DNA of 64,000 nt from assembly GCA_964019135.1 (NCBI GenBank), contig OZ025252.1:8448823-8512822 (forward strand), read 5' to 3'. Each line of letters starts with the position of its first letter. Within the stretch, counting starts at the first letter, position 1. The DNA comes from Arenicola marina (lineage: Eukaryota; Annelida; Polychaeta; Arenicolidae). Below are positions 1-64,000 of the stretch, piece after piece. Under the pieces are notes generated by a model. That model saw nothing but the letters and a program-made list of their open reading frames with translations. It was not told where the DNA came from and made no database searches. The position numbers and the translations under genes were made by a program.

Positions 1-268
1 ACCGCAGGGGCGCTATTTGCTATAGTATCGCCTAGTTAGACCGCAGGGGCGCTATTTGCCGTAGTATCGCCTAGTTAGACTGCAGGGGCGCTATTTGCTA
101 TAGTAGCGCCTAGTTAGACCGCAGGGGCGCTATTTGCTATAGTATCGCCTAGTTAGACCGCAGGGGTGCTATTTGCTATAGTATCGCCTAGTTAGACCGC
201 AGGGGCGCTATTTGCTATAGTATCGCCTAGTTAGACCGCAGGGGCGCTATTTGCTATAGTATCGCCCA
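1..268. repeat. 39-bp minisatellite, about 6.9 copies, cut by the window edge
   Basis: Units begin at 1, 40, 79, 118, 157, 196 and 235, each with GCAGGGGCGCTATTTGC then TAGTATCGCCTAGTTAG. Copies differ by only one or two bases and the period is constant. The array starts at base 1, so it probably continues upstream. Confidence 0.95.
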
Positions 269-2485
269 TGGTCTTTATCGCGCTAAGTAAGCACCGTTAG
301 CGCGTTGTGCATTTTACGGGAAACCATTACTTCCGTCGCCGATTTTCTATTACAGCGTTTGTTTGTGCAAGATATCGGAAGTGTTGTATAGTTTCGAGTT
401 CTCCCCGGTGCGTCTAATGTTCATCACGTGACCGCCCCGCGTGATGTGGTAAGTGTTGTCAGGTTATGTGGGTCTTGGATACATTTCTTAACAGGGGTCT
501 GGGTCTCGTTATGAATAATTCAGGTGGTATTATGTCGCCTTCTTCGCTCCATGGAAAAGACATTAACTAACTGAAGGTAGGCCAGAGAGGGTAAATTGTG
601 GTGCATGGCGTGTGCCATTATCACTGAGGTTATGAGAGGAAATTAACCTCAGACAAACCCTTCCCGCCCGTGTCAGGTCAATTTACTTGGATAGAGGATA
701 TTGTTCAAGTCAGCGTCTGCCTACAGTTCCCTTAGTTGCGAGACAACATGAATTCTGCGGAGCCTCTCTTACCATTTCATTGTCCACATATACGTCTAGA
801 TCGTATACCTATCTAGTATATTTATTGATCAACTTTGTAATATCGATGCTATCATTTCTCTTATATAAAGACTGGTTTCTCCACGCTAAAGACGGTGCCA
901 GCCGAGATGGTACTCATTCAAAGACATTCCTATAGCGTGAATTGATGGCCAAGGCACATGTGTATATCTTGTTAAATTGGACAGATGTTGGAAGTACTCT
1001 ACGTTTTATAAGTACGATCATGTTTTAATTCGAACCTCTGTCAACGTGTTTTATATGTTTTGGTAAATTAAATTCTTATAAAAAAAACGAATAAACGAAA
1101 GAGACTCAGCTGCCACGTTGTATTATAATGTTGTTTACTATAATTGTAATTGTTTTTTTTAGCTTTGAGTGATATGTGAGCTATATGGAAACTATAGTCA
1201 GAATGCAACGCGCGAGTCCAGCTGTTGACCACGCCGCGGCCAGCCACTGGGTGAATCCCAGGGAGACGCCTCAATATGGCAATGACTATTCGGCCACAAA
1301 GTCATAGCTGAGAATCAACATTCGGATTGCTGTCGTGGACGAAGATTTCAAATTGTGCTTCAAGTTTTGCCTCCTAAAAAAAATCGACTTGAGCAGTCCT
1401 TAACATCCTCTTGCTTGAGTGGGTTTTTAAACCACTTAACGGCTCCTCGCCCCCCCCCCCCCCACCATTGGATCCGCTCCTGCGACACAAGCGAAAGAGC
1501 CACGTGAACATGTAACAAGATATATTCTCGCCCTGCCTAGCCAGGAAGGTTTATCAGCGCACTGTCAAGTCAACAAAGGGAGGCAGGCTGCAGTCTCTGG
1601 AAGTGACATCGGGGCACAATTAGTGCGGCATGGAATTACATGCAGTAATTACGAGGTCATTCCCGCTGTAGAACCCGGCCGTATAACCTGTCCAGGGCCA
1701 AGTATTAACCTTCACCGCTTGACGGCGCCACCGCCACCACCACAATGCCACCGCGATTTGATCACTTCATGTTGTTGCTCTGTAAACCCTTTGGTCATTG
1801 ATTGCCGCTCTCAACGGGAATGTATCTCAATATTCCATAGTTGAGCGAGGATCTCCCTAACTCATGAGCCACCAACCGCAGGAGACGTTAGTCCGACCTT
1901 ATTGTCACTTCTGAAGCGAAGGCAAAGGAAGAATAACTATTGCCCATTTCGTCGACACTGCTGTTTTGACCAGTGGAGTAGCAGGTCAATGACATACGGC
2001 GATCTCAAAACAGGCAACATTAGTAATTTGCTACATATCTATTGTTGCCAACATAGTTGAATGAGTCATGAAATAATGGTGCATTTATTTGGGGTTTGGA
2101 CGCGTATGCCGTCCAACCTCTTCCCAGTGTGTCGTAGGGCTAGGGCGTATGCCAAATTAATGTTCACACCGGTATGACCGGTGCATTTAGGGGCAGTGGA
2201 AACATCCTAGACAGTCACTTTTCAATTAGCCGCCATTTTTCCCGAATTCCCAGGGCCGCAGTGAGAGGGACACAGACGACACGCCGAATGAATGCGCGCG
2301 CACCACACGCGGTCAAGAGTCTGGAGGGATACCGATGCGTAATGTGTGTAATCGGCTTACCTTGGGGATATAACGGGCTGCCAAAGAAGACATCAGAATT
2401 TCCCTGGATAGGGAGCGTTCATTTTTACATACGTTATTTACTGTCTTTACCCTCGTGTAGTTTGTGTATTTCATAAACTACCTAT
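269..2485. other. Unique 5' flank without a recognisable gene
   Basis: I see only short chance frames. A C-run lies at about 1449-1463 and a short CCACCG/CCACCA stretch at about 1728-1745. There is no convincing promoter, exon or RNA gene. Confidence 0.6.
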
Positions 2486-3623
2486 TGTGACGGCTCCCAT
2501 GTTGTTACCCGGGGAAATCAGGTATTTTTTGTAAAATTATCCATTTGTGTTACGCTGTCAACCCAACTAAGCTGTTTATCTACCTTATATCAGGCCATAT
2601 TGTCACTTTTTGTAGTCTGTTTAACTGGTCTATTCTTATTTGGGATAGTACGAACCAATTTGTAACGTTTTTGGGGATGTTTACCTCCCGGGGTGGCCAT
2701 GTTTATTGTTCCTCGCGCGCAGCCTCGTTTTAGCAATTATGTTAATTACCAACGTTTTGTAACCTCGCTGCCAACAAAAAACACATTTATGTATAAGACA
2801 CTGGTTTCTGGTCTTGTTGACTTTGTCTGATATTTCGTTAATGTTTTAATGTAAGCCAGCAACCTGTATCGCATACTTTAGACTCTTAAATTAAGGAGAA
2901 ACGAGAAAAGGGAGATGCAGATTATTTCTGTGTGCGTCCTCCGGGTAGAGGGGTATTTAAGAGGAGACGCCGGCTGAGATTGAGAGATTCGCATTCAGAT
3001 TCAGAGGTTCAGATGTAAAAGTCAGAGCTTAGTCTTGGGACCGTTGACGCAGTCGGTTAGTCCCCCAATCACACACCCCCTCCTTCCCCATTTTCTTCCT
3101 TATAAACCGCCATACCACGATGCCGATGACCACGATGACCCAGGTGATTTGACGATGCGTGAACACGATGACCCGATGATACGATGTCGATGATGAAAGC
3201 CTCTGTTGATGTTTCCTGGCCTCCCACTGCACTGGATAGAATTTCACCCACCTAACTAGCCTAACCCTTGCATTTCCCTACTAGCATCTGTATGATTAGT
3301 CTGTTGTCTTAAGACTCAGATTTATAGCACAGACTACTGGCACTGCCTAGGGGTCGGGGCACATTTTTAGTGTTATTCATTAGGTATCTCATTGTACCAG
3401 TGCGTACTACCAGTCATTTAATTAGTCTATGCCATGGTAGGGGTCCAGTGTACATACAGATTTGTTTACTTTTATATTATCCTTGTACCTGCCTCCAGAG
3501 GAAGATATGAAAAAATTCCGCCAATGGTGGGAGATTATCTTTGTCAATAATTTTCATTATCTTAATTCTTTTCCATTTAAAATATATTATTTGCGGCCAT
3601 CCTGACAAGTTACCGTCGTAACA
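2486..3623 (+). mobile_element. Possible solo LTR fossil (LTR retrotransposon, family unknown)
   Basis: The stretch begins TGTGACGG and ends CGTCGTAACA, an imperfect TG..CA inverted terminus. It is flanked on both sides by CTAT (2482-2485 and 3624-3627), as a 4-bp target duplication would be. It contains a TATA-like TATTTAAG at about 2954. No coding part is attached. The assignment rests on these short signals only. Confidence 0.33.
3090..3200. repeat. GATG-rich simple sequence
   Basis: Irregular ACGATG/CCGATGA steps make a low-complexity patch that opens two short frames on the minus strand. It lies within the possible LTR. Confidence 0.55.
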
Positions 3624-4430
3624 CTATTTTTTTTACTTGTGGCGCCGTGTCTTCTACGGCTGCGGTTTCTCTTTTGATTTTTCATCACCCATGGTTTTGA
3701 GAGGGTCCCTCAAAGGCCTAAAAACGATGATCAGCGGTCAATGTGGGAACTATTCTCCTTGCCTCACATCTTGCATACTCCGCATATTCTAAGAACCTTT
3801 ATGCAACTCTGCCAGCAGAGGGAGCTCGTTCCTCACATCACCTCTGCCCCAAGTCACCGCCCACCTCGCGGTTGACCTTAACGGTTTTGGGGTGACGAAT
3901 GGCTTTACAGGGTTGTTTTTATCGAATATTGTATTTTCTATACAGAATTTGAAAAATATGAACATGTCGTTGTCGAATGATCACAATGGAAGAGTTAAGC
4001 GAACAAATATTCCAATGACTTTGACCTAGATCAAGCTCGAAAGTATAGTTCGAAAGTAACATGGCTTCTAATTAATCAAATTCGAATGAATTCGTCCCGT
4101 ACGGTGCCAGCAGCACAGTAAATGATGTATTAAAGCAGTGGTGTATTTGATGGCGAACTGCGATTAGATTCATTTTAATTGTCGCGTATGAAGGATAATT
4201 CTGATCGCTTAATTTGATGTAGGGCAGATGGTCTATGGCGCAAGCAGAACGCCCTTTGTCGGGAGATCGCCTTCATAGTCGTTTCACAACGTGCTTTAAT
4301 CGTCAAACCCATTATCCTCAGTAAATTCTGCCCTCGAGTGCCTCTGCTCGATGATTAAGACTAAGCTTGTGATCCCTATTTTGAATTTTCCTACATCAGA
4401 AAGTATACATTGGATTATGAGTTAATAATA
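3624..4430. other. Unique AT-rich sequence
   Basis: I see no gene or repeat. TGGCGCC at 3640 resembles a primer-binding site but is better read as chance (see rejected items). Confidence 0.5.
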
Positions 4431-4435
4431 CATTC

Positions 4436-4860
4436 ATACACCAGCAAAAACTGCACCCCGCTTCTCTCTATCCGTAGAGAGGCGATCACCCCCACCCGCC
4501 TCATAGCCACACCGCACCTCGCACCCCCGCCTCACCCTGTCCCGTGATAGCCACACGGCACCCCGCTTCTGTCTATCCGTAGAGAGGCGATCACCCCCAC
4601 CCGCTCTTAGCCACACCGTACTCCGCCGAGAACCCCACCCCCTCATCGCCACACCGCACCCCGTCTCTCCCTGTTCATAGAGGGACGACCACCCCCACCC
4701 CCCTCATACACACTCCGCACCCCGCCGACCACCCCCATCCCCCTCATAGCTACACCGCACCCCGCCTCGCCAAGTCCATAGAGGGGCGACCATTCCCATC
4801 CCCCTCATGCCCACATCCCCTTCCCCCACCAACCCGCCTCCCCCAGTCCATAGAGGGCGC
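4436..4860. repeat. Degenerate C-rich minisatellite, about 60-bp unit
   Basis: Recurring blocks CCACACCGCACCCCGC, TCCATAGAGGGGCGACC and CACCCCCACCC..CTCATAG alternate with variable spacing. The copies are diverged and of uneven length, so the array looks old. Confidence 0.75.
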
Positions 4861-5528
4861 GGCGCTCCCCCGAGTCCGTTTCCCGCCCTGGCCGGCCTGT
4901 TGTCTGCCTCGGCGTGCCGTCTGCCTCCTACGTCACTCTGGTGCCAAAGCCTAGCGGGAACCACACGGCACGACTCACGGGAAAGCTGTGCGTAGACTAC
5001 GCCAATCCAAAAAGTACTCCTATCACAGCGGAATCCTTGCTCAGTTACCTCGTTGCATCATATGAACACAGATGGATTAAGTTAAAGTCTACAATGCTTC
5101 ATATTTTCTATATGACACCTAAAGACGCGTGCCTTAGTGGAAGAATGTTTTTTCGATGACTCAGTGACTATACCCCGACATGGGCCAATAAGAATCACTA
5201 CCTACTGGTGTCCATGGACGCGTATTAGTTCGTTCGATTACCGCTTGGCGTTCCTGGATGTAAACTGTCTCTCTTTGATTAAATCTTGCATTTGCTGCTT
5301 TCTCGAAGGCATCATATCGGCTGTTTTGTAGACTGCTCCGTGACGACCGACCGGCACGAGACACCGTACACAAGCGAAACATCACCCAAATATCCATCCA
5401 AGACTTGAGAAACAAACAAAACAAAACCGTTCACCCTGTCGGCAATAACGGGCAACTCAATCCACTTCCGGTGCCCGTAGGACACGAGGCGCAGTAATCC
5501 TACTTCCGGTCGTGATCCACCGGATATC
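4861..5528 (+). promoter_or_regulatory. Region immediately upstream of exon 1; probable 5' UTR/promoter, no clear motif
   Basis: The last 200 bases before ATG 5529 are more GC-rich and hold two ACTTCCGG boxes (about 5462 and 5501), which match the ETS-type core often found in TATA-less promoters. No TATA box is evident. Assigning a start site would be a guess. Confidence 0.3.
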
Positions 5529-5738
5529 ATGATGCGGAATACCTCGTGGTGTCTGGACCACGTGGCGGCCTTGTTCGCCGGGAGCAATGTCACGCAGTCC
5601 GCTGCCGGTGTTGTTCAAGGAGTCACGGCGTCTCTGGATCGCTGGCACACGTACGTCATCTTTGTCCTTCTGGCTATCACGACAATCCTGGCCGCCAAGG
5701 CTTTCAACTTCGTCCGGTCGTTCCTGGAACAGGATAAG
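5529..5738 (+). CDS. DUR3: DUR3-like exon 1 (start codon, first transmembrane helix)
   Basis: Seen: an open frame of 70 codons starting at tandem ATG codons (5529 and 5532) and ending at donor AAG|GTGAGT (GT at 5739), phase 0. It encodes an outside-type N-terminus with N-glycosylation sequons NTS (residue 4) and NVT (residue 20). One hydrophobic helix follows at about residues 42-61 ([18 protein letters not shown]), then a short charged end EQDK. The length and helix position fit the start of an SSF transporter. ATG 5529 is chosen as the first in frame; 5532 would lose one residue. A 5' untranslated exon further upstream cannot be excluded. It is separated from exon 2 by about 40 kb, so its assignment rests on phase, topology and composition rather than closeness. 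Confidence 0.72.
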
Positions 5739-8700
5739 GTGAGTCCCAAACTACTGATACAATAGCATATAATCTCTGTTTTTCAACTGATCTCATCATC
5801 CCGAGATATTATTTGGCCCAGTTTAGCCGTTGTGTACACAAAAGCGGCGTAAAACACCAAATTATGTCATTGCATTTGATAGCTGATGGCCAGAATATAT
5901 ATGACATGCTGCTATCTCCCAATATATATTAGATACAGATTAGGGAAGGTTTAGCTGTATTATAGTAGAATTACACAGTCACCTGTTATACACTCAGATA
6001 TCTCTGCATAAAAGTGATCCTTAGCAAATTGTGAGTAGTATGTTGCTTAAAGCCAACACGCATCTGATCTCAAAGACGTGTGCATCACATTTCTAAGACA
6101 AGTTACATCACGGCGTGGGTAACTTTGCTGCATGAGCATCTATGAAGATGTAGCTGTAGATGAGAAAGCGGCCTCGTGGCTCAGTAGGTAGCGCTTGTGG
6201 CTATTGTCCAATACTCTGTGCTTGGCCAGCCACAGCTGCCAGAGCGGGCTGCGAATCCCGCCTGTGCAAATGTATGTTTGCGCAGGATAAAGGTCCCAAG
6301 TCTTCCTGCGATCAGGGGGGTTACTCCCCGAGACATGGCTCCTCTCTAACTTGACAATTACCATTGTCAAGATGAACTACAGGTTTTAAGCATCCTACTG
6401 GAAAAACCAAATCAAACTGCTTTTGATAATGCAGATACTTCACAGAGAGCTAAGCACTGAGAGCGAAATAGATGTATCAAGCTAATGTGGAACGTATATA
6501 ACATATAAAAAGCTATATAATGAAATAATATTTGAGCCAGTTTTAATGTTCTCTGTTTTTGCTATATTTTAAATTAAATTAGTATACTGCTTGTGTATGA
6601 CTAAGTGGTTACTACGTGAGCAGATGGCGACAAGTAACGGTTGACCTCCATCAGCTTGCTCTGACCTCTGGACCATGAATATGTCCACGGTCGCATAATC
6701 ACACAATGTGACAATCACACAATGTGACAATCACACAATGTGACAATCACACAATGTGACAATCACACAATGTGACAATCACACAATGTGACAATCACAC
6801 AATGTGACAATCACACAATGTGACAATCACACAATGTGACAATCACACAATGTGACAATCACACAATGTGACAATCACACAATGTGACAATCACACAATG
6901 TGACAATCACACAATGTGACAATCACACAATGTGACAATCACACAATGTGACAATCACACAATGTGACAATCACACAATGTGACAATCACACAATGTGAC
7001 AATCACACAATGTGACAATCACACAATGTGACAATCACACAATGTGACAATCACACAATGTGACAATCACACAATGTGACAATCACACAATGTGACAATC
7101 ACACAATGTGACAATCACACAATGTGACAATCACACAATGTGACAATCACACAATGTGACAATCACACAATGTGACAATCACACAATGTGACAATCACAC
7201 AATGTGACAATCACACAATGTGACAATCACACAATGTGACAATCACACAATGTGACAATCACACAATGTGACAATCACACAATGTGACAATCACACAATG
7301 TGACAATCACACAATGTGACAATCACACAATGTGACAATCACACAATGTGACAATCACACAATGTGACAATCACACAATGTGACAATCACACAATGTGAC
7401 AATCACACAATGTGACAATCACACAATGTGACAATCACACAATGTGACAATCACACAATGTGACAATCACACAATGTGACAATCACACAATGTGACAATC
7501 ACACAATGTGACCATCACACAATGTGACCATCACACAATGTGACCATCACACAATGTGACCATCACACAATGTGACCATCACACAATGTGACCATCACAC
7601 AATGTGACCATCACACAATGTGACCATCACACAATGTGACCATCACACAATGTGACCATCACACAATGTGACCATCACACAATGTGACCATCACACAATG
7701 TGACCATCACACAATGTGACCATCACACAATGTGACCATCACACAATGTGACCATCACACAATGTGACCATCACACAATGTGACCATCACACAATGTGAC
7801 CATCACACAATGTGACCATCACACAATGTGACCATCACACAATGTGACCATCACACAATGTGACCATCACACAATGTGACCATCACACAATGTGACCATC
7901 ACACAATGTGACCATCACACAATGTGACCATCACACAATGTGACCATCACACAATGTGACCATCACACAATGTGACCATCACACAATGTGACCATCACAC
8001 AATGTGACCATCACACAATGTGACCATCACACAATGTGACCATCACACAATGTGACCATCACACAATGTGACCATCACACAATGTGACCATCACACAATG
8101 TGACCATCACACAATGTGACCATCACACAATGTGACCATCACACAATGTGACCATCACACAATGTGACCATCACACAATGTGACCATCACACAATGTGAC
8201 CATCACACAATGTGACCATCACACAATGTGACCATCACACAATGTGACCATCACACAATGTGACCATCACACAATGTGACCATCACACAATGTGACCATC
8301 ACACAATGTGACCATCACACAATGTGACCATCACACAATGTGACCATCACACAATGTAACCATCACACAATGTAACCATCACACAATGTAACCATCACAC
8401 AATGTAACCATCACACAATGTAACCATCACACAATGTAACCATCACACAATGTAACCATCACACAATGTAACCATCACACAATGTAACCATCACACAATG
8501 TAACCATCACACAATGTAACCATCACACAATGTAACCATCACACAATGTAACCATCACACAATGTAACCATCACACAATGTAACCATCACACAATGTAAC
8601 CATCACACAATGTAACCATCACACAATGTAACCATCACACAATGTAACCATCACACAATGTAACCATCACACAATGTAACCATCACACAATGTAACCATC

Positions 8701-11700
8701 ACACAATGTAACCATCACACAATGTAACCATCACACAATGTAACCATCACACAATGTAACCATCACACAATGTAACCATCACACAATGTAACCATCACAC
8801 AATGTAACCATCACACAATGTAACCATCACACAATGTAACCATCACACAATGTAACCCTCACACAATGTAACCCTCACACAATGTAACCCCCACACAATG
8901 TAACCCCCACACAATGTAACCCCCACACAATGTAACCCCCACACAATGTAACCCCCACACAATGTAACCCCCACACAATGTAACCCCCACACAATGTAAC
9001 CCCCACACAATGTAACCCCCACACAATGTAACCCCCACACAATGTAACCCCCACACAATGTAACCCCCACACAATGTAACCCCCACACAATGTAACCCCC
9101 ACACAATGTAACCCCCACACAATGTAACCCCCACACAATGTAACCCCCACACAATGTAACCCCCACACAATGTAACCCCCACACAATGTAACCCCCACAC
9201 AATGTAACCCCCACACAATGTAACCCCCACACAATGTAACCCCCACACAATGTAACCCCCACACAATGTAACCCCCACACAATGTAACCCCCACACAATG
9301 TAACCCCCACACAATGTAACCCCCACACAATGTAACCCCCACACAATGTAACCCCCACACAATGTAACCCCCACACAATGTAACCCCCACACAATGTAAC
9401 CCCCACACAATGTAACCCCCACACAATGTAACCCCCACACAATGTAACCCCCACACAATGTAACCCCCACACAATGTAACCCCCACACAATGTAACCCCC
9501 ACACAATGTAACCCCCCCACAATGTAACCCCCACACAATGTAACCCCCACACAATGTAACCCCCACACAATGTAACCCCCACACAATGTAACCCCCACAC
9601 AATGTAACCCCCACACAATGTAACCCCCACACAATGTAATTCCCACACAATGTAATTCCCACACAATGTAACCCCCACACAATGTAACCCCCACACAATG
9701 TAACCCCCACACAATGTAACCCCCACACAATGTAACCCCCACACAATGTAACCCCCACACAATGTAACCCCCACACAATGTAACCCCCACACAATGTAAC
9801 CCCCACACAATGTAACCCCCACACAATGTAACCCCCACACAATGTAACCCCCACACAATGTAACCCCCACACAATGTAACCCCCACACAATGTAACCCCC
9901 ACACAATGTAACCCCCCCACAATGTAACCCCCACACAATGTAACCCCCACACAATGTAACCCCCACACAATGTAACCCCCACACAATGTAATTCCCACAC
10001 AATGTAATTCCCACACAATGTAATTCCCACACAATGTAACCCCCACACAATGTAACCCCCACACAATGTAACCCCCACACAATGTAACCCCCACACAATG
10101 TAACCCCCACACAATGTAACCCCCACACAATGTAACCCCCACACAATGTAACCCCCACACAATGTAACCCCCACACAGTGACCCTCCCACACAGTGACCC
10201 TCCCACACAGTGACCCTCCCACACAGTGACCCTCCCACCATGTAACCATCCCACCATGTAACCATCACACCATGTGACCATCACACCATGTGACCATCAC
10301 ACAATGTGACCATCACACAATGTAACCATCACACAATGTGACCATCACACAATGTAACCATCACACAATGTAACCATCACACAATGTGACCATCACACAA
10401 TGTGACCATCACACAAGGTGACCATCACACACACAATGTGACCATCACACAATGTGACCATCACACGTGGGACCGACGTTCATTGTCTCCTAGCGGGGAC
10501 GCAAGGGCACTGCAAGGTCAGCCCTGAACTTTGCTTGCCCTTCATCCTCGGACGCCTTGAAATGTCAGGGAATCCTATCGTTTTTGGTCAGGAAGCTATT
10601 TTCACCGGGGCAACCGGATAAGTCTCTCTGTGGATGCCGAAGTTCGTCTATAGCAGAAAAAATGGCAGCGGATGTGGTCGGAGCTTTGTCACTTGGGCTG
10701 CGGCTTCCATCAGTGTCAATGTCTACGCCAGGCCGGAAGCCATCTCACCACTGGGAGAGTCCGACCCTTCATGTCTCACCCCGTCGTCATGGAAACATAT
10801 ATTCTACTCTGTCTAAGAATGAATTAATAACGATGCATTATCTAACGGGCACAGCGGGGTGTTTAGCCGAATGATATAGATGTAGATCTTATCAAATGGG
10901 TAGGACCCTCCTCCCTCCCCCCCCCCCCTTATTCAGGGGCGGATCTAGGAATTTGCCAAGGGGGGGGGGGTGCTCTCTGAAACTCCCGACCGAGGAGTGT
11001 GCGCTCTGAAAAACTTGTGACCGGGGAGGGGGGGCTTAGAGAACCCGACTTTAACAGTGTATGTTCAGGTTCCCAAGGGGGGGGGGGGGGTTGCACCCCC
11101 CCTACCCCCCCCCCCCTAGATCCGCCACTGTTATTCCTCCTACAAACCCTTTCTGCATCTTGTGTCTATATGGGTAAACAATATATCTGGCGAAGGTTGG
11201 TTGGTTGGATATTCAGGACGCTTTAACCACTTTTGGTCAGGAAGTAAGGGAGAGTGGAGGCATGTCCACGAGGTAACCCCTTACTCTTTACGAATCTAGG
11301 GAAGGCATGACATACAAATTGGATGCATAAAGCTATAATCCCGAATTTCGGCAGGAGGGGAGGTATTAGGGGGGGGGGGGGGGTATGATACCGCATGTAG
11401 GCTTTTGGGAAATATTCGCTCTGCTCTATTTTGCTTTGTGGCCTCATCTGTTTGTCAATTTGCGTCGTGACTAATGATACTTCCGGTTGCGGTGTCTGTG
11501 TTGGTCATGACGGGTCATCTGGCCGCAGTGATAGGAGTCATTTGGTGACCGATCATGAATAAAGCAAGTAGGTTCTTTGTTTGACGGGTTCGCCACGATG
11601 TCAACATGGCGGGCTTATGACTCGATAGAGGGCGCTGATCAATAGCATTCTCATGAAGGTTTGATCGCGAGGGGGCGCTCCTGTATGAGCGAGAGATTGC

Positions 11701-14700
11701 AATACGAGTCGCAACTTTCGGCCTTCCATGGGTCTGAATCTTTCATCAAATTAGCACCATTGCAAACTTGGAGGAACATAGCGCGCGGTATCTATGATAA
11801 TTTAATAATTGCTGGGGTTGGGTGGTGGTGGGGCGGGGGACGGGCGGGCGTTGGGGGGGTGGGGGCAACGACCAAATAGATCAGGACTTATTTGCAATTT
11901 ATATTCTAGGTTTGTCTTCCCTTGCAAATGATCACGTCACCCTGATTGCCGGTTACAGCAGGAAACCGCAATGCGATACTGTCACGTGGGCGACATTGCC
12001 CACAGAGGGGAAACCCACACAGCCCCCACCCACAAAGGTGGGGGCTGCTTCTCGGGCGCTTTCTTTGGAAACATAACAGAATCCTATATAATGCAACCGT
12101 CAGAAGTGACGTATGAGCGTTCTCGCAATCCCGGGCTTCGAACCAAAAGACTCAACGTTTTCGTAGGGAGCCGTTGGGTAAATCACAGACCCTTTAGGGT
12201 ACTTTGTCAGGTATCTACATCACTTCTTTATATTTTGCTATGGCACGCACAGTTTGTTTGCGTGAATTATGCTATCGATTGTCAAAATGCGGAATTTCAT
12301 ATGCGTACAAATATTGATATTCGGGTAAGTCATTAAATAAACTAGCTATTCGAACAGTTGTTTCCCGCCAAAATCAGGCCATGATCTAACATAGTTACAT
12401 TTTAGACCCGATTAGTGCAAGAATAATTTATTCTGTATTCGGCCGTCATAATTAATAACTGTCTAAATCAATTTAAAGTCTTAACGTAACAAAACTATAA
12501 ATTGCATCGGATGGCATCCGTTCGTTTGCGAAAGACGGTGGATTTGCAGCTTCTGTTTTGGTTTAAGTAATAAGATGTGTTTCGCGGTATTGCGCTTATG
12601 ACTGAAAAAGCTGTTGTGGGTACCGACAGAGCTTACCTCTGTCGTCGCAATCACATGACGACCCCGGCATTAATAAAAATTCCGATACTTCGTAAACCCT
12701 ATTTTTGTCCCCGTTTCGTATTACAAAACTATAATTCAGCCATACTTTCCAATTTGCCGCGCTTCTGCCCTACAGTGCGATCATGCCGGAGACTTACTTC
12801 TGGTTGTGCCCCCTCCCTATTTCAACTTGCTTAACGTGATAAAGTATCATCAAAGTGCGCTGTAATTATGGTCATGGCTAGAACATATATAGGCCAATTC
12901 AGGCACATCATCTGGGTAGTCCCAATATGTTGTCGTCCTGAAGAAGGCCAGCCACCCAACCGGAAGATACCACCTGCCTCCCGGTGATCACCAGCACAAC
13001 CCTCTATGTGTGACCTCTGACCCCGCAGTGCTACTGGTACGCAGGGACACCCGCTATCACTCTCAGCCTTCGACTCACTCCGCTAGGGCTCCATTATATC
13101 TGTTGTCGCCTACTTCCTCAATCCATTCACACACTCGTTGGCCAGGGGGGCGCTGCGCAAATTGATGGGACAACTGCGCCGGGCATTTCTTACAAATTAT
13201 TGCCTGGGACCCAGCGTAAACCTAATAACACACGGTATCACGTGATGAAAAGAAAGCGTTCACGCTCATTTATTCAGCTGTTTCAAAATGGTACAAGATA
13301 TATTTTGCATGATTAAATATGCATTATTGTATTGAACACTATAGTGTTGCAAGAAATTACAGCCGATTTGACTGTTTTCAAGAATCTTAAACTTTGCCCC
13401 CGGCCAACAGGCGAGGTAAAAGCGGAACTTGCGTAGCGCCACTTAGCGAATTGGAGCTTGACAAGCTACATCATTACACTACAGGTTTTCCTCTAGCGGT
13501 ATCGAATGGGCATCGCCCAACTTAAACACTTACCTCCATGAGGATCACAGGGGCCGGCCAGGTAGCTCAGTGGGCTAGAGCGCTCGCCTTGAGGGCTCTG
13601 GTCGCCTGAGAGCCTAACGGCACTTGAATCGGTGGTTCGAGCCCCGCTGTGGCCATGTCGGTATCGTCGCAGGATAAAGATCCCATGTCCTTCTTCGCAA
13701 AGAGTATTGTCCCCGGGAACATGGCTCCACTCCCCCGTCCTCCACTCCCTCCCATTGATGCTGTAGTCGCTGAACACCACCGGGTTTGTAATAATGGCTT
13801 TATTGCTGTAAAATACAGATGACCATAACAGCTCCGGTCTGGAGGCTGGCTGTGAAGGGTATGTCTTGACCACCCAAGAGCAGCGCTTTATATTACCCAT
13901 GAAGAAATGGGATGGACATACTCGGCACAGGAGCGGCACAGGAGTGGAACATTGGACCAATGAGAAATAAGTACAGCGGAATAAAGGGGGGTGGGGATAG
14001 AAAGAGATATCGACGACAGATACGAGAATGATCAAGAAAGGGATGGGGTCCGCTATAGTGAAAACGATCACCACGTGTCGGAACTGACCGCAGCAAGAAA
14101 TATACACGAAACTCACAAAATCTGGACCGGCGAAAAGCGGCCCGCAAAGAACTCGACCGTAAAGCTCACACATCACCCACACAGGCATTTTCACGCCTTC
14201 TACAATATCCCCTCCCGCGAGAAAATGTCGTCCCTTGACATTGACAAAACAAAGCATAAAACATAATATTTACCGCTGGGTGAAGTCTCTAAATGTATCA
14301 ATATCATCTCATTCTTGCATCAAACATTCATTCTTTCACAGCTTTACTAACACTTAAACTCGTTTAGGTAGCATACAGTCCATTGAAATTTATTCTGTGA
14401 GCATTTTTTTTTATGCGTAAGATACCGTCAATACTAATACTTACATAAATAATATATATATATAATACTATACCTATACACGATGTAATTATATGTAAGC
14501 CATTCTGTAAGCTCTAATTATAGATCTAATAATTAAAAAATATATATATATATAACACAAAAAAAAATGGAACAAAGTTTGGTGTGAAGGAAATTTACAT
14601 TTCCTCTGGTTTTCTCCTAGGCATTGAACTGTTCTATATAGCCGAAGTTCTCACCACACGGAGGAATACGGGAAGACAGTTTCCAAAATCTTGCAACTGG

Positions 14701-17700
14701 ACCCGGGCGTTTCCGGAAGTGGTTGGGGGGCCTCCCTGGTGTAGTGGTTAGCGCACTAGACCGCAGATCAATAGATCCTGGGTTCGAATCCGGGCTCGGG
14801 CACCTAATCTGGGGCATGTTTCATTCCTTCATCCTTCATCGTCCCGGGAGGTTCCTTGGCCCAATTTAGCCTGTATGTGCACAAAAGTGGCCTAAAACAC
14901 CAACATTTCATTTCATTTCCGGAAGTGGTTGATCAATCCACGAACGAAAACCAATCTGCTGGTCAGCTGTCCTCAGTCAGGTGCCAAATCTTCTCTCGTG
15001 CCTTCTCACCTCTTTCCGTAGACACCAATCTGCTTTGATGCACGACGTCTATTGACATGACTCAAGGGACGTCACTGGATCCGCATCTATGAGCGATACT
15101 GGAATGAACTGCACACGGTTGTGCACAAGTTGACGAATACAGTAGTGTGAGCACGATGGTGGAAATCGACAGGACATTAACCCCGCGGCAAGGAGTGATA
15201 CCCCGTCTGTTCTAGACCGGGCGACAGTTGTCCTTACTCACATGACCGCCATCGGGTTAGTCAATTTCCGGCTTAGTACACTTATTACGACGTGGTGTAA
15301 GCCTTTCACACCACTGTGATACCGTTGTCAACTGATGGTTGCCAGACACCCGTCCAATGCAGCGCTGATTCTTGATGGGTGCACTCGATCCACGTCAGAG
15401 GTGTCCGGATGACCGGGCGACGTACTTTCTTGTCACGTGTCCACCTCAGGATCCTCATTGGCTGGCCATCACCGCGTGGTTCGCCACCCACCCTGTTCAT
15501 GACGCTATTGTAGTCGCTGAACACCACCGGGTTTGTAATAATTGCTTTATTGCTGTAAAATACAGATGACAATAACAGCTCCGGTCTGGAGGCTGGCTGT
15601 GAAGGGTATGTGTCTATTGACGTCCGCTTCATCACATCGTCACAATAACGGCTGTATGACAATATTGGAATGTTATTCACATTTCATATACATAAGGACG
15701 ATGTCAATGACCTCACATAAATATATTAGTGGGAGTAGAGAATTCCTAAACTATATTCAGACATTAAACGCTAAATCTAACCTCATATAAATGATGTCAG
15801 TAAATTAAACACATCAATCAAACACATCAATCAAACGCATCTTACATATTACTTCAGTACAAGTGTCGTGAAATGTTATTCATTCATACACATTATCTGA
15901 CCGAGCGATAAAATACTGACGAGATCCATCAAGTTAAATTCCCCTTAAATCCCACTTCCTACTTCCACTTACCTGTAAAATACAGATGACAATAACAGCT
16001 CCGGTCTGGAGGCTGGCTGTGAAGGGTATGTCTTGACCACCCAAGAGCAGCGCTTTATATTACCCATGAAAAAATGGGATGGACATACTCGGCACAGGAG
16101 CGGCACAGGAGTGGAACATTGGACCAATGAGAAATAAGTACAGCGGAATAAAGGGGGGTGGGGATAGAAAGAGATATCGACGACAGATACGAGAATGATC
16201 AAGAAAGGGATGGGGTCCGCTATAGTGAAAACGATCACCACGTGTCGGAACTGACCGCAGCAAGAAATATACACGAAACTCACAAAATCTGGACCGGCGA
16301 AAAGCGGCCCGCAAAGAACTCGACCGTAAAGCTCACACATCACCCACACAGGCATTTTCACGCCTTCTACAGATGCGATATGACCAAAAGTGGTTAACGC
16401 GTCCTGAATATAAAACCAGTCATGAGGGTAACTTTCAACAGCCCTGCGTATAGTTACAAAACGACCGACCGACCGTATATATCTGTTCAATTCGATCTGC
16501 TAAGCAGTCATTGATTGGGGCGCCGCTAAAATACAGATATGAAGGGAGCTTCTGGAAAAGGGATGATGTTGGGGAGCAGGACAATTCCCCCCGGGACCAC
16601 TCCCCCGGACAATTCAACCCGCACAATTCGACACTTAACTAGGACAAGTCCCCCCCGGAAAACTCACCCGGACAAATTCCGCAAGACACTTCCTCCCCAT
16701 ATAATCCCCCCCACCCCAGGAAAACTCCACCACAACCATCACCAAGCACCGAGACAATTTATCGGACCCGGCCACCAACGTCGTCCTCCCAAGACAATTC
16801 CCACCGGTCCAACCCCAACCGCTGACCACCAACAGTGTGTTGAGCGTGTGAAGGAGCGTGGCGCGGTCTATTCTATCTCATGGAGATAAGTGTTAAATCG
16901 GGCGATGCCCATTCGATACCGCTAGAGGAAAACCTACGTTGTAGATGTGCACGGTTCAGTCTCAACAAGCCCACAATGAGCCATAGGCCTCCATAGCCTT
17001 AGGCTGATGGGTAATGACGTTAATTTGTGCAACATTAGAATTTGGAACTACATCCATGGCGCCGACGTATTAGAGAGACCCTGCGGCTATGAAAGGGTGG
17101 GAGGTCTGTGTGTATGTGGGAAGGGGGGGGGGCGTACGCCTTTGATATCGCGGCCACACAAGCCGTCGTACTTTAAACATAGGGCAGATTCACGGGCAAA
17201 AGTTAGTTTGTCGGGGTTTTTTTCAGGCTCCAAGAGTTTTTCAGTATCAATACTGAGAAAGTTTTGACCATTCATAGCCGACGTACGGGTTACTATCAAA
17301 TATATTGATAAATAATACTCCTGTGCCAGTCTGGGTAATTTGGTTACTTAGGCCTGTCTGGTGGCAGAGGGCTTAGGCGGTTGTCCAGGGTCGAGTAGTC
17401 CTCGATTATCTGGGGGGGCATTGTCTGGGGGTGGCGTGGGGGTGTCTTGCTCCTGTTTTTGCTGGGCAGCAGGACACTCCCCCCCCCCGGGACACCCCCC
17501 GCCCCCCCCCCGCCCCTGTCAGTCCCCCCCCCCCAGACAATACCGCCCCCATCACCATCAATAGCAGGACCACCCACCACCAAGGAAATGTCTTCCCAAT
17601 TGCTTGCACAATTGCACCATTGCTTTCCCAATTGCACAATTTCGAACGGATAATCCCTAACAAGTGAGCCGTGAGAAAGACTAATCTTTCTGCCAGGTAT

Positions 17701-20700
17701 AAAACACAATATTTCTAAGCAATTATTACCAAAACAGCGATCGTTTTCGCTGCGTAAATAATGTAGGAAGAATCATGGTACAATACTTCGAATCTGTATT
17801 AAATTGTAGAAAATCTACATAACATTTGAGACTTAATAGGTCTTGCTCAATTTCGGTGGAATAAAAGGTGCCCATGGAAATATTGGCCCGGACTGATGAT
17901 TGTGAGTAGGGGGATCGAGGCTCTCTCTGTGGGTATTTTCGGAGGAGGGGAGGTGGGAGGGGGGCTTGCCCGTTCGAGGGAGTGTGTTTCCAGAGGATGG
18001 TTATCGTCCGGGGGGTGATTGTCTCGGCAAGAAATGGTCTTGGAGGTGTCCTGGGGACTTGTCAGGGAGGGAGGTGTTCGGGGGAGGGGGGGGGGGGGGT
18101 GTTGTCGAACTGACCGGGGGGGATTGTCCAGGGGGGAGTTGTCCTGAAACCGCTGTGGTGGCCACAGCACGACACGGGAAGGAAGGCATCGTCATGGCGT
18201 ATGTAGCATCTTGTGGATGTGACGATTATAAATAGCTTAGCCCGGGGTGACAACGGAAACGAGGCCCGTGCAGGGTCAGCAGGACAAGGCTGGGGGTGGT
18301 GGATCCTCTGACTCAGCCAAGACGCAGCATGCAGGCTTGAGGGGATGTCCCGCCTCGCCGGGCCCTCACGTAGGATAGCATGCTACTAAAGCTCTTTGCG
18401 CGCAGCATGGATGGCCATGGATGGCCATGGATGGCCATGGATGTCCTTGGATGGCCACACGTGTGGGCACACGTTCTATGAGGAGAGGCAACCAATAAAC
18501 GCGTTTGATGCGAGGCACTTCCCGAAGCGCCTACAGTGCCTAAGTGCACTGTACTATGAAATCTGAACATAGCCAGCGGATTTATGCGGCTAGTACTATA
18601 CTAGGGACATCAACATACATTTGTATATGTTACAGATATTGCCTTATGCGGAAAAGTTCAATGCCAAAAGACAAGCTTGATATATATCTCAACCATTTAA
18701 TAAATGAAAGCATGAGAATGCCCCTAGAAGCAAAGGTCCATTCCCTCCGACTGAGTGATATAAAGAAATTGTAAGACAGGGACGCTAAGGTTGGACGCTA
18801 AACTTTGCACCTTTATATTACAAAGCTATTCTAATATCATGGTTAAGAGGCTCATTTGTGCCAGAGAGTATTCCGGACATTTGGCAAGAAGTATTGTGGC
18901 TAATAATCCTTTCATATATATTGGCAACGAGTCGGCCCTTTAACGCAAATGGTATAGGCCTTATTATTGAAATTAACGACATTTTTGGAAATGAAAATCG
19001 AAAAGCATGAGGCACATCTACACTTTGTTAGACGAGCTATTCCTCGTGGATGGAGAACAAGCCTGCAATGATGAAGTGTCGATTTGGACATGTTATCTTA
19101 TCTTTCGTGTAATTCTCTATATGACATACTTTATTCTCGTCCGTCCAGCTGCGGTCAGGTATCAGAATCAGAATGGGGCAAAATATGTTTCTTGCCTCCT
19201 AAATGTACCTTTGACACCAAACTGCAATCCTTTCAGTACTCGACCCATTAAATGTTTGCTCCCACAACCAATGTTTAAGCTTACTCGGGCTGGCGGAGAG
19301 TGGTTTGTGTGATTTACGCTCGTAGATAGATACACTCATTCACAGATTCAGCGACTGTATTGTTGTAGTACCTAAATTCTTGAATGACCTCACAGAGGGG
19401 TACCACCCAGCCACATCTGATACTGTAGCTGCTTCTATAAAGACACAACTATCTTAGGACCCTACGATAAACCGGTCTACTCCCTATTAATTCCTTTCAA
19501 CTAAATATTATATTCCTTAATAAAAGGGTAAATCCGAGCCAGTCAAGCTAAATACTAATCTGTCCAAACTAACATGTCGTTTAATGATGGGAGAATCTTT
19601 TATCTCTTATATCTCAATCTTATATCTTATATCTTATATCTTTGTTTATTATCACTGTCTATCGTATGTCTGTAAGTCATCAATGAATATAGAGAAAAAT
19701 ATAAAATAAGAAAAGATAGAGCCTTTTATATCATTAAGGGCGTTTCACAACATTCATTCTCTTAGACCACTTATCGTATTTTGATTGAACGTCTACGGCA
19801 CAAATAAAGGACATAGCTTTGATCTCTTTATGGCAGTATAACACACATTTACTACGGTTCAAGTTTCATATTCTTATTTTATAGTGTTATAGTATCTATG
19901 ATGGTATGAGTATGCAGTTCATATACGTTATATATTAGGGGCTGCACAAAGTTACATTTTATCAAATTAAATGTTTGTCCAACTCATTATTTCAAATCAA
20001 ATGTTAGTTCCATGTGATTATTATTCTTATCAAAACCTAACCTGCGATCCCGGCTGTGAGATGTTACATGTCGGTCAACAGTGTGGGCCTTCTTGATTCT
20101 AGAGAAAAAAAAACCCTCAAGAATCCATTAAAATTGAAATCATTGCTTCACGAGGTGTTCACCAAGGCATTTGGAATGTTTTGCTCGTGCGGCTTCATTG
20201 TGAAACACGTGTCTATGTCGCGCCACCTGTTCCATAACCTGTTCCATCACCTGTTCCATAACCTGTTCCATCACCTGTTCCATCACCTGTTCCATCACCT
20301 GTTCCATCACCTGTTCCATAACCTGTTCCATCACCTGTTCCATAACCTGTTCCATCACCTGTTCCATCACCTGTTCCATCACCTGTTCCATCACCTGTTC
20401 CATAACCTGTTCCATCACCTGTTCCATCACCTGTTCCATCACCTGTTCCATCACCTGTTCCATCACCTGTTCCATAACCTGTTCCATCACCTGTTCCATC
20501 ACCTGTTCCATCACCTGTTCCATCACCTGTTCCATAACCTGTTCCATCACCTGTTCCATCACCTGTTCCATCACCTGTTCCATCACCTGTTCCATCACCT
20601 GTTCCATCACCTGTTCCATAACCTGTTCCATCACCTGTTCCATCACCTGTTCCATAACCTGTTTCATAACCTGTTCCATAACCTGTTCCATAACCTGTTC

Positions 20701-23700
20701 CATAACCTGTTCCATAACAGGTTCCATAACCTGTTCTATCACCTGTTCCATCATCTGTTCGATAACCTGTTCCATAACATGTTCCATAACAGGTCACATA
20801 ACCTGTTCTATCACCTGTTCCATCATCTGTTCCATCACATTTCCCGGGATTTCTTTCATGATCTGTCCATAACCTATTCCATTATATATTTCATCATATG
20901 TTCCGTCGCCTGTTCCCCGATCTGATCCCATTATCTGTTACATCACGTTTGCTCTGATCTGATTCAATAATCTGTTTCATAATTTCAAAGGTATGTTTCA
21001 GTGATGCTCGTTTCTTGCGGTCACCTGGTCACTTCGCCGTCATCCGTTGGGATCTGACATCGTGAGCCAATATAGCCCCATGTGGCGTTGTTGGGAAACA
21101 CCGCCACATGTCCAGTCTATCAAATCCTGTACGGCATTTTACAAACACGCGTGGTGAGAAGCGGCGCTGATGGCGAGAACTTTTTGGGGTATGGCAATAA
21201 TTTCTAGAAGTATGTATCTTACAACTTATCTTGTTATTTTGGTTGAAGTCTCCGTGATTACGACGATATCCTCTGTTGATTTTTCGAAGCAGCAGACAAC
21301 TCAGTTCTGTCCGCCAGCTTGCCCACCCAGGGGAGAAACTGCGCATGCGTGCATGTCGTTAAAACCACACCATTCGCTTGGTGGCGCTTCATACACCCAG
21401 CCAATAGACACTAATAAGCGAAACGCCACCTGGCGAAAGTCGCTGGTTAAGAATGACCAAATACGAAATGGCGCGATAAACAACAAGAATATCTCATTTC
21501 AACCGACTTGATAGAAATGCCATATTTTCTTAGTTCATATGCATGTGGGTTTTGTGGTAAATATGAAGTTTAGGTATCAGAGTACAAAATGACAGGGGTT
21601 TGATGGATCGTGCGGTTAACAACACTTAGTCGCCCACAAAAACAAATCTTACACCCTCATTTTCTACATGCGGACAGGGGACTGTTGTGTGGAGCAACAA
21701 CTGTCTCATATGGGACTAGAGCCAATACAAAACATGTAGCGATGTCTATTTCAGTTCCTTTGCCGTCTACGTCATGTGCTTCTCACGACACCAGTTAATT
21801 AACAATCTCTTCTGATCAGGCATGACGATTATTTACGTCATGCACTTGGGGTGTTTAACGAGTTGTCAGCCACATCCTCAGGTAATTCGACAATTACGTG
21901 TAAGTTGATGTCGTGTTTTTAGGTCATTAACTTAATATGTAAAATCCACGTCCTTAGCAAACACACTACATTACAGAAAAATAATGTCGCGAGAGAACAA
22001 TAGAGTGACGTCATCAGTGGATTTTACATTGTGTACCGACGACAGAAGTGGCGCCATAGTGAGGCACTTCTTAATGTTCATGGCTCATTGTCTGGGAGCT
22101 TGGATTACTGGTCTATTCAGGACGTCTTAAATCCCGGGATATACCGTTTATTCGTTTTTCCTTTTGCCTCTATACATTATAAAAACAAATTGTTCCCTTT
22201 TTCAATTTTCTGTTTTGCAAAAGGTAAAGCAGAAAAGGGTTTGGGCAATTCCTTTTCCAATTACCGTTTTGAAACATGAAAATGTAAAAAAAGGTAAAAG
22301 TCATCAGAAACCGTTTGCCCTTTTTGAAAGGAGCAAGACGAAAATGGATAACACTTGCTCCTCCGGGGGTTACCCAATACTATTTGCGAAGAAGGACACG
22401 GGATATTTCGGGCCTTGGAAGCTCATTGTCGTCGTCAGCAGACAGGCTCCATGGCCAAAAAACGTCGCCGCGCGAAGGAGGCACAACACTATTAACGTAA
22501 TCATAATCATGTCACGTTCCTTTATACTCCATGCACTGAATAACAACAACGATAACAACTGTTAATGTGTTAATTGTTAATCTGAACACATATCCTTATA
22601 AATGCCATATTTGTTTCCTTGAATGTGTGTTACGTCTGAATATGCATCGGCATGTTTGAGCCTGTTAACACACATCTGTGACTGGCATATTAAATTTCAA
22701 TAACATCCGTCAATGATTAATCATTTCATTCAGAATAATATATTCGTTAATGCGAGATAATATTTATGGCAATTATAAATATCATTAATTGAATTAGGAA
22801 AACTGTAGGTAATATAAGTGGGGCAATTCAATATCTGTAAATATCTTGAAATCATCATCATGATGGATCGAGATAGCATGAAATAATTCGACCAAAATCC
22901 GGCTATATAAGTTGAAGCGTAATTAAAGATAACTGGACTTTGAGCTATAGCTTCAGCACACGGTAGTGGAGATTAGTTTTCTTTATTCTCGAATTCTATT
23001 CATTCACTGGACTTCTTTCTCTTGAGTTTCACGTTCCGAAATGCTGACTCTGATATGAATATCGTGGTACGCATACTAGACAGGATTAGTCCGCTGTCTC
23101 TGTGAGAAATACGTAGATATGTCATGATCACATGGTCGATTAACGCCCTTATGAATCCCAGGCTATCAGCAAACGTTTGCCAATAGTGTATTGAATGATA
23201 CATTGGACCAACAATTTGCATGATTTAATAACTTCTGTGGATAACCACGACCTTCAGTAAATATTCCTTGAATTTGTTCACCATTGGCTCTCTTGGTTTT
23301 TACATATCTGATTCCCATGAAATGGAATATTGTTGTGTATAAGGAAGGGTGGCACCTGTTCTCTCTGAATGTGGTGAATGCCAGCCCGTGGTACACTCAT
23401 GGTGCTATGTGGCAGATTATACGGCTTGTGAGAAGCTCACTCTCCACTCTACGCAAACCATAGCTCCCAGCCCAATTAGCACAATGGCTTTTTACGCATA
23501 TGCCTAAAGCAAATCCGCACAAGGGGATTACCCAGGCACGCATGGCTCCCTTTGACCATGACCCTTCCCATAAATAGAGCCAGTTCAGTAGGTAAATAGA
23601 CTAAAGCGCAGATCAACAGGTGGTGGGTTCGAGTCCTGGCACCTTTATCTGGTGCATATGTCCTTCTACCCACACTCAAACCCCCATGTTCATCGCTATC

Positions 23701-26700
23701 GTCGCGGGAGACAGAGGAACTGTGATAGATTTCTGCATTTAGGCCTGGGCGTGGCAACGCCTGTCTGGCTGTGTATAGTCGTGGATTAACTACTCATATA
23801 TGACGAGGCTCTCCCTGTGAAATTGCAAAGCGTGTGGACGTGTATGGTATCGAGCTGCTGGAACCAGCTAGAAAGACGCCACGTTACAGGAGCCATTCAG
23901 CGTGAGCCAATTTACAGGAACCATGCAGCGTGAGTCCAGTTACAGGAGCCATGCAGCGTGAGTCAAGTTACAGGAGCCATGTAGCGTGAGCCAAGTTACA
24001 GGAACCATGCAGCGTGAGCCAAGTTACAGGAACCATGCAGCGTGAGCCAAGTTACGGGAGCCATGTAGTGTGAGCCAAGTTACATGAGCCATGTAGTGTG
24101 AGCCAAGTTACAGGAGCCATGTAGCGTGAGCCAAGTTACAGGAACCATGCAGTGTGAGCCAAGTTACAGGAACCATGCAGCGTGAGCCAAGTTACAGGAA
24201 CCATGCAGCGTGAGTCAAGTTACAGGAGCCATGTACTGTGAGCCAAGTTACAGGAGCCATGCAGCGTGAGCCAAGTTACAGGAACCATGCAGCGTGAGCC
24301 AAGTTACAGGAACCATGCAGCGTGAGTCAAGTTACAGGAACCATGCAGCGTGAGCCAAGTTAGAGGAACCATGTAGTGTGAGCCAAGTTACAGGAACCAT
24401 GCAGTGTGAGCCAAGTTACAGGAACTATGTAGTGTGAGCCAAGTTACAGGAACCATGCAACGTGAGCCAAGTTACAGGAACTATGTAGTGTGAGCCAAGT
24501 TACAGGAACCATGTAGTGTGAGCCAAGTTACAGGAGCCATGTAGTGTGAGCCAAATTACAGGAACCATGCAGCGTGAGCCAAGTTACAGGAACCATGCAG
24601 CGTGAGTCAAGTTACAGGAGCCATGCAGCGTGAGCCAAGTTGCAGGAGCCATGCAGCGTGAGCCAAGTTGCAGGAACCATGCAGCGTGAGTCAAGTTACA
24701 GGAACCATGTAGTGTGAGCCAAGTTACAGGAGCCATGTAGTGTGAGCCAAATTACAGGAACCATGCAGCGTGAGCCAAGTTACAGGAACCATGCAGTGTG
24801 AGCCAAGTTACAGGAACTATGTAGTGTGAGCCAAGTTACAGGAACCATGTAGTGTGAGCCAAGTTACAGGAACCATGTAGTGTGAGCCAAGTTACAGGAA
24901 CCATGTAGTGTGAGCCAAGTTACAGGAACCATGCAGCGTGAGCCAAGTTACAGGAGCCATGCAGCGTGAGCCAAGTTACAGGAGCCATGTAGTGTGAGCC
25001 AAGTTACAGGAACCATGCAGCGTGAGCCAAGTTACAGGAACTATGTAGTGTGAGCCAAGTTACAGGAACCATGCAGCGTGAGCCAAGTTACAGGAACCAT
25101 GTAGTGTGAGCCAAGTTACAGGAACCATGTAGTGTGAGCCAAGTTACAGGAACCATGCAGCGTGAGTCAAGTTACAGGAGCCATGCAGCGTGAGCCAAGT
25201 TACAGGAACCATGCAGCGTGAGTCAAGTTACAGGAACCATGCAGCGTGAGCCAAGTTACAGGAACCATGTAGTGTGAGCCAAGTTACAGGAACCATGCAG
25301 TGTGAGCCAAGTTACAGGAACTATGTAGTGTGAGCCAAGTTACAGGAACCATGTAGTGTGAGCCAAGTTACAGGAACCATGTAGTGTGAGCCAAGTTACA
25401 GGAACCATGTAGTGTAAGCCAAGTTACAGGAACCATGCAGCGTGAGCCAAGTTACAGGAGCCATGCAGCGTGAGCCAAGTTACAGGAGCCATGTAGTGTG
25501 AGCCAAGTTACAGGAACCATGCAGCGTGAGCCAAGTTACAGGAACTATGTAGTGTGAGCCAAGTTACAGGAACCATGCAGCGTGAGCCAAGTTACAGGAA
25601 CCATGTAGTGTGAGCCAAGTTACAGGAACCATGCAGTGTGAGCCAAGTTAGAGGAGCCATGCAGCGTGAGTCAAGTTACAGGAACCATGCAGCGTGAGCC
25701 AAGTTACAGGAACTATGTAGTGTGAGCCAAGTTACAGGAACCATGCAACGTGAGCCAAGTTACAGGAACCATGTAGTGTGAGCCAAGTTACAGGAGCCAT
25801 GCAGCGTGAGTCAAGTTACAGGAACCATGCAGCGTGAGCTAAGTTACGGGAACCATGTAGTGTGAGCCAAGTTACAGGAACCATGCAGTGTGAGTCAAGT
25901 TACGGGAACCATGCAGCGTGAGCTAAGTTACAGGAACCATGTAGCGTGAGCCAAGTTATAGGAACCATGCAGCGTGAGTCAAGTTACAGGAGCCATGCAG
26001 CGTGAGCCAAGTTACAGGAACCATGCAGCGTGAGTCAAGTTACAGGAACCATGCAGCGTGAGCCAAGTTACAGGAACCATGTAGTGTGAGCCAAGTTACA
26101 GGAACCATGCAGTGTGAGCCAAGTTACAGGAACTATGTAGTGTGAGCCAAGTTACAGGAACCATGTAGTGTGAGCCAAGTTACAGGAACCATGTAGTGTG
26201 AGCCAAGTTACAGGAACCATGTAGTGTAAGCCAAGTTACAGGAACCATGCAGCGTGAGCCAAGTTACAGGAGCCATGCAGCGTGAGCCAAGTTACAGGAG
26301 CCATGTAGTGTGAGCCAAGTTACAGGAACCATGCAGCGTGAGCCAAGTTACAGGAACTATGTAGTGTGAGCCAAGTTACAGGAACCATGCAGCGTGAGCC
26401 AAGTTACAGGAACCATGTAGTGTGAGCCAAGTTACAGGAACCATGTAGTGTGAGCCAAGTTACAGGAACCATGCAGCGTGAGCCAAGTTACAGGAACCAT
26501 GCAGTGTGAGCCAAGTTAGAGGAGCCATGCAGCGTGAGTCAAGTTACAGGAACCATGCAGCGTGAGCCAAGTTACAGGAACTATGTAGTGTCAGCCAAGT
26601 TACAGGAACCATGCAACGTGAGCCAAGTTACAGGAACCATGTAGTGTGAGCCAAGTTACAGGAGCCATGCAGCGTGAGTCAAGTTACAGGAACCATGCAG

Positions 26701-29700
26701 CGTGAGCTAAGTTACGGGAACCATATAGTGTGAGCCAAGTTACAGGAACCATGCAGTGTGAGTCAAGTTACGGGAACCATGCAGCGTGAGCTAAGTTACA
26801 GGAACCATGTAGCGTGAGCCAAGTTATAGGAACCATGCAGCGTGAGCCAAGTTACAGGAACCATGCAGCGTGAGCCAAGTTACAGGAACCATGCAACGTG
26901 AGCCAAGTTACAGGAACCATGTAGTGTGAGCCAAGTTACAGGAACCATGCAGTGTGAGCCAAGATACAGGAACCATGCAGCGTGAGCCAAGTTACAGGAA
27001 CCATGCAGCGTGAGCCAAGTTACAGGAACCATGTAGTGTCAGCCAAGTTACAGGAACCATGCAACGTGAGCCAAGTTACAGGAACCATGCAGCGTGAGTC
27101 AAGTTACAGAAACCATGCAGCGTGAGCCAAGTTACAGGAACCATGCAACGTGAGTCAAGTTACAGGAGCCATGCAGCGTGAGCCAAGTTACAGGAGCCAT
27201 GCAGCGTGAGCCAAGTTACAGGAGCCATGTAGTGTGAGCCAAGTTACAGGAACCATGCAGCGTGAGCCAAGTTACAGGAACTATGTAGTGTGAGCCAAGT
27301 TACAGGAACCATGCAGCGTGAGCCAAGTTACAGGAACCATGTAGTGTGAGCCAAGTTACAGGAACCATGTAGTGTGAGCCAAGTTACAGGAACCATGCAG
27401 CGTGAGCCAAGTTACAGGAACCATGCAGTGTGAGCCAAGTTAGAGGAGCCATGCAGCGTGAGTCAAGTTACAGGAACCATGCAGCGTGAGCCAAGTTACA
27501 GGAACTATGTAGTGTGAGCCAAGTTACAGGAACCATGCAACGTGAGCCAAGTTACAGGAACCATGTAGTGTGAGCCAAGTTACAGGAGCCATGCAGCGTG
27601 AGTCAAGTTACAGGAACCATGCAGCGTGAGCTAAGTTACGGGAACCATATAGTGTGAGCCAAGTTACAGGAACCATGCAGTGTGAGTCAAGTTACGGGAA
27701 CCATGCAGCGTGAGCTAAGTTACAGGAACCATGTAGCGTGAGCCAAGTTATAGGAACCATGCAGCGTGAGCCAAGTTACAGGAACCATGCAGCGTGAGCC
27801 AAGTTACAGGAACCATGCAACGTGAGCCAAGTTACAGGAACCATGTAGTGTGAGCCAAGTTACAGGAACCATGCAGTGTGAGCCAAGATACAGGAACCAT
27901 GCAGCGTGAGCCAAGTTACAGGAACCATGCAGCGTGAGCCAAGTTACAGGAACCATGTAGTGTCAGCCAAGTTACAGGAACCATGCAACGTGAGCCAAGT
28001 TACAGGAACCATGCAGCGTGAGTCAAGTTACAGAAACCATGCAGCGTGAGCCAAGTTACAGGAACCATGCAACGTGAGCCAAGTTACAGGAACCATGCAG
28101 CGTGAGTCAAGTTACAGGAGCCATGCAGCGTGAGTCAAGTTACAGGAACCATGCAGCGTGAGCCAAGTTACAGGAACCATGCAGTGTGAGCCAAGTTAGA
28201 GGAGCCATGTAGCGTGAGCCAAGTTACAGGAGCCATGTAGTGTGAGCCAAGTTACAGGAACCATGCAACGTTAGCCAAGTTACAGGAACCATGCAGCGTG
28301 AGCCAAGTTACAGGAGCCATGTAGTGTGAGCCAATTTACAGGAACCATGCAGCGTGAGCCAAGTTACAAGAGCCATGTAGTGTGAGCCAAGTTACAGGAA
28401 CCATGCAGCGTGAGCCAAGTTACAGGAACCATGCAGCGTGAGCCAAGTTACAGGAACCATGCAGCGTGAGTCAAGTTACAGGAACCATGCAACGTGAGCC
28501 AAGTTACAGGAACCATGCAGCGTGAGCCAAGTTACAGGAACCATGTAGTGTGAGCCAAGTTACAGGAGCCATGTAGTGTGAGCCAAGTTACAGGAACCAT
28601 GCAACGTGAGTCAAGTTACAGGAACCATGCAACGTGAGCCAAGTTACAGGAACCATGCAGTGTGAGCCAAGTTACAGGAGCCATGTAGTGTGAGCCAAGT
28701 TACAGGAGCCATGTAGTGTGAGCCAAGTTACAGGAACCATGCAACGTGAGCCAAGTTACAGGAACCATGTAGCGTGAGCCAAGTTAGAGGAACCATGTAG
28801 CGTGAGCCAAGTTACAGGAACCATGCAGCGTGAGCCAAGTTACAGGAACCATGTAGCGTGAGCCAAGTTACAGGAGCCATGTAGTGTGAGCCAAGTTACA
28901 GGAACCATGCAGTGTGAGCCAAGTTACAGGAGCCATGTAGTGTGAGCCAAGTTACAGGAACCATGCAACGTGAGCCAAGTTACAGGAGCCATGCAGCGTG
29001 AGCCAAGTTACAGGAGCCATGTAGTGTGAGCCAAGTTACAGGAGCCATGCAACGTGAACCAAGTTACAGGAACCATGCAGTGTGAGCCAAGTTACAGGAA
29101 CCATGCAGCGTGAGCCAAGTTACAGGAACCATGCAGCGTGAGCCAAGTTACAGGAGCCATGTAGTGTGAGCCAAGTTACAGGAACCATGCAGTGTGAGCC
29201 AAGTTACAGGAGCCATGTAGTGTGAGCCAAGTTACAGGAACCATGCAACGTGAGCCAAGTTACAGGAGCCATGCAGCGTGAGCCAAGTTACAGGAGCCAT
29301 GTAGTGTGAGCCAAGTTACAGGAGCCATGCAACGTGAACCAAGTTACAGGAACCATGCAGTGTGAGCCAAGTTACAGGAACCATGCAGCGTGAGCCAAGT
29401 TACAGGAACCATGCAGCGTGAGCCAAGTTACAGGAACCATGCAACGTGAGTCAAGTTACAGGAACCATGCAACGTGAGTCAAGTTACAGGAACCATTCAG
29501 CGTGAGTCAAGTTACAGGAACCATGCAACGTGAGTCAAGTTACAGGAACCATGCAACGTGAGTCAAGTTACAGAAACCATTCAGCGTGAGTCAAGTTACA
29601 GGAACCATGCAACGTGAGTCAAATTACAGGAACCATGCAACGTGAGCCAAGTTACAGGAACCATTCAGCGTGAGTCAAGTTACAGGAACCATGCAACGTG

Positions 29701-32700
29701 AGTCAAGTTACAGGAACCATGCAACGTGAGTCAAGTTACAGGAACCATTCAGCGTGAGCCAAGTTACAGGAGCCATGCAACGTGAGTCAAGTTACAGGAA
29801 CCATTCAGCGTGAGCCAAGTTACAGGAACCATGCAGTGTGAGCCAAGTTACAGGAACCATGCAGCGTGAGTCAAGTTACAGGAGCCATGTAGCGTGAGCT
29901 ATCCGGACGCAGATTGTATAGCGCCCCCAGGCGGCGAGCATCAGTAGAAGAATGCACATAACGTGAACAACGCCTTAATAACCCCTTCGTCACAGCGGCC
30001 AAGGTGTGTCCCACGCACCACACACCATCCACCCATCACCAGATCCCGCATCCACACACCATACCATAATCAGAAGTCGATGCGTCGACAAAAGAGAGAA
30101 GGGAGGGCTGTCTCCACTCCCCGCCTGGTGTTACCTGACCCACTCTACACCAATGGACATGGCCGATACGTCTAAGTAGTGCATGAATAGTCACTGTACT
30201 GTACTTTTTTCAGGGATCTTCTTGACGTTAAGTAGAGATACGATGGAAATAGTTTCCCCGAGGAGTTGAACAATTCCCTCGCCAATAGCAAATTTCTGGA
30301 GTGAGGAACGTGGTTGTTTTTGGACAGATTGACCTTGGTTAGAGTTGACAACTATATGCCTTAATTGGGATAAACGTTTGGGGGTGTACCTTCGTACTCA
30401 TACCAGTTTTGAATCGAAAGACGCTGGTTTTCTGTGCGTTTCACGCCATTACAAAGAGCTCCCCATGCTTTGTATATGGGGCGGTGAAGTGTCACGTACC
30501 CAAAACCGGATTCGTGGGAAGTGAGCGCGCGTTGTCTGTGATGTCACTTGCAGAGCCTTTAGGCCATACGCAGCCCATATACCAAAATGAGCGATGATAG
30601 GGGTCGGGAAGTAAGGGTCCAGTGTCCAGTGTCGATTTTCCAAACTTCTCAGTGTCGAGTGTCGATTTGTCACGACGTTCCGTCTCGGTGTTTGGCTAAC
30701 TTCAGTGTCGTTTTAAAAAAAATCTGTGTCGATGTCGCTTTTATAGAACCTCAGTCTCGGAATGACCCTGTGCAGATCCAGTTTTCAGGCACACAGTCAG
30801 GTGGCGCTGTGCGTGACGTCACTGCATGGAACGCTCCCGTTCCGCTTTCAATGTTTTCAATGTTAGAATAAATTTCACATTATGCTTTATGCCCAGAAGT
30901 CGCCAGTTGACATCAAAAATCGCCCTCTGACGCCAGTTGACCCCAAAAGTCGCCTTTTGACACCAGTTGACACCAAAAGTCGCCTCCTTTTGACACCAGT
31001 TGACACCACAAGTCGCCTTCTGACATATGTTAACACAAAAATTCGTTTTCTGACGCCAATTGACCTCAGAAGTCGCCTTCTTTTTGCTCTGGCAGACGGT
31101 TCCAACGATATCTTGGAAGTAATACTGTCAGGCCAAACTTTCCCGAATATTGCCGAATTTCATAAACGGCTGCTCTTTACTAAAATTTGTCGAAAACGAC
31201 TTCACAGAGACTGCGCTAAGCGAAGTCCTGATAACACTACAATACGGGTTTATGATACCACTGTAGGACGGAGTCTCTAGCAGATGCAGCTATGCTTAGA
31301 TGTGCAAGACACGATCTCTATCAAAATGGATGGGACTTTTTTCTCTTAAACTAATCAAATACTTACCGCTATTTAAAAAAAACAGCAGTCCTAATTGTTT
31401 TGTAAATTCCATACACCTGATCTATGCTCATGGAATGTCTGTCCCCAGGCATGAGTCAAATGCTGCGTCAGCTATTCTGGCGCAAATGATGGTGACGTTG
31501 GATGTTGTCAGTGCTAACTAGACAGATCCATTGTCTATAGACAGTGATGACAGGGGTTAGCGCAGTGCCATCTCGCGGGGAAGACAGGCAATTTCCGATA
31601 CATTCGTATTCGTTACTTCCGTTCTCGCTACCCGGGCTGATTCAGACTTGTCCGTCCACCCGGAAGCCGAACCGGATGACCCTTTCCGCCGAATGGCGGT
31701 ACAATTACGGACGTCTAATTGGGCGATGCCCTCAGCATTGCAATTTCGTGTTTTTCCTAAAGCGATTTTCTGGCTTGTACCTCGAAAGGCGACATATCAC
31801 GAAGCGCACTTATAACATGAAATGCGACTTATTATTATGTGGAAATGGCTGGATACAATATTTATTATTGATGCGCCCGCAGCCTTACAAGCAGGTATTT
31901 CGAGTTATGATGCGCACTTTAGTCAGACCCTAGATATCATAATGGAGAGATGCGTCAGAAGGCGACTTCTGGTGTCAACTGGCGTCAGAAGGCGACTTTT
32001 GGTGTCACCTGGCATCAGAAGGCGACTTCTGGTATCAACTGGCGCGAGAAGGCGACTTCTGGTGTCAACTGGCATCAAAAGGCGACTTCTGGTGTCAACT
32101 GGCGTCAAAAGGCGACTGTTGGTGTCAATTGACGTCAGAAGGCCACATATGGTGTCAACTGGTGTCAGAAGGCGACATGTAGTGTCAAATGGCGTCAGAA
32201 GGCGACTGTACGTTGGTATCAGCTGGCGTCAGAAGGCGACTTTTGGCATCAACTTTACGCAGTGATTAAATAAACCAGCTTTATGCAAGATAAGCAGCCT
32301 TACAACGAGGGCCTGAGTGCCGTGACGGAGTGCGCAACAGCCCGGGCTAGACGCCTTGCGACATTTGCCGCTTGGCGATAGGCTTAGGGCATACTGGATT
32401 AAGCCCTGTATCCACTCGTACAACTGGTAAGGCGATAGGGTAAGTGGGTAGGGGGAGAGATTATGGGGGTGGGGACATGCTGGGGGGGGGGGGGGGTTCA
32501 CGGGTGGGAGGGTGCATAGTGGTAAAGACATGAGGCTTGATGCTGATGAGACACAGCTGGGAATTGACCCTAATACCATCTAACGCGGGATTCATTGACC
32601 TAGAACTCTAGCAATGTAGGTAATTAGGTAATTAATTTTATATCAGGGCTGCCTACTATATGGGTCAAAGACTCATATAGTAGGGCTATCTACTGTGTGG

Positions 32701-35700
32701 GGATGAGGGAACAGCAGGGCTATCTACTGAATGGGGACCAGAGAACAGCAAGGCTATCTACTGTATGGACCGGTGAATAGCAGGGCTATCTACTCTATGG
32801 GGATGAGGGAACAGCAGGGCTATCTACTGTATGGGGATGAGGGAACAGCAGGGCTATCTACTGTATGGGCCAGGAAACAGCAGGGCTATCTATTGCATGG
32901 GCCAGGAAACAGCAGGGCTATCTATTGCATGGGAATGAGGGAACAGCAGGGCTATCTACTGAATGGGGACCAGGGAACAGCGGCGCTATCTACTGTATGG
33001 ACCAGGGCACAGCAGGGCTATCTACTGTATGGGCCAGGAAACAGCAGGGCTATCTATTGCATGGGAATGAGGGAACAGCAGGGCTATCTACTGACTGGGG
33101 ACCAGGGAACAGCGGCGCTATCTACTGTATGGACCAGGGAACAGCAGGGCTATCTACTGTATGGGGATGAGGGAACAACAGGGCTATCTACTGTATGGGG
33201 ACCAGGGCACAGCAGGGCTATCTACTGTATGGGCCAGGGAACAGCAGGGCTATCTATTGCATGGGAATGAGGGAACAACAGGGTTATCTACTGAATGGGG
33301 ACCAGGGAACAGCGGGGCTATCTACTGTATGGACCAGGGAACAGCAGGGCTATCTACTGTATGGACCAGGGAACAGCAGGGCTATCTACTGAATGAGGAC
33401 CAGGGAACAGCGGGGCTATCTACTGTATGTACCAGGGAACAGCAAGGTTATCTACTGTAGAGACCAGGGAACGGCAGGGCAATCTACTGTATGGGGACCA
33501 GGGAACCACAGGGCTATCTACTGTATGGACCAGGGAACCACAGGGCTGTCTACCGTATGGACCAGGGAACATCAGGGCTATCCACTGTATGGACCAGGGA
33601 ACAGCAGGGCAATCTACTGTATGGGGACCAGGGCACAGCAGGGCTATCTACTGTATGGGCCAGGGAACAGCAGGGCTATCTACTGCATGGGAATGAGGGA
33701 ACAGCAGGGCTATCTACTGAATGGGGACCAGGGAACAGCAGGGCTATCTACTGTATGGACCAGTGAATAGCAGGGCTATCTACTGCATGGGAATGAGGGA
33801 ACAGCAGGGCTATCTACTGAATGGGGACCAGGGAACAGCAGGGCTATCTACTGTATAGACCAGTGAATAGCAGGGCTATCTACTGCATGGGAATGAGGGA
33901 ACAGCAGGGCTATCTACTGAATGGGGACCAGGGAACAGCAGGGCTATCTACTGTATGGACCAGTGAATAGCAGGGCTATCTGCTGTATGGACCAGTGAAT
34001 AGCAGGGCTATCTACTGCATGGGAATGAGGGAACAGCAGGGCTATCTACTGTATGGACCAGTGAATAGCAGGGCTATCTACTGTATGGACCAGTGAATAG
34101 CAGGGCTATCTACTGTATGTACCAGGGAACAGCAGGGCTATCTACTGTATGGGCCAGGGAACAGCAGGGCTATCTACTGTATGGACCAGTGAACAGCAGG
34201 GCTATCTACTGCATGGGAATGAGGGAACAGCAGGGCTATCTACTGTATGGACCAGTGAATAGCAGAGCTATCTACTGCATGGGAATGAGGGAACAGCAGG
34301 GCTATCTACTGAATGGGGACCAGGGAACAGCAGGGCTATCTACTGTATGGACCAGTGAATAGCAGGGCTATCTGCTGTATGGACCAGTGAATAGCAGGGC
34401 TATCTACTGTATGGGGATGAGGGAACAGCAGGGCTATCTACTGTATGGACCAGGGAACAGCAGGGCTATCTACTGTATGGGGACCAGGGCACAGCAGGGC
34501 TATCTACTGTATGGGGACCAGGGCACAGCAGGGCTATCTACTGTATGTGCCAGGGAACAGCAGGGCTATCTACTGTATGGGGATGAGGGAACAGCAGGGC
34601 TATCTACTGTATGGGGATGAGGGAACAGCAGGGCTATCTACTGTATGGGGATGAGGGAACAGCAGGGCTATCTACTGTATGGGCCAGGGAACAGCAGGGC
34701 TATCTACTGTATGGGCCAGGGAACAGCAGGGCTATCTACTGTATGGGCCAGGGAACAGCAGGGCTATCTACTGTATGGGCCAGGGAACAGCAGGGCTATC
34801 TACTGTATGGACCAGGGAACAGCAGGGCTATCTACTGTATGGGGATGAGGGAACAGCAGGGCTATCTACTGTATGGAGACCAGGGCACAGCAGGGCTATC
34901 TACTGTATGGGGACCAGGGCACAGCAGGGCTATCTACTGTATGGGCCAGGGAACAGCAGGGTTATCTACCGTATGGGGACCAGGGAACCACAGGGCTATC
35001 TACTGTATGGACCAGGGAACGACAGGGCTGTCTACCGTATGGACCAGGTAACAGCAGGGCTATCCACTGTATGGACCAGGGAACAGCAGAGCTATCTACT
35101 GTATGGACCCGGGAACAGCAGGGCTATCTACTGTATGGACCAGGAAACAGCAGGGTTATCTACTGTATGGGGACCAGGGAACCACAGGGCTATCTACTGT
35201 ATGGACCAAGGAACGGCAGGGCAATCTACTGTATGGGGACCAGGGAACCACAGGGCTATCTACTGTATGGACCAGGGAACGACAGGGCTGTCTACCGTAT
35301 GGACCAGGTAACAGCAGGGCTATCCACTGTATGGACCAGGAAACAGCAGGGCTATCTACTGTATGGGGATCAGGGAACAGCAGGGCTATCTACTGTATGA
35401 ACTAGGGAACAGCAGGGCTATCTACTGTATGGGGACCAGGGAACAGCAGAGCTATCTACTGTATGGGCTAGGGAACAGCAGAGCTATCTACTGTATGGGC
35501 TAGGGAACAGCAGGGCTATCTACAGTATGCACTAGGGAACAGCAGGGCTATCTACTGTATGGGCTAGGGAACAGCAGGGCTATCTACTGTATGGGCCAGG
35601 GAACAGCAGGGCTATCTACTGTATAGACCAGGGAACAGCAGGGCTATCCACTGTATGGACCAAGGAACGGCAGGGCAATGTACTGTATGGGGACCAGGGA

Positions 35701-38700
35701 ACAGCAGGGCAATCTACTGTATGGACCAGGGAACAGCAGGGCTATCTACTGTTTGGACCAGGGAACAGCAGGGCTATCTACTGTATAGACCAGGGAACAG
35801 CAGGGCTATCCACTGTATGGGCCAGGGAACAGCAGGGCTATCCACTGTATAGACCAGGGAACCGCAGGGCTATCTACTGTATGGACCAGGGAACAGCAAG
35901 GCTATCTACTGTTTGGACCAGGGAACAGCAGGGCTATCTACTGTATGGACCAGGGAACAGCAGGGCTATCTACTGTATGCACCAGGGAACAGCAGGGCTA
36001 TCTACTGTATGGACCAGGGAACAGCAGGGCTATCTACTGTATGGGGATGAGGGAACAGCAGGGCTATCCACTGTATGGACCAAGGAACGGCAGGGCTATC
36101 TACTGTATGCACCAGGGAACAGCAGGGCTATCTACTGTATGGGGATGAGGGAACAGCAGGGCTATCCACTGTATGGGCCAGGGAACAGCAGGGCTATCTA
36201 CTGTATGGGCTAGGGAACAGCAGGGCTATCTACAGTATGCACTAGGGAACAGCAGGGCTATCTACTGTATGGGCTAGGGAACAGCAGGGCTATCTACTGT
36301 ATGGGCCAGGGAACAGCAGGGCTATCTACTGTATAGACCAGGGAACAGCAGGGCTATCCACTGTATGGACCAAGGAACGGCAGGGCAATGTACTGTATGG
36401 GGACCAGGGAACAGCAGGGCAATCTACTGTATGGACCAGGGAACAGCAGGGCTATCTACTGTTTGGACCAGGGAACAGCAGGGCTATCTACTGTATAGAC
36501 CAGGGAACAGCAGGGCTATCCACTGTATGGGCCAGGGAACAGCAGGGCTATCCACTGTATAGACCAGGGAACCGCAGGGCTATCTACTGTATGGACCAGG
36601 GAACAGCAAGGCTATCTACTGTATGGACCAGGGAACAGCAGGGCTATCTACTGTATGGACCAGGGAACAGCAGGGCTATCTACTGTATGCACCGGGGAAC
36701 AGCAGGGCTATCTACTGTATGGACCAGGGAACAGCAGGGCTATCTACTGTATGGGGATGAGGGAACAGCAGGGCTATCCACTGTATGGACAAAGGAACGG
36801 CAGGGCTATCTACTGTATGCACCAGGGAACAGCAGGGCTATCTACTGTATGGGGATGAGGGAACAGCAGGGCTATCCACTGTGTGGGCCAGGGAACAGCA
36901 GGGCTATCCACTGTATAGACCAGGGAACCGCAGGGCTATCTACTGTATGGACCAGGGAACAGCAGGGCTATCTACTGTATGGACCAGGGAACAGCAGGGC
37001 TATCTACTGTATGGACCAGGGAACAGCAGGGCTATCTACTGTATGGACCAGGGAACAGCAGGGCTATCTACTGTATGGACCAGGGAACAGCAGGGCTATC
37101 TACTGCATGGACCAGGGAACAGCAGGGCTATCTACTGTATGCACCAGGGAACAGCAGGGCTATCTACTGTATGGGGATGAGGGAACAGCAGGGCTATCCA
37201 CTGTATGGGCCAGGGAACAGCAGGGCTATCCACTGTATAGACCAGGGAACCGCAGGGCTATCTACTGTATGGACCAGGGAACAGCAGGGCTATCCACTGT
37301 ATGGACCAGGGAACAGCAGGGCTATCTACTGTATGCACCAGGGAACAGCAGGGCTATCTACTGTTTGGACCAGGGAACAGCAGGGCTATCTACTGTATAG
37401 ACCAGGGAACAGCAGGGCTATCCACTGTATGGGCCAGGGAACAGCAGGGCTATCCACTGTATAGACCAGGGAACCGCAGGGCTATCTACTGTATGGACCA
37501 GGGAACAGCAAGGCTATCTACTGTATGGACCAGGGAACAGCAGGGCTATCTACTGTATGGACCAGGGAACAGCAGGGCTATCTACTGTATGCACCAGGGA
37601 ACAGCAGGGCTATCTACTGTATGGACCAGGGAACAGCAGGGCTATCTACTGTATGGGGATGAGGGAACAGCAGGGCTATCCACTGTATGGACCAAGGAAC
37701 GGCAGGGCTATCTACTGTATGCACCAGGGAACAGCAGGGCTATCTACTGTATGGGGATGAGGGAACAGCAGGGCTATCCACTGTATGGGCCAGGGAACAG
37801 CAGGGCTATCCACTGTATAGACCAGGGAACCGCAGGGCTATCTACTGTATGGACCAGGGAACAGCAGGGCTATCTACGGTATGGACCAGGGAACAGCAGG
37901 GCTATCTACTGTATGGACCAGGGAACAGCAGGGCTATCTACTGTATGGACCAGGGAACAGCAGGGCTATCTACTGTATGGACCAGGGAACAGCAGGGCTA
38001 TCTACTGCATGGACCAGGGAACAGCAGGGCTATCTACTGTATGCACCAGGGAACAGCAGGGCTATCTACTGTATGGGGATGAGGGAACAGCAGGGCTATC
38101 CACTGTATGGGCCAGGGAACAGCAGGGCTATCCACTGTATAGACCAGGGAACCGCAGGGCTATCTACTGTATGGACCAGGGAACAGCAGGGCTATCTACT
38201 GTATGGACCAGGGAACAGCAGGGCTATCTACTGTATGCACCAGGGAACAGCAGGGCTATCTACTGTATGCACCAGGGAACAGCAGGGCTATCTACTGTAT
38301 GCACCAGGGAACAGCAGGGCTATCTACTGCATGGACCAGGGAACAGCAGGGCAATCTACTGTATGGGGACCAGGGTACAGCAGGGCTATCTACTGTATGG
38401 ACCAGGGAACAGCAGGGCTATCTACTGTATGAGCCAGGGAACCACAGGGCTGTGTACTATATGGACCAGGGAACAGCAGGGCTATCTACTGTATGGGGAC
38501 CAGGGAACAGCAGGGCTATCTACTGTATGGACCAGGGAACAGCAGGGCTATCTACTGTATAGACCAGGGAACAGCAGGGCTATCCACTGTATGGACCAAG
38601 GAACGGCAGGGCTATTTACTGTATGGGCCAGGGAACAGCAGGGCTATCTACTGTACAGACCAGGGAACAGCAGGGCTATCTACTCTATGGGGATGAGGAA

Positions 38701-41700
38701 ACCGCAGGGCTATCTACTGCTTGGGAATGAGGGAACAACAGGGCTATCTACTGAATGGGGACCAGGGAACAGCGGGGCTATCTACTGTATGGACCAGGGA
38801 ACAGCAAGGCTATCTACTGTATGGGCCAGGGAACAGCAGGGCTATCTACTGTATGGACCAGGGAACCACAGGGCTGTCTACCGTATGGACAAGGGAACAG
38901 CAGGGCTATCCGCTGTATGGACCAGGGGACAGCAGGGCTATCTACTGTATGGACCAGGGAACAGCAGGGCTATCTACTGCATGGGAATGAGGGAACAACA
39001 GGGCTATCTACTGAATGGGGACCAGGGAACAGCGGGGCTATCTACCGTATGGACCAGGGAACAGCAAGGCTATCTACTGTATGGGCCAGGGAACAGCAGG
39101 GCTATCTACTGTATGGACCAGGGAACCACAGGGCTGTCTACCGTATGGACCAGGGAACCGCAGGGCTATCCGCTGTATGGACCAGGGAACAGCAGGGCTA
39201 TCTACTGTATGGACCAGGGAACAGCAGGGCTATCTACTGTATATGGATGAGGGAACAGCAGGGCTATCTACTGTATGGACCAGTGAATAGCAGGGCTATC
39301 TACTGTATGCACCAGAGAACAGCAGGGCTATCTACTGTATGGACCAGGGAACCACGGGGCTGTCTACCGTATGGACCAGGGAACAGCAGGGCTATCCACT
39401 GTATGGACCAGGGAACAGCAGGGCTATCTACTGTATTGGGGATGAGGGAACAGCAGGGCTATCTACTGTATGGGGACCAGAGCACAGCAGGGCTATCTAC
39501 TGTATGGGCCAGGGAACAGCAGGGCTATCCACTGTATGGGCCAGGGAACAGCAGGGCTATCTACTGAATGGGGACCAGGGGACAGCAGGGCTATCTACTG
39601 AATGGGGACCAGGGGACAGCGGGGCTATCTACTGTATGGACCAGGGAACAGCAGGGCTATCTACTGTATAGACCAGGGAACAGCAGGGCTATCCACTGCA
39701 TGGACCAAGGAACGGCAGGGCTATCTACTGTATAGACCAGGGAACAGCAGGGCTATCCACTGTATGGGCCAGGGAACAGCAGGGCTATCCACTGTATAGA
39801 CCAGGGAACCGCAGGGCTATCTACTGTATGGACCAGGGAACAGCAGGGCTATCTACTGTATGGACCAGGGAACAGCAGGGCTATCTACTGTATGGACCAG
39901 GAAACAGCAGGGCCATCTACTGTATAGACCAGGGAACAGCAGGGCTATCCACTGTATGGGCCAGGGAACAGCAGGGCTATCCACTGTATGGGCCAGGGAA
40001 CAGCAGGGCAATCTACTGTATGGGGACCAGGGAACAGCAGGGCAATCTACTGTATGGACCAGGGAACAGCAGGGCTATCTACTGTATAGACCAGGGTACA
40101 GCAGGGCTATCCACTGTATGGACCAGGGAACAGCAGGGCTATCTACTGTATAGACCAGGGAACAGCAGGGCTATCTACTGTATGGACCAGGGAACAACAG
40201 GGCTATCTACTGTATGGGCCAGGGAACAGCAGGGCTATCTACTGTATGGGCCAGGGAACAGCAAGGCTATCTACTGTATGGACCAAGGAACGGCAGGGCT
40301 ATCCACTGTATGGACCAAGGAACGGCAGGGCTATCTACTGTATGGGGACCAGGGAACAGCAGGGCAATCTACTGTATGGGGACCAGGGCACAGCAGGGCT
40401 ATCTACTGTATGGACCAGGGAACAGCAGGGCTATCTACTGTATGGGCCAGGGAACAGCAAGGCTATCCACTGCATGGACCAAGGAACGGCAGGGCTATCT
40501 ACTGTATAGACCAGGGAACAGCAGGGCTATCCACTGTATGGGCCAGGGAACAGCAGGGCTATCCACTGTATAGACCAGGGAACCGCAGGGCTATCTACTG
40601 TATGGACCAGGGAACAGCAGGGCTATCTACTGTATGGACCATGGAACAGCAGGGCTATCTACTGTATGGACCAGGAAACAGCAGGGCCATCTACTGTATA
40701 GACCAGGGAACAGCAGGGCTATCCACTGTATGGGCCAGGGAACAGCAGGGCTATCCACTGTATGGGCCAGGGAACAGCAGGGCAATCTACTGTATGGGGA
40801 CCAGGGAACAGCAGGGCAATCTACTGTATGGACCAGGGAACAGCAGGGCTATCTACTGTATAGACCAGGGTACAGCAGGGCTATCCACTGTATGGACCAG
40901 GGAACAGCAGGGCTATCTACTGTATAGACCAGGGAACAGCAGGGCTATCTACTGTATGGACCAGGGAACAGCAGGGCTATCTACTGTATGGGCCAGGGAA
41001 CAGCAGGGCTATCTACTGTATGGGCCAGGGAACAGCAAGGCTATCTACTGTATGGACCAAGGAACGGCAGGGCTATCCACTGTATGGACCAAGGAACGGC
41101 AGGGCTATCTACTGTATGGGGACCAGGGAACAGCAGGGCAATCTACTGTATGGGGACCAGGGCACAGCAGGGCTATCTACTGTATGGACCAGGGAACAGC
41201 AGGGCTATCTACTGTATGGGCCAGGGAACAGCAAGGCTATCTACTGTATGGACCAAGGAACGGCAGGGCTATCTACTGTATGGGGACCAGGGAACAGCAA
41301 GGCTATCTACTGTATGGACCAAGGAACGGCAGGGCTATCTACTGTATGGACCATGGAACCCCAGGGCTGTCTACCGTATGGACCAGGGAACCACAGGGCT
41401 GTCTACCGTATGGACCAGGGAACAGCAGGGCTATCCACTGTATGGACCAGGGAACAGCAGGGCTATCCACTGTATGGACCAGGGAACAGCAGGGCTATCT
41501 ACTGTATGGGGACCAGGGCACAGCAGGGCTATCTACTCTATAGACCAGGGTACAGCAGGGCTATCTACTGTATGGGCCAGGGAACAGCAGGGCTATCTGC
41601 TGTATGGACCAGGGAACAGCAGGGCTATCTACTGTATGGACCAGGGAACCACAGGGCTATCCACTGTATGGACCAGGGAACAGCAGGGCTATCTACTGTA

Positions 41701-44700
41701 TGGACCAAGGAACGGCAGGGCTATCTACTGTTTGGACCAGGGAACAGCAGGGCTATCTACTGTACAGACCAGGGAACAGCAAGGCTATCTACTGTATGGA
41801 CCAAGGAACGGCATGGCTATCTACTGTACAGACCAGGGAACAGCAAGGCTATCTACTGTATGGACCAAGGAACGGCAGGGCTATCTACTGTATGGGGACC
41901 AGGGAACAGCAAGGCTATCTACTGTATGGACCAAGGAACGGCAGGGCTATCTACTGTATGGACCAGGGAACCACAGGGCTGTCTACCGTATGGACCAGGG
42001 AACCACAGGACTGTCTACCGTATGGACCAGGGAACAGCAGGGCTATCCACTGTATGGACCAGGGAACAGCAGGGCTATCCACTGTATGGACCAGGGAACA
42101 GCAGGGCTATCTACTGTATGGGGACCAGGGCACAGCAGGGCTATCTACTGTATAGACCAGGGTACAGCAGGGCTATCTACTGTATGGGCCAGGGAACAGC
42201 AGGGCTATCTACTGTATGGACCAGGGAACAGCAGGGCTATCTACTGTATGGACCAGGGAACCACAGGGCTATCCACTGTATGGACCAGGGAACAGCAGGG
42301 CTATCTACTGTATGGACCAAGGAACGGCAGGGCTATCTACTGTATGGGCCAGGGAACAGCAGGGCTATCTACTGTATGGACCAGGGAACCACAGGGCTAT
42401 CCACTGTATGGACCAGGGAACAGCAGGGCTATCTACTGTATGGGGACCAGGGTACAGCAGGGCTATCTACTGTATGGGCCAGGGAACAGCAGGGCTATCT
42501 ACTGCATGGGGACCAGGGAACCACAGGGCTATCTACTGTATGGACCAGGGAACAGCAGGGCTATCTACTGCATGGGGACCAGGGAACCACAGGGCTGTCT
42601 ACTGTATGGACCAGGGAACAGCTATGCTGCCTGCTGCACCGACTGTGAATAAGGAAGACCTTGCGTGTTATAAGATGAAGCATGTATGACATTCGCCCTT
42701 CAGAGCAGCACCCTCCCCCCACACCCCCGCACCCCTCCTCTGGGCCTCTCACACTGCCTGCACCACTCGTCAAGGCACGGTGCCGTGCCGAAAGCATGTT
42801 ATACATGGCGTAGCAGTACTACCGCAAAGAATATCCTTTCAGACGCTCTCCACGTCATTGGTGTCCTATAAGCATAAGTGGCTACCTGTGTCGCGCGAAC
42901 TGTTGGGCTAATTGGATGGACTATCGGAAACGGCAACGTCCTCTTGCGTCTTTGATCGGAGACATGGTGTTGATTAAATAACGACACCGAGGATTGTTAC
43001 ATCACTTGTCCATTATCCATCACTTGCCCATTGTTCATCACTTGTCTATTGTCCATCACTTGCCCATTGTTCATCACTTGTCTATTGTCCATCACTTGCC
43101 CATTGTTCATCACTTGTCTATTGTCCATCACTTGCCCATTGTTCATCACTTGTCTATTGTCCATCACTTGCCCATTGTTCATCACTTGTCTATTGTCCAT
43201 CACTTGCCCATTGTTCATCACTTGTCTATTGTCCATCACTTGCCCATTGTTCATCACTTGTCTATTGTCCGTCACTTGCCCATTGTTCATCACTTGTCTA
43301 TTGTCCATCACATGCCCATTGTTCATCACTTGTCTATTGTCCATCACTTGCCCATTGTTCATCACTTGTCTATTGTCCATCACTTGCCCATTGTTCATCA
43401 CTTGTCTATTGTCCATCACTTGCCCATTGTTCATCACTTGTCTATTGTCCATCACTTGCCCATTGTTCATCACTTGTCTATTGTCCATCACTTACCCATT
43501 GTTCATCGCTTGTCTATTGTTCATCATTTCGCCAAAGATACTTCCCCGCAATTAGGCCTCCAGCGAGTTCTGTCCATCACAACGCTCGCATTGATGTCGT
43601 AAATACACAAACAATAATGTACATCACGATGGTTACATATGCATGGTTACATAAGGTGTTGGCATGGACATATATCCTTGCAAGTGATAATTAATCGGCG
43701 TCAAAAATCTGCTCAAACCACCAGCACTCCTGGGAAGTGTAAACCTGGGAATCCAAGTAGTTTTGGTCAATTGTAGCCCGGTCTTTGTTTGGCTGATGTC
43801 TGCGCGTTGCAATGATTTACTCACAGTTACACAAGGATGAACTTCAAGGTTAAACTTTCAAGCTTTTTTTATAGGCATGCTGGTTAATCCTTGATATGAC
43901 AAAATACACCTGTATAAATGCATAACTGGCACCGGGGTGTGGGGAGGCAGGGGCGGAGCCGGGGCGGGGGGCGACCCGGCGCCGCCCCTCCCCCTTTTCG
44001 GATGGAAATTTATATAATTTATATCATTTAATATGTGAAAACCAAAACCGCCCCCACCCTGCATATCCAGATTTTCTGGATGCGCCCGTGAGAGGGGGAG
44101 TTCGTTGGTTGTATATTCAGGACGCTTTAACCACTTTTGGTTATATCGCGTCAATGGGATGGAGAGGGGATTGGACAGTAGTGTACATTGAAAACATCAC
44201 TTGGCCCTAAATGCGCCCTATGAATCTGACGCACAAGCATTCCTAGGACTTTATCTTTACCATTGGGAGAACCTTGGTTCTTCAAGGTCAAAACCCCTTG
44301 GACCTAACCTCCTTAACAATGGGTCCAGAGAGCTGCATTGGGATATGCTTTTCAAAGCAAGGAAAACAGATATTCTTGATATATGATTTAGTATAATTTT
44401 ATATTTAATATTAATATTAGGCTAGCCCTAAATAACCTAGTAATTAGCTGAAAACGGTGACGGGTTTTATCTAACCAGTTGGAACGAGAGACTGTGATAC
44501 GCTCAACTATGACATCAAAGTGACTCTGCCGTTGGAGGCACCGAACTCCCATGCTGTCAGATCCATTGTCAATACGAGACCCTGATTGCACGCTCAATCA
44601 TATCCTCCTCAACCTCCCTTACCATCCATACCTGCTGATTGCCACATATAAGAATCTGTGTCTCTCCGTGGAATTACGCTAGTAGTCGATATAGGGGACG

Positions 44701-47700
44701 TGGAGAATGGGACGGAGGTGGGGGCTGTATGCCAATGGCATGGACCTATCTCCCCCTATTATCGCCCATTCACTAGCTACAGCTGGGCGTTATGCAAGGA
44801 TTGATCGAGCACTGTGGGCATCAAAAGGACGCCTGATGTGCCCTCAGATTACATATCTGCGCCCGGTCAGACCCCAAAGAATCCATCTCTCTCTGTACTA
44901 CAGCCACCAGCCGTTAGAGGGCGTCTACATAATTGATATCGCCTTGCGTCGGGTGCCATGTTGTATTGAAGAGGGCCTCGACGGCAATCCTATTCCATTA
45001 CATGACAAGCCTCTGATGGCCGAGGGCCCAATTTAGCCTGTATGTGCACAAAAGTGGCCTAAAACACCAACATTCCATTCCATTCTGATGGCCGAGGACT
45101 GGTGTGTTTCGTCATCTTGTGTCATTAAATTTTTAACATCCGGTTCCTCGCCTTTGTATTATTTGCACAGCTTTTAACAACGAATGTGATTGTACATCAA
45201 CCCTTTTTCGCAATGTGAATCATGTATTGAAATGGGTATCATTTATTGATATGCTTAGCATTTATTTAAATGTGTATCATTTACTAAAATGTGTATCATT
45301 TATTAAAATATGTATCATTTATTAAAATGTGTATGATTTATTGAAATGTGTATGATTTATTGAAATGTGTATGATTTATTGATATGTGTATGATTTATTC
45401 AAATGTGTATGATTTATTTATGTGTATCATTTGTGCCTCATGTGTTGATACTTGGTTTATCTATGGACAAGTAATCATTTTTTGACAAGTAAACCGTTTA
45501 TTGACAAGTAAATCATTTATTGACAAGTAAATCATTTATTGACAAGTAAATCATTTATGGAGATGTAAATAATTATTCATTTACTCACTGTGCATACGTT
45601 GCTGACATATCTGTTGATAGCACGCCGTGTGTTTACTGTTTGACCTTGGCATCATTGCTTTCCGTGTTGTTGTCGACAGAATAACATTGACGTGGAGTTT
45701 GACGCTGGCGGGAAGGTCTCCGTGGGTCTGACGGCCACCACCATCGTGTCCCAGTGGACCTGGGCCGCCTCGCTACTCCAGTCCTCGGCCGTTGCCGCCA
45801 AGGTCAGAACACAGGTCATTTAGTTAAAAAGTGAAAATTAAAAAAGATAATTAATAAATTAATGTACGCATACTACTGATTAATAAGTAGTACATTATAG
45901 GAGCGGCTGCGTTTTAAAAGTACATATATACATTGTTTGATATGGATTAAGATAAGATAAGGAGTTAAGTAAATAATTGTCTGAAAATGTTTATACGTGT
46001 ACCAAGGTTGGTGAAGTCACCGCATGCAATGATCAGTTTTGTTTCCGTGAAAATATGTCTTTATTATAATAAAGACCTGTTGTCATCGGAAATATAGTTG
46101 AGCACTGACTAATATGATCTTCAAGGTACACCGACCGCACGTCACATATTACAAGATATCACACAGGTATCCATGGTCCTTGTCCGTTAGGCGGAGGTTA
46201 TAAACGAAACATATAACTGGTGGTCGGAAAATTAGAACGCAGAATTGACGGACAGAGAATTTGTCCGAGTTTCGTTGCATGGTTAGCATGGTTCTTCCTT
46301 AAGATCAAATGATGATTTAACGACCCCATGAATGACAGGCTGGTAGCCAACGTTTTCAAGTTGTACTTTGTATATCACTGTCCAGTATCTGCAGTGCGTA
46401 ATAATGCATCCACAGTTAGCAGTATTTCCTGGTGTTAATTGGATATGGGAAACGAGAGACAATAGCATTATTGTTCCATTTACCACACGACATATTCATC
46501 ATAGCATATTCAATATTCTTACGCGCTGAAGATGAAGATAGTCCCACATTAGTACAGGGCCGTACGCTTGTGCAGTGTTCCCATAACGCATCGCAGTCGC
46601 CTACCTGGAGACAAAAAATCGATTAATATTACCCATAATGCCACGCGTCGCAGAGTGTTTAGATGAATCGAAACCAAGGCTGCTCCAGAGCCCGGATGAT
46701 GCCCCCCCCCCCCCCCCCAGCACACCCCCTGTGCCCCCAGCTGCCGAGTTGTAGCCCATATGGGGGACGCCCAGAGAGAAGGCAATAAAAATCATGATTG
46801 CTTTCTCTCTTAGCGTCCCCCATATTAGTGGTATTGTATATAATTCCTGCGCCCCTTCTTGCTGCGTATGCTCATCTGCCGATAATTGCGCGAGGGCGCG
46901 TTGCGGTATGTCTCTATAGGGTGTCGTGCTGTAGCGACGATTGGGGCAGGTAACAAGGCATTCGTAGGTTTCCGGCATCTCCCCTAACTGTTCACACCTG
47001 CCTCCGCCTCCGGCCGCTTATCGACACCAGGAGAATACACAACAAATTGCACTCTCTGCCCTCAACTCGCGACCCTCCGCTAGGGGCGCCGGTATATCTC
47101 CGTTGTCGGGTACTACAGCCCTCAACAATCTCGCGCGGGATATGACAAAGTCGAAGCGGATTTCTGGAATTCCGTGCCAGGGACCCAGCTTATGCTCAAT
47201 ACCACACGTAATCTAGGGACCAGGGAACCAACTTATACACGGGATCAAGTGTACAAACGAAATGAGTTCGCTGTCAGTCATTACTGCCTCGATGTACTGC
47301 ATGACTAGGCTCGTAAGAATCGTCATTTGTAATCTTTGCTTCTGGAAATGCTTATTTTTGCAAGATTGGTCAGCTTCGCTGTCGCCGAAAGCAGCGATTA
47401 GGAATGGAACTCTACCTAACGAATGGGAACTTGCAGACATTCACGCGGACAATGTCACGAAAATCCTTGTCAGTAAGCAGAGAATGGGGGTCTGGCGGAA
47501 CAGGGTTAATTGGAAAGGACAATAATTGGTTACTTCTACTAAATACTCCTCAACTTAGGACTAATGAAAGTGTCAGGTTTCGAGCTGTGAATAAAGTAAT
47601 TAAGACGTCGGAAGTTCGTTCAATAGACGGCTTAGGCTTTCGGCAAGGTTTGGTCATTAAAGAAGATGTCTTCGCTTCCGTTAGAAATACATGTAACTCG

Positions 47701-50700
47701 AAACTGGCCATGACATTTGGCGGGAGAATACCTCATTACATGGTGTTTTATATTTACACACCGTGTTTCAGCTAACGATTTGCGTCCTGTCCTCTTGATA
47801 CCGTCTTTGCTCATATTATAGCTGTAATTACAACCAATTTGTCGGGGAAGGGTTTGTGTGAGTTAAGAGGGAGGCGTAGATTTCAATAGCAAATTCACAT
47901 GTTAAAGGCTCAACATAGAATAATTAATATGGATAAATATACAGCAGAGTACGGTAATAGGTATTTTTCTATAGTCATATCAACAGGGTAATTAAGAAAA
48001 AAAATGTGTTCCCCAAAGTCGTCAGTTTTGTCAGAATAATCCTTCATCCTAGTCTGTGATTCTGCAACTAATCGCATGTTCGCCTGTTTGTATTTAGGTG
48101 CAACAACATCTTTTTTTGCATCATGACACTGCCGTTTAAACAAACTAAATTATGTGCCATAAACGGCATCTTAAAAGGTAATTTCATCCGCTTTTCATGT
48201 GAAATGCTCGGTTTGTCCGCGTCCTGGGAGCGACACGGCGGCAGGGCATAGACACGAATAATGGATCATTTTACCTTTTTATATATCACATAAAGGTGAT
48301 GATCTGTCCGTCGAGGACATCCATGGATACCCATAGAGCCGCTTTTCTCGCCAACTCTGAATGCCATTTGATTGCCGCCTGAATGGCGTTCGGTATGACA
48401 TCAGCTTATGTATTGCCCGGCAAAGGGACGAGAAGAAAGGGGGGAAAGTCTAACATCCTTTCAATGCACGTATGCTATTAAAGGAACATGATGATATGAT
48501 GTCACCGTATAACATATAAGGCCGCCACAACCCCCCTCCCCCCCCCCCTCCGCCTCCGCGCCACCCCCACTTCCCCTCAGTAGCTGACATGTGTGGTACA
48601 TGTTACTCCTCTGTGAAAGAAGAATATATATATATTTAGGTTTTTATTGAGATGCCTTCTGTATATCGAGTTGAAAACAAATAATTAGATGCGAAATACT
48701 CGGAGCAAACATTTAGAGGCCTTTCTTGATTTACTGCAAACCGCGGTAAAACCAAAACCCAAAAATCGCCAACAGCTAATCGATCCATTTGAACCGAGAT
48801 ATTAAATAATTAAGGTATTTATGAACTTATAAGAGATTTTAAATTAACTACAGCATTAGAACAGTCATGTTAACACTAGTACTAGTATGTTAACATATAG
48901 CGTAGTAAATGCACTTAAAATAAACAAAAACGAAAACATATGTACTCTTAACCAGTTATGTACAATAACCCTCGTCTATATACCCATGCCTCATTTAAGT
49001 ACCGCGCAAGTAACTTCTTTACTTCCATTTTGCATATTTTAGAGATATTATATATATATTTAGATATATGAATGTGTCCTCTATTGGTAAGTTTGGGAAA
49101 TCAATCATTTGTCCCATGACATCTCTGTATACTGACGTATATATGTGACCAACAGTGGTAAAGACCTAACCTGTTGGGATAACCATGGAATGTGAATGGC
49201 CAGTTATCTATCTGCGCTTAGTGTTCAGGCCACATGTAGAGATAAACTGAGGCCAATCCAACACAATGTCATATAGATATTTGTACAACACTTGGCGCCC
49301 CAAGCTAGCTAAGCAGTCTCGAATCTCGTCAAATCCACGTCGTCAGTGACGTTTAATAACGCGACGCAAAAAGGAAAGGAACGGTTCTACGACCACAGAA
49401 TGAAATATAATGCATATTTATCGAATTTCTTTCTATCAAAAAGTTACCATGTGACTTCCAATGACCGTTTTGTGTACTTAACGGACTGAAGCTTCTACTT
49501 AGCTCTAAGCTTCCTAAACCACTGCATGGGGTACAATCTATACAATCACAACAAGGCAGACGGGCTAAAATTGACCATGTAAAAATCAGTACAATTTCAT
49601 TCCATGGGACTGGGATATACCGTAATACACCCATCTGCTGAAGGCACCAGGTGGCCTGGCTAGCCTCCTGGGGTTATGTTATCAGAAAACACGTCGTTTT
49701 CAAATTGAAACTGTTGAGAAAACTCAGTAGCTGGCGTAGAGTACTTTAAACGAAATCGACTTTTCTTGGCTGAACGTTGTCTAATCTCAATCCAAGTCGT
49801 CAGGAGTTATCTCGCTTGATTGCACGTTAGAAATAATCGTATTTGTTGGCCTGTGATGTACTTAATATAGTCGTCTGTAGCCCTGCACCGCCAACCGCCC
49901 CTGCCACATGGTGTCACCCTACCCACCCCTCCGACTGCCCCTGCCTCACCCCCACTCACCCCTCCGACAATCCCTACCACACCCCCACCCACCTCTCCGA
50001 CTACCCCTACCACACCCTCACTCACCCCTCCGACGGCTCCTACCACACCCCCACCCACCCCTCCGACAGTCCCTACCACACCCCCACCCACCCCTCTGAC
50101 TGCCCCTGCCACACCCCTACCCACCCCTCTGACTGCCCCTGCCACACCCCCACTCACCCCTCCGACGGCTCCTATCACATCCCCACCCACCCCTCCGACA
50201 GTCCCTACCACACCCCCACCCACCCCTCTGACTGCCCCTGCCACACCCCCACTCACCCCTCCGACGGCTCCTACCACATCCCCACTCACCCCTCCGACGG
50301 CTCCTACCACATCCCCACCCACCCCTCCGACGGCTCCTACTACACCCCCACCCACCCCTCTGACTGCCCCTGCCACACCCCCACCCACCCCTCTGACTGC
50401 CCCTGCCACACCCCCACTCACCCCTCTGACTGCCCCTACTACACCCCCACCCACCCCTCTGACTGCCCCTACCACATCCCCACCCACCCCTCCGACAGTC
50501 CCTACCACACCCCCACCCACCCCTCTGACTGCCCCTGCCACACCCCCACTCACCCCTCCGACGGCTCCTACCACATCCCCACCCACCCCTCCGACGGCTC
50601 CTACTACACCCCCACCCACCCCTCTGACTGCCCCTGCCACACCCCACCCACCCCTCTGACTGCCCCTGCCACACTCCCACCCACCCCTCGGACTGCCCCT

Positions 50701-53700
50701 GCCACACCCAACCCCACCCCTCTGACTGCCCCTGCCACACCCCCACCCACCCCTCGGACTGCCCCTGCCACACCCCCACCCACCCCTCTGACTGCCCCTG
50801 CCACACCCCCACCCACCCCTCGGACTGCCCCTGCCAAACCCCCACTCACCCCTCTGACTGCCCCTGCCACACCCCCACCCACCCCTCCGACTACACTTAT
50901 AACTCCTTCTGAATAAGGATAAGCCTGAATAATAATCTGGTCAACTGCTGCTTGCCGCAGCTCATTTCGAATGCAATTTCGCAAGCTAGAGCTCGTCGTG
51001 GTGGACTATTCCACCTCACAGTAACTTGGCCACCCCCTCTTATGGGTCAGCAGATCCTTTCAGGAATGCTAATCTATGTCATGTCATATTCGCAAAGTAA
51101 CATCCTTAAGCCGTCCTCCGCCCAGTTGGCCTCTTGCTAAGCATATCGCTTGGAATGCGTTCACCCCGCATACGATGAACATGACTAAACCACCTAAGAT
51201 TGCCCTTAATCCAGGTGTGGCTATCCGGATCAGCTTGGCGTCCCCCAATTGCTACCCGTAGAGGAACAGCTCCCAGGTCCGCTGCTCCAGGTCTCCGTGT
51301 AATCCTGGTGTCTGTGGTTGGTGTTTCAGTACGGGATCAGCGGTCCTTTCTGGTACGCGTCCGGAGCCACCATCCAGATCCTGCTGTTCTCCATGATATC
51401 CGTACAACTGAAGATCCGTGCTCCCGGCGCCAAGACATTCCTGCGAGTGATCCGGGCGCGATTCGGGAAGCGAACGCACATAACGTATTGTGTGTTTGCC
51501 TTCATGACAAACGTCATCGTGACGGCCATGTTAATGTTGGGTAAGATCTTGTGACTGACATCGTGACGGCCATGTTAATGTTGGGTAAGATCGTGTGACT
51601 GACATCGTGACGGCCATGTTAATGTTGGGTAAGATCTTGTGACTGACATCGTGACGGCCATGTTAATGTTGGGTAAGATCTTGTGACTGACATCGTGACG
51701 GCCATGTTAATGTTGGGTAAGATCGTGTGACTGACATGGTGACGGCCATGTTAATGTTGGGTAAGATCTTGTGACTGACATCGTGACGGCCATGTTAATG
51801 TTGGGTAAGATCTTGTGACTGACATCGTGACGGCCATGTTAATGTTGGGTAAGATCGTGTGACTGACATCGTGACGGCCATGTTAATGTTGGGTAAGATC
51901 TTGTGACTGACACCGTGACGGCCATGTTAATGTTGGGTAAGATCTTGTGACTGACATGGTGACGGCCATGTTAATGTTGGGTAAGATCTTGTGACTGACA
52001 TCGTGACGGCCATGTTAATGTTGGGTAAGATCTTGTGACTGACACCGTGACGGCCATGATAATGTTGGGTAAGATCTTGTGACTGACATGGTGACGGCCA
52101 TGTTAATGTTGGGTAAGATCTTGGGACTGACATGGTGACGGCCATGTTAATGTTTACCAACACTTGATATATGGTTATTTATATATATATTCATTGAACT
52201 ATGTTTCAAATGGATCGTTATTTATATTGTTCCGGCCACGACCCCTTGGCATATACATGCAATGTAAATTTCCGCGTGGTGCATCCAACTGCGGTATTTT
52301 AAAGTGTTCGTGCCAAGCCAAAACAACTTTAGCTCATATTAATCTTTTGTGTTTCCACGCTTATATTATCGAGCTGTAACGCCCCAAATAGTAGAAGGGC
52401 ATACTTTTTCACTTGTTTTCGCACCTACCAAATTAACTTCTGCGAGCGAGGAAAGTGACGTCAAAGGGGAATTCAAACGCATGTGCTTTTGTATTGAGAC
52501 TCAGATTCTGTCTGCTCATTGGCTTGAACTCAACAAAATGCACTTAACCATGAGGACAATACACGCTCTCGACCACAGATGTCTACGCACTGCATCAAAG
52601 CTCACCTGTCAATCTTGTGACATCATTGGGGAATTTCTAAATAAAGCTCAGATGCAATGCTCCCAGCAATAAACCCGCCGGATCTCACTTTTGCTACTTT
52701 GACGAATGCGTTTATAGTGATATCGTGGAATAAAAAATGTAAAAATTAAAGTAGTATATCACAATACCATAACATTCCACTCTCTTCCCGCGCTGTAGCA
52801 ACTTTATGTTTGTACTTGGCGGTAGGTGGCGCTGCGGTGGTGACGAACCTGGTGAAGGGCTTGAGTCTGGAGCTGGCGACCGGGCTGGTTGCCTTGGTGA
52901 CGGGGACGTACACGTATATCGGCGGCCTGGGCGCCACTTTCTACGTCTCCTACGTCAACACGACCATGATCTACATCATTATGCTCATCTTCCTCGTCCG
53001 CATCTACTACTCACCGGGCGAGACCGACCTGGGTGAGGAGAGGGGGCGGGAGGGGGTCGGGTGGGGGGGGGGGGGGGGGGGCGGGGGATTCAGAGAAAAC
53101 CGTATGAAAAATGTTATGCAAAATGAAAAAAAAATGCATAACGCGGATAACGGCATAACGGAGGGTGGCTGTATAACCGATGTGGTGGTATAACGGGGTG
53201 GCTGTATAACCGATGTGCGGGTATAACGGGATGGCGGTATAACGAGAGTGATGGTATAAGGGAGTGGCGGTATAACGGGGTGGTGGTATAACTGGGTGGC
53301 GGTATAATGGGGTGGCGGTATAACGGGGTGGCGGTATAACCGAGTGGCTGTATAACGGGGTGGCGATATAATGGGGCGGCGGTATAATGGGATGGCTCTA
53401 AAACGGGGTGGCGGTATAATGGGGCGGCGGTATAACGGGGTGGCGGTATAATGGTATGGCGGTATAATGGGGTGGTGGTATAACGGGGTGGCGGTATAGC
53501 GGAGTGGCTGTATAGCGGGGTGGCGGTATAACGGGGTGGCTGCATAACGGGGTGGCGGTATAACGGCGTGGCGGTATAACGGGGTGGCGGTATAACCGAG
53601 TGGCTGTATAACGGGGTAGCGGTATAATTGGGTGGCGGTATAATGGGGTGGCGGTCTAACGGGGTGGCGGTGAAACCGAGTGGCTGTATAACGGGGTTGC

Positions 53701-56700
53701 GATATAATGGGGCGGCGGTATAATAGGATGGCTCTATAACGGGGTGGCGGTATAATGGGGTGGCGGTATAACGGGGTGGCTTTATAACGGGGTGGCGGTA
53801 TAATGGGGCGGCGGTATAACGGGGTGGCGGTATAATGGTATGGCGGTATAATGGGGTGGTGGTATAACTGGGTGGCTGTATAACGGGGTTGTGGTATACC
53901 GGCTGGTGGTATAACGGGGTGGCGGTATAACGGGGTGGCGGTATTACGGGGTGGCTGTATAATGGAATGGCAGTATAACGGGGTGGCGGTATAGCGGAGT
54001 GGCTGTATAGCGGGGTGGCGGTATAACGGGGTGGCGGTATAACGGGGTGGCGGTATAGCGGGGTGGCGGTATAACGGGGTGGCTGTATAGCGGGGTGGCG
54101 GTATAACGGGGTGGCGGTATAACGATGGTGGCGGTATAACGGGTGGCGGTATAAATGGGTGGCGGTATAACGGGGGTGGCGGTATAACGGGGTGGCGGTA
54201 AAACAAAGTGGCGGTATAACGGGGGTGGCGGTATAACGGGGTGGCGGTAAAACAAGGTGGCGGTATAACGGGGTGGCGGTATAGCGGGGTGGCGGTAATG
54301 GGATCGAAAGTATGCACATGGTAATATAGTATATTTATGTGGTATAAATCCAGTACTTACATGAATGTTTCGATTCCCGGCAGCGACATCATGATTTTCA
54401 CTTCTTTTTTCGTGAAACTTAATCTCCAAATTAATTATTCCTGAGCCTAGTTGATTGAGTCTCATGGGCCAGAGCGTTCCCCAATTTAAAAATAATAACA
54501 TACCGTTGGTCTTTGTGCTCATCTTCGGGTTCAACTGTTCCCAATGAGTACAAGCAATAAAGCAATGAATCTCCCTCCAGTAATCACACGGTTCTGTTTC
54601 CTCCAGGAAGTATCGAGTCGGTTTATGATTACATCACATGCGCCATGGCACCTGACGGTAACCAAGACAACAGCTTTCTAACCATCATCTCCAACTCCGG
54701 ATTCATCTTCGGCATAATCAACATCGTGGGTCAGTAGATGTAACCATGGTAACTACCGTAATCAATATGGTCGGTCAGTAGATGTAACCATGTTAACGAC
54801 TGTAATCAATGTGGTGGTTCAGTAGATGTAACCATAGTAACTATCGTAATCAATATGGTGGGTCAGTAGATGTAACCATGGTAACTACTTTCCGTAGAAT
54901 TCGGCAGAAGCAATCAGGGCGAGGTGAGACAATGGGTTGTCAATAAAAAATGGTTGAGTCTACGAAGAGTCCTGTGGCGGATTTCACGAACGGAGATTAG
55001 CCGACAACGGGGCTCAGTCGGCTAAAGTTACCATGTAAATGATGGGCGATTTTAGCCCAGTAGCCGGCTAAACTATGTACGTGAAATAGACCACTGAACC
55101 TTATGGGTCTCTGTCCATGGTGTCTCTCGACAGGTAACTTCGGCACAGTGTTCGTGGACCAGTCTTACTGGCAGAGCAGCGTGGCCGCCAAACCCCGCCA
55201 GGGAGTCTGGGGCTTCCTCACGGGGGGTCTCTCCTGGTTCGCCGTGCCCTTCACCTTCGCCAGCACCATGGGGATGGCTTACATCGCCCTGGGGGTGAAG
55301 GACGGACACCCACTCCTGACCGACAATGACGTTAACGCAGGTACGTAGCCATGGAAACGTATTGTCATACTCTCTCTCTCCCTCTTTCTCTCTCTCTGTC
55401 TCTCTCCCTGTCTCTCTGTGTCCACGCTCTACCCCCACCCCCCACCTCTCTCTGTCTCCTCGCTCTACCACCACCCCCACCTCTCTCTGTCTCCTCGCTC
55501 TATCCCCACCCCCACCTCTCTCTGTCTCCTCGCTCTATCCCCACCCCCACCTCTCTCTGTCTCCTCAGTCTATCCCCACCCCCACCTCTCTCTGTCTCCT
55601 CGCTCTATCCCCACCCCCACCTCTCTCTGTCTCCTCGCTTTAACCCCCACCCCCACCTCTCTCTGTCTCCTCGCTCTACCCCCACCCCCACCTCTCTCTG
55701 TCTCCTCGCTCCACCCCCACCCCCCACCTCTCTCTGTCTCCTCGCTCTATCCCCCACCCCCACCTCTCTCTGTCTCCTCGCTCTATCCCCACCCCCACCT
55801 CTCTCTGTCTCCTCGCTCTATCCCCACCCCCACCTCTCTCTGTCTCCTCGCTCTATCCCCACCCCCACCTCTCTCTGTCTCCTCGCTCTATCCCCACCCC
55901 CACCTCTCTCTGTCTCCTCGGTCTATCCCCACCCCCACCTCTCTCTGTCTCCTCGCTCTATCCCCACCCCCACCTCGCTCTCCATTTCTCCCAATCCTTC
56001 TCACTCAAGACTGGACTCACAACCAGAGTATAACGTGAGTGGTGTCAGATCTGTGTTATGAACCGCATGGCCGTCGCCACACGTGACCTTTCGACCTTTC
56101 GACCTCGACGCCACCCTTATAGGTTATTCCTTTGTGGTTTTTCGTCTTAAACGACCTCGTGGCTGTTGTATTCATAGTCAAAACATGTTATCGTACAGTT
56201 GTAAATCGTAAAAATGCATTTGTGGAGTGGGCATTTTCTGCGGGGAGGGAGACCGGTCTTCACTGGTTCCACGACGGATTCCGCAGTATGAATGAGGCCC
56301 CAGAGTCGGCATTCCTAAACTATACTTAGACTACGCAAACCTACCTAGTGTCAAGTGGAACATTTGTGCGACGATTGTCGGGTTCAAACGCGAAATACTT
56401 TGGTATTTACCAAAGAGGTGAATTTTCTGAATTAAGAAACTGTTAAAACTATACTGAATATCACTTAATGATCATGAGCACCACCACACCGAGCCGGTGA
56501 GGCTACGACCTTAACGCACTCTTCTTGCGTGAGCTACGTGGTTTACGAATACCACACCTGAGGTAATAACGTCACTGGCCCGCCCATAATAAACGATGAC
56601 TCTATGACCCCTCCCCCCCCGACCCCGGACAGGTCTGGTGGCCCCGGTGGTGGCACAGAGGCTCATGGGAGTAACAGGAGAAATACTCATTGTCATCCTC

Positions 56701-59700
56701 ATCCTTCTGGCCGTCACCTCAACGGCGTCGGCGGAAATCATCGCCGTCACTTCCATCCTAGTGTACGACGTCTACCAGGTCTACCTCAAGGTCAGTGAAA
56801 CGCCTGTCACGTTCTTCTCAAGTTCAGTGAAGCATGTACCAAGTCTACTTCATGGTCAGTGAAACGCCTGCCACGTTCTTCTCAAGGTCAATGAAGCATA
56901 TACCAAGTCTACCTCAAGGTCAGTGAAACGCCTGCCATATCCATCTCAAGCTCAGTGAAATATGTAGCAAGTCTCTCTCAAGGTCAGTTAAACGTCTGCC
57001 ACGTCTATCTCAAGGTCATTAAAATATGTAGCAAGTCTACCTCAAGGTCATTGCAACCTCTACCAAGTCTACTTCAAGGTCGGTGAAACGTCTGCCATAT
57101 CCATCTCAAGGTCAGCGAACCCTGTACCACGTTCACTTCAATGCATGGAAAGCTTCTGGCGAGTCTACATGTAGGTCAGTGAAGCATCTACCATGTGTTC
57201 CTCAAGGTAAGTGAAGCATATACCAAGTCTACTTCAAGATCAGTGAAACCTCTACCTCGTCTACCTTTAAGGTCAGTGAAACCTCTACCTCGTCTACCTT
57301 TAAGGTCAGTAACAGATCCTCTACACCGTCTACCCCAAGGTCAGTCAAGGTCAGTAAAACCTCTACCAAGGATACCCCAAGGTCAGTGAAACTTTTACCT
57401 ACGTCTACCAAGATCCATGTCAAATTGCTTACATCAAGTTCAGTTAGACGTCTACTACTTGTGTATCAATGTCACTACAACCTCTGTTAAGTGTGCACCG
57501 ATGCGTGCGCAGCAAACATGCGTTATTCGCGTGTTGATATTTGTATCGCGTTGCTATAGTTACGTGTTTCTGCGGCAGCCCTACCGCCGCGTGCATGACG
57601 CCAACACGTGCATCCTGTGCGGCCACCAGAGGGGGCGCAACGCCCACCCACGTGACAAGTGTCACTGCATCAGCATGTCACACTGCAGGGATTGCTCCCA
57701 GGACGATGAGTAAGTGTATTCACGTGTCTTACCTGTTGGTAAGCGGGCTGAGCTGCAGATCAACAGGTCGTGAGTTCGTGCCCTGACACCTGAATCTGGA
57801 GCGTGTCTTTCGTCTAACCCCATTTTATTCCTGGAGGTTTTCTGGTCCAGTTTAACCTTCCTGTGCACATACGTGGCAGAGAACACCAATATTTCAAGGA
57901 TATAAGCGCGTTGCGGCTTGGGGGTAGGGTTGGACCGTGGTGGTTGGTGGGAAAGTAATCGTGCTGCGCGTTGGAATACAAATTCTGATTCTCATGCGTT
58001 GTTTATCCGCATGCAAGAAAGGCGTGTATCTTTAAAGGGGTTGGGGGGCTGGATGGTAATCTTAATGGCATGCCCTATCAACTGCCACCGTGTGTCACAA
58101 AGCTGCCCCGACCCCTATCCGCTGCGGGGTTAGAGGCAGCCGTGTGTGATGCGTTCAAGGAGTCCCTTACATACACAAAGACCCAGACCGATACCCATTC
58201 CATGCAGAGAGCCAAAGGGAGGGCAATCGCAACAATATTCTTCATTTAAACGTATTTGTATTTTATTTGCAATTAGAAAACAGGCAATACACATTCCTCT
58301 TGCACGTCAATATTCTTGCCGAACAGTTCGTCATTTCTAAAGTTGGGAATCGCGATAAAGAGGACAAGTCAGAGCGGATAGAGATCGAGGACAAACAAGT
58401 AATAATAATATTATATACCATTGTGTGATGACCAGTTAAATAATGTATCCTGTAAGTCCCTGATCTCACCCTGTGTCTGATATCCATCCACCAAGTGCAA
58501 AGCCACGTTAATTAGTGTCATTTGCCAAAACCATGACGACCACTCCATAGACGCCATTGGAATGGCTGGGGGTGGATCATGGTTAGGATCGAGGTTTGTA
58601 ATGTCTTCTGTATGTATGAGCATTAAAACAAATGATGATTTTAGCAATAAATGGAACGACGCGCACACCGAATGACGGCTATTTCAAGATGTTCTCGGAA
58701 AGACGCTGGCAGCTATTTCTACACACTTCGGTTGACATGTTTTCGCCGATTTTATGAAATCAGTAGCGAGAGGAATGCATGAACACAGACGAATTGATGA
58801 ACTTAACGATAATTCATACGCCTCATAAATCTCATAAATTATCAGAAATGATAATGTTCACATACCGAAAATTAGTCCGAATATCTATCCTAGCAAAAAT
58901 AAATGAGTATTTCTGTTTTAAGATCAATGAAAGAGCTATGAGTCAGGCTGGTATTAATTTATATGTATGTATAATGTATTTACTGAATTATACATCGGGC
59001 CAACAATTTGGTTGATAGAATCTGATATCTTAAGGGGTCAGTTACCCTAGACTTAAGTTAATGAATCGTTATTTACCCGCAGTTCCAAAACCGGACCAAT
59101 TCATCGTCCAGTATCTGCACGTATTTATCTGTGTACCAGTGGTGTACCGTACAAAGCCTAGGGAAGTACATTGAACAGTAAATGCCATGCGAAGAGACCA
59201 TTCGCTATTTCATGAATACTATTTTTTGCAGGCATAGAGCTGAGAGCAATCGAGCCATAAAGCCAATGTACAAGTGCACGACGCACGGCTCGCTGCGGAC
59301 TTACAACGACTACCTGCGCACCTTAAAGAACTGGTGTCTGCTGTGGGCCACGCTCTTCATCATCCCACTGACCATGCTGCTACAGGCCCTGGAGGTAGGC
59401 CCGGGGTTATCGCGACTAGGAGGCTGGAGCCATGTCGGCTCCGACGTCTGCTTTGTCCATCAGCAGTGTTCTGCTTGGTTCATTTGAGAAGGACCTTTTA
59501 TCACTTTTAAATATTTTATGGGGCAACGAAAGCTTATTGTAAAAGGCTCCTTATTTGCATTAAGTTCTTAAATCGGACTAATGCACTGCCGGTGAAAGCC
59601 ATATATGTTACATTTGTCATATTGCTATTGTTCATACATGCATGCATTGCTTTCTTTCCAGGTCAGCCCGGGCTGGGTCTACCTGCTGTGCATATATTGG

Positions 59701-62700
59701 TTTGTTTCCAGGTCAGCCTGGGCTGGGTCTACCTGCTGTGCATATATTGGTTTGTTTCCAGGTCAGCCTGGGCTGGGTCTACCTGTTGTACATGTATTGG
59801 TTTGTTTCCAGGTCAGCCTGGGCTGGGTCTGCCTGTTGTACATGTATTGGCTTGTTTCCAGGTCAGCCTGGGCTGGGTGTGCCTGTTGTACATGTATTGG
59901 TTTGTTTCCAGGTCAGCCTGGGCTGGGTCTACCTGTTGTACATGTATTGGTTTGTTTCCAGGTCAGCCTGGGCTGGGTCTACCTGTTGTACATGTATTGG
60001 TTTGTTTCCAGGTCAGCCTGGGATGGGTCTACCTGTTGTACATGTATTGGTTTGTTTCCAGGTCAGCCTGGGATGGGTCTACCTGTTGTACATGTATTGG
60101 CTTGTTTCCAGGTCAGCCTGGGCTGGGTCTGCCTGTTGTACATGTATTGGCTTGTTTCCAGGTCAGCCTGGGCTGGGTCTACCTGTTGTACATGTATTGG
60201 TTTGTTTCCAGGTCAGCCTGGGCTGGGTCTGCCTGTTGTACATGTATTGGTTTGTTTCCAGGTCAGCCTGGGATGGGTCTACCTGTTGTACATGTATTGG
60301 CTTGTTTCCAGGTCAGCCTGGGCTGGGTCTGCCTGTTGTACATGTATTGGTTTGTTTCCAGGTCAGCCTGGGCTGGGTCTACCTGTTGTACATGTATTGG
60401 TTTGTTTCCAGGTCAGCCTGGGCTGGGTCTACCTGTTGTACATGTATTGGTTTGTTTCCAGGTCAGCCTGGGCTGGGTCTACCTGTTGTACATGTATTGG
60501 TTTGTTTCCAGGTCAGCCTGGGATGGGTCTACCTGTTGTACATGTATTGGTTTGTTTCCAGGTCAGCCTGGGCTGGGTCTACCTGTTGTACATGTATTGG
60601 TTTGTTTCCAGGTCAGCATGGGCTGGGTCTGCCTGTTGTACATGTATTGGCTTGTTTCCAGGTCAGCATGGGCTGGGTCTACCTGTTGTACATGTATTGG
60701 CTTGTTTCCAGGTCAGCCTGGGCTGGGTCTACCTGTTGTACATGTATTGGCTTGTTTCCAGGTCAGCCTGGGCTGGGTCTACCTGTTGTACATGTATTGG
60801 TTTGTTTCCAGGTCAGCCTGGGATGGGTCTACCTGTTGTACATGTATTGGTTTGTTTCCAGGTCAGCCTGGGATGGGTCTACCTGTTGTACATGTATTGG
60901 CTTGTTTCCAGGTCAGCCTGGGCTGGGTCTGCCTGTTGTACATGTATTGGCTTGTTTCCAGGTCAGCCTGGGCTGGGTCTACCTGTTGTACATGTATTGG
61001 TTTGTTTCCAGGTCAGCCTGGGCTGGGTCTGCCTGTTGTACATGTATTGGTTTGTTTCCAGGTCAGCCTGGGCTGGGTCTACCTGTTGTACATGTATTGG
61101 TTTGTTTCCAGGTCAGCCTGGGATGGGTCTACCTGTTGTACATGTATTGGTTTGTTTCCAGGTCAGCCTGGGCTGGGTCTACCTGTTGTACATGTATTGG
61201 TTTGTTTCCAGGTCAGCATGGGCTGGGTCTGCCTGTTGTACATGTATTGGCTTGTTTCCAGGTCAGCATGGGCTGGGTCTACCTGTTGTACATGTATTGG
61301 CTTGTTTCCAGGTCAGCCTGGGCTGGGTCTACCTGTTGTACATGTATTGGCTTGTTTCCAGGTCAGCCTGGGCTGGGTCTACCTGTTGTACATGTATTGG
61401 CTTGTTTCCAGGTCAGCCTGGGCTGGGTCTACCTGTTGTACATGTATTGGCTTGTTTCCAGGTCAGCCTGGGCTGGGTCTGCCTGTTGTACATGTATTGG
61501 CTTGTTTCCAGGTCAGCCTGGGCTGGGTCTGCCTGTTGTACATGTATTGGCTTGTTTCCAGGTCAGCTTGGGCTGGGTCTACCTGTTGTACATGTATTGG
61601 TTTGTTTCCAGGTCAGCCTGGGATGGGTCTACCTGTTGTACATGTATTGGTTTGTTTCCAGGTCAGCCTGGGCTGGGTCTACCTGTTGTACATGTATTGG
61701 TTTGTTTCCAGGTCAGCATCGGCTGGGTCTGCCTGTTGTACATGTATTGGCTTGTTTCCAGGTCAGCATGGGCTGGGTCTACCTGTTGTACATGTATTGG
61801 CTTGTTTCCAGGTCAGCCTGGGCTGGGTCTACCTGTTGTACATGTATTGGCTTGTTTCCAGGTCAGCCTGGGCTGGGTGTGCCTGTTGTACATGTATTGG
61901 CTTGTTTCCAGGTCAGCCTGGGCTGGGTCTGCCTGTTGTACATGTATTGGCTTGTTTCCAGGTCAGCCTGGGCTGGGTGTGCCTGTTGTACATGTATTGG
62001 CTTGTTTCCAGGTCAGCCTGGGCTGGGTCTGCCTGTTGTACATGTATTGGCTTGTTTCCAGGTCAGCCTGGGCTGGGTCTGCCTGTTGTACATGTATTGG
62101 CTTGTTTCCAGGTCAGCCTGGGCTGGGTCTACCTGTTGTGCATGTATTGGCTTGTTTCCAGGTCAGCCTGGGCTGGGTCTACCTGTTGTACATGTATTGG
62201 CTTGTTTCCAGGTCAGCCTGGGCTGGGTCTACCTGTTGTACATGTATTGGCTTGTTTCCAGGTCAGCCTGAGCTGGGTCTGCCTGTTGTACATGTATTGG
62301 CTTGTTTCCAGGTCAGCCTGGGCTGGGTCTGCCTGTTGTACATGTATTGGCTTGTTTCCAGGTCAGCCTGGGCTGGGTCTACCTGTTGTACATGTATTGG
62401 TTTGTTTCCAGGTCAGCCTGGGATGGGTCTACCTGTTGTACATGTATTGGTTTGTTTCCAGGTCAGCCTGGGCTGGGTCTACCTGTTGTACATGTATTGG
62501 TTTGTTTCCAGGTCAGCATGGGCTGGGTCTGCCTGTTGTACATGTATTGGCTTGTTTCCAGGTCAGCATGGGCTGGGTCTACCTGTTGTACATGTATTGG
62601 CTTGTTTCCAGGTCAGCCTGGGCTGGGTCTACCTGTTGTACATGTATTGGCTTGTTTCCAGGTCAGCCTGGGCTGGGTGTGCCTGTTGTACATGTATTGG

Positions 62701-64000
62701 CTTGTTTCCAGGTCAGCCTGGGCTGGGTCTGCCTGTTGTACATGTATTGGCTTGTTTCCAGGTCAGCCTGGGCTGGGTCTGCCTGTTGTACATGTATTGG
62801 CTTGTTTCCAGGTCAGCCTGGGCTGGGTCTACCTGTTGTGCCTGTATTGGTTTGTTTCCAGGTCAGCCTGGGCTGGGTCTACCTGTTGTACATGTATTGG
62901 CTTGTTTCCAGGTCAGCCTGGGCTGGGTCTACCTGTTGTACATGTATTGGCTCGTTTCCAGGTCAGCCTGGGCTGGGTCTACCTGTTGTACATGTATTGG
63001 CTTGTTTCCAGGTCAGCCTGGGCTGGGTCTACCTGTTGTACATGTATTGGTTTGTTTCCAGGTCAGCCTGGGCTGGGTCTGCCTGTTGTACATGTATTGG
63101 TTTGTTTCCAGGTCAGCCTGGGCTGGGTCTGCCTGTTGTACATGTATTGGTTTGTTTCCAGGTCAGCCTGGGCTGGGTCTGCCTGTTGTACATGTATTGG
63201 CTTGTTTCCAGGTCAGCCTGGGCTGGGTCTGCCTGCTGTACATGTATTGGCTTGTTTCCAGGTCAGCCTGGGCTGGGTCTGCCTGTTGTACATGTATTGG
63301 TTTGTTTCCAGGTCAGCCTGGGCTGGGTCTGCCTGTTGTACATGTATTGGCTTGTTTCCAGGTCAGCCTGGGCTGGGTGTGCCTGTTGTACATGTATTGG
63401 TTTGTTTCCAGGTCAGCCTGGGCTGGGTCTAACTGTTGTACATGTATTGGCTTGTTTCCAGGTCAGCCTGGGATGGGTCGGCCTGTTGTGCATGTATTGG
63501 CTTGTTTCCAGGTCAGCCTGGGCTGGGTCTACCTGTTGCACATGTATTGGCTTGTTTCCAGGTCAGCCTGGGCTGGGTCTGCCTGTTGTACATGTATTGG
63601 CTTGTTTCCAGGTCAGCCTGGGCTGGGTCTGCCTGTTGTACATGTATTGGCTTGTTTCCAGGTCAGCCTGGGCTGGGTCTACCTGTTGTACATGTATTGG
63701 CTTGTTTCCAGGTCAGCCTGGGCTGGGTCTGCCTGTTGTACATGTATTGGCTTGTTTCCAGGTCAGCCTGGGCTGGGTCTACCTGTTGTACATGTATTGG
63801 CTTGTTTCCAGGTCAGCCTGGGCTGGGTCTGCCTGTTGTACATGTATTGGCTTGTTTCCAGGTCAGCCTGGGCTGGGTCTACCTGTTGTACATGTATTGG
63901 CTTGTTTCCAGGTCAGCCTGGGCTGGGTCTACCTGCTGTACATGTATTGGCTTGTTTCCAGGTCAGCCTGGGCTGGGTCTACCTGTTGTACATGTATTGG
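5529..64000 (+). CDS. DUR3: DUR3-like urea-proton symporter gene, spliced, 3' end beyond the window
   Basis: Seen: nine exons (5529-5738, 45680-45802, 51330-51540, 52826-53032, 54607-54729, 55134-55340, 56633-56790, 57579-57709, 59232-59394) with GT-AG borders and matching phases (0,0,1,1,1,1,0,2,0) join into one open frame of 511 codons. A tenth exon starts in the 50-bp array. Known: the family is SLC5/SSF, LeuT-fold plasma-membrane transporters; DUR3 members move urea with protons. Motifs typical of DUR3 are seen: [19 protein letters not shown] (residues 87-105), [13 protein letters not shown] (from 293), and the [18 protein letters not shown] block in exon 7. Residue numbers refer to the joined frame. 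The N-terminus has sequons at N4 and N20 before the first membrane helix (about 42-61), consistent with an outside N-terminus. A Cys-rich loop (424-472) precedes another helix. Inferred: an intact, expressed gene. Another SLC5 subfamily is possible but less likely. Confidence 0.88.
5808..5880 (+). mobile_element. SINE family A, 3' tail fragment
   Basis: GGCCCAGTTTAGCC..TGTACACAAAAGCGGCGTAAAACACCAA matches the 3' part of the SINE at 14726-14915 with several differences. The tRNA-like head is missing. Confidence 0.6.
6165..6375 (+). mobile_element. SINE family B (tRNA-derived)
   Basis: A tRNA-like head with box A GTGGCTCAGTAGGTAGCGC and a box-B-like GCGAATCCCGCCTG is followed by a body with GCAGGATAAAGGTCCCAAG and CCCCGAGACATGGCTCC. 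The same body is present at about 13553-13745. Box B is imperfect. Confidence 0.65.
6697..10468. repeat. 16-bp satellite, about 235 units, in ordered sequence-variant blocks
   Basis: The unit is GTGACAATCACACAAT. Blocks in order: GTGACAATC (to 7510), GTGACCATC (7511-8355), GTAACCATC (8356-8851), GTAACCCTC (two units), GTAACCCCC (8884-about 10176, with GTAATTCCC patches near 9640 and 9990-10030), GTGACCCTCC (four units), then mixed older variants to 10468. The unit has no stop on the minus strand and 16 is not a multiple of 3. Minus frames of about 468 codons therefore stay open in all three registers; these are by-products of the repeat. Confidence 0.97.
10469..10928. other. Unique stretch
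   Basis: I see no gene. A phrase TTTTGGTCAGGAAG near 10575 is shared with repeat family C at 11196. Confidence 0.5.
10934..11130. mobile_element. MITE-like inverted-repeat element, 197 bp
   Basis: The ends are CAGGGGCGGATCTAGG and, inverted, CAGTGGCGGATCTAGG. They are flanked by TTATT on both sides (10929-10933 and 11131-11135). The body is G- then C-rich with no coding capacity. The CAGTGGCGGATCTAG terminus is, as I recall, common in animal hAT-like MITEs, although hAT duplications are usually 8 bp. Confidence 0.75.
11190..11260 (+). repeat. Dispersed repeat family C
   Basis: GGTTGGATATTCAGGACGC followed by TTTAACCACTTTTGGTCAG is shared with about 44103-44175 (same strand) and about 16373-16425 (minus strand). 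The class is unknown; it may be the end of a larger element. Confidence 0.6.
11261..13482. other. Unique sequence with G-runs
   Basis: G-runs lie at about 11370-11385 and 11820-11870. No exon-like frame, RNA gene or clear repeat was recognised. Confidence 0.5.
13553..13745 (+). mobile_element. SINE family B (tRNA-derived)
   Basis: Box A GGTAGCTCAGTGGGCTAGAG and box B GGTTCGAGCCCCGC are good polymerase III promoter matches, but the tRNA-like head is too long for a tRNA. The body has GCAGGATAAAGATCCCATG and CCGGGAACATGGCTCC, as at about 6290-6340. Confidence 0.7.
13762..14204 (-). mobile_element. LTR copy 1 (LTR retrotransposon fossil), 443 bp
   Basis: On the plus strand it runs TGTAGTCG to CTTCTACA. 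Read on the minus strand, an AATAAA signal lies near its 3' end, so the element points left. A purine-rich tract (GCGGGAGGGGATAT, complement of 14205-14218) sits directly before it on the minus strand, as a polypurine tract before a 3' LTR. No coding region is recognisable. The family is unknown; the element is a remnant. Confidence 0.6.
14450..14555. repeat. AT-rich dinucleotide tracts
   Basis: Two (TA)n runs lie within AT-rich sequence. Confidence 0.7.
14710..14931 (+). mobile_element. SINE family A, complete, with perfect 16-bp target-site duplication
   Basis: TTTCCGGAAGTGGTTG occurs at 14710-14725 and 14916-14931. The insert (14726-14915) has box A TGGTGTAGTGGTTAGCGC, box B GGGTTCGAATCCGGGC, a body with GGCCCAATTTAGCC and TGGCCTAAAACACCAAC, and a short ATTTC-repeat tail. 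The intact duplication suggests a young insertion made by LINE machinery. Confidence 0.9.
15509..16373 (-). mobile_element. LTR copy 2 (same family as 13762-14204), in two parts with foreign sequence between
   Basis: The parts 15509-about 15612 and about 15973-16373 match LTR copy 1 closely. About 60 bp is present in both parts, with about 360 bp of unrelated sequence between. The element is broken and has no coding region. Its right border abuts a minus-strand copy of repeat family C. Confidence 0.55.
16374..16425 (-). repeat. Dispersed repeat family C, inverted copy
   Basis: GACCAAAAGTGGTTAACGCG and TCCTGAATATAAAACCAG are the reverse complement of the copies near 11196 and 44103. Confidence 0.6.
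16555..16830. repeat. C-rich degenerate minisatellite (GGACAATTCCCCC-like)
   Basis: Recurring GGACAATTC / CCCCCGGAC steps with irregular spacing. Related text occurs at about 17460-17560 in the same orientation and at about 17930-18160 inverted. Confidence 0.6.
16936..17339. other. Unique stretch
   Basis: I see nothing gene-like; a G-run lies at about 17125-17132. Confidence 0.5.
17340..17570. repeat. C-rich degenerate tract related to 16555-16830
   Basis: G-rich wording at the left (about 17410-17440) turns into C-rich wording (17475-17545, with GCAGCAGGACACTCCCCCC). The tract partly folds on itself. The open frames in it are compositional. Confidence 0.5.
17925..18165. repeat. G-rich degenerate minisatellite, inverted relative to 16555-16830
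   Basis: GGGGGGATTGTCCAGGGGGG and GAGTTGTCCTG are the complement of the GGACAATTCCCCC family. A run of G lies at 18083-18099. Confidence 0.55.
18405..18460. repeat. 12-bp tandem repeat GGATGGCCATGG-like, about 4-5 copies
   Basis: ATGGATGGCC repeats at 12-bp spacing. Confidence 0.8.
18461..20215. other. AT-rich unique sequence
   Basis: Short TATCT-type low-complexity text lies at about 19605-19645. No gene recognised. Confidence 0.5.
20224..20940. repeat. 12-bp minisatellite (CACCTGTTCCAT), about 46 regular copies plus degenerate tail
   Basis: The unit alternates between CACCTGTTCCAT and AACCTGTTCCAT, and decays after about 20780. Twelve is a multiple of 3, so frames stay open on both strands (peptides of HLFH/NLFH and of MEQV type). 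I treat these as compositional: there is no conserved flanking domain. Confidence 0.95.
20941..23540. other. Unique sequence with a few repeat fragments
   Basis: About 22360-22430 is an inverted fragment of SINE family B (TTTGCGAAGAAGGACACGGG). No exon with SSF or other known motif was seen. Confidence 0.5.
23555..23770 (+). mobile_element. SINE, tRNA-derived, diverged
   Basis: A box-A-like CAGTTCAGTAGGTAAATAG, then GCGCAGATCAACAGG and box B GGGTTCGAGTCCTGGC, are followed by a body ending near TCGTCGCGGGAGACAGAGG. It resembles the copy at 57725-57897 in the GCAGATCAACAGG segment. Confidence 0.6.
23881..29900. repeat. 28-bp satellite, about 215 units with higher-order structure
   Basis: The unit is AAGTTACAGGAACCATG followed by CAGCGTGAGCC. 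Variants include GAGCC for GAACC, ACTATG, TAGTG, CAACG and GTCAAG. The length 6020 bp is exactly 215 x 28, so the period is almost perfectly kept. Rare variants recur at 868 bp (31 units) and 924 bp (33 units), showing large block duplications. Confidence 0.97.
29901..30884. other. Unique stretch
   Basis: A short patch of CAGTGTCGA-type text lies at about 30618-30670. No gene recognised. Confidence 0.5.
30890..31090 (-). repeat. Left array of an inverted minisatellite pair, about 30-bp unit
   Basis: Units of AAGTCGCCTTTTGACACC and AGTTGACACCAA type, about six to seven copies. They are the reverse complement of the array at about 31946-32260. Confidence 0.85.
31946..32262 (+). repeat. Right array of the inverted minisatellite pair, about 30-bp unit
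   Basis: About ten copies of AGAAGGCGACTTCTGGTG plus TCAACTGGCGTC, the inverse of the array at 30890-31090. About 0.86 kb of unrelated sequence lies between the arrays, so the locus can fold into a large hairpin. Confidence 0.88.
32263..32652. other. Unique stretch before the 32/34-bp array
   Basis: A G-run lies at about 32484-32498. No gene is seen. Confidence 0.5.
32653..42622. repeat. 32/34-bp satellite, about 10 kb and about 300 units, with higher-order duplications
   Basis: The main unit is 32 bp: ACCAGGGAACAGCAGGGC followed by TATCTACTGTATGG. A 34-bp form carries GGGGACCAGGG or GGGGATGAGGG. Identical strings recur at 710 bp (35655 and 36365), 902 bp (36785 and 37687), 774 bp (39860 and 40634) and 612 bp (41604 and 42216). 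The unit has few stops, so plus frames of up to 649 codons arise. Their peptide has a 32-residue period (three 32-bp units read in three registers) and no recognisable domain. I do not call it a gene. Confidence 0.97.
42623..42999. other. Unique stretch
   Basis: A C-rich patch lies at about 42710-42740. No gene is seen. Confidence 0.5.
43000..43530. repeat. 18-bp repeat organised as 36-bp dimers, about 29 monomers
   Basis: CATCACTTGCCCATTGTT alternates with CATCACTTGTCTATTGTC. The alternation is nearly perfect, so the dimer was the unit that spread. Open frames on both strands ([12 protein letters not shown] type on plus) follow from the 36-bp period. Confidence 0.95.
43940..44098. mobile_element. 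Possible MITE, GC-rich ends
   Basis: It starts near CAGGGGCGGAGCC and ends near GGATGCGCCCGTG, a loose inverted match. The inner sequence is C/G-rich then AT-rich. Weak evidence. Confidence 0.3.
44103..44175 (+). repeat. Dispersed repeat family C
   Basis: GGTTGTATATTCAGGACGC and TTTAACCACTTTTGGTTATA match the copy at 11196-11250. Confidence 0.6.
45012..45096 (+). mobile_element. 5'-truncated SINE family A with 13-bp target-site duplication
   Basis: TCTGATGGCCGAG occurs at 45012-45024 and 45084-45096. The 59-bp insert is only the SINE 3' end: GGCCCAATTTAGCC, then TGGCCTAAAACACCAAC and a short ATTCC tail. This is the product expected when reverse transcription stops early at a target-primed site. 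Confidence 0.85.
45222..45560. repeat. AT-rich 19-bp tandem repeats, two related types
   Basis: AAATGTGTATGATTTATTG-like units (about 45222-45432) are followed by GACAAGTAAATCATTTATT units (about 45473-45560). Both have a 19-bp step. The array lies about 120 bp before exon 2. Confidence 0.8.
45680..45802 (+). CDS. DUR3: DUR3-like exon 2 (SSF helix with QWTWA motif)
   Basis: Seen: acceptor TCGACAG (AG at 45678-45679) and donor CCAAG|GTCAGA (GT at 45803). 123 bp, 41 codons, phase 0 at both ends. The peptide begins [16 protein letters not shown] and continues [19 protein letters not shown]. Known: this block is one of the strongest DUR3 signatures and corresponds to the first core helix of the LeuT fold, which helps form the substrate and ion site. 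High GC at third codon positions contrasts with the AT-rich intron around it. No repeat array touches either border. Confidence 0.9.
46758..46825. other. Near-perfect hairpin, 29-bp stem and 10-nt loop
   Basis: ATATGGGGGACGC..AGAGAGAA..GCAAT pairs with ATTGC..TTCTCTCT..GCGTCCCCCATAT, with about three mismatches around the loop AAAAATCATG. It could be a palindromic remnant of a mobile element or an RNA hairpin in the intron. Confidence 0.75.
49890..50912. repeat. 33-bp C-rich minisatellite, about 31 units
   Basis: Units of CCACACCCCCACCCACCCC followed by TCTGACTGCCCCTG or TCCGACGGCTCC. The 33-bp period is a multiple of 3, so frames are open on both strands (PTHPSD.PYHT on plus, [12 protein letters not shown] type on minus). 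It ends about 420 bp before exon 3 and is unrelated to the exon. The long frames are compositional. Confidence 0.95.
51330..51540 (+). CDS. DUR3: DUR3-like exon 3 (two core helices)
   Basis: Seen: acceptor GTGTTTCAG (AG at 51328-51329). 211 bp; donor TTGG|GTAAGATC (GT at 51541), ending in phase 1. It encodes [20 protein letters not shown], a loop with [19 protein letters not shown], and a helix ending [10 protein letters not shown]. Known: YGISGPFWY and the following helix are conserved in DUR3. The last part of this exon is also copy 1 of a 44-bp tandem array that repeats the exon end and donor 14 more times. Reading past the true donor meets an in-frame TGA at 51552-51554, so only the first donor keeps the frame. 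Confidence 0.92.
51512..52157 (+). repeat. DUR3: 44-bp array seeded on the exon 3 donor junction, 15 copies
   Basis: CGTGACGG occurs at 51518 (inside exon 3), 51562 and so on to 52134, exactly 14 steps of 44 bp. Each unit contains the last bases of exon 3 (GACGGCCATGTTAATGTTGG) and the first intron bases (GTAAGATCTTGTGACTGAC). Fourteen copies keep GTAAGATC; the last ends TTTACC instead. Downstream donors would take an in-frame TGA at 51552-51554 into the exon. Confidence 0.95.
52158..52825 (+). other. Rest of intron 3, unique
   Basis: AT-rich sequence without recognised features up to the exon 4 acceptor. Confidence 0.6.
52826..53032 (+). CDS. DUR3: DUR3-like exon 4
   Basis: Seen: acceptor GGCGGTAG (AG at 52824-52825), 207 bp, donor CCTGG|GTGAGG (GT at 53033), phase 1 to phase 1. 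With the split glycine from exon 3 it gives [20 protein letters not shown], then a helix with [20 protein letters not shown] and a hydrophobic run [14 protein letters not shown]. Known: GGAAVV..LTG and the GGL.ATF..SY segment are typical DUR3/SSF core helices. The peptide ends SPGETDLG. The donor is followed at once by a G-rich stretch and then a 16-bp array, but the array does not resemble the exon end. Confidence 0.92.
53034..53091 (+). promoter_or_regulatory. G-run tract directly after the exon 4 donor
   Basis: Several runs of three or more G, including one of about 20 G (53069-53088), begin within 10 nt of the donor GTGAGG. This can form G-quadruplexes in DNA or RNA. Intronic G-runs near donors are known splicing enhancers; a role here is inference. 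Confidence 0.45.
53156..54297. repeat. 16-bp minisatellite (GTATAACGGGGTGGCG), about 71 units, intron 4
   Basis: Variants include GTATAATGGGGTGGCG, GTATAACCGAGTGGCT and GTATAGCGGGGTGGCG. The minus strand lacks stops in several registers, giving frames of up to about 436 codons rich in [10 protein letters not shown]. These are compositional. The array does not copy the exon 4 end. Confidence 0.95.
54607..54729 (+). CDS. DUR3: DUR3-like exon 5
   Basis: Seen: acceptor TTTCCTCCAG (AG at 54605-54606), 123 bp, donor CGTGG|GTCAGT (GT at 54730), phase 1 to phase 1. It encodes [20 protein letters not shown] followed by [20 protein letters not shown]. Known: [20 protein letters not shown] is a conserved DUR3 run and here crosses the exon 5/6 border. 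The exon end and donor are repeated three more times at exactly 44-bp spacing in the intron. Reading on past the true donor gives Gly-Gln-stop (TAG at 54735-54737). Confidence 0.92.
54713..54890 (+). repeat. DUR3: 44-bp array seeded on the exon 5 donor junction, 4 copies
   Basis: (G/T)TCAGTAGATGTAACCAT starts at 54730, 54774, 54818 and 54862, exactly 44 bp apart. Each is preceded by ATAATCAACATCGTGG (exon 5 end) or a variant such as GTAATCAATATGGTGG. Three of the four keep GTCAGT; the third reads TTCAGT. Confidence 0.93.
54973..55097. mobile_element. MITE-like inverted repeat just before exon 6
   Basis: The left end TGTGGCGGATTTCACG..TTAGCCG resembles the complement of the right end CGGCTAAA..CGTGAAATAGACCACTG. 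The ends match over about 35 bp with several differences. It finishes about 36 bp upstream of the exon 6 start, so it would supply most of the acceptor region. Confidence 0.5.
55134..55340 (+). CDS. DUR3: DUR3-like exon 6 ([13 protein letters not shown] motif)
   Basis: Seen: acceptor CTCGACAG (AG at 55132-55133), 207 bp, donor CGCAG|GTACGT (GT at 55341), phase 1 to phase 1. The peptide starts [20 protein letters not shown], continues with a helix [20 protein letters not shown], and ends LTDNDVNAG. Known: VDQSYWQ is the hallmark of DUR3 within SSF, and DVNAGLV.P bridges to exon 7. The exon itself opens with GTAACT, so the acceptor is followed directly by a donor-like hexamer. A MITE-like inverted repeat ends about 36 bp upstream. 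Confidence 0.94.
55416..55985 (+). repeat. 35-bp pyrimidine-rich minisatellite, about 16 units, intron 6
   Basis: Units of CCACCTCTCTCTGTCTCC followed by TCGCTCTATCCCCACCCC; a CT-repeat leader lies at about 55370-55410. On the transcript strand it offers dozens of CUCUCU/UCUCU motifs, the known binding type for PTB-like proteins. Open plus frames are compositional. Confidence 0.93.
55986..56632 (+). other. Rest of intron 6, unique
   Basis: No feature was recognised beyond a C-run at 56611-56620 that serves the exon 7 acceptor. Confidence 0.55.
56633..56790 (+). CDS. DUR3: DUR3-like exon 7 (SSF signature region)
   Basis: Seen: acceptor CCCGGACAG (AG at 56631-56632), 158 bp, donor CTCAAG|GTCAGTG (GT at 56791), phase 1 to phase 0. 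It encodes [20 protein letters not shown] and a helix leading to [20 protein letters not shown] and VYQVYLK. Known: the A.TST.SAE..A.SS...YD.Y block is the SSF signature region, with Ser/Thr positions linked to cation binding in relatives. The exon end TCTACCTCAAG plus donor is the likely seed of the degenerate array of about 32-bp units filling most of intron 7. Confidence 0.93.
56769..57440 (+). repeat. DUR3: About 32-bp degenerate array seeded on the exon 7 donor junction, about 20 copies
   Basis: Units of TCTACCTCAAGGTCAGTGAA plus a variable CCTCTACC(T/A)CG part. The first copy spans exon 7 end and donor (GT at 56791). Many copies keep CAAG|GTCAGT or GTAAGT (for example at about 57208). 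They are more diverged than the other junction arrays, so this one looks oldest. Confidence 0.85.
57579..57709 (+). CDS. DUR3: DUR3-like exon 8 (Cys-rich loop)
   Basis: Seen: acceptor TGCGGCAG (AG at 57577-57578), 131 bp, donor GATGA|GTAAGTG (GT at 57710), phase 0 to phase 2. It encodes [20 protein letters not shown] and then [19 protein letters not shown] before SQDDE. Six cysteines (joined residues 424, 427, 441, 443, 449, 452) and neighbouring histidines are packed into 29 residues, in CxxC, CHC and HCxxC patterns. Inferred: a hydrophilic loop between two helices that may bind zinc or form disulphides. From memory, comparable Cys-rich loops occur in animal DUR3-like proteins but not in classical fungal or plant DUR3; this needs an alignment to confirm. 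No array touches this exon. Confidence 0.85.
57725..57897 (+). mobile_element. SINE family A-like copy, diverged, in intron 8
   Basis: CTGCAGATCAACAGGTCGTG and GAGTTCGTGCCCTGACACC resemble the tRNA-like head; GGTCCAGTTTAACC and CAGAGAACACCAATATTTC resemble the tail. It starts about 15 bp after the exon 8 donor. Confidence 0.65.
57898..59231 (+). other. Rest of intron 8, unique
   Basis: No gene, array or recognisable mobile element. AT-rich towards exon 9. Confidence 0.55.
59232..59394 (+). CDS. DUR3: DUR3-like exon 9 (end of Cys loop, transmembrane helix)
   Basis: Seen: acceptor TATTTTTTGCAG (AG at 59230-59231), 163 bp, donor CTGGAG|GTAGGC (GT at 59395), phase 2 to phase 0. It encodes [20 protein letters not shown], a basic linker [13 protein letters not shown], and a helix [21 protein letters not shown]472 and H475 add a seventh Cys and another His to the exon 8 cluster. 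The phase-0 end matches the phase-0 reading of every acceptor in the following 50-bp array (V-S-L-G-W-V-Y-L-L). Confidence 0.87.
59395..59660 (+). other. Start of intron 9, unique
   Basis: It runs from donor GTAGGC to the first acceptor copy TTTCTTTCCAG. Nothing else is recognised. Confidence 0.6.
59661..64000 (+). repeat. DUR3: 50-bp array seeded on an acceptor junction, at least 86.8 copies, runs off the window
   Basis: Units start GGTCAGCCTGGGCTGGGTCT at 59661, 59711 and so on to 63961 with no insertion or deletion over 4.3 kb (86 x 50). Each unit ends with (C/T)TTGTTTCCAG, an acceptor, followed by 13 phase-0 codons [13 protein letters not shown]. The consensus has no stop in any plus register, so long frames with a 50-residue period arise; they are interrupted once near 62271 and again near 63432. 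Rare variants (CAGCATG at 60611, 61211 and 62511; CAGCATC at 61711) mark block duplications of 10 to 16 units. Confidence 0.97.
59662..64000 (+). CDS. DUR3: DUR3-like exon 10, 5' end only; acceptor ambiguous (about 87 candidates)
   Basis: Seen: each 50-bp unit holds an acceptor TTGTTTCCAG followed by 13 phase-0 codons, [13 protein letters not shown]. The first unit (59662-59700) reads [13 protein letters not shown]. Known: in DUR3 the helix after exon 9 continues with a similar LGW.YL segment. Inferred: the real exon 10 continues after the last copy, outside the window, and upstream copies are intronic duplicates. Splicing to an upstream copy would add 50 nt per unit, so only steps of three units keep the frame. 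The coordinates mark the range of possible starts, not a continuous coding exon. Confidence 0.4.

Follow-up and report, generated by a model that had tools for sequence, protein, structure and literature searches.

Gene Structure and Repeat Content of the Locus

The window, that is, the whole stretch of 64,000 bases analyzed here, carries a DUR3-type urea symporter gene on the plus strand, which occupies 45.7–64.0 kb and runs to the window end. From exon 3 onward, the gene matched the urea-proton symporter DUR3 (PDB 9j7c, E = 8.4e-77) and the Pfam SSF family (E = 1.4e-12). As shown in Table 1, exons 2 to 9 were delimited by reading frame, GT/AG ends and homology; they join in frame with GT/AG ends throughout, and the presence of spliced exons with such ends indicates that the window is eukaryotic. 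The DUR3 alignment covers exons 3 to 7 and reaches two residues into exon 8, without extra residues at joints 3/4, 5/6 and 7/8, and joints 8/9 and 9/10 are supported by frame and GT/AG ends. The G+C content was 45% outside the arrays and 79% at third codon positions. Exon 2 was located with what we take to be a DUR3 motif, and a search with the same presumed motif found no exon 1. In addition, exons 8 and 9 encode a Cys/His-rich stretch (CILCGHQRG...) without counterpart in the PDB DUR3 chains, which is possibly a candidate metal-binding insert.

Table 1. Exons and tandem arrays of the DUR3-like gene, with positions counted from the first base of the window.
Feature	Position	Strand	Remarks	Basis
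Exon 2	45680–45802	+	123 bp, phase 0	presumed DUR3 motif, GT/AG ends, frame
Array in intron 2	49917–50892	+	33-bp unit, off junction	TRF
Exon 3	51330–51540	+	final 26 bases are part of donor-array copy 1	DUR3 alignment, splice ends
Exon 3 donor array	51515–52154	+	44 bp × 14.5 copies	TRF
Exon 4	52826–53032	+		DUR3 alignment, frame and splice ends
Array in intron 4	53163–54297	+	16-bp unit, off junction	TRF
Exon 5	54607–54729	+		DUR3 alignment, frame and splice ends
Exon 5 donor array	54715–54888	+	44 bp × 4 copies	TRF
Exon 6	55134–55340	+		DUR3 alignment, frame and splice ends
CT-rich tract and array in intron 6	55370–55981	+	35-bp unit, off junction	TRF
Exon 7	56633–56790	+		DUR3 alignment, frame and splice ends
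Exon 7 donor array	56771 to about 57400	+	32-bp unit, about 18 copies	TRF
Exon 8	57579–57709	+	Cys/His-rich	frame and splice ends; DUR3 alignment covers first two residues only
Exon 9	59232–59394	+		frame and splice ends
Exon 10 acceptor array	59641–64000	+	50 bp, 87 copies in window, open at window end	TRF

Tandem arrays make up 30,856 of the 64,000 bases, in 18 listed stretches. Very large minisatellites lie upstream of exon 2, at 6698–10466 (16 bp × 235), 23878–29899 (28 bp × 215) and 32682–42622 (32 bp × 306), and two 19-bp arrays are found by TRF immediately upstream of exon 2, neither of them on a junction. By eye, the 30-bp units of the arrays at 30903–31084 and 31952–32254, about 0.9 kb apart, are apparently reverse complements of each other. 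Minus-strand translations at about 13500–14270 and 15970–16500 are, also by eye, largely identical, which points to a duplicated or interspersed repeat, and a similar phrase occurs near 43.9–44.2 kb. No Pfam family was detected in 10 upstream open reading frames chosen from the 346 listed, and a tRNA scan of the window found none. All nine Rfam matches were below the gathering scores, and eight of them fell in 16-bp array sequence.

Tandem Arrays Spanning Splice Junctions

Four tandem arrays in the DUR3-like gene have units that each span one splice junction, three at donors and one at an acceptor. The preliminary description of this DNA had claimed that four exon-intron junctions of one gene each seeded an array, and this was borne out, as TRF placed the arrays where they had been described and exons 2 to 9 splice in frame. 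In agreement with the same description, the arrays at exons 3, 5 and 7 begin on the exon end plus donor, with 26, 15 and 20 exonic bases, respectively, in the genuine unit, the array before exon 10 repeats an acceptor plus an exon start, and the arrays in introns 4 (16 bp) and 6 (35 bp) do not copy the exon. The 33-bp array of intron 2 and the two 19-bp arrays near exon 2 are additional to that description.

In the exon 3 array, the donor TGG/GTAAGA (a slash marks the junction) was kept in 13/13 full decoy copies, and the last copy of the array is incomplete, breaking off two bases short of the donor. The first four copies of the exon 7 array alternate between two forms, and AAG/GT was retained in 12 of the 18 decoys examined and lost in six, two of which still have GT. 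Note that the latter count includes a poor copy at 57138, excludes a copy at 57434 and was made in ungapped windows, in which the copies after 57234, where the spacing departs from 32, appear over-divergent; another listing has 19 copies, without 57138 and with 57434. Just beyond the exon 5 array, a 14-base near-repeat of the exon 5 end (54708–54721 versus 54900–54913, 12/14 identical) was seen by eye, and the stretch at 54900–54913 could be left over from the duplication that founded this array.

When the reading frame was continued beyond the first donor, stops were met at 51552 (exon 3) and 54735 (exon 5), in both cases while still in copy 1, and at 56860 (exon 7), where the third copy had been reached. 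These read-through stops, together with the DUR3 joints that lack extra residues, indicate that copy 1 is the donor that would give the full protein, so that copy 1 is probably the spliced donor at all three exons. The earlier claim that the genuine exon is copy 1 agrees with this. The expansion only into the intron that was also claimed is a consequence of which copy is spliced, since any donor-spanning array with its exon-side copy in use would look the same; the pattern does not inform the mechanism.

The exon 10 array spans at least 4.4 kb, and its unit consists of an acceptor and up to 29 exon-like bases. The sequence TTTCCAG/GTC was retained in 87/87 copies. The consensus unit translates as VSLGWVYL, compared with VSLGWMYL in DUR3; this short likeness just after the joint adds to the support for 9/10 but falls below significance when taken alone. 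Internally, the array is the product of ordinary minisatellite turnover, including multi-unit duplication, as it contains 22 unit types among the 87 copies and one 7-unit run that is present twice. Copy 1 was the most divergent, with 7 differences versus 0–4 in the other 86. The frame that enters copy 1 from exon 9 hits stops at 62269 and 63430, indicating that copy 1 probably does not serve as the acceptor of the full protein. The consensus unit is stop-free in every forward frame, and in two of the three frames no stop is met between 59662 and the window end. The genuine exon 10 is presumably located beyond the window, and the copy in use is presumably the last one, as the preliminary description predicted.

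Junction Overlap Compared with Random Placement

The overlap of arrays with junctions was compared with random placement in tests that are post hoc, concern a single gene picked for its pattern and use estimated lengths for the array-free introns. When six array spans, without that of exon 10, were placed uniformly over the gene, a junction was covered 2.0 times on average and P(≥3) was 0.32; junction coverage by itself therefore means little. When a span edge was required to lie about 8–36 bp inside an exon, P(≥3) was 0.0001, or 0.0004 with exon-damaging placements excluded. A founder-unit null, in which units fall at random in each intron and overlap with either exon is tolerated, was applied to the seven intron arrays of introns 2, 3, 4, 5, 6, 7 and 9; intron 8, in which no array was detected, was excluded, as were all arrays upstream of exon 2, including the two 19-bp ones. 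Under this null, 0.6–1.0 junction arrays were expected versus four of seven observed, and P(≥4 of 7) was 0.0067 for any overlap and 0.0006 for 15 exonic bases or more, the latter being a threshold chosen after seeing the data. Introns 5, 7 and 9 are estimated at 194–271 bp without their arrays, and the expected junction overlap was 24–28% for each. The excess of junction arrays in this gene is modest and suggestive only.

Conservation of the Decoy Junctions and Similarity among Units

The 9-base splice core was ranked by identity among all rotations of the unit, with decoys only at exons 3, 5 and 7, all 87 copies at exon 10, and exon 7 columns taken from a wraparound alignment of 56805–57403. 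The core ranked 13/44, 31/44, 2/32 and 5/50 for exons 3, 5, 7 and 10, respectively (combined P = 0.10), and a comparison of the core with the rest of the unit by distinct variants gave a combined P of 0.27. Decoy splice cores over the four arrays were thus not significantly better conserved than the remaining unit. The highest rank was that of the exon 7 donor core, with a mean identity of 0.914 versus 0.784, and the exon 5 core was no better than the rest of its unit (0.926 versus 0.933). The exon 10 unit has its longest stretch without variants, of 13 columns, on the acceptor, and the probability of so long a gap anywhere was 0.05. Stop-making changes accounted for 2 of the 20 distinct variants in the exon 10 array, as against 23 of the 150 possible single changes. 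No significant trend in divergence was found along the arrays of exon 3 (P = 0.15), exon 7 (P = 0.32) and exon 10 (P = 0.07).

We also compared the units of the four arrays with one another. Five of the six unit pairs were no more alike than shuffled sequences. In the remaining pair, the exon 7 and exon 10 units have only the short string GTCTACCT in common, for which 2 of 300 shuffles were equally good. Nothing here points to a single inserted element shared by the arrays, and insertion of an introner-like element into several introns was rejected on this basis. The hexamer GGTCAG lies across or at the junction in three of the four units (54729, 56790 and 59661) and also at the exon 2 donor (45802), which has no array. 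Outside these arrays, 11 plus-strand GGTCAG sites occur, including that of exon 2, and its presence in three junction units may be due to chance.

Relation to Amphioxus Mirages and Other Known Systems

The preliminary description held that no process favoring splice junctions as minisatellite seeds had been described. With regard to the phenomenon itself this was mistaken, because tandem duplication of exon-intron boundaries, both 5′ and 3′, has been published in amphioxus under the name of mirages (Ebner et al., PMC3087553; see also PMC3902484). According to the available passages of PMC3087553, mirages are known from Adh3 of B. lanceolatum (Canestro et al. 2002) and from the globins BflGb6 and BflGb9, and the retinol dehydrogenase and presenilin loci are cited as further cases. 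Units there are 10–72 bp long in Adh3 and about 150–160 bp in the globins, with 6 units in one haplotype of BflGb6, 3 in another and a duplicate in BflGb9. The same passages report that RT-PCR suggested regular splicing despite the mirages and that mirage length is unstable, somatically so for Adh3; they describe the origin of mirages as unclear and put mirages forward as an explanation of intron gain. In the available part of PMC3902484, splice-site repeats of amphioxus PGBD5 are likened to mirages but described as less perfect, and troponin C is cited.

Judging from these passages, the arrays in the DUR3-like gene share with amphioxus mirages the boundary-spanning units at donors as well as acceptors and the many copies with AG/GT signals, and the units of 44, 44, 32 and 50 bp fall within the range given for Adh3. 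The divergence reported at cluster boundaries (PMC3087553, available passages) may have a parallel in the divergent first copy at exon 10; divergence along the arrays has no significant trend, and the far edge of the exon 10 array lies beyond the window. The gene differs from the mirage loci in having four arrays, one of them with at least 87 copies. A further difference is that regular splicing and copy-number instability are reported for mirages in those passages, whereas the present arrays are known from one sequence alone. We conclude that they are a rich fresh example of an already known phenomenon, and not a new one.

Two other systems can be compared, each as far as the passages at hand go. 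Intron gain in potato RdRp under the Rogers model (PMC4974935) likewise involves a boundary tandem duplication that brings extra splice signals; in contrast, the extra copies here lengthen existing introns, and no new intron was seen. Internal repeats of human segmental duplications (PMC2812944), some of them at exon-intron boundaries, resemble the present arrays in boundary expansion and in units of about 30 bp, but they were found by comparing paralogues and are accompanied by changed exon-intron structure and transcripts. Among the literature matches listed, the passages on amphioxus huntingtin, earthworm metallothionein, chicken MUC2 and amphioxus VCBP do not describe tandem arrays at splice junctions; in these excerpts, the VCBP paper mentions exon fragments that carry splice sites and lie within introns, and the metallothionein paper mentions exons duplicated in tandem. 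The B. lanceolatum genome note gave no match for "repeat" or "tandem", and the titles and abstract beginnings of the listed matches report no genome-wide count of junction-overlapping arrays.

Origin of the Junction Arrays

The explanation we favor, with a probability of roughly 0.8, is that the four arrays are mirage-type minisatellites that were born and turned over in the ordinary way, from founders that happened to straddle a junction and were tolerated. Short tandem duplications of 32–50 bp would arise by slippage or misaligned repair in a repeat-rich genome, and the arrays would then expand and contract by slippage and unequal exchange. The founder duplication would have straddled the splice junction in four introns of the DUR3-like gene. 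Such arrays could be tolerated if the copy joined to the remaining exon stayed in use, namely the first at a donor and presumably the last at an acceptor, with the remaining copies lying as decoy splice sites within the intron. The anatomy, the reading frame and the multi-unit duplication within the exon 10 array are observed, whereas we infer how the duplications arose, which copies are spliced and that the arrays are neutral. Three observations go against ordinary birth: four of seven arrays on junctions exceeds the tolerant founder null, leaving room for a junction bias; the partial end copy of the exon 3 array is unexplained by a single clean tandem duplication; and three of the four units have GGTCAG at the junction, possibly by chance.

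That excess is also the main reason to consider a process tied to transcription or splicing, such as R-loops or pausing at donors, chromatin at exon edges or repair involving nascent RNA, by which junctions would be favored as seeds. The founder null, with P between 0.0006 and 0.007, speaks for such a process, as do the several reports within one animal group, amphioxus, as far as the passages of PMC3087553 and PMC3902484 go. However, the result comes from one gene chosen for its pattern, introns 5, 7 and 9 are so short without their arrays that an overlap chance of about a quarter each is expected, and one of the four arrays is at an acceptor, where a donor R-loop would not be expected to act. 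We regard this process as unlikely, and, of the causes suggested in the preliminary description, tolerance with one copy preserved by selection is the best supported. Likewise unlikely is the broader reading that minisatellites in this lineage are born preferentially at splice junctions through such a process, such that one gene accumulates several junction arrays and the decoys serve as a lasting source of new introns and exons.

Selection on the decoys, for instance if they serve as reserve or recursive splice sites or slow splicing down, would account for the retained acceptor in every exon 10 copy and the retained donor in every full exon 3 decoy, for the 13-column variant-free stretch and for the high rank of the exon 7 core; the exon 10 unit even has CAG/GT side by side, as in a recursive site. 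Nevertheless, the core was not significantly more conserved over the four arrays, that of exon 5 was no better than its surroundings, and a third of the exon 7 decoys (6/18) have lost AAG/GT, which makes such selection very improbable. Still less probable is that the exon 10 array is coding, with an early acceptor copy in use and a long repeat in the protein. The stop-free consensus and the two open frames would permit this, but the frame that continues from exon 9 is the one with stops, the 50-bp unit shifts the frame at every copy, and the share of stop-making variants reveals no clear coding constraint.

With tolerated mirage-type minisatellites as the preferred reading, four junction minisatellites in one gene constitute a dense example of a little-studied phenomenon. 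A lancelet origin may be supposed from the likeness to mirages, although that argument is circular; in an animal outside the lancelets, the arrays would widen the known range of mirages. How the spliceosome chooses one junction among many near-identical copies could be studied in this gene in a natural setting, as could the idea, published for amphioxus in the available passages of PMC3087553, that mirages feed intron gain.
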